A stretch of DNA of 64,000 nt from Mycolicibacterium mucogenicum DSM 44124 (GTDB taxonomy: Bacteria; Actinomycetota; Actinomycetes; Mycobacteriales; Mycobacteriaceae): positions 4,030,001-4,094,000 of the forward strand of contig NZ_CP062008.1 in the NCBI RefSeq assembly GCF_005670685.2. Direction: 5' to 3'. Shown here in pieces: positions 1-64,000 of this stretch (positions are counted from its first letter, which is position 1; each line of letters starts with the position of its first letter). The position numbers and the translations under genes are program-made. Under the pieces are notes generated by a model, which searched no databases, had not been told where the DNA came from, and saw nothing but the letters and a program-made list of their open reading frames with translations.

Positions 1-133
1 GGCCGCCGTCGGACCCGCCGAACTCAGACTGCGAAATCGCCTCGGCCAGGCTGTCTCTACCGAACCGCCGGTCGGTACCCACATGTGCGTCGCCGAAGGC
101 CCAGAGGCGAAAAGAGTTCACACCGCCCGTCAT
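1..133 (-). CDS. Metallophosphoesterase-like protein, N-terminal fragment (cut by window edge)
   Basis: Only the first 44 codons are inside the window. The start ATG (131-133) overlaps the stop of the ABC permease in an ATGA arrangement, so the gene is the last visible member of the left ABC operon. The fragment reads RLWAFGDAHVGTD near its start. The D-x-H pair in a G-D-x-H context is the usual first metal-binding motif of calcineurin-like phosphoesterases. The rest of the metal site (GDxxD, GNHE) would lie outside the window, so the family call rests on one motif. Confidence 0.5.
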   Translation of the reverse strand, partial: MTGGVNSFRLWAFGDAHVGTDRRFGRDSLAEAISQSEFGGSDGG

Positions 134-972
134 TCGTGGTCACCGTCGACCAGTCCCCAGTACCGGCGAATCTGCCTGTCCGCCGCGGCGAACACCGAGT
201 CGACGATGATGCCGATCACCAGCACGACGATCATGACGGCGATGGCCAGCGGCATGTCACTCATGTTCTGCGCGTTCTCCAGCAGGACCCCGATCGATGC
301 GGTGCCGGCGACCATCACCACCAGTTCGCCGGCCATCAGGCTCCGCCATGCGAACGCCCAGCCCTGACGCAGTCCGCTGACGAATGTCGGCAGCGACGCC
401 GGGAGGATGACATGCCGGTACAACGCAAACCGCCGCAGCCCCATGGTCTTTGCCGCACGTAACTGCAGAGGTGGAATGTGGTCGGCACCCGAGATGACGC
501 CGAGCGCCACCGACGGCGCGGCGCCGATGACAATGACGAACAGGATGGCCGAGGTGTCGAGGCCGAAGAAGATGATCGCGAAGGGAAACCATGCGATCGC
601 CGGCATCGTCTGCAGTCCGGTGATGAGCGGACCGAAAGTACTGCGCAGCAGTTTGTTCCGGGACAGAACACTGCCGATGACCGTGCCGATGAGCAGCGAC
701 AGCCCAAAACCGATGAGGGCCCGCGCCATCGTCGTCGAAACCGCCTGCCACAACACCGGTTCGTGCAGCTGCTGCCACAGGGTGGCACCGACCGTCACGG
801 GGCCGGGCAGGATCACGGACGATTTCCAGCCGCTCAGACAAAGCAGCTGCCACGCACCCAACACCACCAGCAAGGCCAGCGCCTTCGTCCACATCGGTGC
901 CAGCACCGACTGCAGCCGACCTGTGTTCTGCCGCGACGACGGCGCCAGATCGGCGACTCCACTATCGACCAC
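130..972 (-). CDS. ABC transporter permease, NitT/TauT (SsuC) type
   Basis: Inner-membrane permease of an importer of the nitrate/sulfonate/taurine family, 280 aa, about six hydrophobic segments. The cytoplasmic EAA-type loop that docks on the ATPase is at about residues 173-195 (AAKTMGLRRFALYRHVILP). The GTG at 970-972 was chosen because it overlaps the ATPase stop by 11 bp and gives the usual length of about 280 aa. A later ATG (MWTKA) would still keep all membrane segments. It is co-transcribed with the ATPase, the lipoprotein binding protein and a DUF3604-like protein. The substrate cannot be read from the sequence. Confidence 0.88.
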   Translation of the reverse strand: MVDSGVADLAPSSRQNTGRLQSVLAPMWTKALALLVVLGAWQLLCLSGWKSSVILPGPVTVGATLWQQLHEPVLWQAVSTTMARALIGFGLSLLIGTVIGSVLSRNKLLRSTFGPLITGLQTMPAIAWFPFAIIFFGLDTSAILFVIVIGAAPSVALGVISGADHIPPLQLRAAKTMGLRRFALYRHVILPASLPTFVSGLRQGWAFAWRSLMAGELVVMVAGTASIGVLLENAQNMSDMPLAIAVMIVVLVIGIIVDSVFAAADRQIRRYWGLVDGDHE

Positions 973-1765
973 GGTTGCCTTCCTCGTGCAGTCGCGCCGT
1001 GATGTGTGCCGCCAACTCCGCGACGTCGGTGGTATTGATCTGGCGAGGACGGGACGCGGGCACCTGAAACTCCTCGACCACCCGACCGGGTCGGGCGCCC
1101 AGGAGAACCACCCGGTCGGCCAGCCGAACCGCCTCCCGCACGTTGTGGGTGACGAAAACAACTGTGAGTCCGCGTGATTCGACGATGCGCTCGAGTTCCT
1201 CGTGGAGCAGATCACGGGTCAGCGCGTCCAGCGCGCCGAAAGGTTCGTCCATCAACAGCACGTCGGCGTCCTGAGCGAGCGCGCGGGCCAGCGCAACCCG
1301 CTGCCGCATGCCGCCGGACAACTGGTGTGGACGCTTGCCGGCGAAATCGGTGAGTCCGACGGTGGCCAGCAGGCGCGCCACCCGCTCGCGGCGCACGTCC
1401 CGCGGCACCGCCCGCGCCCGCAGTGCCAGATCGACGTTGGCGGCGGCGGTCAGCCAGGGAAACAGCGCCGGCTCCTGAAACATCAGCGCCACCCGCCGAC
1501 CGAACGTCTCGACCGTTCCGTTCGACGGCGCGTCCAGTCCGGCGATGAGCGACAGCAACGTGCTCTTGCCACAGCCGGAACTACCGACCAGACAGACGAA
1601 TTCACCTTCAGCGACAGTCAGGCTGAGCGGATCCAAGGCCGCTACCGCGGCCGGGCCCTTGCCATAGCGCTTGGTCACCCCGACCAGTTCCAACGCCGGC
1701 TGCGGTACCGGAGGCGGCGGCGGAACGGTCACGGCGATCTCACCGGCGTCCGCACAGCGGGTCAC
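962..1765 (-). CDS. ABC transporter ATP-binding protein, NitT/TauT (SsuB) type
   Basis: Energising ATPase of the left importer, 267 aa. Walker A GSSGCGKST is at residues 61-69, the signature LSGGM at about 149, Walker B LLMDEP at about 170-175, and the switch histidine in VFVTHN follows. The first 20 residues are a proline-rich extension not needed for the fold. The start is GTG and overlaps the stop of the binding-protein gene by 4 bp (GTGA), a sign of coupled translation. The proline-rich N terminus could mean the functional start is slightly downstream. Confidence 0.92.
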   Translation of the reverse strand: MTRCADAGEIAVTVPPPPPVPQPALELVGVTKRYGKGPAAVAALDPLSLTVAEGEFVCLVGSSGCGKSTLLSLIAGLDAPSNGTVETFGRRVALMFQEPALFPWLTAAANVDLALRARAVPRDVRRERVARLLATVGLTDFAGKRPHQLSGGMRQRVALARALAQDADVLLMDEPFGALDALTRDLLHEELERIVESRGLTVVFVTHNVREAVRLADRVVLLGARPGRVVEEFQVPASRPRQINTTDVAELAAHITARLHEEGNRGR

Positions 1766-2790
1766 GCCGCAACCGCCGGTTTGCCCGATGCCGCCAGCAC
1801 CGCGTTGAGCGGGGCCGGATCGAAGAGACCGTCGATGTTCAGCGGCTGCAACAAGCCGACGGCCACGGCCTTGCCGACCTGGTTGCGCAGCGATGCGATC
1901 CCCGGATCGTTGGTGAACGTGGTCTCCTTGAACGACTCAGCGAGGACCTCCGGATCCAGTCCCTTCCCAAGCGTTTTCGCGAGTGCGGCGTTGGCGGACT
2001 GCGCCGCGGCCGTGGGGTCGGCACCGATCTTGTCGTTCGCCTGCACCTGGCCGCGCAGCAGCCCGGCCACCGCATCGGGATGTGCGGCGAGGAAGTCCTG
2101 GCGCACGACCAGCACGGTGATGGTGTTCGGGTCCGACCACAATCGGATGCCACCGGCTTTGATCATCTGCACGTCGAACGGTGCGGAATCCAGTGCACCG
2201 GCGATCTGCTTGCTCACGAACTGCTGGACGATCGCCGATTCCGGGTTGGTCGGCTTGACCGAAACATCCCCGCCACCTTGGGTATCGGTCTTCAAGCCGT
2301 TCTTGGCAAGCCAGTCGCGGAGGCTGACGTCCTGGTTACCGCCGAGGGCGGGATCGGCCACCGTCTTGCCCCTGAGGTCCTGGGCAGACGTGATGCCGGG
2401 TTGGACGACGAACGAGGTGCCGCCGCTGGCCGCGCCCGAAATGATCTTGATGGCTTTGCCATTCGATGTCTGCCAGGCGTTGAATGCGGGGTTGGGTCCC
2501 ACGTACGCGGCGTCGAGATGTCCCGACAACAGCGCAGTGATCTCTTCGGTGCCGGTACTGAACGGTTGCGCCGTGAAGGTGACGTCAGATCCGAGCTGCT
2601 TTGCGAACAGCCCGTCATTGACTCCGATGAGCGCCGGCGCGTGAGTGACACGAGTCAGATAGCCCAGCCGCAACGGTACCGGAGACGACGACGCCGACTT
2701 GGTCGACGACGAGCATCCGGCCATCGCGGCGATGGCGGTGATGGCCGCGCCCAGAGCGAGCAGCCTGGTGAAATGACGATGAGAGAACAC
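1762..2790 (-). CDS. ABC substrate-binding lipoprotein, NMT1/SsuA type
   Basis: Extracytoplasmic binding protein of the left importer, 342 aa. It has a signal peptide ending in a lipobox (AMAGC, Cys at about residue 25) followed by a Ser-rich linker, so it should be a membrane-anchored lipoprotein. The mature part has the NMT1/aliphatic-sulfonate fold pattern, starting LRLGYLTRVTHAPALIGVNDG. Family members bind sulfonates, taurine, nitrate or pyrimidine precursors; the ligand here is unknown. The 39-bp gap to the upstream DUF3604-like gene is short enough for one transcript. Confidence 0.9.
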   Translation of the reverse strand: MFSHRHFTRLLALGAAITAIAAMAGCSSSTKSASSSPVPLRLGYLTRVTHAPALIGVNDGLFAKQLGSDVTFTAQPFSTGTEEITALLSGHLDAAYVGPNPAFNAWQTSNGKAIKIISGAASGGTSFVVQPGITSAQDLRGKTVADPALGGNQDVSLRDWLAKNGLKTDTQGGGDVSVKPTNPESAIVQQFVSKQIAGALDSAPFDVQMIKAGGIRLWSDPNTITVLVVRQDFLAAHPDAVAGLLRGQVQANDKIGADPTAAAQSANAALAKTLGKGLDPEVLAESFKETTFTNDPGIASLRNQVGKAVAVGLLQPLNIDGLFDPAPLNAVLAASGKPAVAA

Positions 2791-2829
2791 GGTTTTCCTT
2801 GATGTCGATCGAGCGGATGAGACGCGAGG

Positions 2830-5166
2830 TCAGGCCTGCTCGGGACATCGCGTCTGGCCGCTCGAACGCGTGACGAACAGCGGGCTGGTCCACACCTGAT
2901 GGCCGTCGGACTGGGTGGCGCGCACGTACGTGGCGCTGATGCCGTGGGGCAGGCCGAGCTCGAGGTCACCGGTCACCGTGGTGGGCAGCGCGGAGAACTC
3001 GGCCACCCGTTCGGCACGCAACCGCAGATTCAGTCCACCCACTGCCGTTTCGACGTGACCGGCGCGGATCAACTCGGCACCCGAGAACTCGCGTTCCATG
3101 CGCAGACCGTCCTCGTGCACCGACGCTTGGATGCGGAACTCGGCCGCCGCGAGGTCCGCCAACCGCACCACGATGCCCGTGTCCGAACCGTACGTGGTGG
3201 TCCGCCAGCGCACGGTGTCGCCGGCAACATCGAACCTTTGTTCCGGATGCGCTGCGGCCCAGGGTGTCACGTCGAGCACGTCGGTTCCGGCCAGCCGCAA
3301 TTCGCCGGACCACGTCGCCCACCGGTAGCGGTCGCGGTGCCGGGCACCACCCCACCGGATGCGCACGAGCTCGTCGGACAGTCCGGCCTCGATGTGCAGG
3401 TTGCGCTGCCACAGCCGCCCCGTGCTGTCATGAACGGCGATCTCGTCCCAGCCGGACGTGCCGTACAGCGCGTAGTCAACGGTCAATTGGGTTTCTTCAG
3501 TATCGATTTCATCGCCCATCCAGGCGTCGCCACTGCGCAGCAGCGCGACGGCACGCGCTCCGGTGGTCGCCCACGTCCGGCGGGCGCGCAGCGCGCGTCC
3601 CACGTCGCCTTTCGTGAGTTCCGGCGCGAGAACGCCTGTCAGACCGCCGAATCCGCCGAAGATGTTCGCTCCCGGCGCCCCGCCTCCGGGGCGGCCACGG
3701 TGCTCGTCACTGGCGGCGCTGGCGCCCAGACGAAGACCGCGGGCCAGCGCATCTTCCAGGAACCAGGGACTGCTCCCCCACGACGAGTGCACTTCGATCA
3801 GCCGTTCCAGCTCGGGGTGGTGCCAGTCCAGGATCGCGCGGCGGCCACCCACGTGCGGGATCAGCAGGTACGAATCCGGGTCCTTTTCGTAGGCGGCGTA
3901 AAGCGCTGTGATGGGCCAGGTTTGGGGCGTCGGCACGGTGCTGGCCATGCCCTGGTGCCACTCCAGCGAACGCGCCAGCGTGGTGTCGTCGCCGAGAAAG
4001 ACGACGTTGTGATCGCCACCGACACCAGCGGTGCCACACCATTCGACACCCGGGTAGCAGACCAGGCTGCCGTCGTCCGAGATGGCCCGGCAGGCGGCGA
4101 CGACGTCGATCCAGGCCTCGTCGGTGATCTGAAAGTCGTTGGCGGTGTAGCCGACAACGTCGAGCGCGCCGATATCGCGGGCATAGCGCAGGTTCCACGC
4201 CGTGTCCTGAGTGCCGACGGTGTCGTTGGAATGTACGTGCAGGTCGGTGAAGAACGCGCGCGGGGAGGGCAGGTCGTCGATCACGTCGACGATGGTCTCG
4301 GCGGCCCGCACCTCCGTGTGCGTTTCGTCGACGACCCGGATGTGCGCGGCGCGCGCCGACACTTCCAGCGACACACTGGCCCAACCGGCGGACGGCGTCT
4401 GCGCCTCGGCCACGACTGCGCCGTCGATGTGCGCGCGCAATGTGGCGGCGGTATCCGCGCAGGCGTTGCCCCACCGATCCTGCAGGTGAGCGCGCAGCGT
4501 GACGGCACCGGCGTCGCTGCGCACCAGTCGCGGTCCGCGGACCACCACCTGCTCAGGCGGCCCGGGCCGGATCGCGAGGTGATTGACGCCGGCCCGGGCC
4601 ATCCGGGAGGTGCCCAACGGGTCGACGAACAGATGCACCTCGAACGCGTCCTCGACGAAAGTCTGAACCCGGGTACCCGGACCGCCGAATCGGCGGTCCC
4701 CCAATCGGATTTCGATCACATCGCCGGGCCGGAGGTAGCCGTCGACCGCGTGGATGAGCAGCGATTTCTGGAACGGCCGCTCGCCGCCCTTGACGTCATA
4801 ACGGACGGCCAACTGCTGGACGGTGGCCCCGCCGGCTTCGGACGCACGCCCCACCAGCGATCGGCTGACCAGCCGCGCGCTGGCGTAGTCGCGTCCGGCG
4901 GGATCGGCGGTCTGCAGGTCCCAGTCGGAGTAGTAGCGGAAGCACAACTTGAGCCAGCCGCTGTCGGCGATACCCGAGCGGCCGACCGTGTAGGTGTAGA
5001 CGATCTCCTCGACGGCTCCGGCCACCACCGACGTGTGCGAGCAGCGCAGCTCGCCGAGGAAGGGAATCGCGTCGAATTCCGCGGTGATGGCGTCGCGCAC
5101 CGCAGCCACCGAGCAGTCGTTGCTGCTCAACGGGTTCTGCGGACGGACGGGAATCGCGCGGGACAT
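2830..5166 (-). CDS. PHP-type metal-dependent hydrolase, DUF3604-like
   Basis: Large protein, 778 aa from the ATG at 5164-5166, which has AAGGA 7 nt upstream. A further in-frame start at 5190 would add 8 residues and lacks a site. Around residues 308-312 the motif DLHVHSNDT looks like the first metal-binding motif of PHP/DUF3604 proteins. It is followed by a Gly/Glu motif (PGVEWCG) and a later SDEHRG motif that would supply further ligands. The first 300 residues look like beta-rich, Ig-like regions. No signal peptide is visible. It is the first gene of the left ABC operon and is divergent from a LysR regulator. The reaction is unknown; the neighbours suggest it processes the imported compound. 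Confidence 0.7.
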   Translation of the reverse strand: MSRAIPVRPQNPLSSNDCSVAAVRDAITAEFDAIPFLGELRCSHTSVVAGAVEEIVYTYTVGRSGIADSGWLKLCFRYYSDWDLQTADPAGRDYASARLVSRSLVGRASEAGGATVQQLAVRYDVKGGERPFQKSLLIHAVDGYLRPGDVIEIRLGDRRFGGPGTRVQTFVEDAFEVHLFVDPLGTSRMARAGVNHLAIRPGPPEQVVVRGPRLVRSDAGAVTLRAHLQDRWGNACADTAATLRAHIDGAVVAEAQTPSAGWASVSLEVSARAAHIRVVDETHTEVRAAETIVDVIDDLPSPRAFFTDLHVHSNDTVGTQDTAWNLRYARDIGALDVVGYTANDFQITDEAWIDVVAACRAISDDGSLVCYPGVEWCGTAGVGGDHNVVFLGDDTTLARSLEWHQGMASTVPTPQTWPITALYAAYEKDPDSYLLIPHVGGRRAILDWHHPELERLIEVHSSWGSSPWFLEDALARGLRLGASAASDEHRGRPGGGAPGANIFGGFGGLTGVLAPELTKGDVGRALRARRTWATTGARAVALLRSGDAWMGDEIDTEETQLTVDYALYGTSGWDEIAVHDSTGRLWQRNLHIEAGLSDELVRIRWGGARHRDRYRWATWSGELRLAGTDVLDVTPWAAAHPEQRFDVAGDTVRWRTTTYGSDTGIVVRLADLAAAEFRIQASVHEDGLRMEREFSGAELIRAGHVETAVGGLNLRLRAERVAEFSALPTTVTGDLELGLPHGISATYVRATQSDGHQVWTSPLFVTRSSGQTRCPEQA

Positions 5167-5211
5167 CAACCCATCCTTTCGGCAATGCACCTAGGAGTCC
5201 AGTTAATAGAT

Positions 5212-5228
5212 ATGATGCGATTCATCAT
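5212..5228. promoter_or_regulatory. Inverted repeat, probable LysR-type operator
   Basis: ATGATG-CGATT-CATCAT is a perfect 6-5-6 inverted repeat in the 77-bp gap between the divergent DUF3604-like and LysR genes, 16 bp before the LysR start. LysR regulators usually bind interrupted dyads in exactly this position, repressing themselves and activating the divergent operon. The repeat is seen directly; the binding is inferred. Confidence 0.5.
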
Positions 5229-5243
5229 TGAAAGTGACGAAGG

Positions 5244-6140
5244 ATGAACCTGCAGCAGCTCCATTACGTGGTCGCCCTGGCCGAAGCGAAGAGCTTCACC
5301 AAGGCGGCCGAGACCTCGTTCGTCGTGCAGTCGGCGCTCAGCCAGCAGGTGCGGAAGTTCGAAGAAGAGCTCGGCGTGACGCTCTTCGAGCGCACCACCC
5401 GGGCCGTCTCGCTCACTCCCGCAGGTGAGGCGCTCCTGCCGCTGGTGCACCAGGTGGTCGCCGGCATCGACCAACTCAAGGTCGACGCCCAGGCGCTCAG
5501 CGGGACGGTGACCGGACGCCTCACCGTCGGGATGATGGAGGTGCCGTCCGAAAGCCTCGACGTCGCAACGCTGATGGCGACATTCCACTCCCGCTACCCG
5601 GACGTGAGCGTGACCCTGCGCAGCGGTGGCAGCGACATCCTGCTGACCGCGACCCGCGACCGCAAGCTCGATGCCGCCATTGTCGGCTCCAATGTCTCCC
5701 CGGCCAGCGACCAATTGGATTTCACCCACTTGTTCACCGAGTCGTTGATCGCGGTCATGCCGCGCGACCATCCGCTGACCAGACAGCGGGCGGTGTCGCT
5801 GACCGAACTGGCGGCGTTGCCGTTCATCGACTTTCCGCTCGGTTACGGCCTTCGGCACGAAACCGACCGCGGCTTCGCGGGCGTGCCGCGACGGGTGGCC
5901 TTCGAGGTCACCCGTGTCGACGAGGTCGTGCACTTCGTGCGGCAGAACCTCGGGGTGGCGCTGCTGCCGGAATCGGTTGCGCGAACCCGTGCCGACAGCG
6001 ACAGCACCCTGGCGCTCCGCCCTGTCACCGGCGTCCAGATGCACCGCCAGGTGCACCTGGTGGCACCCAGACCCCACCTGCGCTCGGCGGCCTGCCAGGC
6101 GTTCATCGCCTGTGTCCATGACCACCTGGCGACACCCTAG
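5244..6140 (+). CDS. LysR-family transcriptional regulator
   Basis: 298 aa. The N-terminal winged helix (residues 1-60) has the typical LysR pattern: AEAKSFTKAAETSFVVQSAL, then LSQQVRKFEEELGVTLFERT. The rest is a LysR substrate-binding domain. The gene is divergent from the DUF3604/ABC operon with a perfect inverted repeat between them. Its stop codon overlaps that of the convergent M20 gene in a shared CTAG. It is the only regulator among the first 11 kb, so it may control both ABC operons. The inducer is unknown. Confidence 0.92.
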   Translation: MNLQQLHYVVALAEAKSFTKAAETSFVVQSALSQQVRKFEEELGVTLFERTTRAVSLTPAGEALLPLVHQVVAGIDQLKVDAQALSGTVTGRLTVGMMEVPSESLDVATLMATFHSRYPDVSVTLRSGGSDILLTATRDRKLDAAIVGSNVSPASDQLDFTHLFTESLIAVMPRDHPLTRQRAVSLTELAALPFIDFPLGYGLRHETDRGFAGVPRRVAFEVTRVDEVVHFVRQNLGVALLPESVARTRADSDSTLALRPVTGVQMHRQVHLVAPRPHLRSAACQAFIACVHDHLATP

Positions 6141-7366
6141 GTAGGGCCGGCAGCCGAAAAATACTGCCGCACAGCGGCTTCGATGACCTGTACGGCGGTG
6201 GCCATTCTGTCGATGCTGATGCTCTCGTCGTACACGGCCCACCCGTCGTCGCCCGGGCCGAACGTGACGGCCGGAATGCCCACGTGACGGAAGCGGATGG
6301 TGTCGTTGAACGCGGGCTTCGTGTAGGTGCGGACGTCCTCGCCCGAGACACCGCGGTACGCGCTCCGGATCGCGGCGACAAGCGGATCGACGTCCGTCAA
6401 CGGCACGGTGCCCGCGACGAACGTCGGACCGGGCGCGAACTCGACGTCGACCTCGATACCTTCGGGCCGGGCCGCGGTCAGGCGGCGGTGAAACTCCTCG
6501 AGCAGCCGGCCGGCGACGACATCCGGACCGATGTTGACGGCCGCAACGCGTGCGCTCGCCTCCAACGGCGTGAACTGCGCCATGCCGGTCTCCCCCGCGT
6601 GCAGTCCCACCACCGAAACCGGCCAATCGCCAACGGGATCGGCGGCAATGTCGGCCAGGAACTCGGCGAGGAACAGCGCCGGGTTGACACCGGTATCAGG
6701 CCGCCAAATATGGCTGGACCGCCCGCGGGCAGTGATGTCCAGCAGTGCGTGACCGGTCTGCGCGACGGCGAGGGCGATACCGCTGCGGCCATCGTCGGTC
6801 CACGCGGTCGGTTCGACCGTGATGGAGGCGTCGGGGCGCAAACCATGTTCGTCGACCAGGTACTTGGATCCTTCGATGCCGTTGCGTTCCTCGTCGACGG
6901 TCAGGACCACCAGCAGGGTCCCGTACTCCGGCGGGTCGTCGACAATGCGTTTGGCGGCGGTCAAGAGCGCCGCCAGGTTGGCGCGCGTATCCGAGGTGCC
7001 GCGCGCATAGATCCGGCCGTCCAATTCGACTGCCGAATAAGGGTTTCCGGCGCATACGCGCCAGCGGCTCGGCGGCCCCGACGGGTAGGTGTCGAGGTGA
7101 TCGTTGAGCATGAGGGACGGACCGGCGCCGAAGCGCTTCGTGGCCACCACATTCGGCCGCTGCGGGGTGCGGCCCACCAGCTCGACGGTGAATCCCCACT
7201 CGCGCAACAGGTCACCCACCGGGCGGGCGATGCGCTCTTCCTCTGGCGGGCGACTCGGGCCGTCAAGGCTGTTCTCGCACCACGGCTGGCCGGCGGCCAC
7301 CAGACGAGTGGTGAGTTCGACGAGTTCGCGCCGGTCCACCGCGGCGCCGACCGCAGCGTGGGTCAT
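6137..7366 (-). CDS. M20-family metallopeptidase/deacylase (ArgE/DapE-like)
   Basis: 409 aa, the usual length for M20 enzymes, which hydrolyse amide bonds with a two-zinc site. Visible ligands are H90-x-D92 in NDHLDTYP, D126 in ARGTSDTR, and the catalytic glutamate pair E159/E160 in VDEERNG. The dimerisation insert and a late conserved region (PAFNDTIRFRHVGIPAVTFGPG) follow. The start codon overlaps the asparaginase stop by 4 bp, so the two amide hydrolases are co-translated downstream of the right ABC importer. Likely substrates are N-acyl amino acids or dipeptides; this is inferred from the family only. Confidence 0.88.
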   Translation of the reverse strand: MTHAAVGAAVDRRELVELTTRLVAAGQPWCENSLDGPSRPPEEERIARPVGDLLREWGFTVELVGRTPQRPNVVATKRFGAGPSLMLNDHLDTYPSGPPSRWRVCAGNPYSAVELDGRIYARGTSDTRANLAALLTAAKRIVDDPPEYGTLLVVLTVDEERNGIEGSKYLVDEHGLRPDASITVEPTAWTDDGRSGIALAVAQTGHALLDITARGRSSHIWRPDTGVNPALFLAEFLADIAADPVGDWPVSVVGLHAGETGMAQFTPLEASARVAAVNIGPDVVAGRLLEEFHRRLTAARPEGIEVDVEFAPGPTFVAGTVPLTDVDPLVAAIRSAYRGVSGEDVRTYTKPAFNDTIRFRHVGIPAVTFGPGDDGWAVYDESISIDRMATAVQVIEAAVRQYFSAAGPT

Positions 7367-8319
7367 GCGCGAATCTCGCTGTCGATCAACGCCCGCAAGC
7401 CGTCGTTGTCCCGGCCCTGTGCCAGCCCGAGCGTCACCAAGAGGCGTGCGCGGTGGGGTGAAATGCCGGCAGCCAGTTGTGCACCGTGTTCGACGAGACC
7501 GGCCACTCCACCGGGGTATCCGTACACCGGAGCGACGCGACCGTCAGCAGCGCGAGTGGTGAGCACGACGAACCTGCCGCCGTCGATGAGTTCCTCCACT
7601 GCCGCAGCCTGTTTCGGAGGCAGATTACCGGCCCCGTTCGCCGCCACCACGATGGCCGGCTGGGCGTCCCCGGCGGCTCGGAACACCGTGCCGTCGTCAC
7701 CCAGCGCAGCCAGCAGCACGGGTACCGGCCGGATCGGACCGGTGGGATCGCCATGACTCGTGCGGCGCTCATGAGTCCGGTGCCACTGGACCTGGCCGCC
7801 GACGACATAGCCGATGGGCCCGCGTCCCGGCGCGTCGAACGCATCACGCACGACTCCCGAAACCTTCACGGCCTCACGGCCGTCGAAGATCTTGCCGGCG
7901 AACACCACCACCGGATCGATGTCCGCTCCAGACGACGCCACCGCGAGCGCGTCCGCGAGGTTGGCGCGGCCGTCGCTGTCATGCCGGGTGCCGAGGATCA
8001 TCGAACCGGTGACCACGACCGGCACCGACCAGTTCTCCCGGTAGGCCAGCCAGGCCGCCACCTCCTCGATGGAGTCCGTGCCCGTCGTCACGACGATACC
8101 GTCGGCGCCGTCGGCGACCAGTTCGCGAGCCCGGACGACCAGGCGTTCCAGCAGGTCGAAGTCGACCTCGGACCCACCGACCAACGCAAGGCTCTCCGCA
8201 CCGGCGAACCCGGCGACCGTCTCCGCCAGCTCCTGCGCTCCGGTGACGGGCACCGCGCCCTGCGCGGTCTGGTGCATGGAGATGGTGCCGCCCAAGCCGA
8301 TCAGGTATGCCCCGCTCAT
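7363..8319 (-). CDS. L-asparaginase-like amidohydrolase
   Basis: 318 aa. The two threonine motifs of bacterial asparaginases are present: GLGGTIS with T12 near the N terminus and TTGTDSIEE with T81-D82. These build the nucleophile and the Thr-Lys-Asp relay. No signal peptide, so cytoplasmic. It overlaps the binding-protein gene upstream and the M20 gene downstream by 4 bp each (ATGA). The placement inside an importer operon suggests action on an imported amide rather than housekeeping asparagine use, but the substrate is not defined. Confidence 0.86.
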   Translation of the reverse strand: MSGAYLIGLGGTISMHQTAQGAVPVTGAQELAETVAGFAGAESLALVGGSEVDFDLLERLVVRARELVADGADGIVVTTGTDSIEEVAAWLAYRENWSVPVVVTGSMILGTRHDSDGRANLADALAVASSGADIDPVVVFAGKIFDGREAVKVSGVVRDAFDAPGRGPIGYVVGGQVQWHRTHERRTSHGDPTGPIRPVPVLLAALGDDGTVFRAAGDAQPAIVVAANGAGNLPPKQAAAVEELIDGGRFVVLTTRAADGRVAPVYGYPGGVAGLVEHGAQLAAGISPHRARLLVTLGLAQGRDNDGLRALIDSEIRA

Positions 8320-9287
8320 GAATTGCTCTCCGTCACAAACGATCCGGCGATGATGTTCTGGTAGTCGGGGATGTGCTGGTCGGCAGGGATGCGACCGATG
8401 CTCTGCGCCCAGCGGGCGCGGTCGGCGAGGTCGCCGGCGAGTTCCGGCCCGAGGTGCGTCTGGTACTTGAACTCCGAGGTGACCTGGCTGATCAGGTTGT
8501 TGTCCAGCCCTGTTGCTTTCGCGACCGCGGCGAGGGCGGCCGGGTCCTTGCCGGACAGCGGACCATCGGCATTGCGGATCGCCCCGACAAACTTTCCAAC
8601 AGCCTGCTTCTTCGAGTCGAGGACGTTCTGGTTGGCCAGGTAGAGGCTGTGCTGGTTGTACTTCTGCTTGCCCTGCAGCTCGATCGCGTCGCTGCCCAGT
8701 GCCGCAACCGCTTTCGCCAGTGCCGGCTGGAAGACGGCGATCGCGTCGACGTTGTGATTGGTGATCGCCGTGACGATCTCCGCCGGTCCGGTCTGGATCA
8801 GGTCCGCCTTCACGTTCGCTTCGGTCAGGAACCGGCTCGCGAAGTAGTGAGCGCTGCTGCCCAAGGGCACCGCGATCTTGCGGCCGGCCAAGTCGGCGAC
8901 CGAGTTGATCCCGGCTGAGCGGCGCGCGACGAATCGCCCCTCCGGCCAGATGGCGCCGTCGGCGAAGATCCGAAGATTCGGATTCTTCAGTGCCGCGGCG
9001 GATGTGGGCACATCACCGCCATTGGCGACATCCACGGCGCCGCCCGCCAGCGCCTCGAGCGCTGCGGCGCCCGTCGGGAACGGAACGATCTTGACGTTGA
9101 CCCCATGCTGTTTGAAGTATCCGAGGTCATTGGCGACGGGCACCTGCGCCCACGACGGGTCGACCACCCACGCCACGGTGAGCGAGTCGGCCGCGCTGTC
9201 CTTGCTGCTCGAACTACTGCAGCCGACAACCCCCAGAACCGCAAGCGCGGCAACGACTATCGCGGCAATCTTCCGATGTGTATTCAT
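8316..9287 (-). CDS. ABC substrate-binding lipoprotein, NMT1/SsuA type (second system)
   Basis: 323 aa from the ATG at 9285-9287, which overlaps the ATPase stop (ATGA). It starts MNTHRK, has a hydrophobic core and a lipobox (VVGC) followed by a serine run, so it is an anchored lipoprotein. The mature sequence, beginning LTVAWVVDPSWAQVPVANDL, is of the NMT1/aliphatic-sulfonate type. It differs clearly from the first binding protein (1762-2790), so the two importers are paralogous systems rather than a recent duplication. Confidence 0.9.
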   Translation of the reverse strand: MNTHRKIAAIVVAALAVLGVVGCSSSSSKDSAADSLTVAWVVDPSWAQVPVANDLGYFKQHGVNVKIVPFPTGAAALEALAGGAVDVANGGDVPTSAAALKNPNLRIFADGAIWPEGRFVARRSAGINSVADLAGRKIAVPLGSSAHYFASRFLTEANVKADLIQTGPAEIVTAITNHNVDAIAVFQPALAKAVAALGSDAIELQGKQKYNQHSLYLANQNVLDSKKQAVGKFVGAIRNADGPLSGKDPAALAAVAKATGLDNNLISQVTSEFKYQTHLGPELAGDLADRARWAQSIGRIPADQHIPDYQNIIAGSFVTESNS

Positions 9288-10072
9288 CCGTGGTCTCCCG
9301 ATGTGAGGGCCGGTTGCTGTCCGTGCAACAGGTCGTGCAGTCGGCGGCGAAGTGCCGCGTAATCGTCGAATTCGCCGAGGCGGCTGGCGGGCCGCGGCCG
9401 CGGCAGCGGGTTGCCGAGGTGATCGGCGATGGCGCCGGTGTGATCCATCACGACGATCGAGGACGCGATGCGGATTGCCTCGTCGACATCGTGCGTGACG
9501 AAGACGACGGTCGGCCGGCTGCGCTCCCACAGTTCGACCACCAGGTCCTGCATCTGCTGGCGGGTCAAGGCGTCCAGTGCACCGAATGGCTCGTCCATCA
9601 ACAACACTCGCGGGCTGTTCGCCAGGGCGCGCGCGATGCCGACGCGTTGCCGCATGCCACCCGACAGCTCGTGTGGCCGCTTGTGCACGACGTCCGCTGC
9701 CAGACCGACCGCACTGATCAACTCGGCGATCCGGTCGCGCCGCTGTGTTCGGGGCACCTTCGCCGCGCGTAGCGCGAAGCCGATGTTGCTCCCGACAGAG
9801 GCCCACGGGAACAGTACGTCGCGCTGGAACACGACGCCCCGCTCACGCCCCGGTCCGGTCACCGGCTCGCCTCCGAACGTCACCGAACCTGTTGTCGGCC
9901 GGACGAATCCGGCGATGACGTTCAGCAGGGTCGACTTGCCGCAACCCGACGGTCCGAGGATCGTCAGGAACGCTCCGGACTCGATGGTGAGGTCGAGGCC
10001 GTCGACGACCGAACGGTCCGCTCCCGGGTACCGCACTGTCAGCGACTCGACCGCGATGTCGCCGGCGGTCAC
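9284..10072 (-). CDS. ABC transporter ATP-binding protein, NitT/TauT type (second system)
   Basis: 262 aa ATPase with Walker A GPSGCGKST, signature LSGGMRQR, Walker B LLMDEPFGALD and switch histidine in VFVTHD. It sits between permease and binding protein with 4-bp overlaps at both ends. The gene order in the second system is permease, ATPase, binding protein, asparaginase, M20. In the first it is DUF3604, binding protein, ATPase, permease, phosphoesterase. The differing order also argues against simple duplication. Confidence 0.93.
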   Translation of the reverse strand: MTAGDIAVESLTVRYPGADRSVVDGLDLTIESGAFLTILGPSGCGKSTLLNVIAGFVRPTTGSVTFGGEPVTGPGRERGVVFQRDVLFPWASVGSNIGFALRAAKVPRTQRRDRIAELISAVGLAADVVHKRPHELSGGMRQRVGIARALANSPRVLLMDEPFGALDALTRQQMQDLVVELWERSRPTVVFVTHDVDEAIRIASSIVVMDHTGAIADHLGNPLPRPRPASRLGEFDDYAALRRRLHDLLHGQQPALTSGDHG

Positions 10073-10947
10073 GATTGTTCCTTCGCCCAGCGCACGGTGT
10101 GACGCGTGGCCTGGTGGAACAGCTGATCGGCGAGGGCACCGACGATGCCCAGCGCAGCGAGACAGACGAACAACCGGTCGGGTTGGCTGAACAGGCGCGC
10201 CTGGTCGAGCCGGAAGCCGAGTCCCTCGGTGACACCGGATTGCTCGGACGCCACGATCAGGATGAGGGATGTCGCGATCCCCTGGCGCAGGCCGGTGAGC
10301 ACCGATGGCAGGGCGCCCGGCAGGACGACGTTGGTGAACGTCAACAACTTTGACGAGCCCAGCGATGCCGCCACCCGCAGATAGTCGTCGCGCGTCGCGG
10401 CGATCCCGGCGTGTGTGTTGACCCAGACCGGGAAGAAGACGCCGAGGCTGGTGAGGAACAGTTTGGACTCTTCACCGATGCCGAACCACAGGATCGCCAA
10501 CGGCACCAGCGCAATGGCCGGGATGGGCCGAACGATCTGGATGGTGGGTTCCAACAGGCCCCTGGCAATACGCGAGCGGCCGGTGAGGGTGCCCACCACG
10601 ATGGCGATCAGCGATCCGACGACAAACCCTTGGAGAGCCCGTCGAAAGCTCGCGGCCGAGTCGGCGAACAGCGTTCCGTCGCTGTACATCTCACGCGCGG
10701 CGTGCACAACCTGTGCGGGCGCGGGCAAGAGCCGGGCGGAGAAGAGTTCGAACCGCACCGCGGCGTCCCAGCCGATGATGACGGCGACGAGGCTCAGGAT
10801 CGGCAAAGCGGACAACAGCGCCACCCGGGCAAGCTCACCGCGGTCGCGTCGGCGTCGTTCGGCTCCGGCCGTACTGCTCGGTCGAACTGCTGTGGGCACG
10901 CCGCTCGAGCTGAGCGCGCCAGAACCGCGTGCGGGTGCCGATACCAT
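10069..10947 (-). CDS. ABC transporter permease, NitT/TauT type (second system)
   Basis: 292 aa from the ATG at 10945-10947, which is preceded by GGGAAG 4 nt upstream. An in-frame start at 10983 adds 12 residues without a better site. After about 45 polar N-terminal residues there are about six membrane segments, and the EAA-type loop (VAASLGSSKLLTFTNVVLPG) lies in the second half. It is the first gene of the right ABC operon. Confidence 0.9.
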   Translation of the reverse strand: MVSAPARGSGALSSSGVPTAVRPSSTAGAERRRRDRGELARVALLSALPILSLVAVIIGWDAAVRFELFSARLLPAPAQVVHAAREMYSDGTLFADSAASFRRALQGFVVGSLIAIVVGTLTGRSRIARGLLEPTIQIVRPIPAIALVPLAILWFGIGEESKLFLTSLGVFFPVWVNTHAGIAATRDDYLRVAASLGSSKLLTFTNVVLPGALPSVLTGLRQGIATSLILIVASEQSGVTEGLGFRLDQARLFSQPDRLFVCLAALGIVGALADQLFHQATRHTVRWAKEQS

Positions 10948-11172
10948 CCATCTTCCCTTGCAGACCTGCGTAACGGCCCGCAACGTAACACCGGTACAGA
11001 GGGGATCCGGCAGGCCAAGGGCGTCACCGCGTCGTCAGCTCCGCAGCAAGATCACCACCCGAATCGCCGCAGACCTGCAGTAATTCGGCAACGGTCGCGC
11101 CGACGCGACGCGTTTCGATCCGTCTGATCCGATGGTTTGAGTTCCAGGCTTCTGCCCGGCACTGTGAACGGT

Positions 11173-11601
11173 CTAGTCGGTGAATTCGATGCGCACAGAC
11201 ACCGGCGCGGTTCCGTAGGACGCGATTTTCGGTCCGGCCGCGCCGGATTGCCGCACCCGGGCACGCACATCGTCGTCCGGAACGAACGTCGCGATGCCGG
11301 CGCGCCAGCGGTCTCCTTGCTGGATGCGAACATTCGGGTTGGCCTCAATGTTGGCGCCCCAGCCAGACAACGTGCCGTGACCGCAGATGACCCACGCCCC
11401 CGTTTCATCGAAGATCGGCGAAACCGGTACCCGTCGCAGCTGCCCCGTTTTGCGGCCGAGGGTTTCCAATTCGCTTACCTGCGTTGGGCGGACGGCGCCG
11501 AGTCGAGCCAGACCCCGCACTGTCGGATTGAGCAGGTAACGCCCGATTGCGCGGAACACCCGGAACTGTCGTTGTTCGGCGCGAGTATGCCCTGTCCCCA
11601 C
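11173..11601 (-). CDS. F420-dependent quinone/nitro reductase, Ddn family
   Basis: 142 aa, typical for the small split-barrel deazaflavin (F420)-dependent reductases common in mycobacteria. The central motif LETLGRKTGQLRRVPVSPIFD matches the family core (G-R-x-S/T-G-x-x-R). It is followed by NIEANPNVRIQQGDRWRAG, where F420 and the partner substrate are held. Family members reduce menaquinone or nitro drugs. The next gene on the same strand, 78 bp upstream, is an AurF-like oxygenase, and the two could be co-transcribed. Confidence 0.85.
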   Translation of the reverse strand: MGTGHTRAEQRQFRVFRAIGRYLLNPTVRGLARLGAVRPTQVSELETLGRKTGQLRRVPVSPIFDETGAWVICGHGTLSGWGANIEANPNVRIQQGDRWRAGIATFVPDDDVRARVRQSGAAGPKIASYGTAPVSVRIEFTD

Positions 11602-11679
11602 GAAACGCCCTCCTTTCCGGCCATGGCGTCGAACCCGATACGCCGAATATACCGATCGGTCTACTTGTCGGCAAGAGTT

Positions 11680-13020
11680 TCACAAACCCGGCATGAACTC
11701 GGCAAGCGCCAGGATGCTCAGCACGACCAACGCGAGTCCGATCAGTCCGCCGGCAGGAATCATGCTGCTGCACACCACGATCCAGACAGCGAGTCGCGGC
11801 CATTCGAAAGGCTGGTTGCCGACCACACCCCCAAGTCGGGTCCGCAACAGGTGGTACGACGCCCATACAGCCGCTCCCGCCGCCGCCACCGTGATGATCC
11901 GCAGCCCGACCGGCGTCGCGACCATCGCAATAGCCGCCGCAATCCCCGCGGCCGCGATTCGACTCCACACCACTGCCACGCCGGCACGGTTGCGGGTACA
12001 CGGCTGACTGCGATCAGGCTCACCGCGGTACCGGGGCAACCGGCCGTCGATACCCAACAACCGCCACAGCCAGCGGGTCCAGACCGTACGCAAACCGAGG
12101 TCTTCGGCAGCACGTCGGACGTCGGCGGCCGACTCGGCCAACAGCTGCCGGGATCGAGCACTGCGCCAGTAGGCGGCTTTGAAAACGCGCCGCGGAATAC
12201 CGAACTGCCGGGCGAACGCCCTTGGCGGTGTGATCATCTCGCCGATGAGCCATCGAAGATAGATCGGAAATGCCAGGGCGTAGCACAGCCGCCGCAGCCG
12301 TCCCACGCCCGCGATTCGTTGCGCCAGATAATGGTTGGCGAACGAGATGTGCCTGGCTTCCTCGGCGAGGTGGATCGAGGTGACCTTGTTCAGCAGCGGA
12401 GGCACGGCCGCCGAGCCCCGATGCTGCAGCGTCTGCTGGAAGTGGAGCGGCTGCTCCCCGCACAGCACTCCGATGAAAAGGAAAATGTTGGCGTAGCCGC
12501 CGAGGAAGCCGAGAATCGGTCCGAAGAACCGGGACCCGCGGCGCATGCCGGGAACATCGGCGCCCGTGCGGTTGACGAACTCCTGGAACATCTGGATGTG
12601 GTGGCATTCGTCGGTCAGCTCATGGAGCAGGTACCGAAACACCACCGAACGGTTGGGCAAGGTGCCGGCGTGGTGGATCACGCCGCGGATCAACATCATC
12701 TCGAACTGCAGTGTCACCTTGAGGATGTTCGCGGCGAGCCAACGGCCCATCGCGATTCGCCGCGCGAGGGGTTGCTGCGCGTACCAATCAGTGGCGGCAA
12801 GTGGCGCGATGTCGGAGTCGAGCTGCCAACGCGCGTCGCTCGGGTCCAGTGCGTTTTCGGGCGCCTCCCAGTCGATGTCGACGAACGGATCGAAACGCCG
12901 GCGGGTGCTCGCCCGGCAGAGCGATGCGGCGATCTCGGTGTCGAGTCCTACCGGCATACCGGTATTCAGATGTGATCTGGTCGATTCGGCAGGAGCAGTT
13001 GCGGTGAAGCCCACAGTCAT
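11680..13020 (-). CDS. AurF-like diiron oxygenase with C-terminal membrane segments
   Basis: 446 aa from the ATG at 13018-13020, with GGAGG 8 nt upstream. The helical domain carries a full diiron ligand set: E107, E138-x-x-H141 (DECHH), E189, H217 and E221-x-x-H224 (EEARH). This matches the pattern of p-aminobenzoate N-oxygenase AurF. After about residue 340 the chain continues into about three hydrophobic segments (about 100 aa) not needed for the AurF fold, implying membrane attachment. AurF enzymes oxidise arylamines, and relatives act on other substrates. The function here is not known. Confidence 0.8.
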   Translation of the reverse strand: MTVGFTATAPAESTRSHLNTGMPVGLDTEIAASLCRASTRRRFDPFVDIDWEAPENALDPSDARWQLDSDIAPLAATDWYAQQPLARRIAMGRWLAANILKVTLQFEMMLIRGVIHHAGTLPNRSVVFRYLLHELTDECHHIQMFQEFVNRTGADVPGMRRGSRFFGPILGFLGGYANIFLFIGVLCGEQPLHFQQTLQHRGSAAVPPLLNKVTSIHLAEEARHISFANHYLAQRIAGVGRLRRLCYALAFPIYLRWLIGEMITPPRAFARQFGIPRRVFKAAYWRSARSRQLLAESAADVRRAAEDLGLRTVWTRWLWRLLGIDGRLPRYRGEPDRSQPCTRNRAGVAVVWSRIAAAGIAAAIAMVATPVGLRIITVAAAGAAVWASYHLLRTRLGGVVGNQPFEWPRLAVWIVVCSSMIPAGGLIGLALVVLSILALAEFMPGL

Positions 13021-13194
13021 GGCGTGACCTCCGTTGGTATCGAAGGGATCGGGATGCCGACGAGCGTGCTGCCAGGCATTTGCGTGCCGGTGTCCGCCGC
13101 GTTGCGGCGTCGGCTCTTCGCGTGGGAAGCCTTGTCCCAGTGCGGTATACGCGAGCGACACTGCGGCGAAACGTCGCAGAAACAGCGGGATTTC

Positions 13195-13200
13195 TATACT
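13195..13200 (+). promoter_or_regulatory. -10 element of a probable leaderless promoter
   Basis: TATACT ends 5 nt before the ATG of the APC permease (13206), and there is no Shine-Dalgarno sequence before that ATG. Transcription would start at or next to the A of the start codon, the usual layout of leaderless mycobacterial mRNAs. No clear -35 is seen. Inference from spacing. Confidence 0.45.
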
Positions 13201-13205
13201 CGGCG

Positions 13206-14660
13206 ATGCTGACGGACAATCAGGTGCCGCTGCACGGCCTGGGCCCGCGAACGCGTCTGGGCGGCTTGGATCGCGGCGCGCTGGGCGCTGCCGATGTTGC
13301 GGCACAGTCCGTTTCGGCCATGGCACCGTGCGGGGCCGCGGCGGCGAGCCCGATGTTGGTCGCTGCCCACGGGGGGCCGGTCGTTGCGAGCACGGCTATT
13401 GCGTTCACCCTCGCCCTGATCGTGGCGTGGCTGGTTCGGGGATTCGCGCGGCGTGTGCCCGCAGCGGGTTCGCTCTATACGTACGTTGCCGTTGGCGTCG
13501 GGCCGGTGGCCGGGTTCGTCACGGCCGGTGCGCTGTTGCTCGGCTACCTCGGTATCGGGATGGTCGCCGTCACCGAATTCTCAGCGTTCGCGTTACAGTT
13601 GGCATCCGCGACCGGGCTGACGGCGCACGGCTGGCTGGTCGCGGTCGGCGCGCTCGGGTTCGCGGTGGTCAGCGGGATGGTGCTGGTTCGTGGGATCCGT
13701 CTGTCGGCGCGGGTCGCGCTGGTGACCGAGACCATTGCCGTGGGGCTGGTGGTGGTGGTCGCGGGGTGGCTGCTCTGGCATGGTGACGCACGCCGTCTAC
13801 ATGATTCGGTGTTGGCTCCGATCCCTGATCTCGGGCACCTGGCTGGTGGTGTCGCGGTCGCAATGGCGGCGTTCGCCGGCTTTGAGACCGCGACAGTGCT
13901 GTCGGTCGAAACCCGCGCTCCGCTGCGCACTGTGCCAGCGGCAATCCGTGGCTCGCTGCTGGTGGCAGGGCCCGTCGTGATGCTTGCGACCTTGACCCAA
14001 GCCGGAACGCTAAGCCAGACACCCACAGATTCGTGGTTCGGGACATTGGCTGCCGATCCCGGTGGCCGAGTGCTGGTGCCAGTCCTCTACCTCGCGACTA
14101 CGCTGTCGTCTTTCGCCTGCGCGATGGCATTCACGACAGCGGCAGCCCGCGTCTTGCTGTCCCTGGCCCGCGAAGGCGCCTTACCGGCGGCGCTTGGCCA
14201 CACAAATCTGCGCAGCAAGGCACCAACCGTCGGGATCTGGGTGTGCACCGCGACCGTGTTCGGCGTGCCTTTCGCCATTAGTGCATGCGGCGCCGACCCG
14301 GCAGCGGCATGCGGCTCACTGATGGCCGGCGCGGTCTGCGGGTACCTGCTGGCATATGCCGCGCTGGCCGGCGCGATGCCCGCAATGCTGCGGCGCCTGG
14401 GCGAACCCAGCAAGGTGGCGTTGATGATCGGGCCGGCCTGCGCACTGGTTCTCACGGCCATGGTGGCCGAATTCTGGGGACTGACGATCACCGGCCCGTT
14501 CTGGATTGGAGCGGTGACCGCCACGGCGTGGATGCTGCTGTGGGCCACCGCCGGGTGGCGCTTGCGCAGCAGCCGACCGAACGCGTTCGCGTCGATCGGC
14601 GCACACGCGGGAACTGTCAGGTCCGAGGTGTGGCGTGGCTATTTGCGCGGCCCGTCATGA
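13206..14660 (+). CDS. APC-superfamily amino acid/amine permease
   Basis: 484 aa inner-membrane transporter with about 12 hydrophobic segments. The N-terminal GALGAADVAAQSVSAMAPCG region corresponds to the unwound first helix that binds substrate in amino acid-polyamine-organocation carriers. The ATG at 13206 was chosen because it begins just before the conserved region and follows a -10-like TATACT. An upstream in-frame start at 13080 would add 42 arginine-rich residues that look non-coding. The stop overlaps the next regulator (ATGA). The substrate is unknown. Confidence 0.85.
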   Translation: MLTDNQVPLHGLGPRTRLGGLDRGALGAADVAAQSVSAMAPCGAAAASPMLVAAHGGPVVASTAIAFTLALIVAWLVRGFARRVPAAGSLYTYVAVGVGPVAGFVTAGALLLGYLGIGMVAVTEFSAFALQLASATGLTAHGWLVAVGALGFAVVSGMVLVRGIRLSARVALVTETIAVGLVVVVAGWLLWHGDARRLHDSVLAPIPDLGHLAGGVAVAMAAFAGFETATVLSVETRAPLRTVPAAIRGSLLVAGPVVMLATLTQAGTLSQTPTDSWFGTLAADPGGRVLVPVLYLATTLSSFACAMAFTTAAARVLLSLAREGALPAALGHTNLRSKAPTVGIWVCTATVFGVPFAISACGADPAAACGSLMAGAVCGYLLAYAALAGAMPAMLRRLGEPSKVALMIGPACALVLTAMVAEFWGLTITGPFWIGAVTATAWMLLWATAGWRLRSSRPNAFASIGAHAGTVRSEVWRGYLRGPS

Positions 14661-15322
14661 CCAGAGCGCTGCGCCCCGACGCCGGGTCGCGTTCGGCGCT
14701 CGCCGCGCTGTCCATCATCGAGGAGGTGGCGGCTGCGGGGCCCGGGATCACGGCGTTGGAGATCACTCACCGGCTGCGGATGTCACGGTCCTCGGCATAC
14801 CGATTGCTCGCTGTCCTGGTGGAGAGCGAATACCTGGTGCGCACCCCGGATTTGGGCGGGTTCGCGTTGGGACGCCGGATCGACCGATTGGTCGGCATCC
14901 CCTCCACTCCGGCGGACCGGTTACGCGAAGCAGTCGATGCCGTGCGGGCCGAAGCGCGGTTCGGCATTCATCTGGTCCTGCACCGGTCCACGCGGCGGCC
15001 GGCATTGGAGCTGTTCGACATCGACCCGGATTTTCCGCTGTCGGATCCGGCCCGAGTCATCGCCGAACCGGAATGCTCCGCCATCGGACGGATCGTCGCC
15101 GCAGACGCCCGCGGTGAACGCCCGGCGTTCTCCACCCAGCGCGGGATTCTGGTGCCCGGACATGGCTGCCTGGCTCTCCCGATCCGGAGCGCCGACGACA
15201 GTCTCATCGCCATCTTGGCAGCCTCGGCGCCCTCACACCGCGTCGCAGACACCGATACGTTGATGGCGTTCCTCACGCCCCACGCCCGGGCGGTGTCGCT
15301 CGCCTGCACAACCGCAGGCTGA
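14657..15322 (+). CDS. IclR-like transcriptional regulator
   Basis: 221 aa. The N-terminal winged helix (about residues 10-70) reads SALAALSIIEEVAAAGPGI, then LRMSRSSAYRLLAVLVESEY, as in IclR proteins. The effector domain is shorter than usual (family about 250 aa). The start overlaps the permease stop by 4 bp, so it is co-translated with the transporter and probably senses its substrate. It is convergent with the following TetR gene, with 17 bp between the stops. Confidence 0.75.
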   Translation: MTRALRPDAGSRSALAALSIIEEVAAAGPGITALEITHRLRMSRSSAYRLLAVLVESEYLVRTPDLGGFALGRRIDRLVGIPSTPADRLREAVDAVRAEARFGIHLVLHRSTRRPALELFDIDPDFPLSDPARVIAEPECSAIGRIVAADARGERPAFSTQRGILVPGHGCLALPIRSADDSLIAILAASAPSHRVADTDTLMAFLTPHARAVSLACTTAG

Positions 15323-15339
15323 AGCCCGCCTTGCGGCAA

Positions 15340-15960
15340 CTACGGCTTCGGCGTTGACGCGATCGGCAGGAGACTTTGCCGCGCGAATTGTTCGACCTGT
15401 TCATAGGTCTCCAATGGCGCCAGCACCGCAGGCGTGAGCAGGATCGAATGGGTGATGCGGACGAGGATTTCGGCTCGTGCGAGCAGCTCGGGTTCCGGGA
15501 CTGCCGCCACGTCAGGGCCACGGAGCACTTCGGCGGTCGCCGCGACGGCGCCGGCCAGCAGCGGTGAGGCTTCGAGGGTCAGTCGAGGCAGCACGGTGTC
15601 GGGCTCGATGTCGAGAAGCCGGTTCCAGACCGCGTTCGTGCGCACCGTCTCGATCGTCGTGGCAAAACTGTGGACCACGCGATCCGCGAAATTGTCCGTA
15701 CGCGCCGCCGCGGCGCGCACCGCTTCGAACAGCTTCTGGGATTCGCGGATGAGCACCGCCGAGACGATCTCGTTCTTCCCGCCGACCCGTCGATAGATCG
15801 TGACGCGGCCGAGCCCCGCGCGTTGAGCAATTTCATCGACGGTCGCCCGCCGGATCCCGATCTTGGCGAAGACGTCCAACGCGGCGTCGAGGATCTCTTC
15901 GACACCCTCATCACGGGCCGTGTCGAGCGCGAACAGATCGGTATGCACGCACCTGACCAT
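15340..15960 (-). CDS. TetR-family transcriptional regulator
   Basis: 206 aa from the ATG at 15958-15960. The N-terminal HTH (about residues 20-65) includes ATVDEIAQRAGLGRVTIYRR. The C-terminal ligand domain is not assignable. An in-frame start at 16005 would run through the palindromic element in the promoter region, so it was not used. The gene is divergent from the diiron-protein/BVMO operon and is its likely repressor. Confidence 0.88.
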   Translation of the reverse strand: MVRCVHTDLFALDTARDEGVEEILDAALDVFAKIGIRRATVDEIAQRAGLGRVTIYRRVGGKNEIVSAVLIRESQKLFEAVRAAAARTDNFADRVVHSFATTIETVRTNAVWNRLLDIEPDTVLPRLTLEASPLLAGAVAATAEVLRGPDVAAVPEPELLARAEILVRITHSILLTPAVLAPLETYEQVEQFARQSLLPIASTPKP

Positions 15961-15977
15961 AGTCGACGCTGCAACAT

Positions 15978-16007
15978 TGAAACAATTGTATGTATTGTGT
16001 TTCACTG
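15978..16007. promoter_or_regulatory. Operator-like element, copy 1 of 2
   Basis: The element begins TGAAACAAT and contains TGTTTCACTG. Its outer arms TGAAACA and TGTTTCA are perfect complements, 27 bp end to end. It lies between the divergent TetR (start 15960) and diiron-protein (start 16043) genes. A related element at 21959-21988 matches at 22 of 30 positions, counted by eye. It is probably a TetR operator overlapping the promoters. Confidence 0.6.
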
Positions 16008-16042
16008 TAGCACGAAGGACTCAGAGCCGAGGAAGGCGTGTG

Positions 16043-16939
16043 ATGGCGAGCAAAAAACCGGGACGAGTGGTGCGCGAGTACAACGACGAGGCGCTGGCGA
16101 TCAACGCCCGCCACGTCCACTTCGATTGGTCCGGCGTCCCGTTGGAATACATCCCTGGCGAGGCCTATGCCACCCATTTCTGGAACGTCATGCACCTGGT
16201 CTTGCCAGAAGGTGAGCGGGCCATGGCCGACGTCTTCAGTCAGGCATTGCCGTACATCGACGACGAGCGCCTCAAAGAGGAAGTCATCGGATTCGTTGGA
16301 CAGGAGGCGACGCACGCGGCGTCGCACGAGGGCTTCCGCAACTACCTGCGCGCACACGGTGTCGACGTCGGTGTGGTCCTGCGGCGCATCGAGTTCGCGG
16401 TAGAGAAGATTTTCGGCGACCACGGGATCACCGGTCCCGCGCGCAAGGCGTGGCTGAGCGAGCGCCTCGGGGTCTACGCAGCGGCAGAGCATTTCACCGC
16501 CGTCATCGGCGAATGGCTGTTGGACAACGAGGCCTTCGATCGCGCCGGCATCGACCCGACGATGCTCGACTTGCTGCGATGGCACGGCGCTGAAGAACTC
16601 GAACATCGCAATGTCGCGTTCGATGCCTACCAGTACGTCGACGGTGGCTATGCCCGCCGTGCGCGCACGGCCCTCATCGCATGTTCGGGCCTTGCGCTGC
16701 TCTGGTTTTCGACGGCATCGCATCTGTACCGCAACGACGCGACGGTGCAGCGTCGTCGTCCGTGGCCCTTCGAGTACATCCGCGCCGCCCATCATGGATT
16801 GGTGCCGGGGGTGTCTTTCCTTTTCTCGCAGATGTACTTCTACCTACGACCGGGTTTTCACCCGTCGACGATGGGCGACATCAGCAAGGCAGTGCGGTAC
16901 CTGGCGGTATCGCCCGCGGCGCAGGCGGCACACGCATGA
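16043..16939 (+). CDS. Ferritin-like diiron protein (predicted metal-dependent hydrolase, PF10118/COG3687 type)
   Basis: 298 aa from the ATG at 16043, preceded by GAGGAAGG. The sequence resembles proteins annotated as predicted metal-dependent hydrolases. I see a ferritin-like carboxylate pattern: E58 in the first helix, E88-x-x-H91 (QEATH), E149 (AAEH) and E185-x-x-H188 (EELEH), spaced as in four-helix diiron oxygenases. One possible membrane-associated stretch follows (about residues 210-225). The next gene, overlapping by 4 bp, is a phthalate-dioxygenase-type reductase. I infer the pair is an oxygenase plus its electron donor rather than a hydrolase. Confidence 0.75.
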   Translation: MASKKPGRVVREYNDEALAINARHVHFDWSGVPLEYIPGEAYATHFWNVMHLVLPEGERAMADVFSQALPYIDDERLKEEVIGFVGQEATHAASHEGFRNYLRAHGVDVGVVLRRIEFAVEKIFGDHGITGPARKAWLSERLGVYAAAEHFTAVIGEWLLDNEAFDRAGIDPTMLDLLRWHGAEELEHRNVAFDAYQYVDGGYARRARTALIACSGLALLWFSTASHLYRNDATVQRRRPWPFEYIRAAHHGLVPGVSFLFSQMYFYLRPGFHPSTMGDISKAVRYLAVSPAAQAAHA

Positions 16940-18018
16940 ACGAACTACTCGACCAACCCACATCTGTCGATGACCCGACGCCAGCGCTCAGGGCCATGGG
17001 GCAGTTGGCCCGCGGCTATTCGCGGTTGTTCACCGAGAGCCGGATCGCGGACCGCTTGTCACCGGGCCGTCCGGTACGCCGGGCCGGATACGACGCGCGC
17101 CTCGAAGTTGTTGCGGCGGAACGCGTAGCCGACGACGTCGTCAGCCTGACCTTGAGCCGGGCCGACCGTTCACCGCTCCCGCGCTGGACGCCGGGCGCGC
17201 ACATCGACGTGTTCACCCCGGCCGGCCGGCAACGGCACTACTCGCTGGTCGGTGACCAATTCGACCCCCTCCACTATCGAATCGCCGTGCGGCGGATCCC
17301 CGACGGCTCGGGTTCGGCCGAGCTGCACCGCGTCCGGGTCGGCGATACGCTGCGTATCCGGGGTCCCCGCAACGCGTTCAGCATGGCCCCCGCTGACGAG
17401 TACGTGTTCATCGCCGGTGGGATCGGCATCACGCCGATCCTGCCGATGGTGCGTGCGGCGGCATCCGGCCCGGCCCCCTGGCGCCTGGTGTACACCGGGC
17501 GTTCGCGCGCATCGATGCCCTTCATCGACGAGCTCACCGAACTCGGGCACGACCGGGTGCTCATCCGGCCCGACGACCATTACGGCACACCGGATCTGGC
17601 CGAATTGTGTACGGCCGCTTCATCCCGCGCGGCGTTCTATGTGTGTGGCCCTCCCGCCATGATCGAACGGGCTCGCGATGTCGCCGCCGCGACTGCGCCG
17701 GGCCGTACCGCAGAATTCCACAGCGAACGTTTCACCGCCGCACCGATCGTCGACGGCAGAGCGTTCACTGTGCAGCTGACCGAATCGGGGCTCACTGTCG
17801 ACGTCGCAGCCGATGAGTCGGCCCTCGCTGCGATCCGCCGGGTCAAACCGGACGTGCAGTATTCGTGCCAGCAGGGTTTCTGTGGCGCTTGTCGCGTGCG
17901 ACTGGTGGACGGCGTTGTCGAGCACCGAGATCGGGTGCTGACGCCCGACCAGCACGACGACTCGATGATGATCTGCGTTTCCCGCGCCCAGGGTGACTCG
18001 ATCTCCGTCGCGCTCTAG
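16936..18018 (+). CDS. PDR/VanB-type oxidoreductase (FMN, NAD(P)H, C-terminal 2Fe-2S ferredoxin)
   Basis: 360 aa. After a 50-residue N-terminal extension come the flavin-binding barrel (RHYSLVGDQF), the pyridine-nucleotide domain (FIAGGIGITPILPM) and a plant-type ferredoxin domain. The latter has YSCQQGFCGACRVRL plus a fourth Cys in MICVSRA, the C-x4-C-x2-C...C set for a 2Fe-2S cluster. Such reductases pass electrons from NAD(P)H to an oxygenase. The ATGA overlap with the diiron-protein gene points to that protein as the partner. Confidence 0.9.
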   Translation: MNELLDQPTSVDDPTPALRAMGQLARGYSRLFTESRIADRLSPGRPVRRAGYDARLEVVAAERVADDVVSLTLSRADRSPLPRWTPGAHIDVFTPAGRQRHYSLVGDQFDPLHYRIAVRRIPDGSGSAELHRVRVGDTLRIRGPRNAFSMAPADEYVFIAGGIGITPILPMVRAAASGPAPWRLVYTGRSRASMPFIDELTELGHDRVLIRPDDHYGTPDLAELCTAASSRAAFYVCGPPAMIERARDVAAATAPGRTAEFHSERFTAAPIVDGRAFTVQLTESGLTVDVAADESALAAIRRVKPDVQYSCQQGFCGACRVRLVDGVVEHRDRVLTPDQHDDSMMICVSRAQGDSISVAL

Positions 18019-18049
18019 CCAGCCACCGGCACTCACCAAGGACACACCC

Positions 18050-19567
18050 ATGACCAAACCCACTCCCACACATGTCCATACCGCGATCATCGGTGCCGGC
18101 TTCGGCGGGATCGGCGCGGCGATGCGACTCAAGGATTCCGGCGACAACGACTTCCTCGTATTCGAGCGGGCCAGCGACATCGGCGGAACATGGCAGGCGA
18201 ACACCTATCCGGGAGCGCAGTGCGACATCCCGTCGGTGCTGTACTCGTACTCGTTTGCCCCGAACCCCGATTGGACGCGCCTGTATCCGCTGCAGCGAGA
18301 ACTAAAGGCCTACATCGAAAGATGTGTCGATGACAGCGGCATCCGGTCGCGCATTCGGCTGGGGCACGACGTCACCGACGCCTCATGGGACGACCTGGCC
18401 CAGGTGTGGCAGATCATCGCAGGTGGCCAACATTTCACCGCCACCGTCGTGGTCCTCGCCACCGGACCATTCAGTGAGCCGTCGATCCCGAATCTTCCGG
18501 GCCTCGAAGACTTCTCGGGTCCGGCCTTTCACTCGGCGGGGTGGCGTCATGACGTCGACCTGCGCGGAAAGGCGGTCGGTGTCATCGGCACCGGCGCTTC
18601 GGCCGTGCAGTTCATCCCCCGGATTCAGCCTGACGCCGCCGAACTGGTTGTGTTTCAACGAACTCCGACGTGGATCTTGCCCCATCCGGACCGCCCGGTC
18701 GGGCCCGCGGTGCGTTCGGTGTTCCGCACGGCCCCGCTCGTCCAGCGCGCAGCCCGTTCGGCGGTCAGCCTCGTCCAGGAAGCGATGGTGCCTGGCCTGG
18801 TCCATCTCCCGGCGCTGCTCCAGCCGATGGCGGCCGTCGGCACGTGGCATCTCCGCAGGCAGGTCCGCGACGAGAACCTGCGGGAAAAGCTGACACCGCG
18901 GTATGCGTTCGGATGCAAACGACCGACGTTCTCCAACACGTATTACCCCGCGCTGGCCGCGGACAACACCGTCGTGGAAACCACCGCGATCCGGCGGGTC
19001 ACCAGAGACGGGATCGAAACCGCCGACGGGCACCACCATCGCCTCGACGCCATCGTTTTCGGAACCGGGTTCAAACTGGCCCATAACGAAGGATTCACCC
19101 GAATCCACGGCCGAGATGGCCGCAGCCTCGCGGAGGTGTGGGCCGGCGGAGAGATGAAGGCGCACTTGGGCACCGTCATTCCGGGCTTTCCGAATCTGTT
19201 CATGATCCTCGGCCCGAACTCGGTGGTGTACACGTCGCAGATCGTGACGATCGAGGCGCAGCTCGACTTCGTACTCGACGCCATCGCGCAGATGCAGCGC
19301 CGTCAGATCCGCAGTATCGAGGTTTCGAACGACACTCTCGACAATTTTGTCGCGCACGTCGACCGGCGTCTTGCGCACTCGGTGTGGAACTCCGGTGGTT
19401 GTCACAGCTACTACTTGAGTCCGTCTGGCCGCAACTTCACCTTCTGGCCTGGCTTCGTCTTCACATTCCGACGCCAGATGCGCCGAATTCGCCTCGCGGA
19501 GTTCGATATCCGTTACGCGACAGTGCCGCCCGAATCCGCCCACGCCGAGTTGCTGGTCGGACGATGA
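18050..19567 (+). CDS. Flavin-dependent Baeyer-Villiger monooxygenase
   Basis: 505 aa, start ATG 18050 with AAGGA 7 nt upstream. FAD-binding GAGFGG is at 15-20. The BVMO fingerprint F-x-G-x-x-x-H-x-x-x-W is at 155-165 (FSGPAFHSAGW), and the second Rossmann motif GTGASA for NADPH is at about 180. It should convert a ketone to an ester or lactone using NADPH and oxygen. The gene lies between the reductase and an SDR in the same operon, so an alcohol-ketone-ester sequence is plausible. The layout recalls BVMO/SDR operons such as the M. tuberculosis mymA locus. Confidence 0.92.
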   Translation: MTKPTPTHVHTAIIGAGFGGIGAAMRLKDSGDNDFLVFERASDIGGTWQANTYPGAQCDIPSVLYSYSFAPNPDWTRLYPLQRELKAYIERCVDDSGIRSRIRLGHDVTDASWDDLAQVWQIIAGGQHFTATVVVLATGPFSEPSIPNLPGLEDFSGPAFHSAGWRHDVDLRGKAVGVIGTGASAVQFIPRIQPDAAELVVFQRTPTWILPHPDRPVGPAVRSVFRTAPLVQRAARSAVSLVQEAMVPGLVHLPALLQPMAAVGTWHLRRQVRDENLREKLTPRYAFGCKRPTFSNTYYPALAADNTVVETTAIRRVTRDGIETADGHHHRLDAIVFGTGFKLAHNEGFTRIHGRDGRSLAEVWAGGEMKAHLGTVIPGFPNLFMILGPNSVVYTSQIVTIEAQLDFVLDAIAQMQRRQIRSIEVSNDTLDNFVAHVDRRLAHSVWNSGGCHSYYLSPSGRNFTFWPGFVFTFRRQMRRIRLAEFDIRYATVPPESAHAELLVGR

Positions 19568-20403
19568 CCGCACGTGCAGCGATGCCTCTTGCTGGTGCAG
19601 TGGTTTTCATCACCGGCGCGGCACAGGGCATCGGGTTCGAAGCGGCCTCCCGTTTCGTGGCGGCCGGATCGCGAGTGGTCCTCGTCGACGTCGACGAAGA
19701 GAAACTCGGGAAAGCACAGGAACAGCTGGGGATCGACACCATCGGCGTCGTCGCCGATGTGCGCGATGCCGCCGCGTTGACCGCCGCGGCCGACCAGGCG
19801 GTGCACACCTGGGGACGCATCGATGTGGTGGTCGCCAACGCCGGCGTCACACCGCCGCCGGCAACCCTGCGCACCATCGAACCCGATGCGTTCCAACGGG
19901 TTATCGACATCAATCTGCTCGGCGCGGTGCATACCGTGCGCGCGACCACCGAGCACATCATCTCCAGTAGCGGACACATTCAGCTGGTCGGGTCATGCGC
20001 CGCGTTCGCACCGGGCATGGGCGGTGCGGCGTACATGATCAGCAAAGCCGGTGTCGAACAGCTCGGGCGAGCGTTGCGGATCGAGCTCGCGACCCACCAG
20101 GTGACGGTCGGAATCTCCTACTTCGGAATCGTCGACACGGCGCTGGCCCGCACCACACTCGATGACGATCCGATGGGCCAACGCATCGGCGAACTGTTGC
20201 CCTGGCCGTTGAACAAGCGCATCGACGCCGGCCACGCCGCCGCCAGCATTGTCGACGCAGTCGGCCGGCGCAGAGCCAGCAGCACCGTGCCGCGCGCATG
20301 GATCCCCTACGCCTGGCTTCGCGGTGTCATCAACCTGATCCTCGATCAGCAACTCGCGGCCAACCAGACGGTAGCCGCCATCATCCGGCAACTGGAGCGA
20401 TAA
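19564..20403 (+). CDS. Short-chain dehydrogenase/reductase
   Basis: 279 aa with the classical SDR features: NAD(P) motif TGAAQGIG at 17-24, NAG in VVANAG, catalytic Ser in LVGSCAAF and Y-x-x-x-K in AYMISK. A C-terminal extension (about residues 220-279) is usual for mycobacterial SDRs of this kind. The start overlaps the BVMO stop by 4 bp. Expected role: alcohol/ketone interconversion feeding or following the BVMO step. Confidence 0.9.
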   Translation: MTARAAMPLAGAVVFITGAAQGIGFEAASRFVAAGSRVVLVDVDEEKLGKAQEQLGIDTIGVVADVRDAAALTAAADQAVHTWGRIDVVVANAGVTPPPATLRTIEPDAFQRVIDINLLGAVHTVRATTEHIISSSGHIQLVGSCAAFAPGMGGAAYMISKAGVEQLGRALRIELATHQVTVGISYFGIVDTALARTTLDDDPMGQRIGELLPWPLNKRIDAGHAAASIVDAVGRRRASSTVPRAWIPYAWLRGVINLILDQQLAANQTVAAIIRQLER

Positions 20404-20481
20404 CACGCTGTCTCGCAACAGAAGCCAGATTATCAACCCGCACCAGCCGAAAGAACCGCCCTCCAGAAGAGAGATGAAACG

Positions 20482-21171
20482 ATGGTCACCACCTCCGACG
20501 TGCACGGCCTGATCGCGACCGCCACGACATTCGCCCGGCGCGGCCTATCCGTGGCGGGGCGAGCCGACATCCCCGTGCGGGAGGTGCCGTCGTGCGAGCA
20601 GGCCGGCGGGCCGCCGCACGCGCCATCGCGGCCGGCCGATACCGGCGTCGCGACACAGAATGATTCGTCGCAGTCGAAGGAATCGTTGCGCACCAAAATG
20701 GCCGAGTTGTTGGACCGCTCACTGGACCAGAGCACGGGCGAGACGCGGCTGGAGCTCTACGACCGCATCGTCGACCAGCTTGTTGCCGACGAGGCGAGGA
20801 TTCTCCGTGCACTTTCGGACGGCACCACCTCTCCCCTGGTCAACGTCTATGCGCAGTCTCGGCGGTGGTCCTTGCCTCGAGCCGTCCTTACCAACACCTC
20901 GCTGATCGGCCGCACCGCGGGCGTGACGCTGCCGACCATGGTGCCGATCTACGTCGCGAACCTGTTGCGGCTCGGTCTGGTTGAAATCGGACCCCACGCA
21001 GACGGATCCGAGCCCGGCTACGAGGTGCTCATGGCCGAACCAAGCGTCAGGCGCGCCGTCGCCGATGCGCAGAAGGCGCGGCAGTCCACTCGAGTGGAAC
21101 GGCTCAGTCTGCGCCTGTCCGACCTGGGACGCGAGCTGTGGACGACAACGACGTGCGGCAGGTCCCGGTAA
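20482..21171 (+). CDS. Abi-alpha/DUF4393-like protein
   Basis: 229 aa. The first 75 residues are low in structure. The core, with ADEARILRAL, TTSPLVNVYA, then a Leu-x-Asn segment and PIYVANLLRLGLVEI, resembles the Abi-alpha (DUF4393) family named after abortive-infection proteins. It lies 78 bp after the SDR on the same strand, so it may be read from the same transcript. No toxin or phage genes are nearby. The function is not known in this setting, and the family call is from pattern memory only. Confidence 0.55.
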   Translation: MVTTSDVHGLIATATTFARRGLSVAGRADIPVREVPSCEQAGGPPHAPSRPADTGVATQNDSSQSKESLRTKMAELLDRSLDQSTGETRLELYDRIVDQLVADEARILRALSDGTTSPLVNVYAQSRRWSLPRAVLTNTSLIGRTAGVTLPTMVPIYVANLLRLGLVEIGPHADGSEPGYEVLMAEPSVRRAVADAQKARQSTRVERLSLRLSDLGRELWTTTTCGRSR

Positions 21172-21187
21172 GGCACAAATTCTCGAA

Positions 21188-21871
21188 CTACCTGGGCCAC
21201 AATGCGTTCCGCCACAGGGCTGACACCGCATCGGTAGTGCGATCGAGGTGGCCGGATTGCGCACCGACACCCGCGGGTGCGCTGCCGACGACCGTCGCGG
21301 TGGTCAGGACACGCACCAGAGCGGGGAGGTCGGTCGAGATCGGTTGGGCGCCTTGATAGACCTCGGCCGACACAATCTCCACGATGCGGCGAGTGATCGC
21401 GTCCTCCACGGCCGCGACGATCTCGGCGATCTCCGGTTCGTAGCCTGCTGATGCGCGACACGAGGCCCACACCGGGTCGTCGGCAGCCAGGGCGGCACGG
21501 ATACCGGCGATGACACGTGCGATCAATGCCGGAGTGGACTCCCCCGGTGTCCGCAACGCGAACGACTGATCGAGCATCGCGGCAGTGGTGCGTCCATGCA
21601 ACAGTTCCGCCAAGGCGGAGTACTTGGATTCGAAATAGAAATAGAACGCGGTTCGCGTGACACCGGCCTGCCGAGTGATCGCCTGTACTGAAACCTCCGT
21701 AATCGGGTTTCGATCCAACAATTCGCGTAGCGCTGTCAAAATTGCCGTACGGGCGTGATCACCACGATTGGTGATCGTCGTTCGATCACGACCGGTAGCG
21801 CTCGGACTGTCGGTGGCAGTCGGACTCGCCTGGCAGCACGTGCCGTTCGGTTGACGTCGGGTTGCCAACAT
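21188..21871 (-). CDS. TetR-family regulator, EthR-like
   Basis: 227 aa from the ATG at 21869-21871, which has AGAAGGAG upstream. About 45 polar residues precede the HTH (PITEVSVQAITRQAGVTRTA, then FYFYFESKYSAL). The F-Y-F-Y-F pattern is shared with EthR, the repressor of the BVMO gene ethA in M. tuberculosis. It is divergent from the acyl-CoA synthetase gene and convergent with the Abi-alpha-like gene, and its promoter region carries the second copy of the TGAAACAAT element. Confidence 0.88.
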   Translation of the reverse strand: MLATRRQPNGTCCQASPTATDSPSATGRDRTTITNRGDHARTAILTALRELLDRNPITEVSVQAITRQAGVTRTAFYFYFESKYSALAELLHGRTTAAMLDQSFALRTPGESTPALIARVIAGIRAALAADDPVWASCRASAGYEPEIAEIVAAVEDAITRRIVEIVSAEVYQGAQPISTDLPALVRVLTTATVVGSAPAGVGAQSGHLDRTTDAVSALWRNALWPR

Positions 21872-21958
21872 CACGGCTCTCCTTCTGTCGGGCAAGGTAT
21901 TTCACGAAACACAGCAGGCATCGGACGACGCGCGCGGGATCGCCCCATCTTTTGCGAT

Positions 21959-21988
21959 TGAAACAATCATACGCAATATGTTCTACTG
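21959..21988. promoter_or_regulatory. Operator-like element, copy 2 of 2
   Basis: The element starts TGAAACAAT and ends TGTTCTACTG. It aligns with the 15978-16007 copy over 30 positions with 22 identities, counted by eye. It sits between the divergent EthR-like regulator (start 21871) and the acyl-CoA synthetase (start 22058). A second TGTTTCA lies just downstream (about 21987-21993). It suggests one regulator for both operons. Confidence 0.55.
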
Positions 21989-22057
21989 TTTCAGCCTGAG
22001 CCGTTGCGGCCGCACCCGGTCCGGACGCCGCACGGCACTGCTGTGAGAAGGGTTGTG

Positions 22058-23818
22058 ATGAGCGAAAGTCTGTGCGCGCACTTCCAGCGGCGCGTTGCCG
22101 AGCTCGGTGACATCGCGGCGATTTGCCGCGCCGACGGCACGGTGGCGTTGACCTGGTCGGAGTACGGCAATCAAGTTCGACGGGTGGCAGCGGGTCTGGC
22201 CGCGCTGGGCGTGCGGCGGGGCGATGTGGTGGCGATGATGCTCACCAATCGCCCCGAGTTCCACGTTGTCGACGCCGCGGTGATGCATCTCGGTGCGATC
22301 GGCTTTTCGGTCTACAACACCAGCGCCGCGGCGCAGATCACGTACCTGTTCGACAACGCCCAGCCGGCAGTCGTGGTCAGTGAGGCGCAATATCTGGAGA
22401 AGGTGCTCGCTGCCTCATCGGGCACCGCTGTGCGCCAAGTCATCTCGGTCGACGAGCCGAACCACGGTGTGCTCACCCTCGATGAGTTAGTAGATGGTGG
22501 TGCTGAGGATTTCGACTTCGACGCCGCTTGGAAAGCCATTCAGCGCGACGACATCCTGACCCTCATTTACACCAGTGGGACCACAGGGCATCCCAAAGGT
22601 GTAGAGCTGACGCACGGCAACCTGCTGTACCAGCTGGAGGTGATCCCGAGTGTGGTCGGCAATCTCACTGGGGGTCGAGTGCTGTCCTATCTGCCGGATG
22701 CGCACCTGATCAATCGTTGGATCGGCCAATACGCGCCGATGTACTTCGGTATCACGGTCACCGACGTCGATGACCCGAAGATACTGATCGACATACTGGG
22801 CCGCGTGCATCCGACGTTCTTCGTCGCGGTACCGATGCTCTGGTACAAGATTCGGGCTCGTGTCGAGGCACTCATCGCGGTGCAGACTGGACCAGCAGGC
22901 GCGCTCGCGCGGTGGGCTCTGGCAGCCGGCAAGAAGAAGGCGGGAGCCACCCTGGTGGGAGGCCGGTTGGGACTACTCGACGAAGCAGCCGCCGCCGCGG
23001 CAGACGTGTTGGTGTTATCCAAGATTCGCGCACGCCTAGGAATGGACCAACTGAGCGCGGCCGTGTCGGGCGCTGCGCCCATCGATGTCTCCGTACTCGA
23101 GTTCATGCTTGCGATCGGTGTTCCCGTGTTGGAGGCATGGGGCATGTCGGAGACCTCCGCGGTCACGACCGTCAATCCCAGAGACCGGCTCAAGCTCGGC
23201 ACGGTGGGTAGACCAATCCCCGGCACACAAATCAAACTGGCTACCGACGGCGAGATTCTGGTCCGCGGATGTGGGGTGATGCGCGGATACCACCGCGATC
23301 CCGGTCGCACCGCGGAAATCCTCGATGTCGACGGCTGGATCCACACGGGCGACATCGGCTCGCTCGATGCCGACGGGTATCTGCGTATCGTCGACCGTAA
23401 GAAGGAGTTGATCATCAACTCCGGCGGAAAGAACATGTCCCCCAGCAACATCGAGGGAGCACTGAAAGCGGCCAGCCCGCTGATCGGCGCTGTCGCTGCC
23501 ATTGGTGACAACCGTCCGCACATCGCCGCGCTGATCACGCTCGACCCCGATGCGGCCGCTGACTTCGCCTCCCGGCATGGATTCGCCGGCGCCACCGTCG
23601 ACGAGATGGTCGACCACGAGGCGACACAGCAGGCTGTGTCTGATGCGGTGGCGTCGGCGAATACCCGGCTATCCCGGGTAGAGCAGATTCGGAGCTGGAA
23701 AGTCCTGCCGCAGTACTGGATTCCCGGCGGGGATGAACTGACGCCGACGCTCAAGCTGCGCCGCGCACCCATCGCCGAAAAATACGCCGCAGAGATCGAC
23801 GCGCTCTACACGCGTTGA
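22058..23818 (+). CDS. Acyl-CoA synthetase (FadD type, AMP-binding)
   Basis: 586 aa from the ATG at 22058 with GAGAAGG upstream. The P-loop-like motif YTSGTTGHPKG is at 171-181. The adenylation motif WGMSETSAV and the hinge region DRKKELIINSGGKNMSPSNIE are present. The length and sequence fit long-chain fatty-acid or lipid-side-chain CoA ligases. An insert rich in alanine around residues 290-340 is as in other ligases of this subgroup. It is followed after 17 bp by an acyl-CoA dehydrogenase, so activation and first oxidation are coupled. Confidence 0.9.
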   Translation: MSESLCAHFQRRVAELGDIAAICRADGTVALTWSEYGNQVRRVAAGLAALGVRRGDVVAMMLTNRPEFHVVDAAVMHLGAIGFSVYNTSAAAQITYLFDNAQPAVVVSEAQYLEKVLAASSGTAVRQVISVDEPNHGVLTLDELVDGGAEDFDFDAAWKAIQRDDILTLIYTSGTTGHPKGVELTHGNLLYQLEVIPSVVGNLTGGRVLSYLPDAHLINRWIGQYAPMYFGITVTDVDDPKILIDILGRVHPTFFVAVPMLWYKIRARVEALIAVQTGPAGALARWALAAGKKKAGATLVGGRLGLLDEAAAAAADVLVLSKIRARLGMDQLSAAVSGAAPIDVSVLEFMLAIGVPVLEAWGMSETSAVTTVNPRDRLKLGTVGRPIPGTQIKLATDGEILVRGCGVMRGYHRDPGRTAEILDVDGWIHTGDIGSLDADGYLRIVDRKKELIINSGGKNMSPSNIEGALKAASPLIGAVAAIGDNRPHIAALITLDPDAAADFASRHGFAGATVDEMVDHEATQQAVSDAVASANTRLSRVEQIRSWKVLPQYWIPGGDELTPTLKLRRAPIAEKYAAEIDALYTR

Positions 23819-23835
23819 AGGAGAGGAAAAAGACA

Positions 23836-24975
23836 GTGACCCCCGCATCGACAACCGAACTTGCCGACCTGTCCGGTTTGGCCCGCGACTTCTTCACCAA
23901 GGAAGTCGCTCCGCGTCACGAGGAATTCGCCGCTGCCGGAGAGCCCGACCGTGCGTTGTATCGCCGTGCCGGCGACCTCGGGTTGCTACTGATGTCGATC
24001 CCGGAGGAATTCGGCGGCGGTGGTGCAACTTTCGCACACGAGGCGGTTCTGTTCCGGGAGCAGGCCTATGCAGGCGATCTGTCCATGCAGTTGGGTGTCC
24101 ACACGGGCATCGTCCCGCACTACCTGAACGCCTACGCCACCCCCGAGCAGAAGCTGCGCTGGCTGCCCAAACTCGCTGCCGGTGACTGGATCGGCGCGAT
24201 TGCCATGACCGAGCCCGGTACCGGATCGGATCTGCAGGCCATTTCGACGCGAGCCGTTCGCGTGGGAGACGAGTACGTGATCTCCGGCGCCAAGACGTTC
24301 ATTTCGAACGGCGCGACGTGCGACCTCATCATCATCGCGGCCAAGACCGATCCGCAGCAGGGTGCGGCCGGGTTGTCGCTGTTCGCTGCCGAAGTTCGCG
24401 ACGACACTCCGGGATTCCAGCGCGGCCGCAAGCTGAAGAAGATCGGCCAGAAAGGGCAGGACACCACCGAACTGTTCTTCGATGAACTTCGCGTCCCCGC
24501 GGAGAACCTGCTCGGCGGCGTCGAAGGTCGCGGCTTCGTCCAGCTGATGCAGCAGTTGCCGCAGGAGCGCCTGATCGTGGGCGTCGCCGCGCTGGGCGCG
24601 GTCGAGGCCGCGTACGACCACACGCTGGCGTACGTCAAGGAGCGCCACGTGTTCGGGAAGCCGCTTTTCGCCCTGCAGAACACCCGTTTCGAACTGGCCG
24701 AGATCGCCACCGTGGTCGACGTCATGCGTACGTTCGTCGACGACGCGATCCAGCGTCACGTCCGCGGCGACCTCGACGTCAAACGAGCCGCGCAGGTCAA
24801 ACTCTGGTGCTCCGACCAACAGACACAAATCGTCGACCGCTGCCTGCAGCTACATGGCGGCTATGGCTACATGGAGGAATACCCCATCTCCCGACTGTTC
24901 GTCGACAGTCGGATCTCACGGATCTATGCCGGCGCCAACGAAGTCATGAAGGACCTCATCGCGCGCCACCTCTAG
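23836..24975 (+). CDS. Acyl-CoA dehydrogenase, long-chain (LCAD-like) type
   Basis: 379 aa from the GTG at 23836, which follows GGAGAGG. FAD- and substrate-binding motifs IAMTEPGTGSDL and TFISNGA are present. The C-terminal motif reads IYAGANEVMK, so the glutamate used as base by medium/short-chain enzymes is alanine here. A glutamate in the helix after LPQERL (GAVEAAY) lines up with the base of LCAD and isovaleryl-CoA dehydrogenase, so the enzyme should be active. It works with the preceding CoA ligase on a fatty or side-chain acid. Confidence 0.9.
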   Translation: MTPASTTELADLSGLARDFFTKEVAPRHEEFAAAGEPDRALYRRAGDLGLLLMSIPEEFGGGGATFAHEAVLFREQAYAGDLSMQLGVHTGIVPHYLNAYATPEQKLRWLPKLAAGDWIGAIAMTEPGTGSDLQAISTRAVRVGDEYVISGAKTFISNGATCDLIIIAAKTDPQQGAAGLSLFAAEVRDDTPGFQRGRKLKKIGQKGQDTTELFFDELRVPAENLLGGVEGRGFVQLMQQLPQERLIVGVAALGAVEAAYDHTLAYVKERHVFGKPLFALQNTRFELAEIATVVDVMRTFVDDAIQRHVRGDLDVKRAAQVKLWCSDQQTQIVDRCLQLHGGYGYMEEYPISRLFVDSRISRIYAGANEVMKDLIARHL

Positions 24976-25019
24976 CCGGGATGATTCGGCCGTCCTGAGC
25001 GAGCTGGGTGTGCAACCCT

Positions 25020-25039
25020 CTACCCGTGCGATCGGGTAG
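25020..25039. promoter_or_regulatory. Inverted repeat before the EmbR-like gene
   Basis: CTACCCG-TGCGAT-CGGGTAG, a perfect 7-6-7 repeat, lies 25 bp before the regulator start and 45 bp after the dehydrogenase stop. It has no T-run, so it may be either a weak terminator or an operator for autoregulation. Confidence 0.4.
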
Positions 25040-25063
25040 GTACGGCCAGGCAAGGAGCAGGTG

Positions 25064-26263
25064 ATGGGTGGCCACACACCGATGGCGCCCGCACCTCAGC
25101 GCGGTGGCGCCGCACACGACATCCAATTCGGGGTGCTGGGCCCGCTGCAGGTGACCGTCGCGTCGAGGCCGATTCAGGTCGGGACGCCGAAACAGCGCGC
25201 GGTACTTGCCATGTTGGTCGCGAACGCCAACCGCGCCGTCAGTGCCGCTGACTTGATCACCGCAATTTGGGAAGACGAGCCACCCGCCGCCGCGCGCATC
25301 TCCGTGAGTGCGTACGTGTCGAATCTGCGCCGCATCCTCACCGAGGCAGGCATCGACGCCCATGCCGTCGTATCGACCGCACCCCACGGCTACCGACTCG
25401 AAATCACCCCCGAACAAAGCGATCTGGCCCGGTTTGCCACCGAACAGCAAGCCGGGATCAACGCCGCGGCCGCCGGACGCTTCGAAGCCGCCAGCACTCA
25501 CCTCACGACGGCACTGCGTCAGTGGCGCGGCGCCGTCCTCGACGACCTGCGCGACTTCGCCTTCACAGAGGCGCTGAGCAACGCGTTAGCCGAGGACAAA
25601 ATCGTTGCGCAGACCGCACGCGCCCACGCCGAGATCGCTTGTGGCCGAGCCCATACCGTCGTTCGTGAGCTCGAAACTCTGGTCGGCGAACATCCCTACC
25701 GCGAACCCCTCTGGGCACAACTGATCACGGCGTATTACCTCACCGACCGCCAATCCGATGCACTCGACACCTATCACCGGCTCAAGACAACGTTGTCCGA
25801 TGACCTCGGAATCGACCCCGCGCCGGCGCTGCGCACCCTGTACGAGCAAATCCTGCGTCAGGAACCACTCGACGTACAGCGCAATGCCCAGGCCGCGGCC
25901 CAGACGATCATCGCCTTCGAACCCGCTGTGACGACCCTGATCGACCCTGTCACCGCGGCCCTGCGCGACGTGCACGATCGCCTTCATCGGCTCAAGGGTG
26001 CGGCCACCCGCATCGGGCGCAGCCCCGACAATGACCTTGTCGTGGCCGACGACAAGGTCAGCCGGCACCACGCCGTCATCAACAATGCCGGCTCCACCCA
26101 CATCATCACCGACCTCGGATCTGCCAACGGAGTCCATGTCAACGGCGAGCGCATCCGCGCCACGGCTGAACTCCACGACGGCGACACCATTCGAGTCGGT
26201 GCACAGGTGTTCGTCTTCCAGACCTACCCGCCCGCCACGGGGCCGGACGGTGACAAGGCCTGA
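25064..26263 (+). CDS. SARP/BTAD regulator with C-terminal FHA domain (EmbR-like)
   Basis: 399 aa. The order is an OmpR-type winged helix (about residues 22-110, with TPKQRAVLAMLVANANRAVS), a bacterial transcriptional activation domain (about 120-265), then an FHA domain (about 305-385) with IGRSPDNDLVV, SRHH and NGVHVNG. This is the architecture of EmbR, which binds phosphothreonine on itself or on kinases of the PknH type. The ATG at 25064 is preferred over the GTG at 25061 because AAGGAG lies 6 nt upstream. No kinase gene is nearby. Its target may be itself or flanking operons. Confidence 0.88.
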   Translation: MGGHTPMAPAPQRGGAAHDIQFGVLGPLQVTVASRPIQVGTPKQRAVLAMLVANANRAVSAADLITAIWEDEPPAAARISVSAYVSNLRRILTEAGIDAHAVVSTAPHGYRLEITPEQSDLARFATEQQAGINAAAAGRFEAASTHLTTALRQWRGAVLDDLRDFAFTEALSNALAEDKIVAQTARAHAEIACGRAHTVVRELETLVGEHPYREPLWAQLITAYYLTDRQSDALDTYHRLKTTLSDDLGIDPAPALRTLYEQILRQEPLDVQRNAQAAAQTIIAFEPAVTTLIDPVTAALRDVHDRLHRLKGAATRIGRSPDNDLVVADDKVSRHHAVINNAGSTHIITDLGSANGVHVNGERIRATAELHDGDTIRVGAQVFVFQTYPPATGPDGDKA

Positions 26264-26279
26264 CAAGGCCTGACAAGCC
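26251..26279 (+). repeat. Three tandem copies of TGACAAGGCC at the 3' end of the EmbR-like gene
   Basis: Two exact and one almost exact copy of a 10-bp unit. The stop codon of the gene is the TGA that begins the second copy. Slippage here would change the last residues or the stop position. Confidence 0.7.
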
Positions 26280-26350
26280 GATAGCCGGCACGACTCCGAC
26301 GTGACGGTAGCGGCCAGCCCAAGCAGTGGTTGACGCATCGACAGATTAAT

Positions 26351-26365
26351 GGATACAGTGTATCC
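26351..26365. promoter_or_regulatory. Palindrome GGATACAGTGTATCC, probable TetR operator (site A)
   Basis: The arms GGATACA and TGTATCC around one base form a perfect palindrome, 91 bp before the amidohydrolase start. Related sites lie at 28583, 28674, 34622 and 35583, each next to a promoter of the same gene block. The likely binder is the TetR protein at 34793-35542. Confidence 0.65.
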
Positions 26366-26456
26366 ACAACTGGTTGCGCCGCGCTGCCCCCGATTCACCT
26401 ACGACGTGAGGGCGCAGTCTGTGACGAGACTCCCAGCCGCAGAATCGGAGACAACG

Positions 26457-27851
26457 GTGAGCCGAATATTGCTACGCGGTGCACAGGTCATCACCATGGC
26501 CCCGCATCGCCCCGACACCGAACGCATCGACATCCTCGTCGAGGACGATCGCATCGCGGCGATGGGCGACCACCTCGATCCGACCGGCGCCGACGTTGTC
26601 GACCTCAAGAACCACATCGTCATCCCCGGACTCGTCAACGCCCACCTGCACACGTGGCAGTCCGCACTACGGTTCGTCGGCGGTGACTGGTCGCTGCTGG
26701 AATACCTGGCCCACACTCACGGTCACGTCGCCCGCAGATACGGCCCCGACGACATGCACATCGGGACGCTGGCCGGCGCGTTGAACCAAATCAATTGCGG
26801 CACAACTACTGTGGGCGACTGGTGCCACAACTGCCTGACTCCGGAGCACGCCGATGCCGCCATCGACGCACTGAACGTTGCCGGCATCCGCGCGGTCTTC
26901 TTTCACGGCACACCCCACGGCGGCCCCACCAAACCCCATGACGTGTCCGAGGTCGACCGCCTCATCAACGGTCCCATCGCCCACAGCACGCTGCTTGCCG
27001 CGGGAATGGCGATCAAGGGTCCGCAATTGTCCGCTTCCGACGTGGTGATCGCGGACCTCCGGGCCGCCGTCGAACGCGGCGTGACCGCATCGATGCACCA
27101 GAGCGCCGGAACGCCCGGACCCGGCTGGAGCGCGGTCGGCGCTACCGGACTGTGGGGTCCACACGCCAACATCGTGCACGGCACCGGACTGACCGACGAC
27201 TGGGTGAAGAAGCTCACCGACGCCGGAGTCACGTTCACGACCACGCCGGAAAACGAACTGGGTCAAGGACATTGCACGGCAATCACCGAACAACTCGTGC
27301 GTGCCGGCGGAGCGCCGTCGCTCGGCACCGACACCGAAACGGCCGTATCGGGTGAAGTCCTCACCGCTGCCCGCATCACCCTGGCCCGCCAACGAGGCCT
27401 GGCACACGAGCAGGAATTCCACCGCACCGGCATGGGCGCGGCCACCGCGGGGCTCACCAGCAAACAGGCGCTGTCGTGGGCAACCGTCCATGGCGCACGC
27501 GCCCTCGGCCTGGCCGACAAGGTCGGCCACCTCTCCCCCGGGATGCAAGCCGACATCGTCGTCATCGACGCCCGGGCACTGAACCTGTGGCCGGCCCATG
27601 ACCCGGTCACCGCGGCGCTGCACGCCAGCATCGCCAACATCGAAGCGGTCATGGTCGCCGGGCGCTGGCGCAAGCGGCACCACACCTTGATCGAAACCGA
27701 CATCGATGAAGTCAAGGACCGGCTACAGGAGTCGGGAGAACGGTTCGCCCACAAGATCCGCGCGACCGGCCCGCTTGCCCGAACCCGACGCCGCGTCGTC
27801 CGCACGATCGTGCGCCGACACCTTCGGCACCAAGCTCGCTCCGAGAGCTAG
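26457..27851 (+). CDS. Amidohydrolase (cytosine deaminase/AtzA/TrzN-like)
   Basis: 464 aa from the GTG at 26457, which has GGAG 7 nt upstream. A more distal in-frame ATG at 26349 would read through the palindromic operator and is rejected. The metal motif H63-x-H65 is in NAHLHTW, and further histidines and a late aspartate (GTDTET) fit the TIM-barrel amidohydrolases that deaminate or dechlorinate ring compounds. The C-terminal 50 residues are rich in arginine. It stands alone on its transcript and is convergent with a cutinase gene. Substrate unknown. Confidence 0.85.
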   Translation: MSRILLRGAQVITMAPHRPDTERIDILVEDDRIAAMGDHLDPTGADVVDLKNHIVIPGLVNAHLHTWQSALRFVGGDWSLLEYLAHTHGHVARRYGPDDMHIGTLAGALNQINCGTTTVGDWCHNCLTPEHADAAIDALNVAGIRAVFFHGTPHGGPTKPHDVSEVDRLINGPIAHSTLLAAGMAIKGPQLSASDVVIADLRAAVERGVTASMHQSAGTPGPGWSAVGATGLWGPHANIVHGTGLTDDWVKKLTDAGVTFTTTPENELGQGHCTAITEQLVRAGGAPSLGTDTETAVSGEVLTAARITLARQRGLAHEQEFHRTGMGAATAGLTSKQALSWATVHGARALGLADKVGHLSPGMQADIVVIDARALNLWPAHDPVTAALHASIANIEAVMVAGRWRKRHHTLIETDIDEVKDRLQESGERFAHKIRATGPLARTRRRVVRTIVRRHLRHQARSES

Positions 27852-27899
27852 CAACGCGGCCCGACGACACGATCGAGAGTCACAAGCTCGACCGACCAC

Positions 27900-28526
27900 T
27901 CAGAGTCGACTCGCAGCGAAACCGGCTGCCTGGTCGGCCATGCCGGTGCGGACATAGGCGGTGTGCGCGCCCCAGTCCTGGCCGTCAGAGCAGATCAAGT
28001 CGTCGGGCAGACAGAGGTCGAGGGTCTTGCCGGTATACGCCGTGCCGACGGTGGGCAACTGGGCATGCATGAGCGTGGCCGCGTAGGCGCTCCGGAGATT
28101 GCCGAACAGCACCACCGCGGCAACGTGGTCCGCGATCTGCGGGGGCATCCCCGCGGTGGCCATACTGATGACGCCCGCGCCTTGTGAGTAGCCGCCCAGC
28201 ACCATCCGGGTTTTGGGGCAGGTCGTGACGACGGATTGAATGTGACCGCTCGCATCAGCGGATCCGGCGGGCATCCCGGTGTCGAAATCCCACGTGGCCG
28301 GGTAGTCGACGGCGTAGGCCTCGACCGAGCGTGTGCCCACGTGCGAGGCGAGCGAATCAACGAAAGCCTGTCCCACTTCGCCGAGCCCCGGCGGTTGTGT
28401 TGTCCCGCGGGCGAACACCACCTCGATATCCGGGCATTCGGCAGCGGAGGCGGACGGTGCGGGAATGTCGGCCACCGACAGTGCGCATGCCGCCGCGACC
28501 ACGGCAATGGAGATGTAGCTCTTCAA
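27900..28526 (-). CDS. Secreted cutinase-like serine esterase
   Basis: 208 aa with a signal peptide (cleavage after about residue 29, ASA-AE). The mature protein begins with a Cys of the conserved disulfide (C31-C103). The catalytic serine S114 is in GGYSQGAG, and the Asp/His part of the triad lies in the region after DLCLPDDLICSDG (His in GAHTAY). Mycobacterial cutinase-like proteins hydrolyse lipid esters outside the cell. Site B of the palindromic operator is 57 bp upstream, so it probably belongs to the TetR regulon of this block. Confidence 0.9.
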   Translation of the reverse strand: MKSYISIAVVAAACALSVADIPAPSASAAECPDIEVVFARGTTQPPGLGEVGQAFVDSLASHVGTRSVEAYAVDYPATWDFDTGMPAGSADASGHIQSVVTTCPKTRMVLGGYSQGAGVISMATAGMPPQIADHVAAVVLFGNLRSAYAATLMHAQLPTVGTAYTGKTLDLCLPDDLICSDGQDWGAHTAYVRTGMADQAAGFAASRL

Positions 28527-28582
28527 AGGTCTCCCAATTCGTCTGTCCGTCGCCGAGACCGATTGGCGCGCGGATGGCCAAT

Positions 28583-28597
28583 GGATACAGCGTATTT
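28583..28597. promoter_or_regulatory. Palindrome-like GGATACAGCGTATTT, probable TetR operator (site B)
   Basis: It matches site A at 12 of 15 positions, with one perfect arm. It is located upstream of the cutinase in the 165-bp divergent gap shared with the alpha/beta hydrolase operon. Confidence 0.5.
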
Positions 28598-28673
28598 GTT
28601 AGCGGCCATCGCCGACTCCCGACAGGTGTGTCCGACGCCCCACCAGCGGACTGTTGACACCAACACTAATTAC

Positions 28674-28688
28674 GGACACACTGTATCC
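28674..28688. promoter_or_regulatory. Palindrome GGACACACTGTATCC, probable TetR operator (site C)
   Basis: It fits the consensus GGATACAnTGTATCC with one mismatch. It ends 3 bp before the ATG of the first alpha/beta hydrolase, so binding would block transcription directly. A TTGACA at 28654-28659 could be the -35 of this promoter. The absence of a Shine-Dalgarno sequence suggests a leaderless message. Confidence 0.6.
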
Positions 28689-28691
28689 ATT

Positions 28692-29510
28692 ATGAAAAAC
28701 GGAGACTCGCAGCAGCCGCTGTACGAGACCGTGGACGGCGTAAGAGTTCACTACCAGCGCTCAGGCGACGGGCAGCCCCTGCTCCTGTTGCATGGCAGCA
28801 CGTCCTCGCTCGAGCACTTCGATCGGGCGACGGACATCTTGGACAGGCACTTCGACGTGATCCGTCCCGACCTGCCCGGTTTCGGCCTCACCGGGGCACG
28901 GAACGACCGCGACTACCGGATCCGGACCTATGCAAGAACGGTCGCTGGATTCATGGCGCAGCTGGGTATCGATCGGTACGCGATTGCGGGTAATTCGTTG
29001 GGCGGCAACGTCGCCTGGAACCTTGCGTTGGACTACCCCGACCGGGTGCGAGCGCTGGTGCTGGTCAACGCAACCGGCTACCCCGAGAAGGCGTTGCCTC
29101 TTGGCATGCGGCTCGCGCGCAACCCCGCGGTGGCACAGCTGATGCGGAGGGCCATGCCGCGGCGCATGGTCGAAGGCGGCCTGCGACAGGCGGTGGGTCC
29201 GCAGTCCACCATCGTCGATGACGCGATGGTCGATCGCGTGTACCGGTTGTGGAACCACAACGGCAACCGCGGGGCATTCGTTGATTTCGTCAACACCGAC
29301 CAACCCGACCGCACTTGCGAACTCGGCCGCATCCAGGTACCCACCCTCGTGCTGCGCAGCGCAAGCATCGACGGGCAACATTTCGCCCGCGACATCCCCC
29401 ATGCCCGCCAGGCCGTCAACCCCGACACCGGTCACCTGTTGCCCGAAGAAGACCCCGACTGGTTCACCGAACAGGTCATCGGGTTCCTGTCGACCCTCCC
29501 AAGGAACTGA
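28692..29510 (+). CDS. Alpha/beta-hydrolase (first in operon)
   Basis: 272 aa from the ATG at 28692. It has an oxyanion motif LLHGSTSS, the nucleophile elbow GNSLGG with S102, and the catalytic His in DTGHLLPEEDP near the C terminus. No signal peptide, so cytoplasmic. It resembles meta-cleavage-product hydrolases, epoxide hydrolases and esterases, and cannot be narrowed further. It begins an operon with a second hydrolase and a flavin monooxygenase, spaced by 2 bp and -4 bp. Confidence 0.87.
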   Translation: MKNGDSQQPLYETVDGVRVHYQRSGDGQPLLLLHGSTSSLEHFDRATDILDRHFDVIRPDLPGFGLTGARNDRDYRIRTYARTVAGFMAQLGIDRYAIAGNSLGGNVAWNLALDYPDRVRALVLVNATGYPEKALPLGMRLARNPAVAQLMRRAMPRRMVEGGLRQAVGPQSTIVDDAMVDRVYRLWNHNGNRGAFVDFVNTDQPDRTCELGRIQVPTLVLRSASIDGQHFARDIPHARQAVNPDTGHLLPEEDPDWFTEQVIGFLSTLPRN

Positions 29511-29512
29511 CC

Positions 29513-30409
29513 ATGAAGTACTTCACCGTGGCCTCCGAGGACCGCAAGCTCAACGCCGGAACCCGCACCGGGCTGCGCGGCAGCTTCATCAGACTCACCG
29601 ACGGCGTCACCCACCACGAACTACGCGGACCCACCGACGGACCGCTGGTGGTCCTCGTGCCGGGGCTGACCATCCCCTTGTCCTATTGGGATACCTTCGC
29701 CGGAGAACTGCACGCCCGCGGTTTGCAGACATTGGCCTTCAGCGCCTACGGGCGCGGCTACTCCGACCGCGTAGCCACCGCCTACGACGAGGCCCTGTTC
29801 GGTCGTCAGTTGCAAGAATTACTTGCGGCTCTTGATATCCCGGAGCACGTGCACCTCGTGGGCACCTCGATGGGGGCCCTGGTCGCGCTGGGCCACGTCG
29901 TCAATCACCCCGCCGGCGTCGCGAGTCTGACGCTGGTAGGTCCTGCGGGATTGGGCGCCGACAACGCACGTGTACAACGACTGCTGCGCAACGATGTGAT
30001 CGCCCGTATCGTCGCCCAGTTGTTCGGTCGGCGAATCCTTCTCGGGCATCTCGGGCACAACGTCGCCGACCCCGCCCTTACCGCGCCGCTGACCGCCATG
30101 ATCGCCGATGCGTACCGCTACGAAGGCTCGATGTACGGGTTCTTCTCCACACTGCAGAACTTCCCGCTGTCGAACCGCACCGCACTGTTCCGTACCGCCG
30201 GCCGACGCGAGATCCCGACCTTGCTGATGTGGGGCGCCGACGATCACGTCACCCCCATCACCGGCTGGGATACCGCGCAGGAAACCCTGCGCCCCAAACA
30301 AACACACGTCCTGGACTGCGGCCACATGGCGCCCTACGAGCGGCCCATCGAAGCCGCTGATCATCTGGTGGCATTTCTCGCCGCCCAATCCGATCGGAGC
30401 ACCACATGA
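29513..30409 (+). CDS. Alpha/beta-hydrolase (second in operon)
   Basis: 298 aa, ATG at 29513 with AAGGA 7 nt upstream. The nucleophile elbow GTSMGA puts Ser at 119. The acid is in WGADDHVTP and the His in DCGHMAPYERP, forming a complete triad. It has a longer N terminus than the first hydrolase and is only distantly similar to it, so the two probably handle successive steps or different esters. The stop overlaps the start of the monooxygenase (ATGA). Confidence 0.87.
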   Translation: MKYFTVASEDRKLNAGTRTGLRGSFIRLTDGVTHHELRGPTDGPLVVLVPGLTIPLSYWDTFAGELHARGLQTLAFSAYGRGYSDRVATAYDEALFGRQLQELLAALDIPEHVHLVGTSMGALVALGHVVNHPAGVASLTLVGPAGLGADNARVQRLLRNDVIARIVAQLFGRRILLGHLGHNVADPALTAPLTAMIADAYRYEGSMYGFFSTLQNFPLSNRTALFRTAGRREIPTLLMWGADDHVTPITGWDTAQETLRPKQTHVLDCGHMAPYERPIEAADHLVAFLAAQSDRSTT

Positions 30410-31995
30410 AACAACAAACCGTCGATGTCCTGATCGTCGGCGCCGGCCCGGTAGGCAGCGCCCTTGCGATCGATCTGATCCGCCGCGGCGTGGCCGTGCG
30501 CATCATCGATAAAGCCACGCACAGTTTTGACGGCTCGCGCGCCAAGGGTGTGCAGCCACGCACTCTGGAAGTCTTCGACGACCTCGGTGTCCTCGACGAT
30601 GTCGTCACCAGAGGATCGTCCTACCCGCTGATAGGATTCCACCTGGGGCCGTTCACGGTGCCGCTGCGCATGCTGCGTAGCCCGTACGCCGGCGACGACA
30701 CCGTCCCGTACCCGCATACCTTGCTGAGCCCACAATTCAGCACCGACCGAGCCCTGCACGATCGCTTGCGGACTCTCGGCGTCGACATCGACTACGGCCA
30801 CGAATTGACCACCGTCACCGAAACATCCGACGGCGTGACCGCTTCGATCACGACGCCGTCAGGCACCGAAACGCTCACCGCCCGCTACCTGGTGGGCGCC
30901 GACGGCGGTGCAAGCGCGGTACGCAAGATCGCCGGAATCGAATTCCTCGGCTCCACCGACGAGGCCGACCGGATGTTCATCTTCGATGCCGACGTCAGTG
31001 GAGGTCTTTCCCGGAACCGCTGGCATGTCTGGCCGGGACGCTTCCCCAATCTCAGCCAATTCACCGGCGCCTGCCCGCTGCCCCACGGTGACCAGTTCCA
31101 ATGGATGATCAAATTGGAGCCCAACGAAGCACCGCCGGTAGGCGAGGACGAGACTACCGCGTTCGTGCGCGCTCGCACCGGCAACAAACGCCTTGCGGTG
31201 CACAGCATCACGTGGACGTCGGTGTTCCGACCGAACATCCGGCTTGCCGAAAACTACCGCCGCGGAAGGATTTTCCTGGCCGGTGACGCCGCCCACGTTC
31301 ATCCCCCCACTGGCGCCCAGGGCCTCAACACCGGTGTCCAGGACGCGTACAACCTGGGCTGGAAGCTCGCGCAGGTACTCGCCGGAGCTGATGCACAGCT
31401 GCTCGATACCTACGAAGCCGAACGCCAACCGATCGCGTCGGCAGTGCTGGGTCTGGCCACGAAAAAGTACGACGGCATGACGAAACTCGACCCCTCGAGC
31501 CTGACCCGGGGCAAGGACGAACAACAGATCGCCCTGAGCTACCGCTGCGGCCCGCTGGCACCGTCGACTGCTCAACACACCGCTACGCTGCACGTCGGCG
31601 ACCGCGCCCCCGACGCGTCCCTGCATGATGACAAAGGCGCATCGGTCAGGTTGTTCGATCTCTATCGCGGGCCGCATTTCACCGCGCTGGCCGTTGGGGC
31701 CGAGGCGGCCGGCGAACTCGCAGAACTTGCCTGGCCGGACCGTGGCGCCCCACTGCGACGCATCACCGTCGACGCGCCTTCCCGACTCGACGACAACACC
31801 CAGAATCTGCGTGACACCGCCGGAAAGCTGCGCAAGGCATACGGAATCAACAGTGACACACTGATTCTCATCCGGCCCGATGGCTACATCGCCAGCATCG
31901 CGACCCGTGACGGCAGCGCTGCCGTCACGGCCGCCGCGGTCACCGCGCTTGCTCCCCCGGCCCACAAACCCACCATCAGGCGAACCATGCGCTGA
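30406..31995 (+). CDS. Group A FAD-dependent monooxygenase (phenol hydroxylase/Rox-like)
   Basis: 529 aa. FAD motif GAGPVG is at 12-17, the DG motif at VGADGGASAVRK and the GD motif at FLAGDAAHVHPPTGAQGLN. After about residue 390 there is a thioredoxin-like C-terminal domain, as in phenol and polyketide hydroxylases and rifampicin monooxygenase. It hydroxylates aromatic rings using NAD(P)H. In an operon with two hydrolases and near an MFS exporter and a TetR regulator, it may serve catabolism of an aromatic ester or detoxification of an aromatic antibiotic. The sequence does not decide which. Confidence 0.88.
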   Translation: MKQQTVDVLIVGAGPVGSALAIDLIRRGVAVRIIDKATHSFDGSRAKGVQPRTLEVFDDLGVLDDVVTRGSSYPLIGFHLGPFTVPLRMLRSPYAGDDTVPYPHTLLSPQFSTDRALHDRLRTLGVDIDYGHELTTVTETSDGVTASITTPSGTETLTARYLVGADGGASAVRKIAGIEFLGSTDEADRMFIFDADVSGGLSRNRWHVWPGRFPNLSQFTGACPLPHGDQFQWMIKLEPNEAPPVGEDETTAFVRARTGNKRLAVHSITWTSVFRPNIRLAENYRRGRIFLAGDAAHVHPPTGAQGLNTGVQDAYNLGWKLAQVLAGADAQLLDTYEAERQPIASAVLGLATKKYDGMTKLDPSSLTRGKDEQQIALSYRCGPLAPSTAQHTATLHVGDRAPDASLHDDKGASVRLFDLYRGPHFTALAVGAEAAGELAELAWPDRGAPLRRITVDAPSRLDDNTQNLRDTAGKLRKAYGINSDTLILIRPDGYIASIATRDGSAAVTAAAVTALAPPAHKPTIRRTMR

Positions 31996-32070
31996 CCACG
32001 GAAGCGCAGCGTCTGGGGTGGATACCGACCCGGTGTGATAGTCGGTTCGCGCGGGATATGGTCTGGGCCT

Positions 32071-32886
32071 GTGAGGTCCCGTTTTGCCATTGTGTGGCTC
32101 GTTGGTGCCGTCGTCGTGCTCGTGGCGGCGTTCAGGGTTGCCCCTGCCACGGTGGCCGGTGGCGGGTACGGCGGCTTCGATGACGCGGCGCCTTTGACCC
32201 ACGCACTGGGTATCAACCTGGTCGCATACTGGAACAGCGGTAACGGGGCCCTGACTCCCGGGATGGCTGACCTCGTTGACTATTGGCGCCGCTGGCACCT
32301 CGTCAAGGTCCTGATTTCGGTATCGTTGACTTGTGTTCTCGCGCTGCTTGCGACGGTGTTGTGGCAGCGCTTTCTTCGCGCTGGTACCAGCCGTTCGGCG
32401 GTGGGTTACATAGTCACCGCTGCGGTGGTCACCGTGCTGGCACTGTTCGGGGTCGCCGTGTTGGTGGCGAACGTGCAGTCGACGGTGGAGCCGCTGTCGG
32501 CGTTGCTCGGGTTGCTCCCCGTGGATCCGCCACGTGGAGAGCTCGAGCACACGTTGGGCCAGATTCGGCAGGGTCTTGCCGACCCGGGCAGCCCTGAGGG
32601 TGACAGGCCTGCTCTGGCGGTGATGGTGGGTAGCTATGCCCGATATCTCTGGACGCTGGTCCTAGCCGGCTCTGTCGTCGCTGCAGTGATGGCCGGCGCG
32701 GGCGTGTTCGCATGGAGGGCGTTCGTCAGCATCGACAGGGCAGATCTCAGGCGCAAGTTCACTGCCCTTGGCTTCGGTATCGCCGCTGTTGTCGTTGTCG
32801 CCGCAGTCCTTGTGGTCGTCGCAGCCAGTGTGGATTCGGCCTTGGAGCCTGCCAGTGCCCTTCTGGATTTCATCAACGGCGGCTAG
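32071..32886 (+). CDS. Membrane protein of unknown function
   Basis: 271 aa from the GTG at 32071. An in-frame GTG at 32035 would add 12 residues. I do not recognise the family. It has four hydrophobic segments (near residues 5-22, 85-105, 115-140, 195-220) and a fifth near the C terminus (about 235-260). The loop between the first two contains GGGYGGFDD and tryptophans and would face outside. There is no Shine-Dalgarno sequence; TATGGT at 32056-32061 could be a -10. It follows the monooxygenase by 75 bp and may not be part of that operon. Confidence 0.6.
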   Translation: MRSRFAIVWLVGAVVVLVAAFRVAPATVAGGGYGGFDDAAPLTHALGINLVAYWNSGNGALTPGMADLVDYWRRWHLVKVLISVSLTCVLALLATVLWQRFLRAGTSRSAVGYIVTAAVVTVLALFGVAVLVANVQSTVEPLSALLGLLPVDPPRGELEHTLGQIRQGLADPGSPEGDRPALAVMVGSYARYLWTLVLAGSVVAAVMAGAGVFAWRAFVSIDRADLRRKFTALGFGIAAVVVVAAVLVVVAASVDSALEPASALLDFINGG

Positions 32887-32957
32887 GGCCGCGCAGCGCC
32901 GGGGACCGGTGCAGATCCTGGTCCAGCAGAGAAGGATTCGCTGCTCGCGAGCTGCCT

Positions 32958-33311
32958 CTAGGCCGCGAAGCCGGCAAGGTAGGCGGTGGCGATGGCCAAG
33001 GTCACCACCGCCGGAAGCAGTTTCACCAGAGGGTCGCGCGCCCTGAAATGAAAGTACACGGCGCCGAAGAGCAAGAGCACCATGCCCGATGCGGCGAAAA
33101 ACCCACATACGGGCCAACGGAACCCAGCGGCGATGCCCACTGCGGCCGCGAGCAGTGCGACACCGGTCAAGCGATAGCGCGACCAAGGGATGCCGAAATG
33201 CTGTGCAGCATCCCGCATCGGCGGCGCACCGGCCAGGGTTGGCACAGCGGAGCCGGCGCACACCACGGCGAAGGTGACAGCCACGATGGTCCGGACCAGT
33301 TCGACATTCAT
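32958..33311 (-). CDS. DoxX-like small membrane protein
   Basis: 117 aa with four predicted membrane helices and the DoxX-like pattern (FAVVCAGSAVPTLAG, HFGIPWSRYRLTGV, FRARDP). An upstream in-frame GTG (33326) overlaps the AGGTG that would be its own ribosome site, so the ATG at 33309-33311 is preferred. DoxX-family proteins are often induced with oxidoreductases under electrophile or thiol stress. It lies downstream of the MFS gene on the same strand with a 91-bp gap and could be co-transcribed. Confidence 0.75.
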   Translation of the reverse strand: MNVELVRTIVAVTFAVVCAGSAVPTLAGAPPMRDAAQHFGIPWSRYRLTGVALLAAAVGIAAGFRWPVCGFFAASGMVLLLFGAVYFHFRARDPLVKLLPAVVTLAIATAYLAGFAA

Positions 33312-33402
33312 ACCTATTCCATTCACCTCGAGGCAGCGGCGCTGCCCAATTGTCGGTCGCCCGATGGCTTCCCCACGGCTTGCTCACCCGACAGCGGAAT
33401 CT

Positions 33403-34638
33403 TCAGTGCGTAGCGCGCCGGCTTTCCGTGATACTCATCAACAGGCACAGGCATGCAAGAGCGGCGACCGCCGCAGCGAAACACATTCCGGCGGTGCGCA
33501 AGCCCCATACGTGCGCGGCGAAGCCCTCGCCTATCACTGGTATCGAGATCGCAACGTAGGCCACAACGAAATATGTCGAGCTGACCCCGGCTCGCTGTTC
33601 AGGTAGAGCCTCTGCGGTAACCATTGCCAATCCCCTGCTGAAGCTGATGCCCTGGCCTGCGCCGCACATCAGCGCCGCGGCAATGAGGGCCATCACGGAC
33701 GAAAATTGCAGGGCCAGAGCGAGAATCAGCATGCCCAGGACCAGGGCGGCGCAACCGAACATGATCGCGCGCTGCGGCGCTGCTCGAGCCGTGGCAATCT
33801 GGGCCAGAGCCGAAGCGCTGTAGATCGACGCGACGATCAGCCCGGCGACCGCGTGATTGGTGACACCGATCAGGCTCGTGAGGAATGTTGGAGCGACGGC
33901 GGTGAACAACCCCATCACGGCGAAACCGCAAAACCCCGCGGCCGCCGAAATGGCAAACACGCGTCGCAGCCGTGGGGGCACGGAAGGCGGCTGGAATCTG
34001 AGTTGACCAGTACGCGTGGAGGTTTCCGGCACCACCAGCACCGCCAGTCCAGCCAGCAGTGCGAAGGCAATGTGAACGACGAAAGTCAGATGCAATGGCG
34101 CGGGTGCATATTCGACCAGAATGCCGGACAGTACCGGCCCGACTCCCAAGCCGCCGATGTTTGCGATAGTCGCAATCGCTGAACTGTGGGAACGCCAGCG
34201 TGATGGTGCGGCTTCGATGATCGCGGCCGTCGCGGCGCCAGTGAACAATCCGGCGGACAATCCCGACAACGCGCGACCGACCAGGAGCAGCGGCACGGTA
34301 TCAGCGTCAAGAAACACTCCCGCACTGACAATGGCTGCAGCAACTCCGGCGATCAACACCGGCCTACGCCCGATGACATCGGACCAACGACCAAAAGCCA
34401 GCAGCGCGAACAGAACACCGCCCGCGTACACGGCATAGACAACGGTGGTCGTCAACACCGAAAAATGAATCTGCTGGGCGTAGAGCGAGTACATCGGCGT
34501 CGGCAGGGTCGTGCCGGCCATGATCGCCGCGAAAGCGTAAGCCAACAGGAACGCCGGAACTGCTCGGCGGGAACCGGTTTCGCGGTCCGGCGGTGCGGCG
34601 GGTGCGCGACCCGCTAATTTTGGCAACACAGTTACCAT
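33403..34638 (-). CDS. MFS transporter (drug/metabolite exporter)
   Basis: 411 aa from the ATG at 34636-34638, with about 12 membrane segments. The motif between the second and third helices, LLAFGRWSDVIGRRPVLI, matches MFS motif A of the proton-driven exporters. The first visible helix begins AFLLAYAFAAIMAGTTLP. A degenerate palindromic operator (site E, 34622-34636) overlaps the start codon, so it probably belongs to the TetR regulon. The exported compound is unknown. Confidence 0.87.
   Translation of the reverse strand: MVTVLPKLAGRAPAAPPDRETGSRRAVPAFLLAYAFAAIMAGTTLPTPMYSLYAQQIHFSVLTTTVVYAVYAGGVLFALLAFGRWSDVIGRRPVLIAGVAAAIVSAGVFLDADTVPLLLVGRALSGLSAGLFTGAATAAIIEAAPSRWRSHSSAIATIANIGGLGVGPVLSGILVEYAPAPLHLTFVVHIAFALLAGLAVLVVPETSTRTGQLRFQPPSVPPRLRRVFAISAAAGFCGFAVMGLFTAVAPTFLTSLIGVTNHAVAGLIVASIYSASALAQIATARAAPQRAIMFGCAALVLGMLILALALQFSSVMALIAAALMCGAGQGISFSRGLAMVTAEALPEQRAGVSSTYFVVAYVAISIPVIGEGFAAHVWGLRTAGMCFAAAVAALACLCLLMSITESRRATH
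34622..34636. promoter_or_regulatory. Degenerate palindrome, possible TetR operator (site E)
   Basis: GGCAACACAGTTACC keeps the GG..ACA and CC ends of the consensus but matches only about 9-10 of 14 informative positions. It overlaps the first codons of the MFS gene. Weak on its own; supported by context. Confidence 0.3.
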
Positions 34639-34792
34639 TATTACAGGACCAAGGGGCGCCGCCACAACCCTCCAGCACGTCCGCCACATTCACGGCGGAT
34701 TCGGGCCCGGCAGACAGGGCCGCCGCGAGCCTATTCGGATCAGCGAATCTGGGTGCAGTAGCGCGATAGAGCCCGCCGGGGCTCCGCGTGGC

Positions 34793-35542
34793 TTACTCCG
34801 GCTTCTTGCGGCTTCGGACTGCCTTGCCGCCGCGCGCGTGGCGATCGCGGCCGTCGTACAGGTCCGTCACGCCGGAAATGATCATCCGCAAGCCGAATTC
34901 GAACTCGTCGTGCAGTGGAATCGGCAGCACATCGGCGACCGCATACGTCGAGGGAAACGACTCCGGGTCCAGATAGTGGAAGTGCGCCGACAGGTCCGCA
35001 GATTCCTGCGCGTTGGAGGCGTCGTCTCCTCGCAGCTGCACCGCGAAACCCAAGACGTATCGCGCGACCGTCGCATGCGTTTTGGCCGCCAATTCTGGCG
35101 TAAAGCCACTCGCGAGCAATCGCGACAACACCCGTTCGCGATGCAACATCGCGTTCGGCCCTATCGGCACATGGTCGGCCAGCAGGGGTGCGACGTTCTT
35201 GTGCCGACTGAGCGCGTCGAACATGGCGTGCGCGCCGGCGGCGCAGTCTTCCTGCCACGTCCGACCACCAGAATCATCCGGCGGGTATTCGATCTCACCG
35301 AGAACGCGATCAATGACATGCGCGATCAACTCGGCCCGGTTCGAGACGTGTCGATACAGGGTCGCGGTTCCCGAGTCGAGCCGCTGAGCCAAGACGCGCA
35401 TCGACAACGCGTCGGCGCCCTCGTCGTCGACGATTTGCAGTGCGGTCGCGACGATCCGATCAAACGGAACTTTGGGGCGGCCGGGCGAGCGGACTGCGGG
35501 AGTTGCCGCCGCGTCGACGGGCGTGCGCGATGTTCGTGCCAT
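34793..35542 (-). CDS. TetR-family regulator, likely repressor of the 26-35 kb block
   Basis: 249 aa from the ATG at 35540-35542. The HTH is near residues 40-80 (ALSMRVLAQRLDSGTATLYR), preceded by the GRPKVPFDRIV segment typical of the TetR subgroup with a tetracycline-repressor-like C domain. It faces away from site D (35583-35597), a relative of the palindromes in front of the amidohydrolase, cutinase, hydrolase and MFS genes. I infer that it represses itself and those genes. An upstream in-frame start (35599) would overlap site D and is rejected. Confidence 0.85.
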   Translation of the reverse strand: MARTSRTPVDAAATPAVRSPGRPKVPFDRIVATALQIVDDEGADALSMRVLAQRLDSGTATLYRHVSNRAELIAHVIDRVLGEIEYPPDDSGGRTWQEDCAAGAHAMFDALSRHKNVAPLLADHVPIGPNAMLHRERVLSRLLASGFTPELAAKTHATVARYVLGFAVQLRGDDASNAQESADLSAHFHYLDPESFPSTYAVADVLPIPLHDEFEFGLRMIISGVTDLYDGRDRHARGGKAVRSRKKPE

Positions 35543-35582
35543 ACAGGCAGTATGACCGTACTTGACAGCGCACCCCAATAAT

Positions 35583-35597
35583 GGAAACACTGTGGCC
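35583..35597. promoter_or_regulatory. Palindrome-like GGAAACACTGTGGCC, probable autoregulatory site (site D)
   Basis: It matches the GGATACAnTGTATCC consensus at 11 of 14 informative positions and is 40 bp upstream of the TetR start. Confidence 0.45.
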
Positions 35598-35641
35598 ACT
35601 ACCGTGTCAGCCTGCGAGGGCCAATCAGGATGGGTGCAATG

Positions 35642-35829
35642 CCATGCCCGATCATCATTTTCACCCCGACCTCGGCAGGGTTGCCGCGTTCACCCCTCGG
35701 CCCGCGACCCGGATCAACGCCTCCGGCGGTCGATGGGTCGCCCGGGTTGCATCCCTGAGCGCCGGAATCGAACTGGCCTATGGGACCGACTCGCACACAC
35801 GTCATGGCAGCCTTGATCCGCGCCCAGCC
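35642..35829 (+). pseudogene. Possible N-terminal remnant of an alpha/beta-hydrolase gene
   Basis: Reading from the ATG at 35642, the product begins MPDHHFHPDLGRVAAFTPRP. This recalls the HPDLRR-type start of mycobacterial lipase/esterase proteins. The frame has no catalytic motif and runs into the 3' end of the RsiV-like gene on the other strand. It may be what is left of a hydrolase once divergent from the TetR gene. Otherwise the 287-bp gap holds only operator site D. Weak evidence. Confidence 0.2.
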
Positions 35830-36636
35830 TCAGCCGCCGTACTGCGGCTTCAGCTGACCAGCCAACGAGGCCAGCGGGACGTTGGCGACGACAGTGCCCC
35901 CATCCATGGACCAACTGAAACGGTCTCGTGGACTTGGGCTTTCGCGGGACATCGGCTGGTCCGGCATGTAGAGACGCAGTGAATCACCGGTGAGCGCGAA
36001 GGCGCGGTAGTTGCCCGAGTACCCGGGGCCGTCTCCGTCGGGCTGGAACTCCTCCACCGTGAACGGATAGGTGCCGGGGGCGTGCGGCGGCGCGGCGGCG
36101 TCGAGTACCGGCGGCAGGACCGGCGCGGCCGCGGCCGAAACCGCCTGGTTCGCATTGACTCCCGGCCGGAACAGATCGGGAAGGTACAGCCGGCGGCCGC
36201 TGTTCATGTCGAAGAGAAAAGATCGGTAGGCATTGTTGGACTGGATACCGAAGGGCTCGAACGTCTCGTGCACCACCACCGATTGCAGACCGCCGGGACC
36301 CGGAATGATCTCGTAGTCGGCACGCGCACTGCTGTCACGAGGCGTGGTGTTACCGGTAGCACGCCAGCCGTTGAACAGTCGGGTGTAGTAGTCGCGCAAC
36401 ACAGGCCCGGCGGTCGGGTTGTCGATCAGTTCGGCCGGAACCCGCAGCGTCAGAAGCATTTCCGCTTCCCGCTGGGATTTGACGACGGCGGTGCACGCAT
36501 TGCCGTCCCAGACTGCGCCGAGCCCGGAGCAGAAACTGTCGATCGCCGCCTCGGCGGCGGGCGCACCGGTCAAAGACGTCGTAGCAACCACTGTTGCACC
36601 CAAGGCAGCCAGGGCCGCCCGGACTCTACTTGCCAC
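35830..36636 (-). CDS. RsiV/DUF3298-like secreted protein at the mce operon end
   Basis: 268 aa from the GTG at 36636, which overlaps the preceding Mas gene by 11 bp. A signal peptide (about residues 1-30, ending AEAA) is followed by two Cys near the mature N terminus, and then the DUF3298/RsiV-like beta-rich core (TRLFNGW, SRRLYLPDLFRPG-like segment GRRLYLPDLFRPG, PFTVEEFQPDG). Proteins of this kind are found at the 3' end of several mycobacterial mce operons. The role is not established; it may be a periplasmic helper of lipid uptake. Confidence 0.72.
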   Translation of the reverse strand: MASRVRAALAALGATVVATTSLTGAPAAEAAIDSFCSGLGAVWDGNACTAVVKSQREAEMLLTLRVPAELIDNPTAGPVLRDYYTRLFNGWRATGNTTPRDSSARADYEIIPGPGGLQSVVVHETFEPFGIQSNNAYRSFLFDMNSGRRLYLPDLFRPGVNANQAVSAAAAPVLPPVLDAAAPPHAPGTYPFTVEEFQPDGDGPGYSGNYRAFALTGDSLRLYMPDQPMSRESPSPRDRFSWSMDGGTVVANVPLASLAGQLKPQYGG

Positions 36637-37228
36637 GTTTACCGTCCGCTCCGGCAAGCAGCACGTCGGCCGCCAGCCATCTGTCGCCGACCTTGCGCAT
36701 CGTCATCGACACGCTGACGTAGTCGGTCCGCTTCTCTTTCGCGCCGGCACTGGTGACGTCCTGCTTCACCGACAGCAGCACGTCGACGTCGTCGCCCCGC
36801 ACGTCCTTGACTGCCGCGTCCTCGACCACACCCGTCGTGCTGACCTTGTTGTCGATCAACATCTTTCGCATGGTCGCCGCGGCCTTGCTGTAAGCGTCCT
36901 TGAACTCGCCCGTCGCCCCACCCAGCACATCGGCGAAGTTCTTGTCGATCGTGTTCTGGTCGGTGGTGGTCAACGTGACGGCGTATGCGCGCGCTGCTGT
37001 GAGCGCTTCTGCCGCCTCGGCGTCTCGTTGATGCTGGGTGTATACCAGTGCCCACGCGGTGCCCGCCGCGGCCGACAGCGCGATGATCACGACGGCCACG
37101 GCCCAGCAGAGGCTGCGCCGGATGGTATACGTCTTCGGGGCCTTGGGCTCGGCGGCATCCGGCGGCGTGGATGGGTCGGCCTCGAGGGCCTCGTCGACGT
37201 CGGTGACCTCGGTCTCCTTGTGGGTCAC
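36626..37228 (-). CDS. Mce-associated membrane protein (Mas)
   Basis: 200 aa: an acidic cytoplasmic N terminus (about 35 aa), one transmembrane helix (about residues 38-62, LCWAVAVVIIALSAAAGTAW) and a periplasmic NTF2-like domain with FKDAYSKAAATMRKMLIDNKV and the end motif KVGDRWLAADV. Mas proteins stabilise Mce complexes. It overlaps its upstream paralogue by 4 bp; the shared FKDAYS and KVGDRWLA motifs show the pair arose by duplication. Confidence 0.88.
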   Translation of the reverse strand: MTHKETEVTDVDEALEADPSTPPDAAEPKAPKTYTIRRSLCWAVAVVIIALSAAAGTAWALVYTQHQRDAEAAEALTAARAYAVTLTTTDQNTIDKNFADVLGGATGEFKDAYSKAAATMRKMLIDNKVSTTGVVEDAAVKDVRGDDVDVLLSVKQDVTSAGAKEKRTDYVSVSMTMRKVGDRWLAADVLLAGADGKRGK

Positions 37229-37851
37229 AGGATTTCGACCCTGCTGGCCAGCCAGCGGTCGCCGACCTTCTCCATGGTCATGTCGATGCGGTTGCGGTCG
37301 ATGCGTGGGCTCGGGTTGTTGGCGTTGGTGATCGACTGGTCGACGAACAGCAGCACCTCGACTTTGTCGGGCGTTGCCGACTTGACCGCCGCCGCGACCA
37401 CGATGCCCGTGCCGGAGGCCTTGTTGTCGATCAGCACCTGCCGCAGCTGTGTGGCGCCCTGGCTGTAGGCGTCCTTGAACTCACCGGTGGAACCGTCGAG
37501 CGACTTGCGGTAGTTCTCGTCGATGTTCTTGGCGTCCAACGTCGTCAGCACCACGGCGTAGTCCTTGGCTGCCTGCAGTGCCGCGTCACTCGCGGCGTTG
37601 ACGCGGTACTGCTCGTACTGCCGCCAGCCCAGGAAGCCCAGTGCTGCCACCAGAATCGTGAACAGCAACGCGCACACCGCTGCGGCCAGACCGACCCGCC
37701 GCTTCGATGCCGCGGCAGGTTCCGCGCTCTCCACGGCCGAATTCGTCTCCGTCACATCGGCGGCATCGGACTCGACCGACGGTTCGGCCGCTTCGCTTTC
37801 GGTGTCGTGCACCTGATCGAACACGTCGGTACTTGCAGTTCGTTTACTCAT
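37225..37851 (-). CDS. Mce-associated membrane protein (Mas)
   Basis: 208 aa from the ATG at 37849-37851; an in-frame start at 37908 would overlap the mceF end. A Glu/Asp-rich N terminus of about 60 aa, one membrane helix (about 67-90) and the periplasmic Mas domain with FKDAYSQGATQLRQVLIDNKA and KVGDRWLASRV. It follows mceF by 25 bp. It is paralogous to the next gene, and the two may form a heteromeric accessory unit. Confidence 0.88.
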   Translation of the reverse strand: MSKRTASTDVFDQVHDTESEAAEPSVESDAADVTETNSAVESAEPAAASKRRVGLAAAVCALLFTILVAALGFLGWRQYEQYRVNAASDAALQAAKDYAVVLTTLDAKNIDENYRKSLDGSTGEFKDAYSQGATQLRQVLIDNKASGTGIVVAAAVKSATPDKVEVLLFVDQSITNANNPSPRIDRNRIDMTMEKVGDRWLASRVEIL

Positions 37852-37876
37852 CACTTCTCGCGTGTCTCGTGGACCG

Positions 37877-39136
37877 TCAATTCGGCATCGGATACGGGTA
37901 CGCCGCACCGCCGTATGGGGTGTCGATCGTGTAGCCCGGGTAGTGCGGCGTCTTGTCGGTCACCGCGTGGGGGTCATATCCCGGCGGCGGACCGGCGGTG
38001 TCGTCACCCGGCGGCCGTGGCGCGTTGCGGGCGCCGCGAACCAACAGCGATGGATCCTGATCCTCACAGTAGGTGTACTTGTACGGCTCGGGGAAACTCG
38101 CGTCCGACGGGGCGTGCCGCGGCAGGTTGTAGTCGCACCGGTACTTCGGGTAGATGTCACCGATCGCCCAGACGCCGCCATCGTGAACGACCGAGGCGAA
38201 CCGATCGATGAACGGGTCCCGGTCGGGCCGCCAGATGTACTCCAGGCCCGGAATGCGTTGGTAGATCACCTGCGACGTCGTGGTCAGGTTGCCGAGGATC
38301 TGCACCACGTTCTGCCGGTTGTCGGCGATCAGGTTGTCCAGCGTCGCCAGCTGTGACTCTCCGCGCTCGACGAGGGTGCGGAAACCGCCGTCCATCTTGT
38401 TCACGCCGTCGAGCACTCTGGTCAGGTCGTTGGTCGTGGCCGCCAGGCCCGGACGGACATCGGCGACGGTGCTGAACACGACGCGGGTGGTGCGAATCAT
38501 GCTCACGGTCTCCGGCAGCACCGAATCCACGGTGTTGGCCAACAAGCTCGCGCCGTCCAGGATCGCGGCCAGCTTGCGCGGGCCGTCCTTCGTGACGTGC
38601 AACTCGTTGAACATCTTGCCGAGCTTCTCGGCATCGAGCTGCGCCAGCGCGCCGCGGCTGTGGTCGATGATGTGCGGCAGGGTCACCGGGATGCTGGCCT
38701 GCTTGCCCGAAATGACCGCACCGTCGGTGAGATACGGTCCGCCGCCGTGCTCCGGCCGGAAGTCGAGGTACTGCTCCCCCGCCGCCGACAGGCCGGAGAC
38801 CCGCACCGGGCTGTCGGTCGGGATGTGGGCCGATGAGTCCACCGAGGCGACCGCCTCGACGCCGTTCTTGGTCAGGTTGACCGCCGCGACGTGACCGATC
38901 GGGATGCCGCGCAACGTGACGTCCTGATTGGCCAGCAGGCCACCGGATTCGGGCAGCATGATCCGGATGGCGATGGTCCGGTGGAACGGGTTGAACCGCA
39001 GGCCGTCGATGGCGATGTAGCCGAATGCGATCACCGCGGTGAGCAGCAGGCCGAACAGGGCCAGCACGACCTTGCGGCTCGCCACCGCTTTGACGATCCG
39101 AATGATAAACGCCACCAGGCTGTTCAGCGCGTTCAT
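37877..39136 (-). CDS. mceF: MceF-type virulence/lipid-import protein
   Basis: 419 aa from the ATG at 39134-39136, overlapping mceE by 4 bp. One N-terminal membrane helix (about residues 22-44) is followed by the MlaD/Mce domain (about 50-125, LRGIPIGHVAAVNLTKNGVE), then the long helical region that builds the transport tunnel. The C terminus is Pro/Gly/Tyr-rich, ending PYPMPN. MceA-F form a hetero-hexamer carrying lipids from the outer layer to the YrbE permease. Reading frames extending further 5' are out-of-frame runs over mceE. Confidence 0.92.
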   Translation of the reverse strand: MNALNSLVAFIIRIVKAVASRKVVLALFGLLLTAVIAFGYIAIDGLRFNPFHRTIAIRIMLPESGGLLANQDVTLRGIPIGHVAAVNLTKNGVEAVASVDSSAHIPTDSPVRVSGLSAAGEQYLDFRPEHGGGPYLTDGAVISGKQASIPVTLPHIIDHSRGALAQLDAEKLGKMFNELHVTKDGPRKLAAILDGASLLANTVDSVLPETVSMIRTTRVVFSTVADVRPGLAATTNDLTRVLDGVNKMDGGFRTLVERGESQLATLDNLIADNRQNVVQILGNLTTTSQVIYQRIPGLEYIWRPDRDPFIDRFASVVHDGGVWAIGDIYPKYRCDYNLPRHAPSDASFPEPYKYTYCEDQDPSLLVRGARNAPRPPGDDTAGPPPGYDPHAVTDKTPHYPGYTIDTPYGGAAYPYPMPN

Positions 39137-40269
39137 CGGGTGCGGTCCGATCCGTAGATGCGGCCGAGCAGCATGTTCCACTCGTAACGCAGGCTGCCGA
39201 TCATCAGGTGCCAGTCGGTGCCGTCGGGTCCGTGGATGCCGGGGTCGCCCGCGTAGTTCTTGTCGGGCAGCGCACCGATCGCAATTTTCGAGATCTCCGC
39301 CTCCACGTGCACCGCGGTGGAAGTGGTGGCCTTGACCAGGATGCCGATCAGCCGGTTGAAGGCGGTCAGCGAGATGTTCGGGTCCATGGCGATCTCGTTG
39401 AACACCGCCGACAGCTTGTTCACGTCGGCCGCGACGCTGCGGGTGTCGGTGCCCTGCATCGACGGGAACTTGGACAGCTGCCGCGTGATCCGGCCGACGT
39501 TGTCGACCACGTCCATGATCCGAGTGGTGTTGTCGGAGATGACCGCCAGGGCGGGGGCACCGGCGGAGAGCGCCGTGTCGATGCTCTGCTGGTGCCGGGA
39601 CACCTCGGCCGCCATGTTCGACGTGCTGCGCAACGTCGCGTCCAACTGCGCCGTCCGCGCCGTCATCTTCGCCAGGAACTGGTTGGTCTCCGATATCAGG
39701 CTGGCCAGCTTGTCGCCGCGGCCACCGACAACCCGACCGGCGCCGTTGACATCGGTGGTCAGGGCGCGGATGGCACCTCCGTTGACCAGCATCGCCAGGG
39801 AATTGAGGAGTTCCTCGACTGTCGGGGCCGCCGCCGTCGACCCCAGCGGGATGGTGTCGCCGCCCCGCAGCAACCCGCGAGGCTCTGTCGCGGGCTTGCC
39901 CGGCGCTTGATCTTCGGGCGGGCGAATCTGGAGGAACACGTCGCCCAGCGGTGTGGCCGAACGCAATTCGGCAGTACTGCCCACCGGCAGCGGCACATCC
40001 TGACGGATCCGCATGGACACCTTCGCGGTGAAGTCCACGGCATCGATCGACGTGACCTCGCCGATGTCCGCCCCGTATAAGCGCACCTTCGCCTTCGACG
40101 GCAGGTTCAGAGCGTCTGTGAACACCGCATTGAGTTCGTAGGTCCCGCCCCTGGATCCCGGGGACGGCAACGGTACGCTGTCCAGGCCCGCGGCGCAGCC
40201 GGTCATCAACAGGACACTGCCGAGGACTCCTGTCCAGCGTGCGCCCCGCACAACAGATTTCACGCTCAT
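39133..40269 (-). CDS. mceE: MceE-type lipoprotein
   Basis: 378 aa. The signal peptide ends in the lipobox LMTGC (Cys at about 25), the mark of MceE (LprK-like) among the six Mce proteins. The Mce domain follows (LYGADIGEVTSIDAVDF), then the helical region. It overlaps mceF and mceD by 4 bp each. It is expected to be anchored on the outside of the plasma membrane in the Mce complex. Confidence 0.92.
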   Translation of the reverse strand: MSVKSVVRGARWTGVLGSVLLMTGCAAGLDSVPLPSPGSRGGTYELNAVFTDALNLPSKAKVRLYGADIGEVTSIDAVDFTAKVSMRIRQDVPLPVGSTAELRSATPLGDVFLQIRPPEDQAPGKPATEPRGLLRGGDTIPLGSTAAAPTVEELLNSLAMLVNGGAIRALTTDVNGAGRVVGGRGDKLASLISETNQFLAKMTARTAQLDATLRSTSNMAAEVSRHQQSIDTALSAGAPALAVISDNTTRIMDVVDNVGRITRQLSKFPSMQGTDTRSVAADVNKLSAVFNEIAMDPNISLTAFNRLIGILVKATTSTAVHVEAEISKIAIGALPDKNYAGDPGIHGPDGTDWHLMIGSLRYEWNMLLGRIYGSDRTR

Positions 40270-41468
40270 CGCGTCGGTCCTCCCGGCGCGGGCGCGGCCG
40301 GCGCGGGCGACGGCGTGGCCGCGGCAGCACCTGGCTTGGGCGGTTCGCCCTGACCGGACGGGCCAATACCGTTGGCCATCAGATCCATCATCGAGGTCAA
40401 GCCGAAGTCGGGGCCGTAGTCCTGCAATGTGCCGGTGGCACAGCCCAATTGCTTCAGGCCCATCAGGTTGCAGAGTTCTTTGTTCAGTTGGTTGTACGCC
40501 AACAGCTTGTCGGTAACCAGGTGTCCGCGGATGCTACCGCCCACCGGATCCAGGACGTTGTAGACGTTGTCCAGGGTCAGCGGCAGAACGTCCAGCGTCT
40601 CTTCCAGCTCACGCTTGTTGTCCGACAGCGACCGGACCACGGTGTTCAGATCACCGAACGAGCCTTTGAGTTGATCGCGGTGGCGCTCGAGCAACCCGCT
40701 GACCTCTTCGAGGATCTCGTTGGCCTTGGCTCCGGTGCGCCCCGAGCCGAGATTCTGGTCGGCGAGGATATCGCTCAGCTGATGAACGTTGCCGCCGAAC
40801 TTGCGGATGGCGTCATCGTTCTCGGCCGCGGACTGGGTCAGATCGGAGACACTGCGAATGATTTCCTGCAGGTTCTTCTCGGTCTTGGCGCCACCATCGG
40901 GACCCACCTTGAGGGCCTCCGACAACTTGGTCAGCGTCGACTTGATCTGGGTGCTGTTCTCGGAACTGATCCGAGACCCCAAGTCCACCAGATCGCCCAG
41001 CGGCCCACCGCCCTGCGGGTTGCCCTTCAGAGCGGTACCCAGTTTGTCGATCATCGACAGCGTCTTGTCGAACTCCACCGGAGTCCTGGTGTGGCCCAAC
41101 GCGATCAGGTCACCGTCGCGCAGTTTGTTTCCGCCGCGGTAGGGCGGGGTCAGCTCGACGTGCCGGTCGGTGAGGATCGAGGCGGAGACCGTGGCGGCCG
41201 TGACGTCGCTGGGGATCGGGACCTTCTTGTCGATGTCCATGGTGACCTCGATGTAGCCACCCTTGTTCACCACCGAGTCGACCTTGCCCACTTGCATGCC
41301 GAGCACCGACACCGCGTTGCCGGGATACAACCCAACGGCATCCTGGAAGTGCGCCGTCACGGTGATGTTGCGGTGCCACATGCGCGGCGCCACGGCGGCC
41401 GCGGTCGTCACCAGGGCGACGATCGCGATAACAGCGATCGCCCCGATCATCAAGGCGCGCTTACTCAT
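40266..41468 (-). CDS. mceD: MceD-type lipid-import protein
   Basis: 400 aa from the ATG at 41466-41468. The N-terminal helix (MIGAIAVIAIVALVTTAAAV) is followed by the Mce domain (AVSVLGMQVGKVDSVVNKGG) and a helical region with heptad-like leucines. The C terminus is a Pro/Ala-rich low-complexity tail (about 40 aa), common in MceD. An in-frame extension to 41528 would overlap mceC and is not needed. Confidence 0.9.
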   Translation of the reverse strand: MSKRALMIGAIAVIAIVALVTTAAAVAPRMWHRNITVTAHFQDAVGLYPGNAVSVLGMQVGKVDSVVNKGGYIEVTMDIDKKVPIPSDVTAATVSASILTDRHVELTPPYRGGNKLRDGDLIALGHTRTPVEFDKTLSMIDKLGTALKGNPQGGGPLGDLVDLGSRISSENSTQIKSTLTKLSEALKVGPDGGAKTEKNLQEIIRSVSDLTQSAAENDDAIRKFGGNVHQLSDILADQNLGSGRTGAKANEILEEVSGLLERHRDQLKGSFGDLNTVVRSLSDNKRELEETLDVLPLTLDNVYNVLDPVGGSIRGHLVTDKLLAYNQLNKELCNLMGLKQLGCATGTLQDYGPDFGLTSMMDLMANGIGPSGQGEPPKPGAAAATPSPAPAAPAPGGPTR

Positions 41469-42529
41469 TTGCAGTCCTTGAAGTATTCGACGATGTTGAA
41501 CTGGCGGGCCCGGCCGCTGATCGCGCACATCCAGGAGTCGACCATGATGCCCGCGGGCAGGGTGATGTCGGCACCGTTGCCGCTACCGGTCAGATTGGCG
41601 ATGTTGCGTGCGGTGACCGGCGCGACCTGCAGGATGCTGCGGACCAAAGCGTCGTGATCGGCAAGCAGCTTGGCGAACTCGTGCAGGTTGGCGATCAGTG
41701 CGTCGAGTTGCGGCTCGTTGGCCAGAAGCGTATGCGCGCGGTCGGCAAGCAGTGTCACACCGTCGAACAGCCGTTGCATCGCAGCTCGCCGGGTGGTGAT
41801 CTCACCGAGAATCTGATTGCCCTGCAACACAAGTGCGCCGAGGTCGGCCTTCTGCCTATGCAACAGCGCGGCGATTGTGTCGGCGTTGGTGATCAGCGTG
41901 CCGAGCTGGTCGCGGCGCGACTGGATGACCCCGGCCAGTGACTTGAGGTTGGTGAGCGCCTCCGGCAGGGCGTCGGGCACACCCTGCAGACTGCCGCTCA
42001 TCACGCGCACCGACTCCGCGATCTTGTCCGCATCGAGCGGCGACAGGGTGCTGGTCGCACCCTCGAGCGTCTTCTGCAGGTCATACGGCACCTCGGTATG
42101 ACTCAATTTGATGGTGTTGCCGGGGAGATGGCCCGCACCGGCCGGGCTGATCTCCAGGTACCGCGAGCCCAAGATGGTCGTGAGCTTGATGGCCGCATGC
42201 GTTTCTGTGCCCAGCCGGACGTTCTTGTCGGCTTTGAACGTCACCACCACGTGGTCGCCGGCCAGCTCGACGTTCTGCACCTCACCGACGTTGATGCCCG
42301 CGATGGTCACCGCGTTGCCGGATTTGATCGCGGCGGCCTGAGCGAACTCGGCGGTGTATTGCTTCTTGCCGATGTCCAGGATGCTGACCAGCACCACGGC
42401 GGCGACCATGACGATGATGACCGTCAGGCCGATGACGCCGAGCCAGAATTTGTTGTAGTCCTCCAGGACTCGCTTGCGCCCACCCGGGATGTTCTTCGGG
42501 CGGAGCGGGCCACCGAACAGGCTGCTCAT
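41465..42529 (-). CDS. mceC: MceC-type lipid-import protein
   Basis: 354 aa from the ATG at 42527-42529, with a 4-bp overlap to mceB. An N-terminal basic segment and membrane helix (about residues 28-52, FWLGVIGLTVIIVMVAAVVL) precede the Mce domain (AVTIAGINVGEVQNVELAGD) and the helical region. It is shorter than some MceC proteins because it lacks a proline-rich tail; it ends with a cysteine two residues before the end (EYFKDCK). Confidence 0.9.
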   Translation of the reverse strand: MSSLFGGPLRPKNIPGGRKRVLEDYNKFWLGVIGLTVIIVMVAAVVLVSILDIGKKQYTAEFAQAAAIKSGNAVTIAGINVGEVQNVELAGDHVVVTFKADKNVRLGTETHAAIKLTTILGSRYLEISPAGAGHLPGNTIKLSHTEVPYDLQKTLEGATSTLSPLDADKIAESVRVMSGSLQGVPDALPEALTNLKSLAGVIQSRRDQLGTLITNADTIAALLHRQKADLGALVLQGNQILGEITTRRAAMQRLFDGVTLLADRAHTLLANEPQLDALIANLHEFAKLLADHDALVRSILQVAPVTARNIANLTGSGNGADITLPAGIMVDSWMCAISGRARQFNIVEYFKDCK

Positions 42530-43575
42530 CGGCACACCGCCGTGTGCCAGGTCTCGTTGCCGTTGCCCGGCGTGGCCGCGACGACGAACCGGCGGAACCA
42601 GTTGAGCAGGCCGCGCCACAGGCCGAAATCGAGGTCGCAGACGTAGACGTCGATGTAGGTGCCCTCCTGGCCCGCGCGCGCAAGTCCCTTGAGCAGCAAC
42701 GGCACATTGGCGACTGCGTACGCCAGGCGGGCCTTGCCGTCGGTCACGCTGTACTTCAGGAAGCCCGGATCGCGGTCGATGAACTGCTGCATTTGCGGGG
42801 TGATCGCGTTGACGATCGCCGAGAGTCGCGTCACGTTGGCGGTGATGGACCCCACCGAGGAGACCAGTTCGTCGCGCCGGCTGTTCAGGGCGGCGATCGA
42901 CGCCGAGGTTTCGTGCAGCATCGTCTGCAGGTTGGTGCTCTGCGCGGCCAGTGTCGTCATCAGCCGGTCCAGGTTCGCGATCAAATCCCCAAGTGCCGCA
43001 TCGGGACCCGCCAGCGTCTGCGTCAGCACCGAGGCCTGGGTCGTCAGGGTCAGGATCGAGCCCTCGTTGCCCTGGAACGCCTTGATGATGGCGTTGGTCA
43101 AGTTGTCCACCTGCTGCGGGTCGAGCTCGGTGAACAGCGGCTCGAAACCGTTGAGCATATAGGAGATGTCGAACGACGGATTGGTCCGGCTCTCCGGAAT
43201 CTGCGCTCCGACAGCCAGTTTGCGCTTGTCGCCCTCACCCTGGCTCAGGCCGAGGTACCGCTGCCCGATGATGTTCTGGTAGGTCACCGAGGCCAGCGTG
43301 TTGGTGTACAGCGTCTGGTTGCTGCGTACCTGGAACGAGACCTTGGCCTGGTTGTCCGGCGTCAGCTCGATCTTGTCGACCCGGCCGACCCGCACGCCGG
43401 CCACCCGGACATCGTCGCCTTCAGCCAATCCCGACACATCACTGAAGATCGCCGAATAGCTCGAGGTGGGGCCGGCGACGTTGCGCTGCAAGGTCGCGAA
43501 GACCATCCAGGTGACGGCCACGGAGAAAACCAGGAACAGCGTGAGGAACACGACGGTGCTGCGCTTCAATTTCAT
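42526..43575 (-). CDS. mceB: MceB-type lipid-import protein
   Basis: 349 aa. It starts MKLKRSTVVFLTLFLVFSVA with one membrane helix, followed by the Mce domain (DVRVAGVRVGRVDKIELTPD). The C terminus has the WRGLLNWFRRF region and paired cysteines (YVCDLDFGLW, TAVCR) often seen in MceB. It overlaps mceA and mceC by 4 bp each. Confidence 0.92.
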   Translation of the reverse strand: MKLKRSTVVFLTLFLVFSVAVTWMVFATLQRNVAGPTSSYSAIFSDVSGLAEGDDVRVAGVRVGRVDKIELTPDNQAKVSFQVRSNQTLYTNTLASVTYQNIIGQRYLGLSQGEGDKRKLAVGAQIPESRTNPSFDISYMLNGFEPLFTELDPQQVDNLTNAIIKAFQGNEGSILTLTTQASVLTQTLAGPDAALGDLIANLDRLMTTLAAQSTNLQTMLHETSASIAALNSRRDELVSSVGSITANVTRLSAIVNAITPQMQQFIDRDPGFLKYSVTDGKARLAYAVANVPLLLKGLARAGQEGTYIDVYVCDLDFGLWRGLLNWFRRFVVAATPGNGNETWHTAVCR

Positions 43576-45089
43576 GGCTGTCCCTCCGGGATCGGAGCGA
43601 CGTGCACGTCCTGCCCCCGGGCCACCGGGCCCAACAGTAACTGAGTGGCGGATGTGGCTGGGCCACCGACGATCTGGCTCAACTGGTCCTTCTCGTTCTG
43701 GCTACCGACGGGCCCGACGGTGCCGCCGTAGAGCGGCGCGGACTGCTGCTGAACCTGGCCGGGTGCGCCGGCTTCGGCGGGCAGCGGCGGGCCGGGAGGT
43801 GCGGGCGCAACCGGCGGGCCAGGCGCGGGCGCGGCCTGCGGCGCGGGTGGCGCGTTGGGGTCCGGCGGACCCGGAAATTCCGGCACGATCGGAACCGAAA
43901 AGCGCGGCGGCGCAATGTTGGGACGGTTCTCGGTCACCCACGGTGGGGTCGCCATACCCATCGATTCCAGGCCGGGCTTGAGGTCGGGCGCGGTCGGGGT
44001 TTCCGGTGCGGTCTTGCAGCTCGGCCCCTCCATCGCGCCGTACCGCGGGCAGTCCGCCCGGGTGTACTGCCGCGAGGGGTTCATCGAGATGACTGCTTTC
44101 CAGATGATGTGGCCGGTGTCCTGGTTGACACCCTCGTCGTAGATTTTGTTGGCCAGCGCCTGCAATCGTGTTGAGACGCCGTGGAACTCGCCGGCGTGAT
44201 CGGCGAGCACACCGATCGCCGGCGTCAGCCCGGTACTGACCTGAATCATCCGGTCACTCTGGTGCTCGAACGCATCCCCCAGCGTGCCGGTGGTATTCAG
44301 GCCACCCGACAGGAAATTGGTCAGCTGCGTGCGCTTCTCGGCGAACGTCCGCATCGGCTGCACCGAACTGTCCAGCGCGGTGAACAGCTCCGGCGACACG
44401 GTACGCAGACTCTCGGCCGCCGCCTTCAGCGCGGACAGGGTCGTCGGACCGGTGTCGTCGGACTTCACGACCGTATTCAGCTGCTGCATGATCTCGTTCA
44501 CGTCATGCCCGGCATCGGTGATCTTCTGTCCCCGGCCGTGGGTGGCCTCGGAAATAGCCGCGAAGACACCGACATTGTTGGCATCGGGTGACTGCCCGAC
44601 GGCCTTGAGCAGCTGACGCAGCTTGGCCAGCACGTTCTGGAACAGCACCGTCGGCAAGGTCTGGTCTTCGAGCACGACGTCACCGGAACGGATGGGACGC
44701 GCCCCGTCGCCGTTCTGCACCAACTGCACCGCCGACACCGCAAAGATGTTGGCGGGCACCACGCGCGCGGTCACGTTTTCGGGGATCTGCGCGGCGAACT
44801 GCGGCTGGACGTTGACGTGCACCACGTTCGGCTGACCGTGCTGCGACGGCGTCACACCCGACACCATGCCGACGATGACGCCGCGGAACTTGACGTCAGA
44901 GCGTTCCGGCAGGCCGTCACCGATGTTGATGAGCTTGAGCTCCACCCGGACGAAATCGTCCAGCTTGCCTTGCGATTTCACCACCATGAGGACTGCGGCG
45001 AACGAGGCGATCACCGCGAAGCACAGGCCGATGACACCCAGCTTGCGGTCGGTTGAGCCGCGGGGGTCGTGGTCGAACGAGTTGGCCAT
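43572..45089 (-). CDS. mceA: MceA-type lipid-import protein
   Basis: 505 aa from the ATG at 45087-45089, which shares one base with the yrbEB stop (TGATGG). An N-terminal helix (GVIGLCFAVIASFAAVLMVV) leads into the Mce domain (DVKFRGVIVGMVSGV) and the helical region. Cysteine-containing segments (ADCPRYGAMEGPSCK) follow, then a Pro/Ala-rich C-terminal tail of over 100 residues. The tail is longer than in MceA of most operons and may extend into the cell wall. Confidence 0.92.
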   Translation of the reverse strand: MANSFDHDPRGSTDRKLGVIGLCFAVIASFAAVLMVVKSQGKLDDFVRVELKLINIGDGLPERSDVKFRGVIVGMVSGVTPSQHGQPNVVHVNVQPQFAAQIPENVTARVVPANIFAVSAVQLVQNGDGARPIRSGDVVLEDQTLPTVLFQNVLAKLRQLLKAVGQSPDANNVGVFAAISEATHGRGQKITDAGHDVNEIMQQLNTVVKSDDTGPTTLSALKAAAESLRTVSPELFTALDSSVQPMRTFAEKRTQLTNFLSGGLNTTGTLGDAFEHQSDRMIQVSTGLTPAIGVLADHAGEFHGVSTRLQALANKIYDEGVNQDTGHIIWKAVISMNPSRQYTRADCPRYGAMEGPSCKTAPETPTAPDLKPGLESMGMATPPWVTENRPNIAPPRFSVPIVPEFPGPPDPNAPPAPQAAPAPGPPVAPAPPGPPLPAEAGAPGQVQQQSAPLYGGTVGPVGSQNEKDQLSQIVGGPATSATQLLLGPVARGQDVHVAPIPEGQP

Positions 45090-45946
45090 CAGCCACCGAA
45101 CCTTGCGCCGCTGATGACGCCCCACAGCGCCATGGTGAGCAGCATGTTGACGATCATCACGACGGTGACACTGCCGCGCATCGCGCGCCCGGCCGCCACG
45201 CCGACACCGGCCGGGCCGCCGGAGGCGAAATAGCCGTAGTAGCACTGGATCGTCGACGAGATGAACACGAAGATCACCGCTTTGACGGTGGCGAACAGCA
45301 CGTCGCGGCCCTCGAGGAACAGTCCGAAGTAGTGCAGGTAGGTACCTGTGGACTGGCCGGCGACGACGCTGACCAGCTGGCACGACAGGTAGGCCAGGGC
45401 CAGGGCCGCCAGGAACAGCGGGACCACCGCGATCACCGAGGCCACCACGCGCGTCGCCACCAGATAGGCCACCGAGTTGATGCCGAGGGTGTCGAGCGCG
45501 TCGATCTCGTCATTGATCCGCATGGCGCCGAGCTGGGCGGTGAACCGGCAGCCGGCCTGCGCGATGAAGGCCATCGCGATCATCGCCGGCGCCAGTTCTC
45601 GGGTTGTCGCGAAGGACGAGACCAGGCCGGTGGCAGGCCCGAGACCCAACAGGTTCAGGGCGTTGTAGCCCTCGACCGCGACCAGCGCGCCGGCCGTAAC
45701 GCCAAGTACACCGGCCACATTCAACGTGCCGCCGCCCACCACGATGGAGCCGTTGCCCCAGGTGATGTCGGACAGCAGCCGCAGCAGTTCCTTGCGGTAG
45801 CGCAGCCACATCGTCGGCACGGCCAGCACGACCTTGCCGAAGAACTCGACCATGTGGCCGGTGCGCCCGGCCGCCTTCAGCAGCCCGCTGCCGACCGCGG
45901 TGAACGGCCGGAGCAGGCCCGGGGTGAATGTTGAGGGAGCAGCCAT
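45089..45946 (-). CDS. yrbEB: YrbEB (MlaE-family permease of the Mce transporter)
   Basis: 285 aa integral membrane protein of the MlaE family with about five membrane helices. Conserved segments are FATTRELAPAMIAMAFIAQA and MRINDEIDALDTLGINS, the loop that docks on the MceG-type ATPase encoded elsewhere. It is separated from yrbEA by 1 bp and overlaps mceA by 1 bp. Together with YrbEA it forms the inner-membrane channel. Confidence 0.93.
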   Translation of the reverse strand: MAAPSTFTPGLLRPFTAVGSGLLKAAGRTGHMVEFFGKVVLAVPTMWLRYRKELLRLLSDITWGNGSIVVGGGTLNVAGVLGVTAGALVAVEGYNALNLLGLGPATGLVSSFATTRELAPAMIAMAFIAQAGCRFTAQLGAMRINDEIDALDTLGINSVAYLVATRVVASVIAVVPLFLAALALAYLSCQLVSVVAGQSTGTYLHYFGLFLEGRDVLFATVKAVIFVFISSTIQCYYGYFASGGPAGVGVAAGRAMRGSVTVVMIVNMLLTMALWGVISGARFGG

Positions 45947-45947
45947 G

Positions 45948-46811
45948 TCAGATCGACGTCTTCGGGAACACGATGACGTACAGCTGGCTCATCACGACGT
46001 TGACGATCATCATCAGCAGCACCGACTCCACCACCGCGGCGTTGACCGAGTTGGCCACACCGGCCGGACCGCCGCGGGTGTCCAGGCCCTTGTGGCAACT
46101 GATCACCGCCACGATGACACCGAAGACGATGGCCTTCACCATGGCCAGCGCAAGATCGCCGACGGTGGAGAACGACGAGAACGTGGCGATGAACGAGCCC
46201 GGTGTGCCGTTCTGCAGATAGACGTTGAACATGTAGCTCGCCAGGTAGCCGACGAAGCTGGTGACGCCGGTCAGCAGCACACCGATGAGAACCAGGGCGA
46301 CCAGGCGCGGCACGACGAGGCGCTGGATCGGGGACACGCCCATGACCTCCATGGCGGAGATTTCCTCACGCATGGTGCGCGAACCGAGGTCCGCGCAGAC
46401 GGCAGAACCGACCGCCGTCGCCAGCAGCAGCGAGGCGACCAGCGGAGCGCCCTGCCGGATGACCACGAGTCCTGTCGCCGCACCCGACAGCGATGATGCG
46501 CCGACCTGACCGGCCAGCAACGCGAACTGGATCGACAGCGTCACGCTGATCGGGATGGTCACCAGAACCGTTGGGGTGAAGGCGGTTCCGGCCATGAACG
46601 CGGCCTGGTCGAGGAACTCGCGCACCTGGAAGCGGCCCTTGACGATGTCGGTGAACAAGTACTCCAGCGTCCGCAGGCCGAGCACGATCTGCCCGCCGGC
46701 GGTGCTCAGCGATGCGATCGGGTGGTTCTGCAGATAACGCTTGACCCAGTCGATAGCCTCGGCGATGGCGCCCCACTTCGCCAGTCCCCGTGGTTGTGCC
46801 TGGTCGGTCAT
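45948..46811 (-). CDS. yrbEA: YrbEA (MlaE-family permease of the Mce transporter)
   Basis: 287 aa from the ATG at 46809-46811, which overlaps the TetR stop (ATGA). About five membrane helices; the docking loop reads SRTMREEISAMEVMGVSPIQ. A longer in-frame start at 46865 lies inside the TetR gene and is rejected. As usual for mce loci, no ATPase is encoded here; a shared MceG would serve it. Confidence 0.93.
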   Translation of the reverse strand: MTDQAQPRGLAKWGAIAEAIDWVKRYLQNHPIASLSTAGGQIVLGLRTLEYLFTDIVKGRFQVREFLDQAAFMAGTAFTPTVLVTIPISVTLSIQFALLAGQVGASSLSGAATGLVVIRQGAPLVASLLLATAVGSAVCADLGSRTMREEISAMEVMGVSPIQRLVVPRLVALVLIGVLLTGVTSFVGYLASYMFNVYLQNGTPGSFIATFSSFSTVGDLALAMVKAIVFGVIVAVISCHKGLDTRGGPAGVANSVNAAVVESVLLMMIVNVVMSQLYVIVFPKTSI

Positions 46812-47455
46812 CGAGCCGCCGCTTCCTTGCCGGACACCGGCCACTCGGTGGCGATGCCGCGGCACACCAGTTCATTGCTTGCGAGGGTCTGCGCGAGCAA
46901 CTCCTCGCGGCTGGGCTTCTGTCCGTAGCGAAGGGCGATGCCGAACGGGATGGCGCAGATGGTCTGGGCGGTGGCACGCACGTCGACGTCGGCCCGGATG
47001 TAGCCCTGCTTGATGCCGTCCCGAAGCATGGTCGCGAGAACCCGGGCGCCGTCATCGAAGAGACGCTGGAACTCCTCGGTCATCTGCTGATCGACGCCGG
47101 CGGCCTGCACGACGATCAACTGCATCAGCCGCGGTTCGTCGGCCAGCAGTTCGCTGTAGGCCATGCCGATACCGAGAAGGTGATCACGGAACTCGGTGAT
47201 GGACGTCAGCTGCCCCGGCCTCGAGTCACCGATCGCGGCGAGCACGCGGGCGTTCACCTGGCGCACCGCGTGGTCGACGATGTCGCGCTTGTTCTCGAAG
47301 TAGCGGTAGAACATCGAGTGCCCGGAGCCGAGGCGCTTGGCGATGTGGCTGATCGACGTCTGGTGATATCCGCGCTCAGCGAACTCCGCCAACGCCGCGT
47401 CGATGACCTCTTCCCGCACCAACTCGGCGCGTTTCGCACGCTGGCGTTCCGCCAT
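46808..47455 (-). CDS. TetR-family regulator, first gene of the mce operon
   Basis: 215 aa from the ATG at 47453-47455, with GAGGTG about 9 nt upstream; an in-frame GTG at 47488 would add 11 residues. The HTH reads HQTSISHIAKRLGSGHSMFY. The C-terminal domain (residues 65-190) contains ELLADEPRLMQLIVVQAAGVD, as in other mycobacterial lipid-responsive TetR proteins. Its stop overlaps yrbEA, so it is co-transcribed with the transporter. This makes autorepression lifted by an imported lipid a likely scheme. Confidence 0.88.
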   Translation of the reverse strand: MAERQRAKRAELVREEVIDAALAEFAERGYHQTSISHIAKRLGSGHSMFYRYFENKRDIVDHAVRQVNARVLAAIGDSRPGQLTSITEFRDHLLGIGMAYSELLADEPRLMQLIVVQAAGVDQQMTEEFQRLFDDGARVLATMLRDGIKQGYIRADVDVRATAQTICAIPFGIALRYGQKPSREELLAQTLASNELVCRGIATEWPVSGKEAAAR

Positions 47456-47702
47456 GGTCGCGCGCACCTCGCCTGTCACGCGGATCACAGTAGCGTATCG
47501 ATTCCGGTTTGGGACACACTCTTCGCGAAACGGAATGAATTGTCTCGCGAGTAAACGTTTGGGCTGCGCCGGTTTGCTGAATTCCGCACTTGAGGTTGCC
47601 GCTGCACAGTAGGGCGGGTTACTCCACGACGGGGCCGTTTAGCCATTTTCACGAAATACCCACAGCTTCGGCCGGCGCCGTGATAGGCGGCGGCGCCGCA
47701 CT

Positions 47703-47708
47703 ATCCTG
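47703..47708 (+). promoter_or_regulatory. -10 element of a probable leaderless promoter
   Basis: TATCCT ends 5 nt before the ATG of the crotonase gene (47714) with no Shine-Dalgarno sequence between them, so translation probably begins at the first base of the transcript. The 225-bp gap to the TetR/mce promoter also holds the palindrome CTCGCGAG (47544-47551); no full operator is evident. Confidence 0.4.
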
Positions 47709-47713
47709 CCCCC

Positions 47714-48514
47714 ATGGCAATGGATCGGATCACCGTCGAAGTTCGAGATGGCATCGCCTACGCGACGCTCAACCGGGCCGACAAGATGAACAGCCTGGAT
47801 CTGCCGATGCTGGAGGCGCTCGCCACGGTCCCTGACCGACTGGCGCGCGACCGTTCGGTGCGCGTCGTGATTCTGCGTGGCGACGGGCGCGCGTTCTGTA
47901 CCGGTCTCGACTTCGCCGGGGCAAAGTTGCAGGGCTTGAGCGCCGTGCGCAACTTCGGCAAGTTCCCCGGGCAGAAGACGAACCTGTTCCAGAAGGCCTG
48001 CTGGGCCTGGCGCGAGTTGCCGGTACCGGTCATCGCGGCCGTGCATGGCCACTGCTACGGCGGCGGACTGCAGGTAGCTCTCGCCGCGGACTTCCGGATC
48101 GCGACGCCGGACTGCAAGCTGTCGGTCATGGAGGCCCGCTGGGGCCTGATCCCGGACATGACGGGGTCGGTGACCCTGCGCGAGCTCCTGCCGATGGATG
48201 TGGCCAAGCGGCTCACCATGACCGCCGAAGTGTTTTCCGGGACTGATGCGCTGGGCTATGGACTGGTCACCGCCGTCGCCGACGACCCGTTGCTGGCCGC
48301 AGAGGAGCTGGCCGCCCAACTGATCGAGCGGTCCCCCGACGCACTGGCAGCCACCAAGAAGCTGTTCGACTCGACCTGGACGTCGGCGCCGCGCTCGGCG
48401 TTCTGGACCGAGTCGCTCTTGCAGCTACGACTGCTGCGGGGGCGCAATCACCGGTTGGCACGCAAGGCCGGTCGCGACGGCAGTCCGGCTTGGGCGCCGC
48501 GGTCGCTGGACTGA
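47714..48514 (+). CDS. Enoyl-CoA hydratase/isomerase (crotonase) family protein
   Basis: 266 aa. The oxyanion-hole segments are RAFCTGLDF and HGHCYGGGLQ. In typical hydratases the residue after GGG-x is the first catalytic glutamate; here it is glutamine (GGGLQVALAAD). The second acid position keeps E in VMEARWGLIPD, and an Asp follows the IP. This suggests isomerase or another crotonase chemistry rather than simple hydration. The 3' end overlaps the convergent secreted-protein gene by 67 bp. It is divergent from the mce operon. Confidence 0.87.
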   Translation: MAMDRITVEVRDGIAYATLNRADKMNSLDLPMLEALATVPDRLARDRSVRVVILRGDGRAFCTGLDFAGAKLQGLSAVRNFGKFPGQKTNLFQKACWAWRELPVPVIAAVHGHCYGGGLQVALAADFRIATPDCKLSVMEARWGLIPDMTGSVTLRELLPMDVAKRLTMTAEVFSGTDALGYGLVTAVADDPLLAAEELAAQLIERSPDALAATKKLFDSTWTSAPRSAFWTESLLQLRLLRGRNHRLARKAGRDGSPAWAPRSLD

Positions 48515-49557
48515 AGTCCGGCCTTGTCGTCCGGCTTGGGCTTGGGCTTGGGCGTCAGCGCATTCGTCGCTTTCGTCAGACCCTTGGTGAGCCCGGCCAG
48601 CGGGTTGGGCAGCTGCCCGAATGTCTGCGACGGCGGCGTCTTCTTCGGCTTCTTCGGCGGCGTCTGGGATAGATCGGGGGTGACAGCCGACGTCGTGACG
48701 GACTTCGGCGCCGCCACCGGTGTGAAGCCACCGGGCTGCATGGCCGCTGTCCGGACCTTGTTGACCTCGGTGACGATGGTGTTCGCGACGACGTTGCCGG
48801 CGTTGGTCACCACGCCGACGGCGGTCTGGACACCCGCCATCGCCGCACGGAGCGGATTGCCGCTTTTCGCCAGTTCCTGAGCCACCGCGTCAGGCACGTG
48901 GAACGCGCCGGCGAGGAAGAAGTTGAAGCCCGGGAAGATCACTGCCGCAACCACATTGATGACGCCGATGACCGCGACCTGGAAGACTCCGCGCGGCATG
49001 ACGGTCGGTTCGGGGTTCCGCACGACGGGCGCGTTGAGCGCGTCGTAGGTCTGCTGGCGGAACTGCTGGAATGCGTTGAGCACCGCGCCCGGGCCGGCGG
49101 GGATCGCGGGCGGAATGTTGAGCAGACCCACCACGCCGACCTCGAACGCGTTGAGCGCCCGCTTCGCCGGAATGGCGGCGTCGGCGTCGATCGCCTTGTC
49201 CATGGCGGCGGCCGTGGGTCCCGTCATCGACGCCGCGGCGATACCGAGGGCCTTGAGCGGTCCGTTCGCCGGCAACGCGGCGAGGAAGACGGCCGGCTCC
49301 TGCAGCGTGGTGGTGACACCTGTCGTGACGGTCTGCGCCAGCAGCGGACAGATGATGGAGCAGTAGATCCCCTGGTTCTTCACGAAGCTGGTGATCAGTC
49401 CGCCCGGCGGAACTGTTGCGGTCAAACGGATTTCCCGTGTCACAGCCGGCGGCGAGGGATCGCCGGCGGCAGGCGGGGCGGGTGGCGCCGGCGCGATGAC
49501 GGCCACGGCAACAGCGGTCGCGGCAAGAGCAGTGGGCAGGCGTGCGGACAGTTGCAT
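48448..49557 (-). CDS. Secreted protein of unknown function
   Basis: 369 aa from the ATG at 49555-49557, with AAGGGGAT upstream. A signal peptide (about residues 1-30, with a long Ala/Val core) is followed by a Pro-rich stretch and a mature region with two close cysteines (YCSIICPLL). There are repeated hydrophobic, Ala/Val-rich helices (GVFQVAVIGVINVVAAVIFP) and a Lys/Pro-rich tail (KPKPKPDDK). I do not recognise the family; it resembles mycobacterial cell-wall or PE-like secreted proteins in composition only. The last 22 codons overlap the crotonase gene on the other strand. Confidence 0.7.
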   Translation of the reverse strand: MQLSARLPTALAATAVAVAVIAPAPPAPPAAGDPSPPAVTREIRLTATVPPGGLITSFVKNQGIYCSIICPLLAQTVTTGVTTTLQEPAVFLAALPANGPLKALGIAAASMTGPTAAAMDKAIDADAAIPAKRALNAFEVGVVGLLNIPPAIPAGPGAVLNAFQQFRQQTYDALNAPVVRNPEPTVMPRGVFQVAVIGVINVVAAVIFPGFNFFLAGAFHVPDAVAQELAKSGNPLRAAMAGVQTAVGVVTNAGNVVANTIVTEVNKVRTAAMQPGGFTPVAAPKSVTTSAVTPDLSQTPPKKPKKTPPSQTFGQLPNPLAGLTKGLTKATNALTPKPKPKPDDKAGLQSSDRGAQAGLPSRPALRANR

Positions 49558-49612
49558 CGTGATCCCCTTGCGCAGCGGTGTACGGGTACCACGATCCAGC
49601 GGGCCACTCGGT

Positions 49613-50077
49613 TCAATCGGCACGGGAATCGATCGGCGCAGCCAGTGCGCCGAGGCTGACGAGCAGGTTCCTGGTCGGCGGCAGCGCGAGGTCGGCGACC
49701 GTGGTGGTGTTCAGTGACGCATAGAACGCCGCTTTGGCCTGCGCCAGCGCCGCACGGAGCCGGCACGCCGACTGCAGTGGGCAATCCAGCCCACTGCAGT
49801 CGACGAGCTCGGTGTCACCGTCGTCTTCCAGCGACCGCACCACGTCGCCCAGACGGGCGGTACGGCCGGCCGCGGTGAGGGCAAGCCCGCCGCCGCGACC
49901 GCGGTCAGCCTCCAGCCACCCGGACGTCGCCAGGTGCGCACACGCTTTGGTCGCGTGCGTGTACGAGATTTGCATGTCCTCGGCGATCTGCCGCGTCGAA
50001 ATGCGTTGCCGGCCGTCTTCGGCGGCGAGCCGGATCAAGATCCGCAGCCCGACGTCACTGAAACCGGTCAACCGCAC
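49613..50077 (-). CDS. Rrf2-family regulator with Fe-S cysteines (NsrR/IscR-like)
   Basis: 154 aa, GTG start. The winged helix (residues 1-65, STRQIAEDMQISYTHATKAC) is followed by a cluster motif C-x4-C-x5-C (CSGLDCPLQSAC), as in Rrf2 proteins that hold a 2Fe-2S or 4Fe-4S cluster and sense nitric oxide or Fe-S status. A TAGCGT 6 nt before the GTG suggests a leaderless start. The sequence upstream is unusually A/T-rich (50085-50110) and could hold its operator. The target genes are not evident from position. Confidence 0.88.
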   Translation of the reverse strand: MRLTGFSDVGLRILIRLAAEDGRQRISTRQIAEDMQISYTHATKACAHLATSGWLEADRGRGGGLALTAAGRTARLGDVVRSLEDDGDTELVDCSGLDCPLQSACRLRAALAQAKAAFYASLNTTTVADLALPPTRNLLVSLGALAAPIDSRAD

Positions 50078-50137
50078 ACGACCACGCTATTTAATCGTCA
50101 TTTCTGATGCAAATAAAACGGGCGGCGGCTCGCTGGG

Positions 50138-51358
50138 TCAGCTCGCCAGGTGCTTCTTGAGCTCCGTGCGGGCGAGGGCGTTCTTGTGCACCTCGTCGGG
50201 CCCGTCGGCGAAGCGCAGCGTGCGGATGCCCGCGTACATGGCGGCAAGCGGGAAGTCTTGGGACACCCCGCCGGCGCCGTGGACCTGGATGGCCTTGTCC
50301 AGAATCCACTGCACGGTGAGCGGCGTGGCGATCTTGATGGACTGAATCTCGGTGTGCGCGCCGCGATTTCCGACGGTGTCCATCAGCCAGGCAGTCTTGA
50401 GCACCAGCAGCCGCAGCTGCTCGATCCGCACGCGCGATTCGGCGATCCAGTCGCGGATCACGCCCTGCTCGGCCAGTGACTTGCCGAACGCGACCCGGCT
50501 CGCGGCTCGCTGACACATCATCTCGACGGCACGCTCGGCGACGCCGATCGCACGCATGCAGTGGTGGATGCGGCCCGGCCCGAGACGTGCCTGGGCGATG
50601 GCGAACCCGCCGCCCTCTTCACCGATCAGGTTGGACACCGGTACCCGCACGTCGGTGAAGCGCAGCTCGGCGTGCCCGCCATGGTCGTGGTCGTCGTACC
50701 CGAACACCTCCATGCCGCGCAGCACCTCGAGGCCCGGGGTGTCGCGGGGCACCAGGATCTGCGACTGCTGACGGTGACGTTCCGAACTGGGATCCGTCTT
50801 GCCCATCACGATGAAGACGGCGCAGTTGGGATTCATCGCTCCGGTGATCCACCACTTGCGGCCATTGATCACGTACTCGTCGCCGTCCCGAACGATCGAC
50901 AGCTCGACGTTGGTGGCGTCCGAGCTCGCCACGTCGGGTTCGGTCATGGCGAAAGCGGACCGAATCTCGCCCGCCAGCAACGGATCCAGCCACCGGCGCT
51001 GCTGCTCGTCGGTGCCGAATTCGTTGAGCACCTCCATGTTTCCGGTGTCCGGTGCGGCACAGTTGAAGACCGCGGGTGCCAATTGGATACTGCGGCCGGT
51101 GATTTCGGCCAACGGCGCGTACTGCAGGTTGGTCAGGCCGGCGCCCTTGGCACCGGGCAGGAACAGGTTCCACAACCCGCGGCTGCGCGCCTCGGCGCGC
51201 AGCTCGGTGAGCACCGGAACGCTGTCCCAGGCCCAGCAGTTGTCCAGGGCATTGAGCTGCTCGTGGAACGTCTTCTCGGCCGGATAGACATGACTGTCCA
51301 TGAACGCAGTCAGTTCGGCGACCATCTCGTTGGTCTTGGCGTCGTAGGCGAATTCCAT
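50138..51358 (-). CDS. Acyl-CoA dehydrogenase, ACAD10/ACAD11-like
   Basis: 406 aa from the ATG at 51356-51358. It has the features of the ACAD10/11 subgroup: an N-terminal DSHVYPAEK segment, substrate motif [15 protein letters not shown] and the diagnostic C-terminal motif [13 protein letters not shown], where an Asp stands in place of the usual catalytic Glu loop. In animals this domain is fused to an aminoglycoside-phosphotransferase-like kinase, and the pair degrades 4-hydroxyacyl-CoAs through a phosphorylated intermediate. Here the kinase partner is the adjacent gene, 1 bp away. Confidence 0.9.
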
Positions 51359-51359
51359 G

Positions 51360-52388
51360 TCAGTGCTCCTTGAGTGCGTTGAGGCCGGCATCCAGCAGGA
51401 AGTGCACCGCGTCGCCGGCGAACGAGAATCCGTCACCGACGGTCTGTCCGTTGACATAGCGGTAGTGGATACCTTCGAAGATGCCCGCCATCTTGAAGAA
51501 GGCGAGACTCAGGTAGAAGCCGAAATCGCCGAGTGGACGGTCGATTCCGACGCGGTAGCGGTCGATGATCTCCTGTTCGGAGAGGAAGCCTGGCGCTTCA
51601 CTGACATCGGAGACCTCCCCGTTGCCCGATGCGGCCAACCGCCCGTAGGCCACCATCAAGGCCAAGTCGGTGAGCGAGTCGCCGATGGTGGCCAGCTCCC
51701 AGTCGATCACCGCGGCAGGACGGTCCCCGGAGTCGAAAAGCACGTTGTCCAGCCGGTAGTCACCGTGCACGATGCCCGGTGCCGAGTCGGCCGGAACCCG
51801 CCCCGACAAAGCCTGATAGAGCTGCTCCATGACGGGCAGGTCCCGGGTGCGGGCGGCGAGAAACTGCTTGTGCCACCGCCCGACCTGGCGCCCGAGGAAG
51901 CCTTCGGGCCGGCCGAAGTCCGTGAGCCCCACCGATGCGGGATCGACGGAATGGACCGCGACCAGGGTGTCGACGAGCCGTTCCGAAATGAGGCGGGTGC
52001 GCTCGGCTCCCAGGTCCTTCAGTTCGGCGGCTTGCCGGTACGGCGTGCCGTCGATTTCGGCCATCACATAGAAGGGGGCGCCAAGTACCGATGTGTCATC
52101 GCAGAAGCCGTACATGACGGGAACGGGTACCGCGGTGGGTGCCAGCGCCGACATCATCCGGTACTCGCGGCTCATGTCGTGCGCGGTGGCGAGGAGTTCA
52201 CCGACCGGCGGACGACGGACGATCCATGACGAATCACCATCGGTGACACGGTAAGTCAGGTTCGATTTGCCACCGGCGATCAACGTCGCCGACAGCGTGG
52301 CGCCGGCACCGGGCACGGTGGACGACAGCCACGCACCGAGCCGATCCAGGTCCAGCCCCGGCAGTTCGACATGTGCGCCGGCGGCCAT
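51360..52388 (-). CDS. Phosphotransferase (APH family), partner of the ACAD10/11-like dehydrogenase
   Basis: 342 aa kinase-fold protein. It has a nucleotide-binding glycine region ([13 protein letters not shown], about 37-49), catalytic HGD at 208-210 ([14 protein letters not shown]) and metal-binding D229 in [11 protein letters not shown]. This is the bacterial equivalent of the N-terminal domain of ACAD10/ACAD11, not an antibiotic-resistance enzyme. The start shares one base with the SDR stop, and the stop is 1 bp from the dehydrogenase start region. Expected role: phosphorylation of the hydroxyl group of a 4-hydroxyacyl-CoA. Confidence 0.88.
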
Positions 52389-53143
52389 CAGACGCCACCA
52401 CCCAGGAGCACGCCGCCGTCGATCGTCAGGGTCTGGCCGGTCATCCAGCCGGCGTCATCCGACAGCAGGAACGCCACCACCGAGCCGATATCCTCCGGCA
52501 CACCAAGACGTTTCAGCGCATAGTGCGAGCTGACCTCTTCTTCACGGCCTTCGTAGAGCGCGGTCGCGAAGCTGGTTTTGACGACGGCGGGTGCGACGGC
52601 GTTGACGCGGATGTTCGGGCCCAGCTCGACGGCCAGCTCCTCGGTGAGGTGGATGACCGCGGCCTTCGAGACGCCGTAGAAGGCGATGCCCGGGGCAGGT
52701 CGCAGCCCAGCGATCGATGCGACGTTGACGATCGCGCCGCCGTGCTCACCCTGCCAGGCCCGGTTCACCTTCTGCACCCACGAGAGCGCCGACAGCACGT
52801 TGACTTCGAGAATCTTGCGCGCGGCGTCCATGTCGATGTCCATGAGCGGTCCGTACACCGGGTTGATGCCGGTGTTGTTGACGAAAAGGTCGGCGCTGCC
52901 GAAGGTTTCGACCGCCTTGGCCACCACGGCATCCTGATGCTCGGTGTCGTCGCCGCGGCCGGCGACGGCCAGCGCAACGTCCGGTCCGCCGAGGGTCTCG
53001 ACGGCGGCGTCGAGCGCTTCCTGCTTGCGGGCCGTGATCACCACCTTCGCGCCTTCGTCCACCAGACGCTGGGCGATGGCGAAACCGATGCCGCGACTGG
53101 CACCCGTGACGATCGCGGTCTTTCCTTCGAATCGCGTGCTCAT
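52388..53143 (-). CDS. Short-chain dehydrogenase/reductase (FabG-like)
   Basis: 251 aa from the ATG at 53141-53143, with AGGAAG 5 nt upstream. Cofactor motif TGASRGIG is near residue 14, NNTG (variant of NNAG) follows, and catalytic Ser (VASIAG) and Y-x-x-x-K (FYGVSKAA) are present. It is the first gene of the three-gene ACAD10/11-like operon and probably oxidises or reduces a hydroxy/keto-acyl substrate of that pathway. It is divergent from a TetR gene; the gap holds strong inverted repeats. Confidence 0.9.
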   Translation of the reverse strand: MSTRFEGKTAIVTGASRGIGFAIAQRLVDEGAKVVITARKQEALDAAVETLGGPDVALAVAGRGDDTEHQDAVVAKAVETFGSADLFVNNTGINPVYGPLMDIDMDAARKILEVNVLSALSWVQKVNRAWQGEHGGAIVNVASIAGLRPAPGIAFYGVSKAAVIHLTEELAVELGPNIRVNAVAPAVVKTSFATALYEGREEEVSSHYALKRLGVPEDIGSVVAFLLSDDAGWMTGQTLTIDGGVLLGGGV

Positions 53144-53202
53144 GTCAACTTCCTCGTGGGGTTGGCGGGACATGGCCCCACCTGTGGGACACATAGTCGA
53201 AG

Positions 53203-53219
53203 TGTGCCACACTGGCACA
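53203..53219. promoter_or_regulatory. Perfect inverted repeat TGTGCCA-CAC-TGGCACA, probable TetR operator
   Basis: A 7-3-7 perfect palindrome in the 104-bp gap between the SDR operon and the divergent TetR gene, centred 37 bp before the TetR start. It would cover the -35 region of the TetR promoter and could control both directions. Confidence 0.6.
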
Positions 53220-53233
53220 TACCGGCGCAATGT

Positions 53234-53244
53234 CCCATAATGGG
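53234..53244. promoter_or_regulatory. Palindrome CCCATAATGGG with embedded -10 (CATAAT)
   Basis: A perfect 5-1-5 repeat lying over CATAAT (53236-53241), 6 nt before the TetR ATG at 53248. This is a leaderless-type promoter with the operator on its -10. It is the second palindrome in this gap. Confidence 0.45.
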
Positions 53245-53247
53245 CGA

Positions 53248-53853
53248 ATGTCCGCAGAATCGACGACGCACTCCCCGCGACTGGGGACGGCATTGAGCCG
53301 CCAAGCCGCGGTCGACGCTGCGACCCGGCTGTATCTGGCAGGCGAGCCGGTTGACATGTCGGCGCTTGCCACCGAACTCGGGATCGGCCGGTCAACCCTC
53401 TATCGGCTCGTCGGCAATCGGGAAGACCTGCTCAGCACCGTGCTTGCCGAGGCAACGGAACGAACCTTTCGTCGGTCGGTCGCCAAGGTGAGCGCGAGCA
53501 ACGCGCACCCAGCGGGCGCCGACATGCTCCTGGCGGTGATGGAGCACTTCCTCAACTCGGTCGCCGACGCCAAACCCCTGCAGGCGGTATCGCAACGCGA
53601 GCCATTGCTGATCGTGCGGCTCATGCTGCTCCCCGGACTCGTGGAGCAGACGGCCGGACGCCTGATCGGCGAATTGTTGGAGGCCGAAGTGGCCGCCGGC
53701 CGGATGGAATTACCGCTTCCCGCAGCCACTTTCGGGCTGGCGCTCATCCGGATGTGCGACGCCCACCTCTACGCCCCACTCTTGGGCGGTGGGCCACCGG
53801 AAATCGACACCGCCCTCGAGTTGGTGGCGGCGTTCCTCGGCCACAGCCGCTGA
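53248..53853 (+). CDS. TetR-family regulator, QsdR-like
   Basis: 201 aa from the ATG at 53248; an in-frame ATG at 53230 would lie before the -10 and is less likely. The HTH VDMSALATELGIGRSTLYRL lies near residues 35-55. The C-terminal domain resembles that of QsdR-type TetR proteins. It is divergent from the SDR/phosphotransferase/dehydrogenase operon and is separated from it by two palindromes, so it probably represses that operon. Confidence 0.88.
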   Translation: MSAESTTHSPRLGTALSRQAAVDAATRLYLAGEPVDMSALATELGIGRSTLYRLVGNREDLLSTVLAEATERTFRRSVAKVSASNAHPAGADMLLAVMEHFLNSVADAKPLQAVSQREPLLIVRLMLLPGLVEQTAGRLIGELLEAEVAAGRMELPLPAATFGLALIRMCDAHLYAPLLGGGPPEIDTALELVAAFLGHSR

Positions 53854-53902
53854 CACTGCCGCCGCGGCGCCAGATTCCGAGTAGCAGACCCTCGGTGCGG
53901 GA

Positions 53903-55042
53903 TCAACCGGCGGCGTGCGCAGCCAGGTTCTCCGCCACCTCGGCCTCCCAGCTCTCGATGGAATGCGTGGTGTCGATCTCGAACTCGAAGCGGTCCGTCA
54001 TATCCGGCGTCACATCTTCGACGTCGACATAGAACTGCTCGTACCAGCGGCGCTGCTGATACACCGGGCCGTCTTCCTCGGTGAGCAGTGGGTTGTCGAT
54101 GCGGGCCTTGTGCTTCCAGATCTCGACGTCCTGCTCGAAGCCGGTCTGCACACCCTCGATGAAAGTCCTTGCCAGTTCGGCATTTTCCTCGTCGCTCATC
54201 GTCGGGAGCTTCTTCACGATGGCCCCGTACTGCAACACGAACGAGTTCGGGCTGACCGGATAATGCGAGTTGATCAGGATGGTCTCAACGGTCATGCCGT
54301 TGGCCACGCTGCGCAGCCGGTCGATCATGTACGACGGCCCGAAATACGAAGCCTCCGAATACAGTATGGACGTCGGGTCATGGAACGTACTGACGACCAT
54401 GTCGTCGCGGGGCGTCGAATCCATCACCTGGGTGGCGATATGACCTTCGAAGATGTTCTTGAAGTTCCGGGGAAATGCGTAGTGCACGTAGAAGAAATGC
54501 GCCATGTCGACGTTGTTGTCGATGATCTCGCGGCAGTGCGAACCTTCGATCACCTGAATGTTCCAGGTCCAGTCGGTCCAGGCGTCCGTGCCGTACCCCT
54601 CGATCTCGGGGATGTCGACTTCCGGCGGCGGGGTGTTGCCCTGCGGGTCGTTCCAGACGAACAGCTGTCCGTTGCGTTCGAGTGTCAGCCAGGAGCGGGT
54701 CCGCGCCAACCGCGGCGTCCGCTTGGCGTAGGGCACCAACGTGCACTTGCCGTCGCCGTCCCAGCGCCAGTCGTGGAACGGGCACGCGATCGAGTCCCCT
54801 TTGACGGTGCCGTACGCCAGGTTGCCACCCATGTGCCGGCAGTAGGCGTCGAGCACGTTCAGCCGGCCCTGGCTGTCCGCGAAGACCACCAATGACGTGC
54901 CGAACGCGTCGATCTGATGGGGCGCACCGTCGTTGAAGTCCCGGATCAGGCCGAGGCAGTGCCAGCCGCGAGCGAACCTGGTCGGGTTCTCCCCCGCCTC
55001 GATCTGCCGGATCTCCGTCAGCTCCTGATCTGCGACCGACAT
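53903..55042 (-). CDS. kshA: Rieske non-heme iron oxygenase, KshA-like (3-ketosteroid 9alpha-hydroxylase oxygenase)
   Basis: 379 aa from the ATG at 55040-55042, chosen because GGAGG lies 5 nt upstream; a start at 55054 overlaps that site. The Rieske ligands are C68, H70, C87 and H90 (CRHMGG...CPFHDW). Mononuclear iron ligands H182 and H187 are in VDMAHFFYVHYAFP, with a C-terminal Asp in QDVEIWKHKARIDNP. Many segments (FARGWHCLGL, EASYFGPS, RRWYEQFYVDV) match M. tuberculosis KshA as I recall it. It would hydroxylate C9 of a steroid or related ring system, with a KshB reductase encoded elsewhere. Confidence 0.88.
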   Translation of the reverse strand: MSVADQELTEIRQIEAGENPTRFARGWHCLGLIRDFNDGAPHQIDAFGTSLVVFADSQGRLNVLDAYCRHMGGNLAYGTVKGDSIACPFHDWRWDGDGKCTLVPYAKRTPRLARTRSWLTLERNGQLFVWNDPQGNTPPPEVDIPEIEGYGTDAWTDWTWNIQVIEGSHCREIIDNNVDMAHFFYVHYAFPRNFKNIFEGHIATQVMDSTPRDDMVVSTFHDPTSILYSEASYFGPSYMIDRLRSVANGMTVETILINSHYPVSPNSFVLQYGAIVKKLPTMSDEENAELARTFIEGVQTGFEQDVEIWKHKARIDNPLLTEEDGPVYQQRRWYEQFYVDVEDVTPDMTDRFEFEIDTTHSIESWEAEVAENLAAHAAG

Positions 55043-55061
55043 GCGCTCCTCCATCGTTGTT

Positions 55062-55706
55062 TCACCGCGGGTCAATCAGTGCGGGCATCGGCGCGGTGAG
55101 CAGACCGACGACCATCGCGACGATGTTGTCCCTCGCCTCGGCCTCACTCAGGGCACCGCGGACCGCGTCGCGACGCTCATCCACTTGGCGTTCATGGTCG
55201 GCGAGCAGGGTGTACATGACCGAGGCCATCGCCGCCATGCGTTGGCGCCGAAGCGCTTCCGGTAGGTGATCGAGGGCCCGCAGCAACCGGGTGGTGAGGA
55301 TTCGGGTGGCCGGCCACTGCTCCGACGTGAGCGTGAGCTCGGCCATGACGGGGTGACTGCGGACGCGTTCAAGAAAGCGCGCGTAGTGGCTCGACCCATC
55401 GGAATACGGAGTGTCGAACAGCGGCTCAACCAGGATGGTGACCAGAGCGGTGATGCTGTCGTCAGGCTCCCCGGCGCTTTCGTGCTCGGCCAGCAACGCC
55501 AGCCGGGCCTGCTCCAGTGGAGCCTGGCGATGACCAATGATGGCCTTGATCAAGCCATCTCGCGATCCGAAGTGATAGTGGACAGCCGAATTGTTCCGCT
55601 GCCCTGCAGCCACCGCAACGTCGCGTAGCGACACTTCCGGGCCGAATTCCGCGATCAGGCGTTCACCGGCGAGAAGCAGCTCCGTGCGCGCACCAGGCCG
55701 ATTCAC
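55062..55706 (-). CDS. TetR-family regulator of the KshA/VOC cluster
   Basis: 214 aa, GTG start. The HTH reads VSLRDVAVAAGQRNNSAVHY with the unusual RNNSAVHYHFGSRDGL recognition helix. The gene lies directly upstream of kshA with 19 bp between them, so the two are co-transcribed. It is divergent from the VOC/flavoprotein operon, with an inverted repeat in the 120-bp gap. It probably controls both directions. Confidence 0.87.
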   Translation of the reverse strand: MNRPGARTELLLAGERLIAEFGPEVSLRDVAVAAGQRNNSAVHYHFGSRDGLIKAIIGHRQAPLEQARLALLAEHESAGEPDDSITALVTILVEPLFDTPYSDGSSHYARFLERVRSHPVMAELTLTSEQWPATRILTTRLLRALDHLPEALRRQRMAAMASVMYTLLADHERQVDERRDAVRGALSEAEARDNIVAMVVGLLTAPMPALIDPR

Positions 55707-55760
55707 GGGTCTCAGTGTAGTTCGTGCGCTTCAGATTGCAATCACTAATGCTTGACCAAT

Positions 55761-55776
55761 TAAGCGAATACGCTTA
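55761..55776. promoter_or_regulatory. Inverted repeat TAAGCG-AATA-CGCTTA, probable TetR operator
   Basis: A perfect 6-4-6 repeat between the TetR/kshA operon and the VOC gene. A further AATGCTTGACC/AATTAAGC pairing overlaps it on the left, so several binding units may be present. The region is A/T-rich relative to the surrounding genes, as a shared divergent promoter would be. Confidence 0.5.
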
Positions 55777-55826
55777 GTTTGAAGTGATTCGTCCCGTCAC
55801 GCAGCGGGCCCCCCGGAAGGAATCCC

Positions 55827-56327
55827 ATGACCGTCGCGTATGGACCGATCTGCCAAATCGCCTGGGTCACTGAGGACATCGAGGCCACCGAACAGCTGCT
55901 GAGCAAGCAGTTCGGCGTCGGCGGATGGGTCCGGATGCCCAACATCGAGTTCGGGCCGCAGACCTGCCGCCTGCACGGCGAGCCCGCCGACTTCACGGCC
56001 CACATCTCCTTGTCCTATTCGGGCGACATGCAGTTGGAGCTGATCCAACCGGTGCGCGGCGACAGCATCTACACCGAATTCCTGGCTCGCAGCGGCCCGG
56101 GCCTGCACCACGTGTGTTTCGAGCCAGGCGATTTCGACGCCGCCGTGGCATCGGCGCAGGAGCAAGGTCTGCCGATCGTGCAGGAAGGTGAGATGTCCGG
56201 CGGGTTGATGCGTTTCGCGTATATGGACGGAGCCTCGGCCGGGGTGCCGTATATCGAACTCGGCAAGTTCAGCCCCGAGATTCGCGCGATGTTCGAGCAC
56301 ATCAAGACGGCCGCGAAGGGCGCCTGA
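55827..56327 (+). CDS. VOC-family (glyoxalase/dioxygenase fold) protein
   Basis: 166 aa, ATG with GGAAGGAA upstream. Two beta-alpha-beta-beta-beta units are visible (ICQIAWVTEDIEATEQLL; GLHHVCFEPGDFDAAVASA). Metal ligands include His in LHHVCFE and Glu in YIELGKF; the first-strand ligand, often His, is Gln here. Possible activities are lactoylglutathione-lyase-like isomerisation, epimerisation or ring cleavage. It shares its stop with the start of the flavoprotein gene (TGATG), so they are co-translated. Confidence 0.85.
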   Translation: MTVAYGPICQIAWVTEDIEATEQLLSKQFGVGGWVRMPNIEFGPQTCRLHGEPADFTAHISLSYSGDMQLELIQPVRGDSIYTEFLARSGPGLHHVCFEPGDFDAAVASAQEQGLPIVQEGEMSGGLMRFAYMDGASAGVPYIELGKFSPEIRAMFEHIKTAAKGA

Positions 56328-57790
56328 TGACCCCGGAAACCGGATCGGCACAAAGTGTTTCGTCGTTCTCTGACGAGGTCGATGTCCTGGTTGTCGGGCT
56401 CGGCATGGCAGGCGGATGCGCAGCGGTCGAGGCAGCCGCGTCGGGCGCCCGCGTGCTCGTGCTCGAACGTGCCGCGGTGGCCGGCGGCACCACCGCGATG
56501 GCCGGCGGCCACTTCTACTTAGGCGGTGGCACCGCGGTTCAGGAGGCCACCGGCCAGGAGGACTCAGCCGCTCAGATGGCCGCTTATCTGACCGCGGTCT
56601 CGAAAGAGCCTGTGCCGGAACTGATCAACGCCTACTGTGAAGGCAGCGCCGAACATCTCCGATGGCTGGAGGCCCTGGGCTTCGAGTTCGAGCGCAGTTA
56701 TTACCCGCACAAGGCTGTCATTCAGCCGGAGACACAGGGCTTGATGTACACCGGCAACGAGCAGGTGTGGCCGTTCCGCGAGCAGGCGGTTCCGGCGCCG
56801 CGGGGCCACAAGGTCCCGGTACCCGGCGATACCGGCGGCGCGGGCATGGTGGTCAAGCTTCTCGTCGAGCGACTAGGCGAGCTCGGCGCGGAAATCCGTT
56901 ACGAGACAGGTGTATCCGCACTCGTCATTGATGACGACCGAGTCGTCGGCGCAACGTGGAAGCACTTCGGCGAGACGGGCGCCGTACGGGCGAAGTCCGT
57001 CGTCCTGGCCACCGGTGGCTTTGTGATGAACCGCGAGATGCTGGCGCAGCATGTTCCCCGACTGGCCGATGATCGCGTTTTCGCGCTGGGCAGCACCTAC
57101 GACGACGGCAGCGGTATCCGCATGGGCCAATCGGTCGGCGCCGCGACCAAATACCTGGATCAGGCGTTCATGACCGCGCCGGTGTATCCGCCTGCCACAC
57201 TGCTCACCGGCCTCATCGTTAATCGCAACGGAGACCGGTTCGTCGCCGAAGACTCTTATCACGCACGAACTTCCGCTTTCGCCCTCGAACAGCCGGACAG
57301 TGTCGCGTACCTCGTCGTCGATTCCCGACATGTCGAGATGCCGACGATGCCGTTGGTTCAGTTGATCGATGGGTGGGAAGATGTCGCCGAGATGGAAGCG
57401 GCCCTCGGCATACCGGCCGGGCGGTTGCAGTCCTCACTCGACAGGTACAACGCGAACGCGGCACGGGGCGAGGACCCCGATTTCCACAAGGCGGCAACGT
57501 ATCTGGAGCCCCAGGACGTCGGCCCGTGGGCCGCATTCGACTTGAGTCTGGGCAAGGCGTTCTACAGCGGTTTCACCCTCGGCGGCCTGGCGATCTCCGT
57601 CGACGGTGAGGTACTTCGCGACGACGGCACTGCCATTGCCGGCCTCTACGCCGCCGGCGCCTGCGCCTCTACCATCGCGCAGGACGCCAAGGGGTACTCC
57701 AGCGGCACCCAGCTGGGTGCCGGTTCATTCTTCGGCCGGCGTGCAGGGCGAGCCGCTGCCGTAGCGGCGACCGGAGCGCAATCCCGGTAG
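56327..57790 (+). CDS. FAD-dependent dehydrogenase, fumarate reductase/KstD-like
   Basis: 487 aa. FAD-binding VVGLGMAGGCAAVEAAASGA is near residues 21-40 and VLATGGF is in the middle. The C-terminal FAD-contact region is KGYSSGTQLGAGSFFG. It resembles the 3-ketosteroid-delta1-dehydrogenase/fumarate reductase family, but the KstD motif Y-x-x-x-G near the end is Y-S-S-G here (glycine at +3), so the steroid assignment is uncertain. Next to KshA it could introduce a double bond in the same substrate. Confidence 0.82.
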   Translation: MTPETGSAQSVSSFSDEVDVLVVGLGMAGGCAAVEAAASGARVLVLERAAVAGGTTAMAGGHFYLGGGTAVQEATGQEDSAAQMAAYLTAVSKEPVPELINAYCEGSAEHLRWLEALGFEFERSYYPHKAVIQPETQGLMYTGNEQVWPFREQAVPAPRGHKVPVPGDTGGAGMVVKLLVERLGELGAEIRYETGVSALVIDDDRVVGATWKHFGETGAVRAKSVVLATGGFVMNREMLAQHVPRLADDRVFALGSTYDDGSGIRMGQSVGAATKYLDQAFMTAPVYPPATLLTGLIVNRNGDRFVAEDSYHARTSAFALEQPDSVAYLVVDSRHVEMPTMPLVQLIDGWEDVAEMEAALGIPAGRLQSSLDRYNANAARGEDPDFHKAATYLEPQDVGPWAAFDLSLGKAFYSGFTLGGLAISVDGEVLRDDGTAIAGLYAAGACASTIAQDAKGYSSGTQLGAGSFFGRRAGRAAAVAATGAQSR

Positions 57791-57801
57791 CGTTGCACGT
57801 A

Positions 57802-58596
57802 ATGACCGGATCAGCTGAACTGCCCACCATCATGCCCGCCGCGTTCATCGGCCACGGCAGCCCGATGAACGCCGTGGAACGCAACCAGTACACGGCCGCG
57901 TGGACGGAGTTCGGCCAGTCGGTGCCACGGCCGCGGGCGATCCTGGTGGTCAGTGCGCACTGGTACATCAACGCCACCGCGGTTACCGCCATGGCCCATC
58001 CCCGCACCATCCACGACTTCTACGGCTTCCCGCAGGAGTTGTTCGACGTGCAATACCCGGCACCCGGACTGCCCGAGCTGGCCGACGAGATCGCCGAGAC
58101 CGTCAAACCGACGTGGATCGGTTCTGACCGGGACAGCTGGGGCATCGACCACGGCACGTGGTCGGTGTTGGTGCACGCCTTCCCGGATGCCTCGATCCCG
58201 GTGGTGCAATTGTCGATCAACGCCGAGAAACCGCTGGAGGAACACGTCGCGCTCGGCGCGCAACTGGCCGAATTACGCAGCCGCGGAGTGCTGATCGTCG
58301 GCAGTGGCAATATCGTGCACAACCTGCGCGCCATGAACGCGCGGCTTCCCGACAGCGGATTCGATTGGGCCACAAGGTTTGACGACGCGGCAGCCGATCT
58401 GCTGACCGCGGCACCGGCCGACATTCTGCGGCTACGGGAACATCCCGACTTCGCCGCCGCCGCGCCGACGCCGGATCATTTCATCCCGATGCTCTATTTC
58501 GCCGGGTTGTGCGCAGCCGCCGACACGCCCGCGCACGTGCTCGTCGACGGCTATACCTACGGGTCGCTGTCGATGACGTCGTATGTGGTGAACTGA
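57802..58596 (+). CDS. LigB-type extradiol dioxygenase (DODA/YgiD-like)
   Basis: 264 aa from the ATG at 57802. It has the class III extradiol/DODA zinc- or iron-site residues: His in FIGHGSPMNA, His in VVSAHWYI, His in GIDHGTW and the GSGNIVHNLR motif. Family members cleave catechols such as DOPA. It follows the flavoprotein by 11 bp and would carry out ring cleavage after aromatisation of the substrate. Confidence 0.87.
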   Translation: MTGSAELPTIMPAAFIGHGSPMNAVERNQYTAAWTEFGQSVPRPRAILVVSAHWYINATAVTAMAHPRTIHDFYGFPQELFDVQYPAPGLPELADEIAETVKPTWIGSDRDSWGIDHGTWSVLVHAFPDASIPVVQLSINAEKPLEEHVALGAQLAELRSRGVLIVGSGNIVHNLRAMNARLPDSGFDWATRFDDAAADLLTAAPADILRLREHPDFAAAAPTPDHFIPMLYFAGLCAAADTPAHVLVDGYTYGSLSMTSYVVN

Positions 58597-58602
58597 CGCC
58601 GT

Positions 58603-59985
58603 TCAGGCCACGCTGCTCTCATCGACTTCAGTTGCCCCAGCAGGTTTCATCGCTTCTGCCGCCGTGATGTACGCGTGGCGGTGGTTGAGGAACTGGTGAC
58701 GCGCATTCTCGCCGACCAGCGTGCGTACCTCGTTCAGCAGGGCACGCCTGCCCTGATGTTGATGCCGCAGGAGCCGGCCTGCCGAGCCGAACAAGCGCGA
58801 CGCACTCAACACCTGCGACGGCCTTTCGCGGTGGTTGAACAGATCGAGGAACCGCCCGATTTCCCCCCTGGCGTGCAGGTCCGCGACCATCTGCGCGAAC
58901 ACCGTCGGAACCGCACCGGACTTGCCGAGATCGTTGGCGAACCAGTAATGATCGGAAAACTCGTGATCGCGCCACCGGCCCCAGCGCGCCAGCGCCGCAT
59001 CCTGCGCTTCCGGCGAGCCACCCAGGCCCTCGACCACCGCCGGTGCCAGCGCATCGACTTGAGAGAACGCGTCGCTGATCCCCCGCCCTGCCGACGGGTC
59101 CTTGAAGTGGCCGGCATCGCCGACGAGCGCCCAGCCTGGCCCCGACGGATCTCGGAAGAAGCCGGTCCAGTGCAACATCCCGAAGTACTTGCTCACCCGC
59201 TGCGCGCCCGCCAGCGCCTCCGCCACCGGCTCGCAGGTCAGTGCGTCGGCCATGAAACTGCCATCAAGGTCGGCGCGGTATCGCTGGAGCTGAGAAAATT
59301 CGGGGACGACGATCACTTGGTACAGGCCCTCGTCGCACGGCGCGGCAATCACGAACTTGTCGTCCCACCGGTGAAAAACGTTGGACGGCTCGGCCGGCAT
59401 GTGCGCGCCACTGAAAAACGCCCAGTAGGCAAACCGCTGGCCGGGGACCACGTTGTATTTGCGCGCTGCCACGAGATTTCCGACAGTGGAGTTACGCCCG
59501 TCGGCGCCGACGACCAGCCGCGCCCGCAGTTCCTCCTCCCGGCCGTGCGTTTTGACCCGTACCCCGGTGACCCGGCTGCCTTCCCAGATCATTCCGGTTA
59601 CCTCAGTCGCCATCCGGACCTCGGCGCCGGCCTCCTCGGCGGCGCCGGCCAGTATCGGGTCGAGCACCGTGCGCCGGACCGATGCGCCGCCGCCGATGTC
59701 GCCGCTGCGGAGCGGCCACGGCGCGTTGAACTGGAAAGAGTCAGCGCGAGAGTTGGACCGCTTCATGAATGGTGCACCGGTGGCGCGGAGCTGGTCCGTC
59801 ACACCGAGCCGATCGAGGAACGCCAAGCCGTCCGTCTCGAAGATGTGGGTCGACAGGGTGTCCCGCGGAAACGTCGCACGTTCGACTACCGCAACGTTCA
59901 CGCCCTGCCGCGCCAGCATCGCGGCCAACGGCGAGCCGGCACACCGAGCGCCGACGATGACGACGTCAAATCCCTGGGCCAACAT
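58603..59985 (-). CDS. FAD-dependent oxidoreductase, PHBH-fold
   Basis: 460 aa from the ATG at 59983-59985, with GGGAGC upstream. The FAD motif VIVGARCAGSPLA is near residue 8, the DG motif VVGADGRNSTV in the middle, and the GD motif ALVGDAGHFKDPSAGRGI follows. The GARCAGS variant and the C-terminal half are typical of a geranylgeranyl-reductase-like or tryptophan-halogenase-related flavoprotein group in actinobacteria. The reaction is not certain. It is convergent with the dioxygenase gene (6 bp apart). A palindrome TACGTGACGTA (60060-60070) lies 75 bp before its start. Confidence 0.82.
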   Translation of the reverse strand: MLAQGFDVVIVGARCAGSPLAAMLARQGVNVAVVERATFPRDTLSTHIFETDGLAFLDRLGVTDQLRATGAPFMKRSNSRADSFQFNAPWPLRSGDIGGGASVRRTVLDPILAGAAEEAGAEVRMATEVTGMIWEGSRVTGVRVKTHGREEELRARLVVGADGRNSTVGNLVAARKYNVVPGQRFAYWAFFSGAHMPAEPSNVFHRWDDKFVIAAPCDEGLYQVIVVPEFSQLQRYRADLDGSFMADALTCEPVAEALAGAQRVSKYFGMLHWTGFFRDPSGPGWALVGDAGHFKDPSAGRGISDAFSQVDALAPAVVEGLGGSPEAQDAALARWGRWRDHEFSDHYWFANDLGKSGAVPTVFAQMVADLHARGEIGRFLDLFNHRERPSQVLSASRLFGSAGRLLRHQHQGRRALLNEVRTLVGENARHQFLNHRHAYITAAEAMKPAGATEVDESSVA

Positions 59986-60153
59986 GGTTGCTCCCGAAGT
60001 TCGCACTGCGCCGAGGCAGGCCGCACCCGGCGCAGCTGGAAAAAGCGTACGCCGCGTGTTACGTGACGTACAGCAATTCTTCAGGACTTTGCCATGCTTA
60101 CCGCGGAACGACTTTCGTTGGTTTTATCACGACCGCGTCAATGCCGCCGCACG

Positions 60154-60300
60154 CTAGACCCGTTGTTCCCCAGTAATTCTGGCGCGGCGGGGCTTGCGCG
60201 TGACGATCGGGTTCTCATGCCCGTCGAGGCTGCCTTCGCGCAATGTGTTGTACGAAAACCTGCCGCTTGCAACCGAATGCGCCATCGTGGTGCTCATGAC
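60154..60300 (-). CDS. Possible small ORF, unknown
   Basis: 48 codons starting MSTTMAHSV and ending in a basic tail (RKPRRARITGEQRV), in the 385-bp gap 59986-60370. Codon third positions are mostly G/C as in real genes here, but no ribosome site is visible and the product is not recognised. Apart from this and the palindrome at 60060-60070, the gap holds nothing I can name. Confidence 0.25.
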   Translation of the reverse strand, partial: VMSTTMAHSVASGRFSYNTLREGSLDGHENPIVTRKPRRARITGEQRV

Positions 60301-60370
60301 GCCGAGCGCCAGGTTCGTCGAAAACCGCGAAACCTGTTGTGCGCAAGGACTATTGCACCCGAGGGCGGTG

Positions 60371-61252
60371 CTAGGACAAAGCGGGTCCGGGAGTCGGCGA
60401 TGTCGGCGTGGAGGTCGACGGAACCGAACTGGGAGGCTGCAAACCGTAGCCGGCCTGCGGGCCGGGCGGTGTGCCGTACGTCTGCGGAGGTCCGGGCAAT
60501 GCGCCGTAGCCCATCTGGGGATTGGGGCCGGGTTGCGGGCCATACGCCGGGAACTGCGAGCCGTACCCAGGCAGCGTCAGAGGCGAGCCGGCAAGGAGCT
60601 TCGACATTACGAAAGCCGCTGCCTGGTCCGTGTAAGCGGGAACATAACCCTGCGTGTGGCCACTCCAAGAGTTGCCCGCACCCGAGTGACAGATCGGGTC
60701 GGCGGGATTACAGAGGTCGATCGCTTTGGGACTCAGCGGTGAGTTCTGGGTCGGTGGCGCTCCGTCGGTGCGGTCTGCCTGGTTGCCGAAAGTAGCGACG
60801 GCCGCGATGTTCTTGTTGTACTCGGGCGGCAACGGATCACCCCAGTTGATACCGGAGAAGCCGGCCACGATGTTGACGACGCTCGCGCCTTGCGAGTAGC
60901 CACCCAGAACGATCTTGGTATTGGGGCAAGCCGACGCCGTGGACTTGATGTGAGCGATCGCGTCCTTGGCCCCCTCGCCACTGTGCCGCTGCGTGATGGT
61001 GGCCTTGTAGTCCACCGCATACGACCTGATGGTCAAGCCGCCGGCCTGCTTGCGCAGCGCATCGACAAGGGCATCCCCGACCCGGCCCATACCTGCCGGC
61101 TCGTCGGTGCCACGCGCGAAGATGACTTCGGCGTCGGGGCAGTCATCGGCAGCGGCCACCGGCGCCACACCAGCGATGACGAGTGGGCCCGCAACCGTGA
61201 GCAGAGCGACAGCGCCAGCAACGATCGAGCGAGGTACGTGGCGAAACAGCAT
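60371..61252 (-). CDS. Secreted cutinase-like serine esterase with Pro/Gly/Tyr-rich tail
   Basis: 293 aa with a signal peptide (cleaved near VAAA-DD at residue 35). Cutinase core: FARGTDEPAGMGRVGDALV, nucleophile S120 in GGYSQGAS, and the Asp/His region in NPADPICHSGAGNSWSGHTQGY. The last 65 residues are a Gly/Pro/Tyr-rich extension (GYGSQFPAYGPQPGP) not present in the shorter cutinase at 27900-28526, perhaps for cell-wall attachment. It hydrolyses ester bonds outside the membrane. Confidence 0.9.
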   Translation of the reverse strand: MLFRHVPRSIVAGAVALLTVAGPLVIAGVAPVAAADDCPDAEVIFARGTDEPAGMGRVGDALVDALRKQAGGLTIRSYAVDYKATITQRHSGEGAKDAIAHIKSTASACPNTKIVLGGYSQGASVVNIVAGFSGINWGDPLPPEYNKNIAAVATFGNQADRTDGAPPTQNSPLSPKAIDLCNPADPICHSGAGNSWSGHTQGYVPAYTDQAAAFVMSKLLAGSPLTLPGYGSQFPAYGPQPGPNPQMGYGALPGPPQTYGTPPGPQAGYGLQPPSSVPSTSTPTSPTPGPALS

Positions 61253-61421
61253 CTCCGCATCTTACCCGCAGGCAGGAAAGTAAGACAAACGCCTGACCAG
61301 CAAATATTCATCACGCAGCAATCAGCGCACCGCTCACATACGCCGCCGGAGCAGGTTTCCGGCAAACCTCAAACGCTAGATTCCGCCGTCCGGTGACCAG
61401 GGTGCTCACCGCGCTGACCGG

Positions 61422-61427
61422 TATAGT
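61422..61427 (+). promoter_or_regulatory. -10 element (TATAGT) before a possible leaderless small ORF
   Basis: TATAGT ends 7 nt before the GTG at 61435, the spacing of leaderless mycobacterial promoters. It would also serve the MFS/binding-protein operon that begins at 61606. Confidence 0.4.
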
Positions 61428-61434
61428 CGCCGGC

Positions 61435-61560
61435 GTGGGTGCGCATTCTGACCAGGCTCCCGCACCCACGGTGCGGGCGCACTCGTCGTGCACCCCGTCG
61501 TTTCTCTCCTCGATCTGGAACCGCGCCCGCCTGGCGCCGCTGAACAAATTCGCGCGCTGA
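61435..61560 (+). CDS. Possible leaderless small ORF upstream of the MFS gene
   Basis: 41 codons from the GTG at 61435, encoding MGAHSDQAPAPTVRAHSSC and then a basic tail (IWNRARLAPLNKFAR), ending 45 bp before the MFS start. No match is recognised. Its position suggests a leader peptide or small membrane-associated protein in the operon's 5' region. The remainder of the gap 61253-61605 holds only the cutinase promoter region. Confidence 0.35.
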   Translation: MGAHSDQAPAPTVRAHSSCTPSFLSSIWNRARLAPLNKFAR

Positions 61561-61605
61561 TTCTCGCTGCCCGAATGTTCACACCTCCAGTTCCCGTGAT
61601 GAAAA

Positions 61606-62940
61606 ATGAAGCCATCTCTCTACGCCGTTGCGGCGTCGCTGTACCTCGCTGAGTACACCCTCTATTCGAACTCCTCCGCGACCGTTCTCTTGAACGCGTC
61701 GATCGCGGACTTCTTCCACCTGCCCTATGGCCTGGCCGCGAACGTCGGCGTGGCCTTCCTGGCTGGGTTCTGTGCGACCCTGCTGCCAGCCGGTCTGCTG
61801 CTGCACCGCTGCCGTCCGACCACCACGTTCTACGTCAGTTCGGCAGCGCTCGCGGTACTCGGCATCGCCGCGAGCCTCAGCCCGTCGTTCTGGGTGCTCA
61901 TCGTGGTCCGGTTCCTGCAGGGCGCGGCGTCGGCCGTGCTGGCACCGCAGCTGTTCCGGATCGCGCGACAGCAGTTCTATCCCGATCACCACACCGCATT
62001 CCTCGGCACCTGGGGGCTCGTGGTGTCGGCGTCAGCGCTGTGTTCACCACTGATCACCGCCGTGCTCAACGACGCGTGGGGGTGGCGGGCCTTCCCTTAC
62101 GAGACGGTGCTGACGACGGTCGTGTCGATTCCGCTACTGGCGTGGGGCGCGCGGGCGCAGGCACCCGAGCCCGACACTGTGCCCGAGAGCTCGCGCCGGG
62201 GTACGGGTTTGATCGTTGGTTTCGGGCTGGCGCAGGTCGTCATCTTCCTCGTGGCCGGGGCCACCACCGAGCTGACGACCAAGGTCCTGTTGAGTCTGCT
62301 GGCGACGGCGCTGGGCGTCGCGGTCATCGGCGCCTGCCGATCATCGGCCGGAGACGGAGCCCGCCGGCCGATTTTGTATCGCAGCTTCCTGATCGTCTTC
62401 GTGGCCGGCATCGCGACCAACGTCTTCACCTTGGTGGTGATCTACGTCCTGCAACGGGTGCAGTCGTTCAGCTCGTACCGGGCCGCGCTCGTTCTCTTGC
62501 CCATGGCGGTGGTCGCGGGCCTGTTGCCGATCTCGAGGTTCGGCCGCCCCGGCGATGCCGCGAAGAACACTCGGTTGGTGGCTTACGGTGCGGCGTGCCT
62601 GGCGCTGGCCGGTTGCTGGGTCGCGGTGAGCGCCGACCATGTGGGTTCGTCGCTGATCAGTGCCACCGTGATGGGCGGCGCCATGGGCTTCCTGTGGAGT
62701 TCACTGGCCACCAACGTGCTGACGAGTTCCGGCCGGGTGACGTTCGATTCCGCGGTGTACCACTACCTGCGGGCGTTGGGAGCGGCCATCGGCGTGTCGA
62801 TAGGGGCGACGGCAATCGGCGGTTTCGCGGACCCGCACCGCCTGTTCGTCTTCGCCGGAGTGTTGATCGCCGTCGTCGGCGTCATCGCGTCCGTCGCGGC
62901 ACGGCCGGCCGTCACCACTCGTGTGGAGGTCGAACACTGA
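61606..62940 (+). CDS. MFS transporter (exporter type)
   Basis: 444 aa, about 12-14 membrane segments. Motif C-like GLVVSASALCSPLITAVLNDAWGWRAFP in the fifth helix region places it among proton-driven exporters. No ribosome site is clear before the ATG at 61606. It is followed without gap (TGATG) by a family-5 solute-binding protein. The pairing recalls exporter/binding-protein arrangements such as metallophore export or the sugar exporter/SgrR locus, but nothing here proves either. Confidence 0.85.
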   Translation: MKPSLYAVAASLYLAEYTLYSNSSATVLLNASIADFFHLPYGLAANVGVAFLAGFCATLLPAGLLLHRCRPTTTFYVSSAALAVLGIAASLSPSFWVLIVVRFLQGAASAVLAPQLFRIARQQFYPDHHTAFLGTWGLVVSASALCSPLITAVLNDAWGWRAFPYETVLTTVVSIPLLAWGARAQAPEPDTVPESSRRGTGLIVGFGLAQVVIFLVAGATTELTTKVLLSLLATALGVAVIGACRSSAGDGARRPILYRSFLIVFVAGIATNVFTLVVIYVLQRVQSFSSYRAALVLLPMAVVAGLLPISRFGRPGDAAKNTRLVAYGAACLALAGCWVAVSADHVGSSLISATVMGGAMGFLWSSLATNVLTSSGRVTFDSAVYHYLRALGAAIGVSIGATAIGGFADPHRLFVFAGVLIAVVGVIASVAARPAVTTRVEVEH

Positions 62941-64000
62941 TGCGCGATATCACTTTCGCCTGGCCACCCGGACAGCTCACCATGGACCCGCGCCTGGCCT
63001 ACAACGGAATCTCGAAAACCTATGTGCGACAGGTGTTCGAGAGCCTCGTCGACATCGACCCGGTGACCGCCCAGCTGAGGCCGTGGCTGGCGTCGGCGTG
63101 GCGTCGCCCCGATCCGCGCACCGTGGAGCTGACCATCCCGCCCGGCCGGCAGTTCTCTGACGGCACGCCGCTCACCGCAGACTCGGTCCGAAACAGCTTC
63201 CGCGACATCATGACTGACCTTGCGGATGTCACTCCCCTACCGTCGGCGGTTGCCGCCCTCACCGGGCTGTCAGCTGTGGAATCGCTCGGCGAGACGGTCG
63301 TCTTCCGGTTCGAGCGGCACAACGCAGCGTTCCTGCACAGCCTCGCGGGTGTGAACTTGGCGGTCAGCAAGCCGTCTACCGGCGACATGCGGCTCGGCAC
63401 CGGCTCGTGGGTGCCCGCGGAGTCGGGGTGCCTCGCCGATGGCAGGCATCGTCTGCTGTTCGACGCGCACGACGACGGATCCGCCGCGGTGCGCGCCGGT
63501 AGCACGGACGGCTTCGCGACGGCCGATATCCACAACCCGGGGATCAGTTACGGTCTGTGCCCCAACGCATCCCGCGGTCCCCTTGCCGATGCACGGATCC
63601 GGCGCGCGCTTTCTCTGCTGATCGATCGGGAGCGACTGCGCCCGATCCTGGAGTCGTGCGGCTACACCGTGGCCGGCTCGGTGCTTACGCCGACCACGCT
63701 GCACTACCTCGACTGCTCGGCCCAGTTGCGGCACGAACCGGCAGCGGCACACCGGTTGCTCGATGCGGCCACCACCGACGGGTTGCGGTTCGAGGTGGTG
63801 TTCAACAGCTCGTTCTCCCCCGTCGACGCCGAACTGTTGTCCGCGGTTGCCGACCAATGGGCGGACCATGGTGTCGAGCTGGTGTTGCACGACGTCGACT
63901 TCGGCGAGCTCCGGTCGCGGCAGCAGACGGGGGCCTACGATTTCCGGTTCTTCTATTACACGGCAATCGATCCCGATGCGTTGCGGTATCAGTTCGCGGT
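62940..64000 (+). CDS. Family-5 solute-binding protein (SBP_bac_5-like), cut by window edge
   Basis: The first 353 codons are present; the 3' end is outside the window. The sequence has the oligopeptide/nickel-binding SBP_bac_5 pattern (VRQVFESLVDIDP, LTIPPGRQFSDGTPLTADSV, ADARIRRALSLLIDRERLR). Unlike ordinary binding proteins it starts directly with the domain (MRDITFAWPPGQLTMDPRLA) and shows no signal peptide or lipobox, so it is likely cytoplasmic. SgrR-type regulators carry such a domain but also an N-terminal DNA-binding region, absent here. It overlaps the MFS stop by 1 bp. Confidence 0.8.
   Translation, partial: MRDITFAWPPGQLTMDPRLAYNGISKTYVRQVFESLVDIDPVTAQLRPWLASAWRRPDPRTVELTIPPGRQFSDGTPLTADSVRNSFRDIMTDLADVTPLPSAVAALTGLSAVESLGETVVFRFERHNAAFLHSLAGVNLAVSKPSTGDMRLGTGSWVPAESGCLADGRHRLLFDAHDDGSAAVRAGSTDGFATADIHNPGISYGLCPNASRGPLADARIRRALSLLIDRERLRPILESCGYTVAGSVLTPTTLHYLDCSAQLRHEPAAAHRLLDAATTDGLRFEVVFNSSFSPVDAELLSAVADQWADHGVELVLHDVDFGELRSRQQTGAYDFRFFYYTAIDPDALRYQFA

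Follow-up and report, generated by a model that had tools for sequence, protein, structure and literature searches.

A conserved 27-bp palindrome at a TetR-family regulator gene and its putative target units in Mycolicibacterium mucogenicum

The 64-kb stretch of M. mucogenicum DSM 44124 DNA analyzed here (the window) carries copies of a 27-bp palindrome at five transcription units. Comparison across genomes makes it highly probable that the TetR-family regulator encoded at 34793–35542 represses these five units through the palindrome, probably with a distal operon as well, and is released by a ligand. In the proposed mechanism, a TetR dimer would sit on the palindrome and repress the amidohydrolase gene, the cutinase gene (weakly), the HydA-HydB-FAD monooxygenase operon, the MFS-DoxX unit and tetR itself. 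A small aromatic ligand, probably lipophilic, or its product would release the repressor, upon which the hydrolases and the hydroxylase could open and cleave the ring compound and the MFS protein could carry it across the membrane. The regulon is most likely a ligand-released repressor system for the breakdown of a lipophilic aromatic compound.

Operator sites were scored with a 27-bp matrix trained on 29 hand-picked sites fronting the TetR genes of relatives (4 of the 29 also front HydA), with the window excluded from training. The operator consensus is approximately TAAYGGWWACA-N-TGTWWCCRTTA. All five sites proposed by the sequence-only reading were recovered by scanning the window, and they hold the top five matrix scores of the whole 64 kb. 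Four, given like the fifth without strand, are strong: operator C before the hydrolase operon (28668–28694; score 41.8), operator D at the MFS gene start (34616–34642; 36.8), operator A before the amidohydrolase gene (26345–26371; 36.1; exact core GGATACAGTGTATCC), and operator E, putatively autoregulatory, with its centre 48 nt before tetR (35577–35603; 29.1). The degenerate operator B before the cutinase gene (28577–28603; centre 64 nt from the start codon) is weak, its score of 8.7 being near background; the top score among 30 simulated 64-kb windows was 15.0. This ranking inverts the one proposed from sequence alone, in which the MFS and tetR sites were the weaker forms. The same reading had placed one 15-bp palindrome before three genes, which held for the amidohydrolase (26351, the single exact GGATACAnTGTATCC among the five sites) and, with one mismatch, for the hydrolase operon (28674), but the cutinase site at 28583 has three mismatches, mostly in one half, and is thus not the same palindrome. 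Three mismatches also separate the tetR site at 35583 from this sequence, and the 34622 site had no match to it at up to three mismatches in the window scan. At this tolerance, the window contained five matches compared to 0.73 expected, a number reached in 0 of 100 shuffles. One of the five (5685–5699) lies outside the block of genes that carries the operators and is absent from the 20 best matrix scores.

The TetR-family regulator (34793–35542, minus strand; Pfam TetR_C_1 domain) passes the Pfam gathering scores for TetR_N (25.2 bits over 24) and TetR_C_1 (70.8 over 21), and is the sole match at E ≤ 1e-20 within its own genome. Its recognition helix, S-G-T-A-T-L-Y-R-H at residues 56–64, is nearly invariant. 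This protein is likely the binder of the palindrome, as the comparative evidence places a palindromic operator both at its own gene and at its putative targets, a pattern characteristic of the TetR family. In the genus sample, which leaves out the window genome, the motif was present in 20 of 31 TetR-positive and 3 of 116 TetR-negative genomes (Fisher p ~5e-14), with four genomes whose TetR matches fell between E 1e-22 and 1e-20 (G001, G013, G035, G100) treated as non-orthologous. Eleven of the 31 TetR-positive genomes lacked the motif at the strict pattern, and nine of these eleven score at least 33 at tetR with the matrix. A backward-motif control was found in 8 of 148 genomes versus 16 of 148 for the motif, and in a second scan in 2 versus 11. 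A site scoring at least 18 lies near the TetR start in 60 of 63 loci (the others being L063 at 16.6, L094 at 0.3 and L095 at 9.5), a test that is partly circular given a matrix trained on TetR-fronting sites. The locus counts used throughout (34 HydA, 63 TetR, 32 amidohydrolase) exclude the window itself and include the duplicate pair L048/L168 and two places each from the Burkholderia plasmid (L200 and L204), the Rhodococcus plasmid (L202 and L203) and genome G213 (L179 and L182). Co-occurrence of motif and TetR, together with operators at the TetR gene and the target units, supports the TetR regulon first suggested from the sequence. In 21 of 31 genus TetR loci the c1 gene adjoins TetR, instead of or without the cassette, and the ligand may therefore differ among loci. 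In a TetR tree built without L076, which has an internal stop, and L168, which duplicates L048, the window protein groups with that of CBMA 226; forks around this pair have weak support or are left open, and the tree has several long branches.

The strongest operator fronts a cassette of three plus-strand genes: HydA, an alpha/beta hydrolase (28692–29510; Pfam Abhydrolase_1), HydB, also an alpha/beta hydrolase (29513–30409; Pfam and PDB relatives), and an FAD-dependent aromatic hydroxylase of the PRK06184 family (30406–31995; NF004832, Pfam FAD_binding_3 and Rng_hyd_C). Solved relatives of HydA in the PDB include the C-C hydrolases HsaD and BphD and also fluoroacetate dehalogenase. The monooxygenase scored 616.5 bits against NCBIfam NF004832 (cut-off 476), and its best PDB match was the polyketide oxygenase/hydroxylase 4k2x. 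An operator was found at HydA, the first gene of the cassette, in 34/34 loci ranging from mycobacteria and Streptomyces to plasmids of Burkholderia and Shinella; cassette and operator also occur together on a Rhodococcus plasmid. All 18 further genus genomes having HydA contained the motif. In the phylum at large the hydrolase is rare, and the window's own genome was the one match among 296 at E ≤ 1e-80. The GC content of the block is unremarkable.

The remaining units encode AmiH, an Amidohydro_1/PRK08204-family amidohydrolase (26457–27851, plus strand; Pfam, NCBIfam), a putatively secreted cutinase-family esterase (27900–28526, minus strand; Pfam Cutinase) and an MFS transporter (33403–34638, minus strand; Pfam MFS_1) with an inferred start. 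If ATG 34638 is that start, the first MFS codons lie inside operator D; otherwise operator D lies in the leader. The closest relative, L048 (= L168), has an MFS site at the equivalent place (score 32.9). Downstream of the MFS gene and in the same orientation lies a gene for a DoxX-like membrane protein (32958–33326, minus strand; Pfam DoxX_2); the MFS-DoxX order is likewise found in L048, and the two genes are probably co-transcribed. The cutinase site, although degenerate in the window, has counterparts in L180 and L182, whose cutinases are 85% identical to it in sequence; these sites score 32.8 and 17.5 and are again centred 64 nt from the start.

From these genes a pathway for an aromatic ester or antibiotic had been proposed. 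The conserved combination of hydrolases, aromatic hydroxylase and amidohydrolase lends partial support to such a pathway, whose substrate is a matter of conjecture. The strongest alternative is a defensive role, in which the regulon would protect its host, through export and oxidative inactivation, from an antibiotic of the aromatic polyketide kind or the like, in place of serving growth on a plant compound; we regard it as a serious possibility, if not the favored one. ActR and tetracycline repressors are among the relatives of the regulator, the nearest PDB structures to the monooxygenase are a polyketide oxygenase and rifampin monooxygenases, and the MFS protein weakly resembles multidrug exporters. 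However, the regulator reached 67.2 bits against the tetracycline resistance repressor model (NF010319; equivalog cut-off 265) and the monooxygenase 241.6 bits against rifampin monooxygenase (NF033145; cut-off 800), both far under the cut-offs. Two hydrolases, an amidohydrolase and a cutinase suit breakdown better than antibiotic defence, and the plasmid neighborhoods appear catabolic, with OmpW, quinone oxidoreductases and VOC proteins.

Comparison with known systems showed partial likenesses. The tetracycline repressor TetR and ActR share the TetR_N + TetR_C_1 architecture and detectable similarity with the window TetR, whose putative targets go beyond an exporter and are mostly enzymes. According to the available portion of PMC3511530, the tetracycline repressor operator is a 15-bp palindrome, as is the core of the present operators, while ActR operators contain CCACCGTT, not the window motif. 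The same portion describes SCO7222 of Streptomyces coelicolor as a TetR regulator of the divergent monooxygenase gene SCO7223. As is proposed for the window, a monooxygenase gene stands under the control of repeated 15-bp palindromes, each centred on a single base (TGGAACGnCGTTCCA in that system), but the operator sequence differs, and the three SCO7222 sites lie in one intergenic region instead of being distributed among five units and a distal operon as here. The aqdRABC cluster for alkylquinolone degradation in Mycobacterium abscessus and Rhodococcus, as described in the accessible text of PMC5332414, similarly places a TetR-family autoregulator beside hydrolysing and monooxygenating genes for an aromatic signal compound. 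By that description, we rejected the aqd pathway despite its similar gene list, because its enzyme types (type-B carboxylesterase for AqdA, ring-cleaving dioxygenase for AqdC) and the inverted repeat near aqdR (TTGTCGCATCGACAA) differ from the window enzymes and operator. The ten window proteins scanned with Pfam gave no carboxylesterase family match. The operator did not turn up in print: among the papers listed by literature searches with 11-base pieces of it, all seem unrelated by title, and a search on the combination of genes gave none. The mycobacterial TetR survey PMC4482099 reports, in the part available, 11 new motifs, with which the window operator may overlap.

For the breakdown reading, a sorgoleone-like alkylquinone is the leading guess at the substrate, and a tentative one. 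The cassette is borne by a plasmid of Burkholderia anthina SO82, and the record of this strain mentions sorghum rhizosphere and root exudates. SO82 may be one of the isolates in the sorgoleone study of Oda et al. 2023 (bioRxiv), where degradation reportedly involves a TetR together with an alpha/beta hydrolase. The available text of PMC12642758, which cites that study, describes sorgoleone degradation genes as abundant in sorghum-rhizosphere Streptomyces. In isoflavone catabolism an FAD monooxygenase and an alpha/beta hydrolase also take part (PMC11069340); in the accessible text of that paper, matches to "tetr" were the word tetracycline and not a TetR regulator. A more speculative idea, to which we give rather little credence, is that the 27-bp operator acts as a portable regulatory address, recruiting unrelated enzyme units (the cassette, cutinase, a PNPOx-like gene, YceI-monooxygenase) into a single inducible pathway directed at lipophilic root quinones such as sorgoleone. 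In this view the operator is kept by TetRs ~45–60% identical across Actinomycetota and Pseudomonadota and is fused to the HydA start codon. What is suggested is a regulon whose binding site keeps it intact as its genes relocate and are replaced, and the operator offers a sharp, testable link from a TetR group to a defined list of putatively co-regulated enzymes in two phyla. Were the substrate an allelochemical released by roots, searching for the operator could reveal further bacteria able to respond to it.

The position of the operators bears on the direction of control. TetR could instead be an activator or a mixed regulator at these sites, and activation is known for some TetR-family proteins; we consider this improbable. 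The HydA operator ends on, and so overlaps, an ATG in 33 of 34 loci (in frame in 32/34), and in the window the last three bases of operator C are the HydA start codon, so that repressor bound there would mask both the promoter and the beginning of a probably leaderless mRNA. Operator A overlaps a promoter-like −10 of the amidohydrolase gene, a weak indication (two found compared to 1.2 expected). Both positions favor blocking.

The AmiH start at GTG 26457 suits the homologues, many of which align from residue 1 of this version, better than ATG 26349, which lies inside operator A. A site scoring at least 18 was found upstream of 14 of 32 amidohydrolase genes; among the 18 site-less loci, 15 have the gene directly behind that for the monooxygenase or c1, two extend past the end of the retrieved sequence and one narrowly fails to qualify. 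In CBMA 226, the closest relative, the amidohydrolase is on a separate contig, yet its own site scores 45.1, in further support of the proposed TetR regulon. In L174, a 95%-identical amidohydrolase stands beside a 50%-identical TetR, which, under the speculative portable-address idea, suggests that regulator and enzymes could be exchanged around a resident amidohydrolase. The same locus bears on the highly improbable alternative that another regulator, such as the SARP/FHA (EmbR-like) protein encoded at 25061–26263, binds the palindromes and TetR is a bystander. The EmbR-like gene adjoins operator A and has an 83% conserved counterpart at the cassette edge of L174, but L174 is the one locus among 70 searched that has it; the motif follows TetR across genomes and onto plasmids of other phyla, and operators stand at tetR itself.

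Frequent occurrence of the motif outside the block would have spoken against the regulon, and the motif is not common elsewhere. In the 6.10-Mb genome, the 15-bp palindrome occurs at two places at up to two mismatches, both inside the block. A mobile or structural nature of the repeats (REP/MITE-like, or a hairpin) is extremely unlikely: perfect dyads can fold, and a terminator-like call lies on the minus strand at 28690–28672 (in a scan giving 7 versus 6.2 expected), but the core motif occupies just six genome places, four of them operator-like, and the operators keep a conserved position with respect to start codons (ending on the ATG at HydA, 64 nt away at the cutinase). The proposal that sites lie in one block only holds at two mismatches but not for looser patterns, which revealed one strong outside site (G000:C1:3020960-3020986, score 32.6) among sites near the search patterns, a search that more divergent sites could escape. 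Five other outside places from the first looser pattern scored at most 10.3, and two further ones from the second were not operator-like. The distal monooxygenase has no match in the closest relative, and its 48–52% identical homologues had no operator in 10 loci. The strong distal site itself lies ~1 Mb from the block, upstream of a YceI/FAD-monooxygenase operon that is probably under the same TetR repression.

All five places at which the sequence-only reading had put a 15-bp palindrome carry one in the window (G000:C1:4030001–4094000), although the copies are not equal. The copy at 26351 is exact, that at 28674 has 1 mismatch, those at 28583 and 35583 have 3 each, and the one at 34622 exceeds 3. 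At two mismatches or fewer, the palindrome was found at two places in the 6.10-Mb single-contig genome, both inside the block. Regions holding tetR homologues were taken from genus members and genome records, and the sequence upstream of each tetR was inspected; a related palindrome lay upstream of nearly all of them. A 27-bp matrix was built from 29 distinct, hand-picked tetR-upstream sites, the window and Mycolicibacterium sp. CBMA 226 (the closest named relative, TetR 90% identical) being excluded, and its consensus was about TAAYGGWWACA-N-TGTWWCCRTTA. The five highest matrix scores in the window fell on the five noted sites, which lie before or at the start of the alpha/beta hydrolase gene hydA (28668; 41.8), the MFS transporter gene (34616; 36.8), the amidohydrolase gene amiH (26345; 36.1), tetR (35577; 29.1) and the cutinase gene (28577; 8.7). 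The sixth-best score was 3.6, and the highest over 30 windows simulated with a third-order model was 15.0. This ranking puts the MFS and tetR sites, graded as weak in the sequence-only reading, among the strong ones and leaves the cutinase site as weak. The cutinase site is nevertheless probably a decayed operator, since its counterparts at two other loci (L180 and L182, cutinases 85% identical) score 32.8 and 17.5 at the same centre-to-start-codon distance of 64 nt.

Comparison across genomes ties the motif to the regulator (34793–35542, minus strand), the only such TetR in the window genome at E ≤ 1e-20. We sampled 148 genomes of the genus, 32 of them TetR-positive at E ≤ 1.3e-48, and counted the motif when either of two pattern searches matched. 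With the window genome omitted, it occurred in 20 of 31 TetR-positive versus 3 of 116 TetR-negative genomes (Fisher p 4.9e-14). One search matched 11 of the 148 genomes (backward control, 2/148) and the other 16 (backward control, 8/148); in the former, the 10 matched genomes besides the window's were all TetR-positive. Eleven TetR-positive genomes lacked a pattern match, and nine of these had a matrix score of at least 33 at tetR. At L064, where TetR identity is only 28%, and at the three TetR-negative loci that bear the motif, the top matrix score was 10.6. Among homologues the recognition helix hardly varies. The locus with T for A in this helix (L094) was without an operator site, and two with other changes (L091, L092) retain sites scoring 41.8 and 30.7.

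The loci together with the window (972 kb) held 74 sites scoring at least 18, of which 68 lay near the start of tetR, hydA, amiH, c1 (a gene adjoining tetR elsewhere), the DoxX-like gene, the MFS gene or two co-occurring Streptomyces units. Two of the remaining six are tetR-upstream (L082, L090) and one stands in front of hydA (L058); the other three (L057, L060, L061) fall in Streptomyces neighbourhoods where no target start was called, and one of these is about 350–370 bases upstream of a split MFS gene. On comparative evidence of this kind the predicted TetR regulon is well supported. The regulon is of an already known type, a TetR repressor with palindromes of 15-bp core, for which SCO7222 offers a comparison. 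It is unusually broad, and it has an operator that is fused with a start codon.

Orthologues of HydA (28692–29510; E ≤ 1e-70) were present in 19 of 396 genus genomes, and all 18 besides the window genome carried the motif at one mismatch or fewer. These 18 held six off-cluster matches versus 21 for the backward control, cluster sites and the CBMA 226 amidohydrolase site being set aside. Among the loci examined, a site scoring at least 18 preceded hydA at 34/34, tetR at 60/63, amiH (26457–27851) at 14/32, the MFS gene (33403–34638, minus strand) at 2/11, one record being counted twice, and the cutinase gene (27900–28526, minus strand) at 1/7, with a second at 17.5; the five other cutinases are only about 44% identical. 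Target genes without their own site are mostly explained by operon structure. Ten of 18 siteless amiH genes adjoin and follow the monooxygenase gene (two of these ten AmiH-type proteins are only 32–34% identical), five follow c1, two extend past the fetched stretch (L054, L062), and one is a near miss at 15.5 (L203). Seven of nine siteless MFS genes likewise lie downstream of the monooxygenase. The CBMA 226 amiH, on a separate contig, has its own site scoring 45.1. The last three bases of the 27-mer are ATG at 33 of the 34 hydA loci, in frame with hydA at 32. In L199, L200, L201 and L203, though not in L202, hydA is annotated as starting at exactly this ATG. From this placement we infer a leaderless or nearly leaderless hydA transcript that would be blocked by the repressor. 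Between the monooxygenase (30406–31995) and DoxX-like (32958–33326, minus strand) genes lies a 271-aa protein (32071–32886) with no Pfam or NCBIfam match, no operator-like site nearby in the matrix scan of the window and no counterpart in the CBMA 226 locus.

Genome-wide scans with a loose pattern (≤2 mismatches) and with the bare core GGNNACANTGTNNCC, which occurs at six places, added one strong site (G000:C1:3020960–3020986; 32.6), accompanied by a weak one (10.9) 41 bases further along. Two other core matches outside the block were not operator-like, and five other outside places from the loose scan scored at most 10.3. The strong site precedes a gene of the YceI family and one for an FAD monooxygenase of 615 aa whose C-terminus is of aromatic hydroxylase type (G000:C1:3018397–3020986; L115 6898–9487), 1 Mb from the block. 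Since the monooxygenase has no match at E ≤ 1e-60 in the genome taken as that of CBMA 226, and the operator is absent at 10 loci of its homologues (one a second copy within the window genome), this operon may be a regulon member private to the window genome. Beside the operator lie a gene for a TetR_C_21 regulator and, convergent with it, one for a carotenoid-oxygenase-like (RPE65) protein (L115 9650–11756).

The cassette of HydA, HydB, monooxygenase and AmiH with TetR was also found in Streptomyces, on a plasmid of Rhodococcus fascians (operators 28.4 in L203, 21.8 in L202) and on plasmids of Burkholderia anthina (44.4, 35.2 and 36.1 in L200 and L204) and Shinella sumterensis (27.8 in L201). 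The B. anthina SO82 plasmid (L204) holds a second, incomplete copy at 21437–24359, with HydA, monooxygenase, a TetR annotated as C-terminal part only and an operator of 36.1. In L174 (6117–15084) the cassette keeps the window's flanking genes (83% and 86% identical) and chromosomal place in a rearranged gene order. There AmiH is 95% identical versus 50% for TetR and 61% for HydA, which suggests that regulator and enzymes were exchanged around a resident gene. The gene c1 instead adjoins tetR in 21 of 31 genus TetR loci, plus L049 and L053 (together L049, L053, L065–L081, L083, L084, L086 and L092), with an operator between the two in nearly all, and is followed by amiH in L053 and L065–L068. 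The c1 product tested is PNPOx-like at 21.8 bits, below the Pfam cut-off of 28.1.

The monooxygenase is an aromatic hydroxylase of the PRK06184 family; HydA and HydB (29513–30409) are alpha/beta hydrolases whose relatives include C-C and ester hydrolases, and an amidohydrolase and a cutinase complete the enzymes. Burkholderia plasmid neighbourhoods encode OmpW, quinone oxidoreductases, VOC, cupin, EthD and Rieske proteins and benzoylformate decarboxylase. Given this enzyme set and these neighbours, the gene content would suit a regulon for lipophilic aromatic catabolism. That the regulon instead serves antibiotic defence is a serious rival. For lipophilic aromatic catabolism, sorgoleone is a tentative lead as substrate: the strain SO82 record gives sorghum rhizosphere and root exudates, and a 2025 paper (PMC12642758) describes sorgoleone degradation genes as abundant in sorghum Streptomyces.
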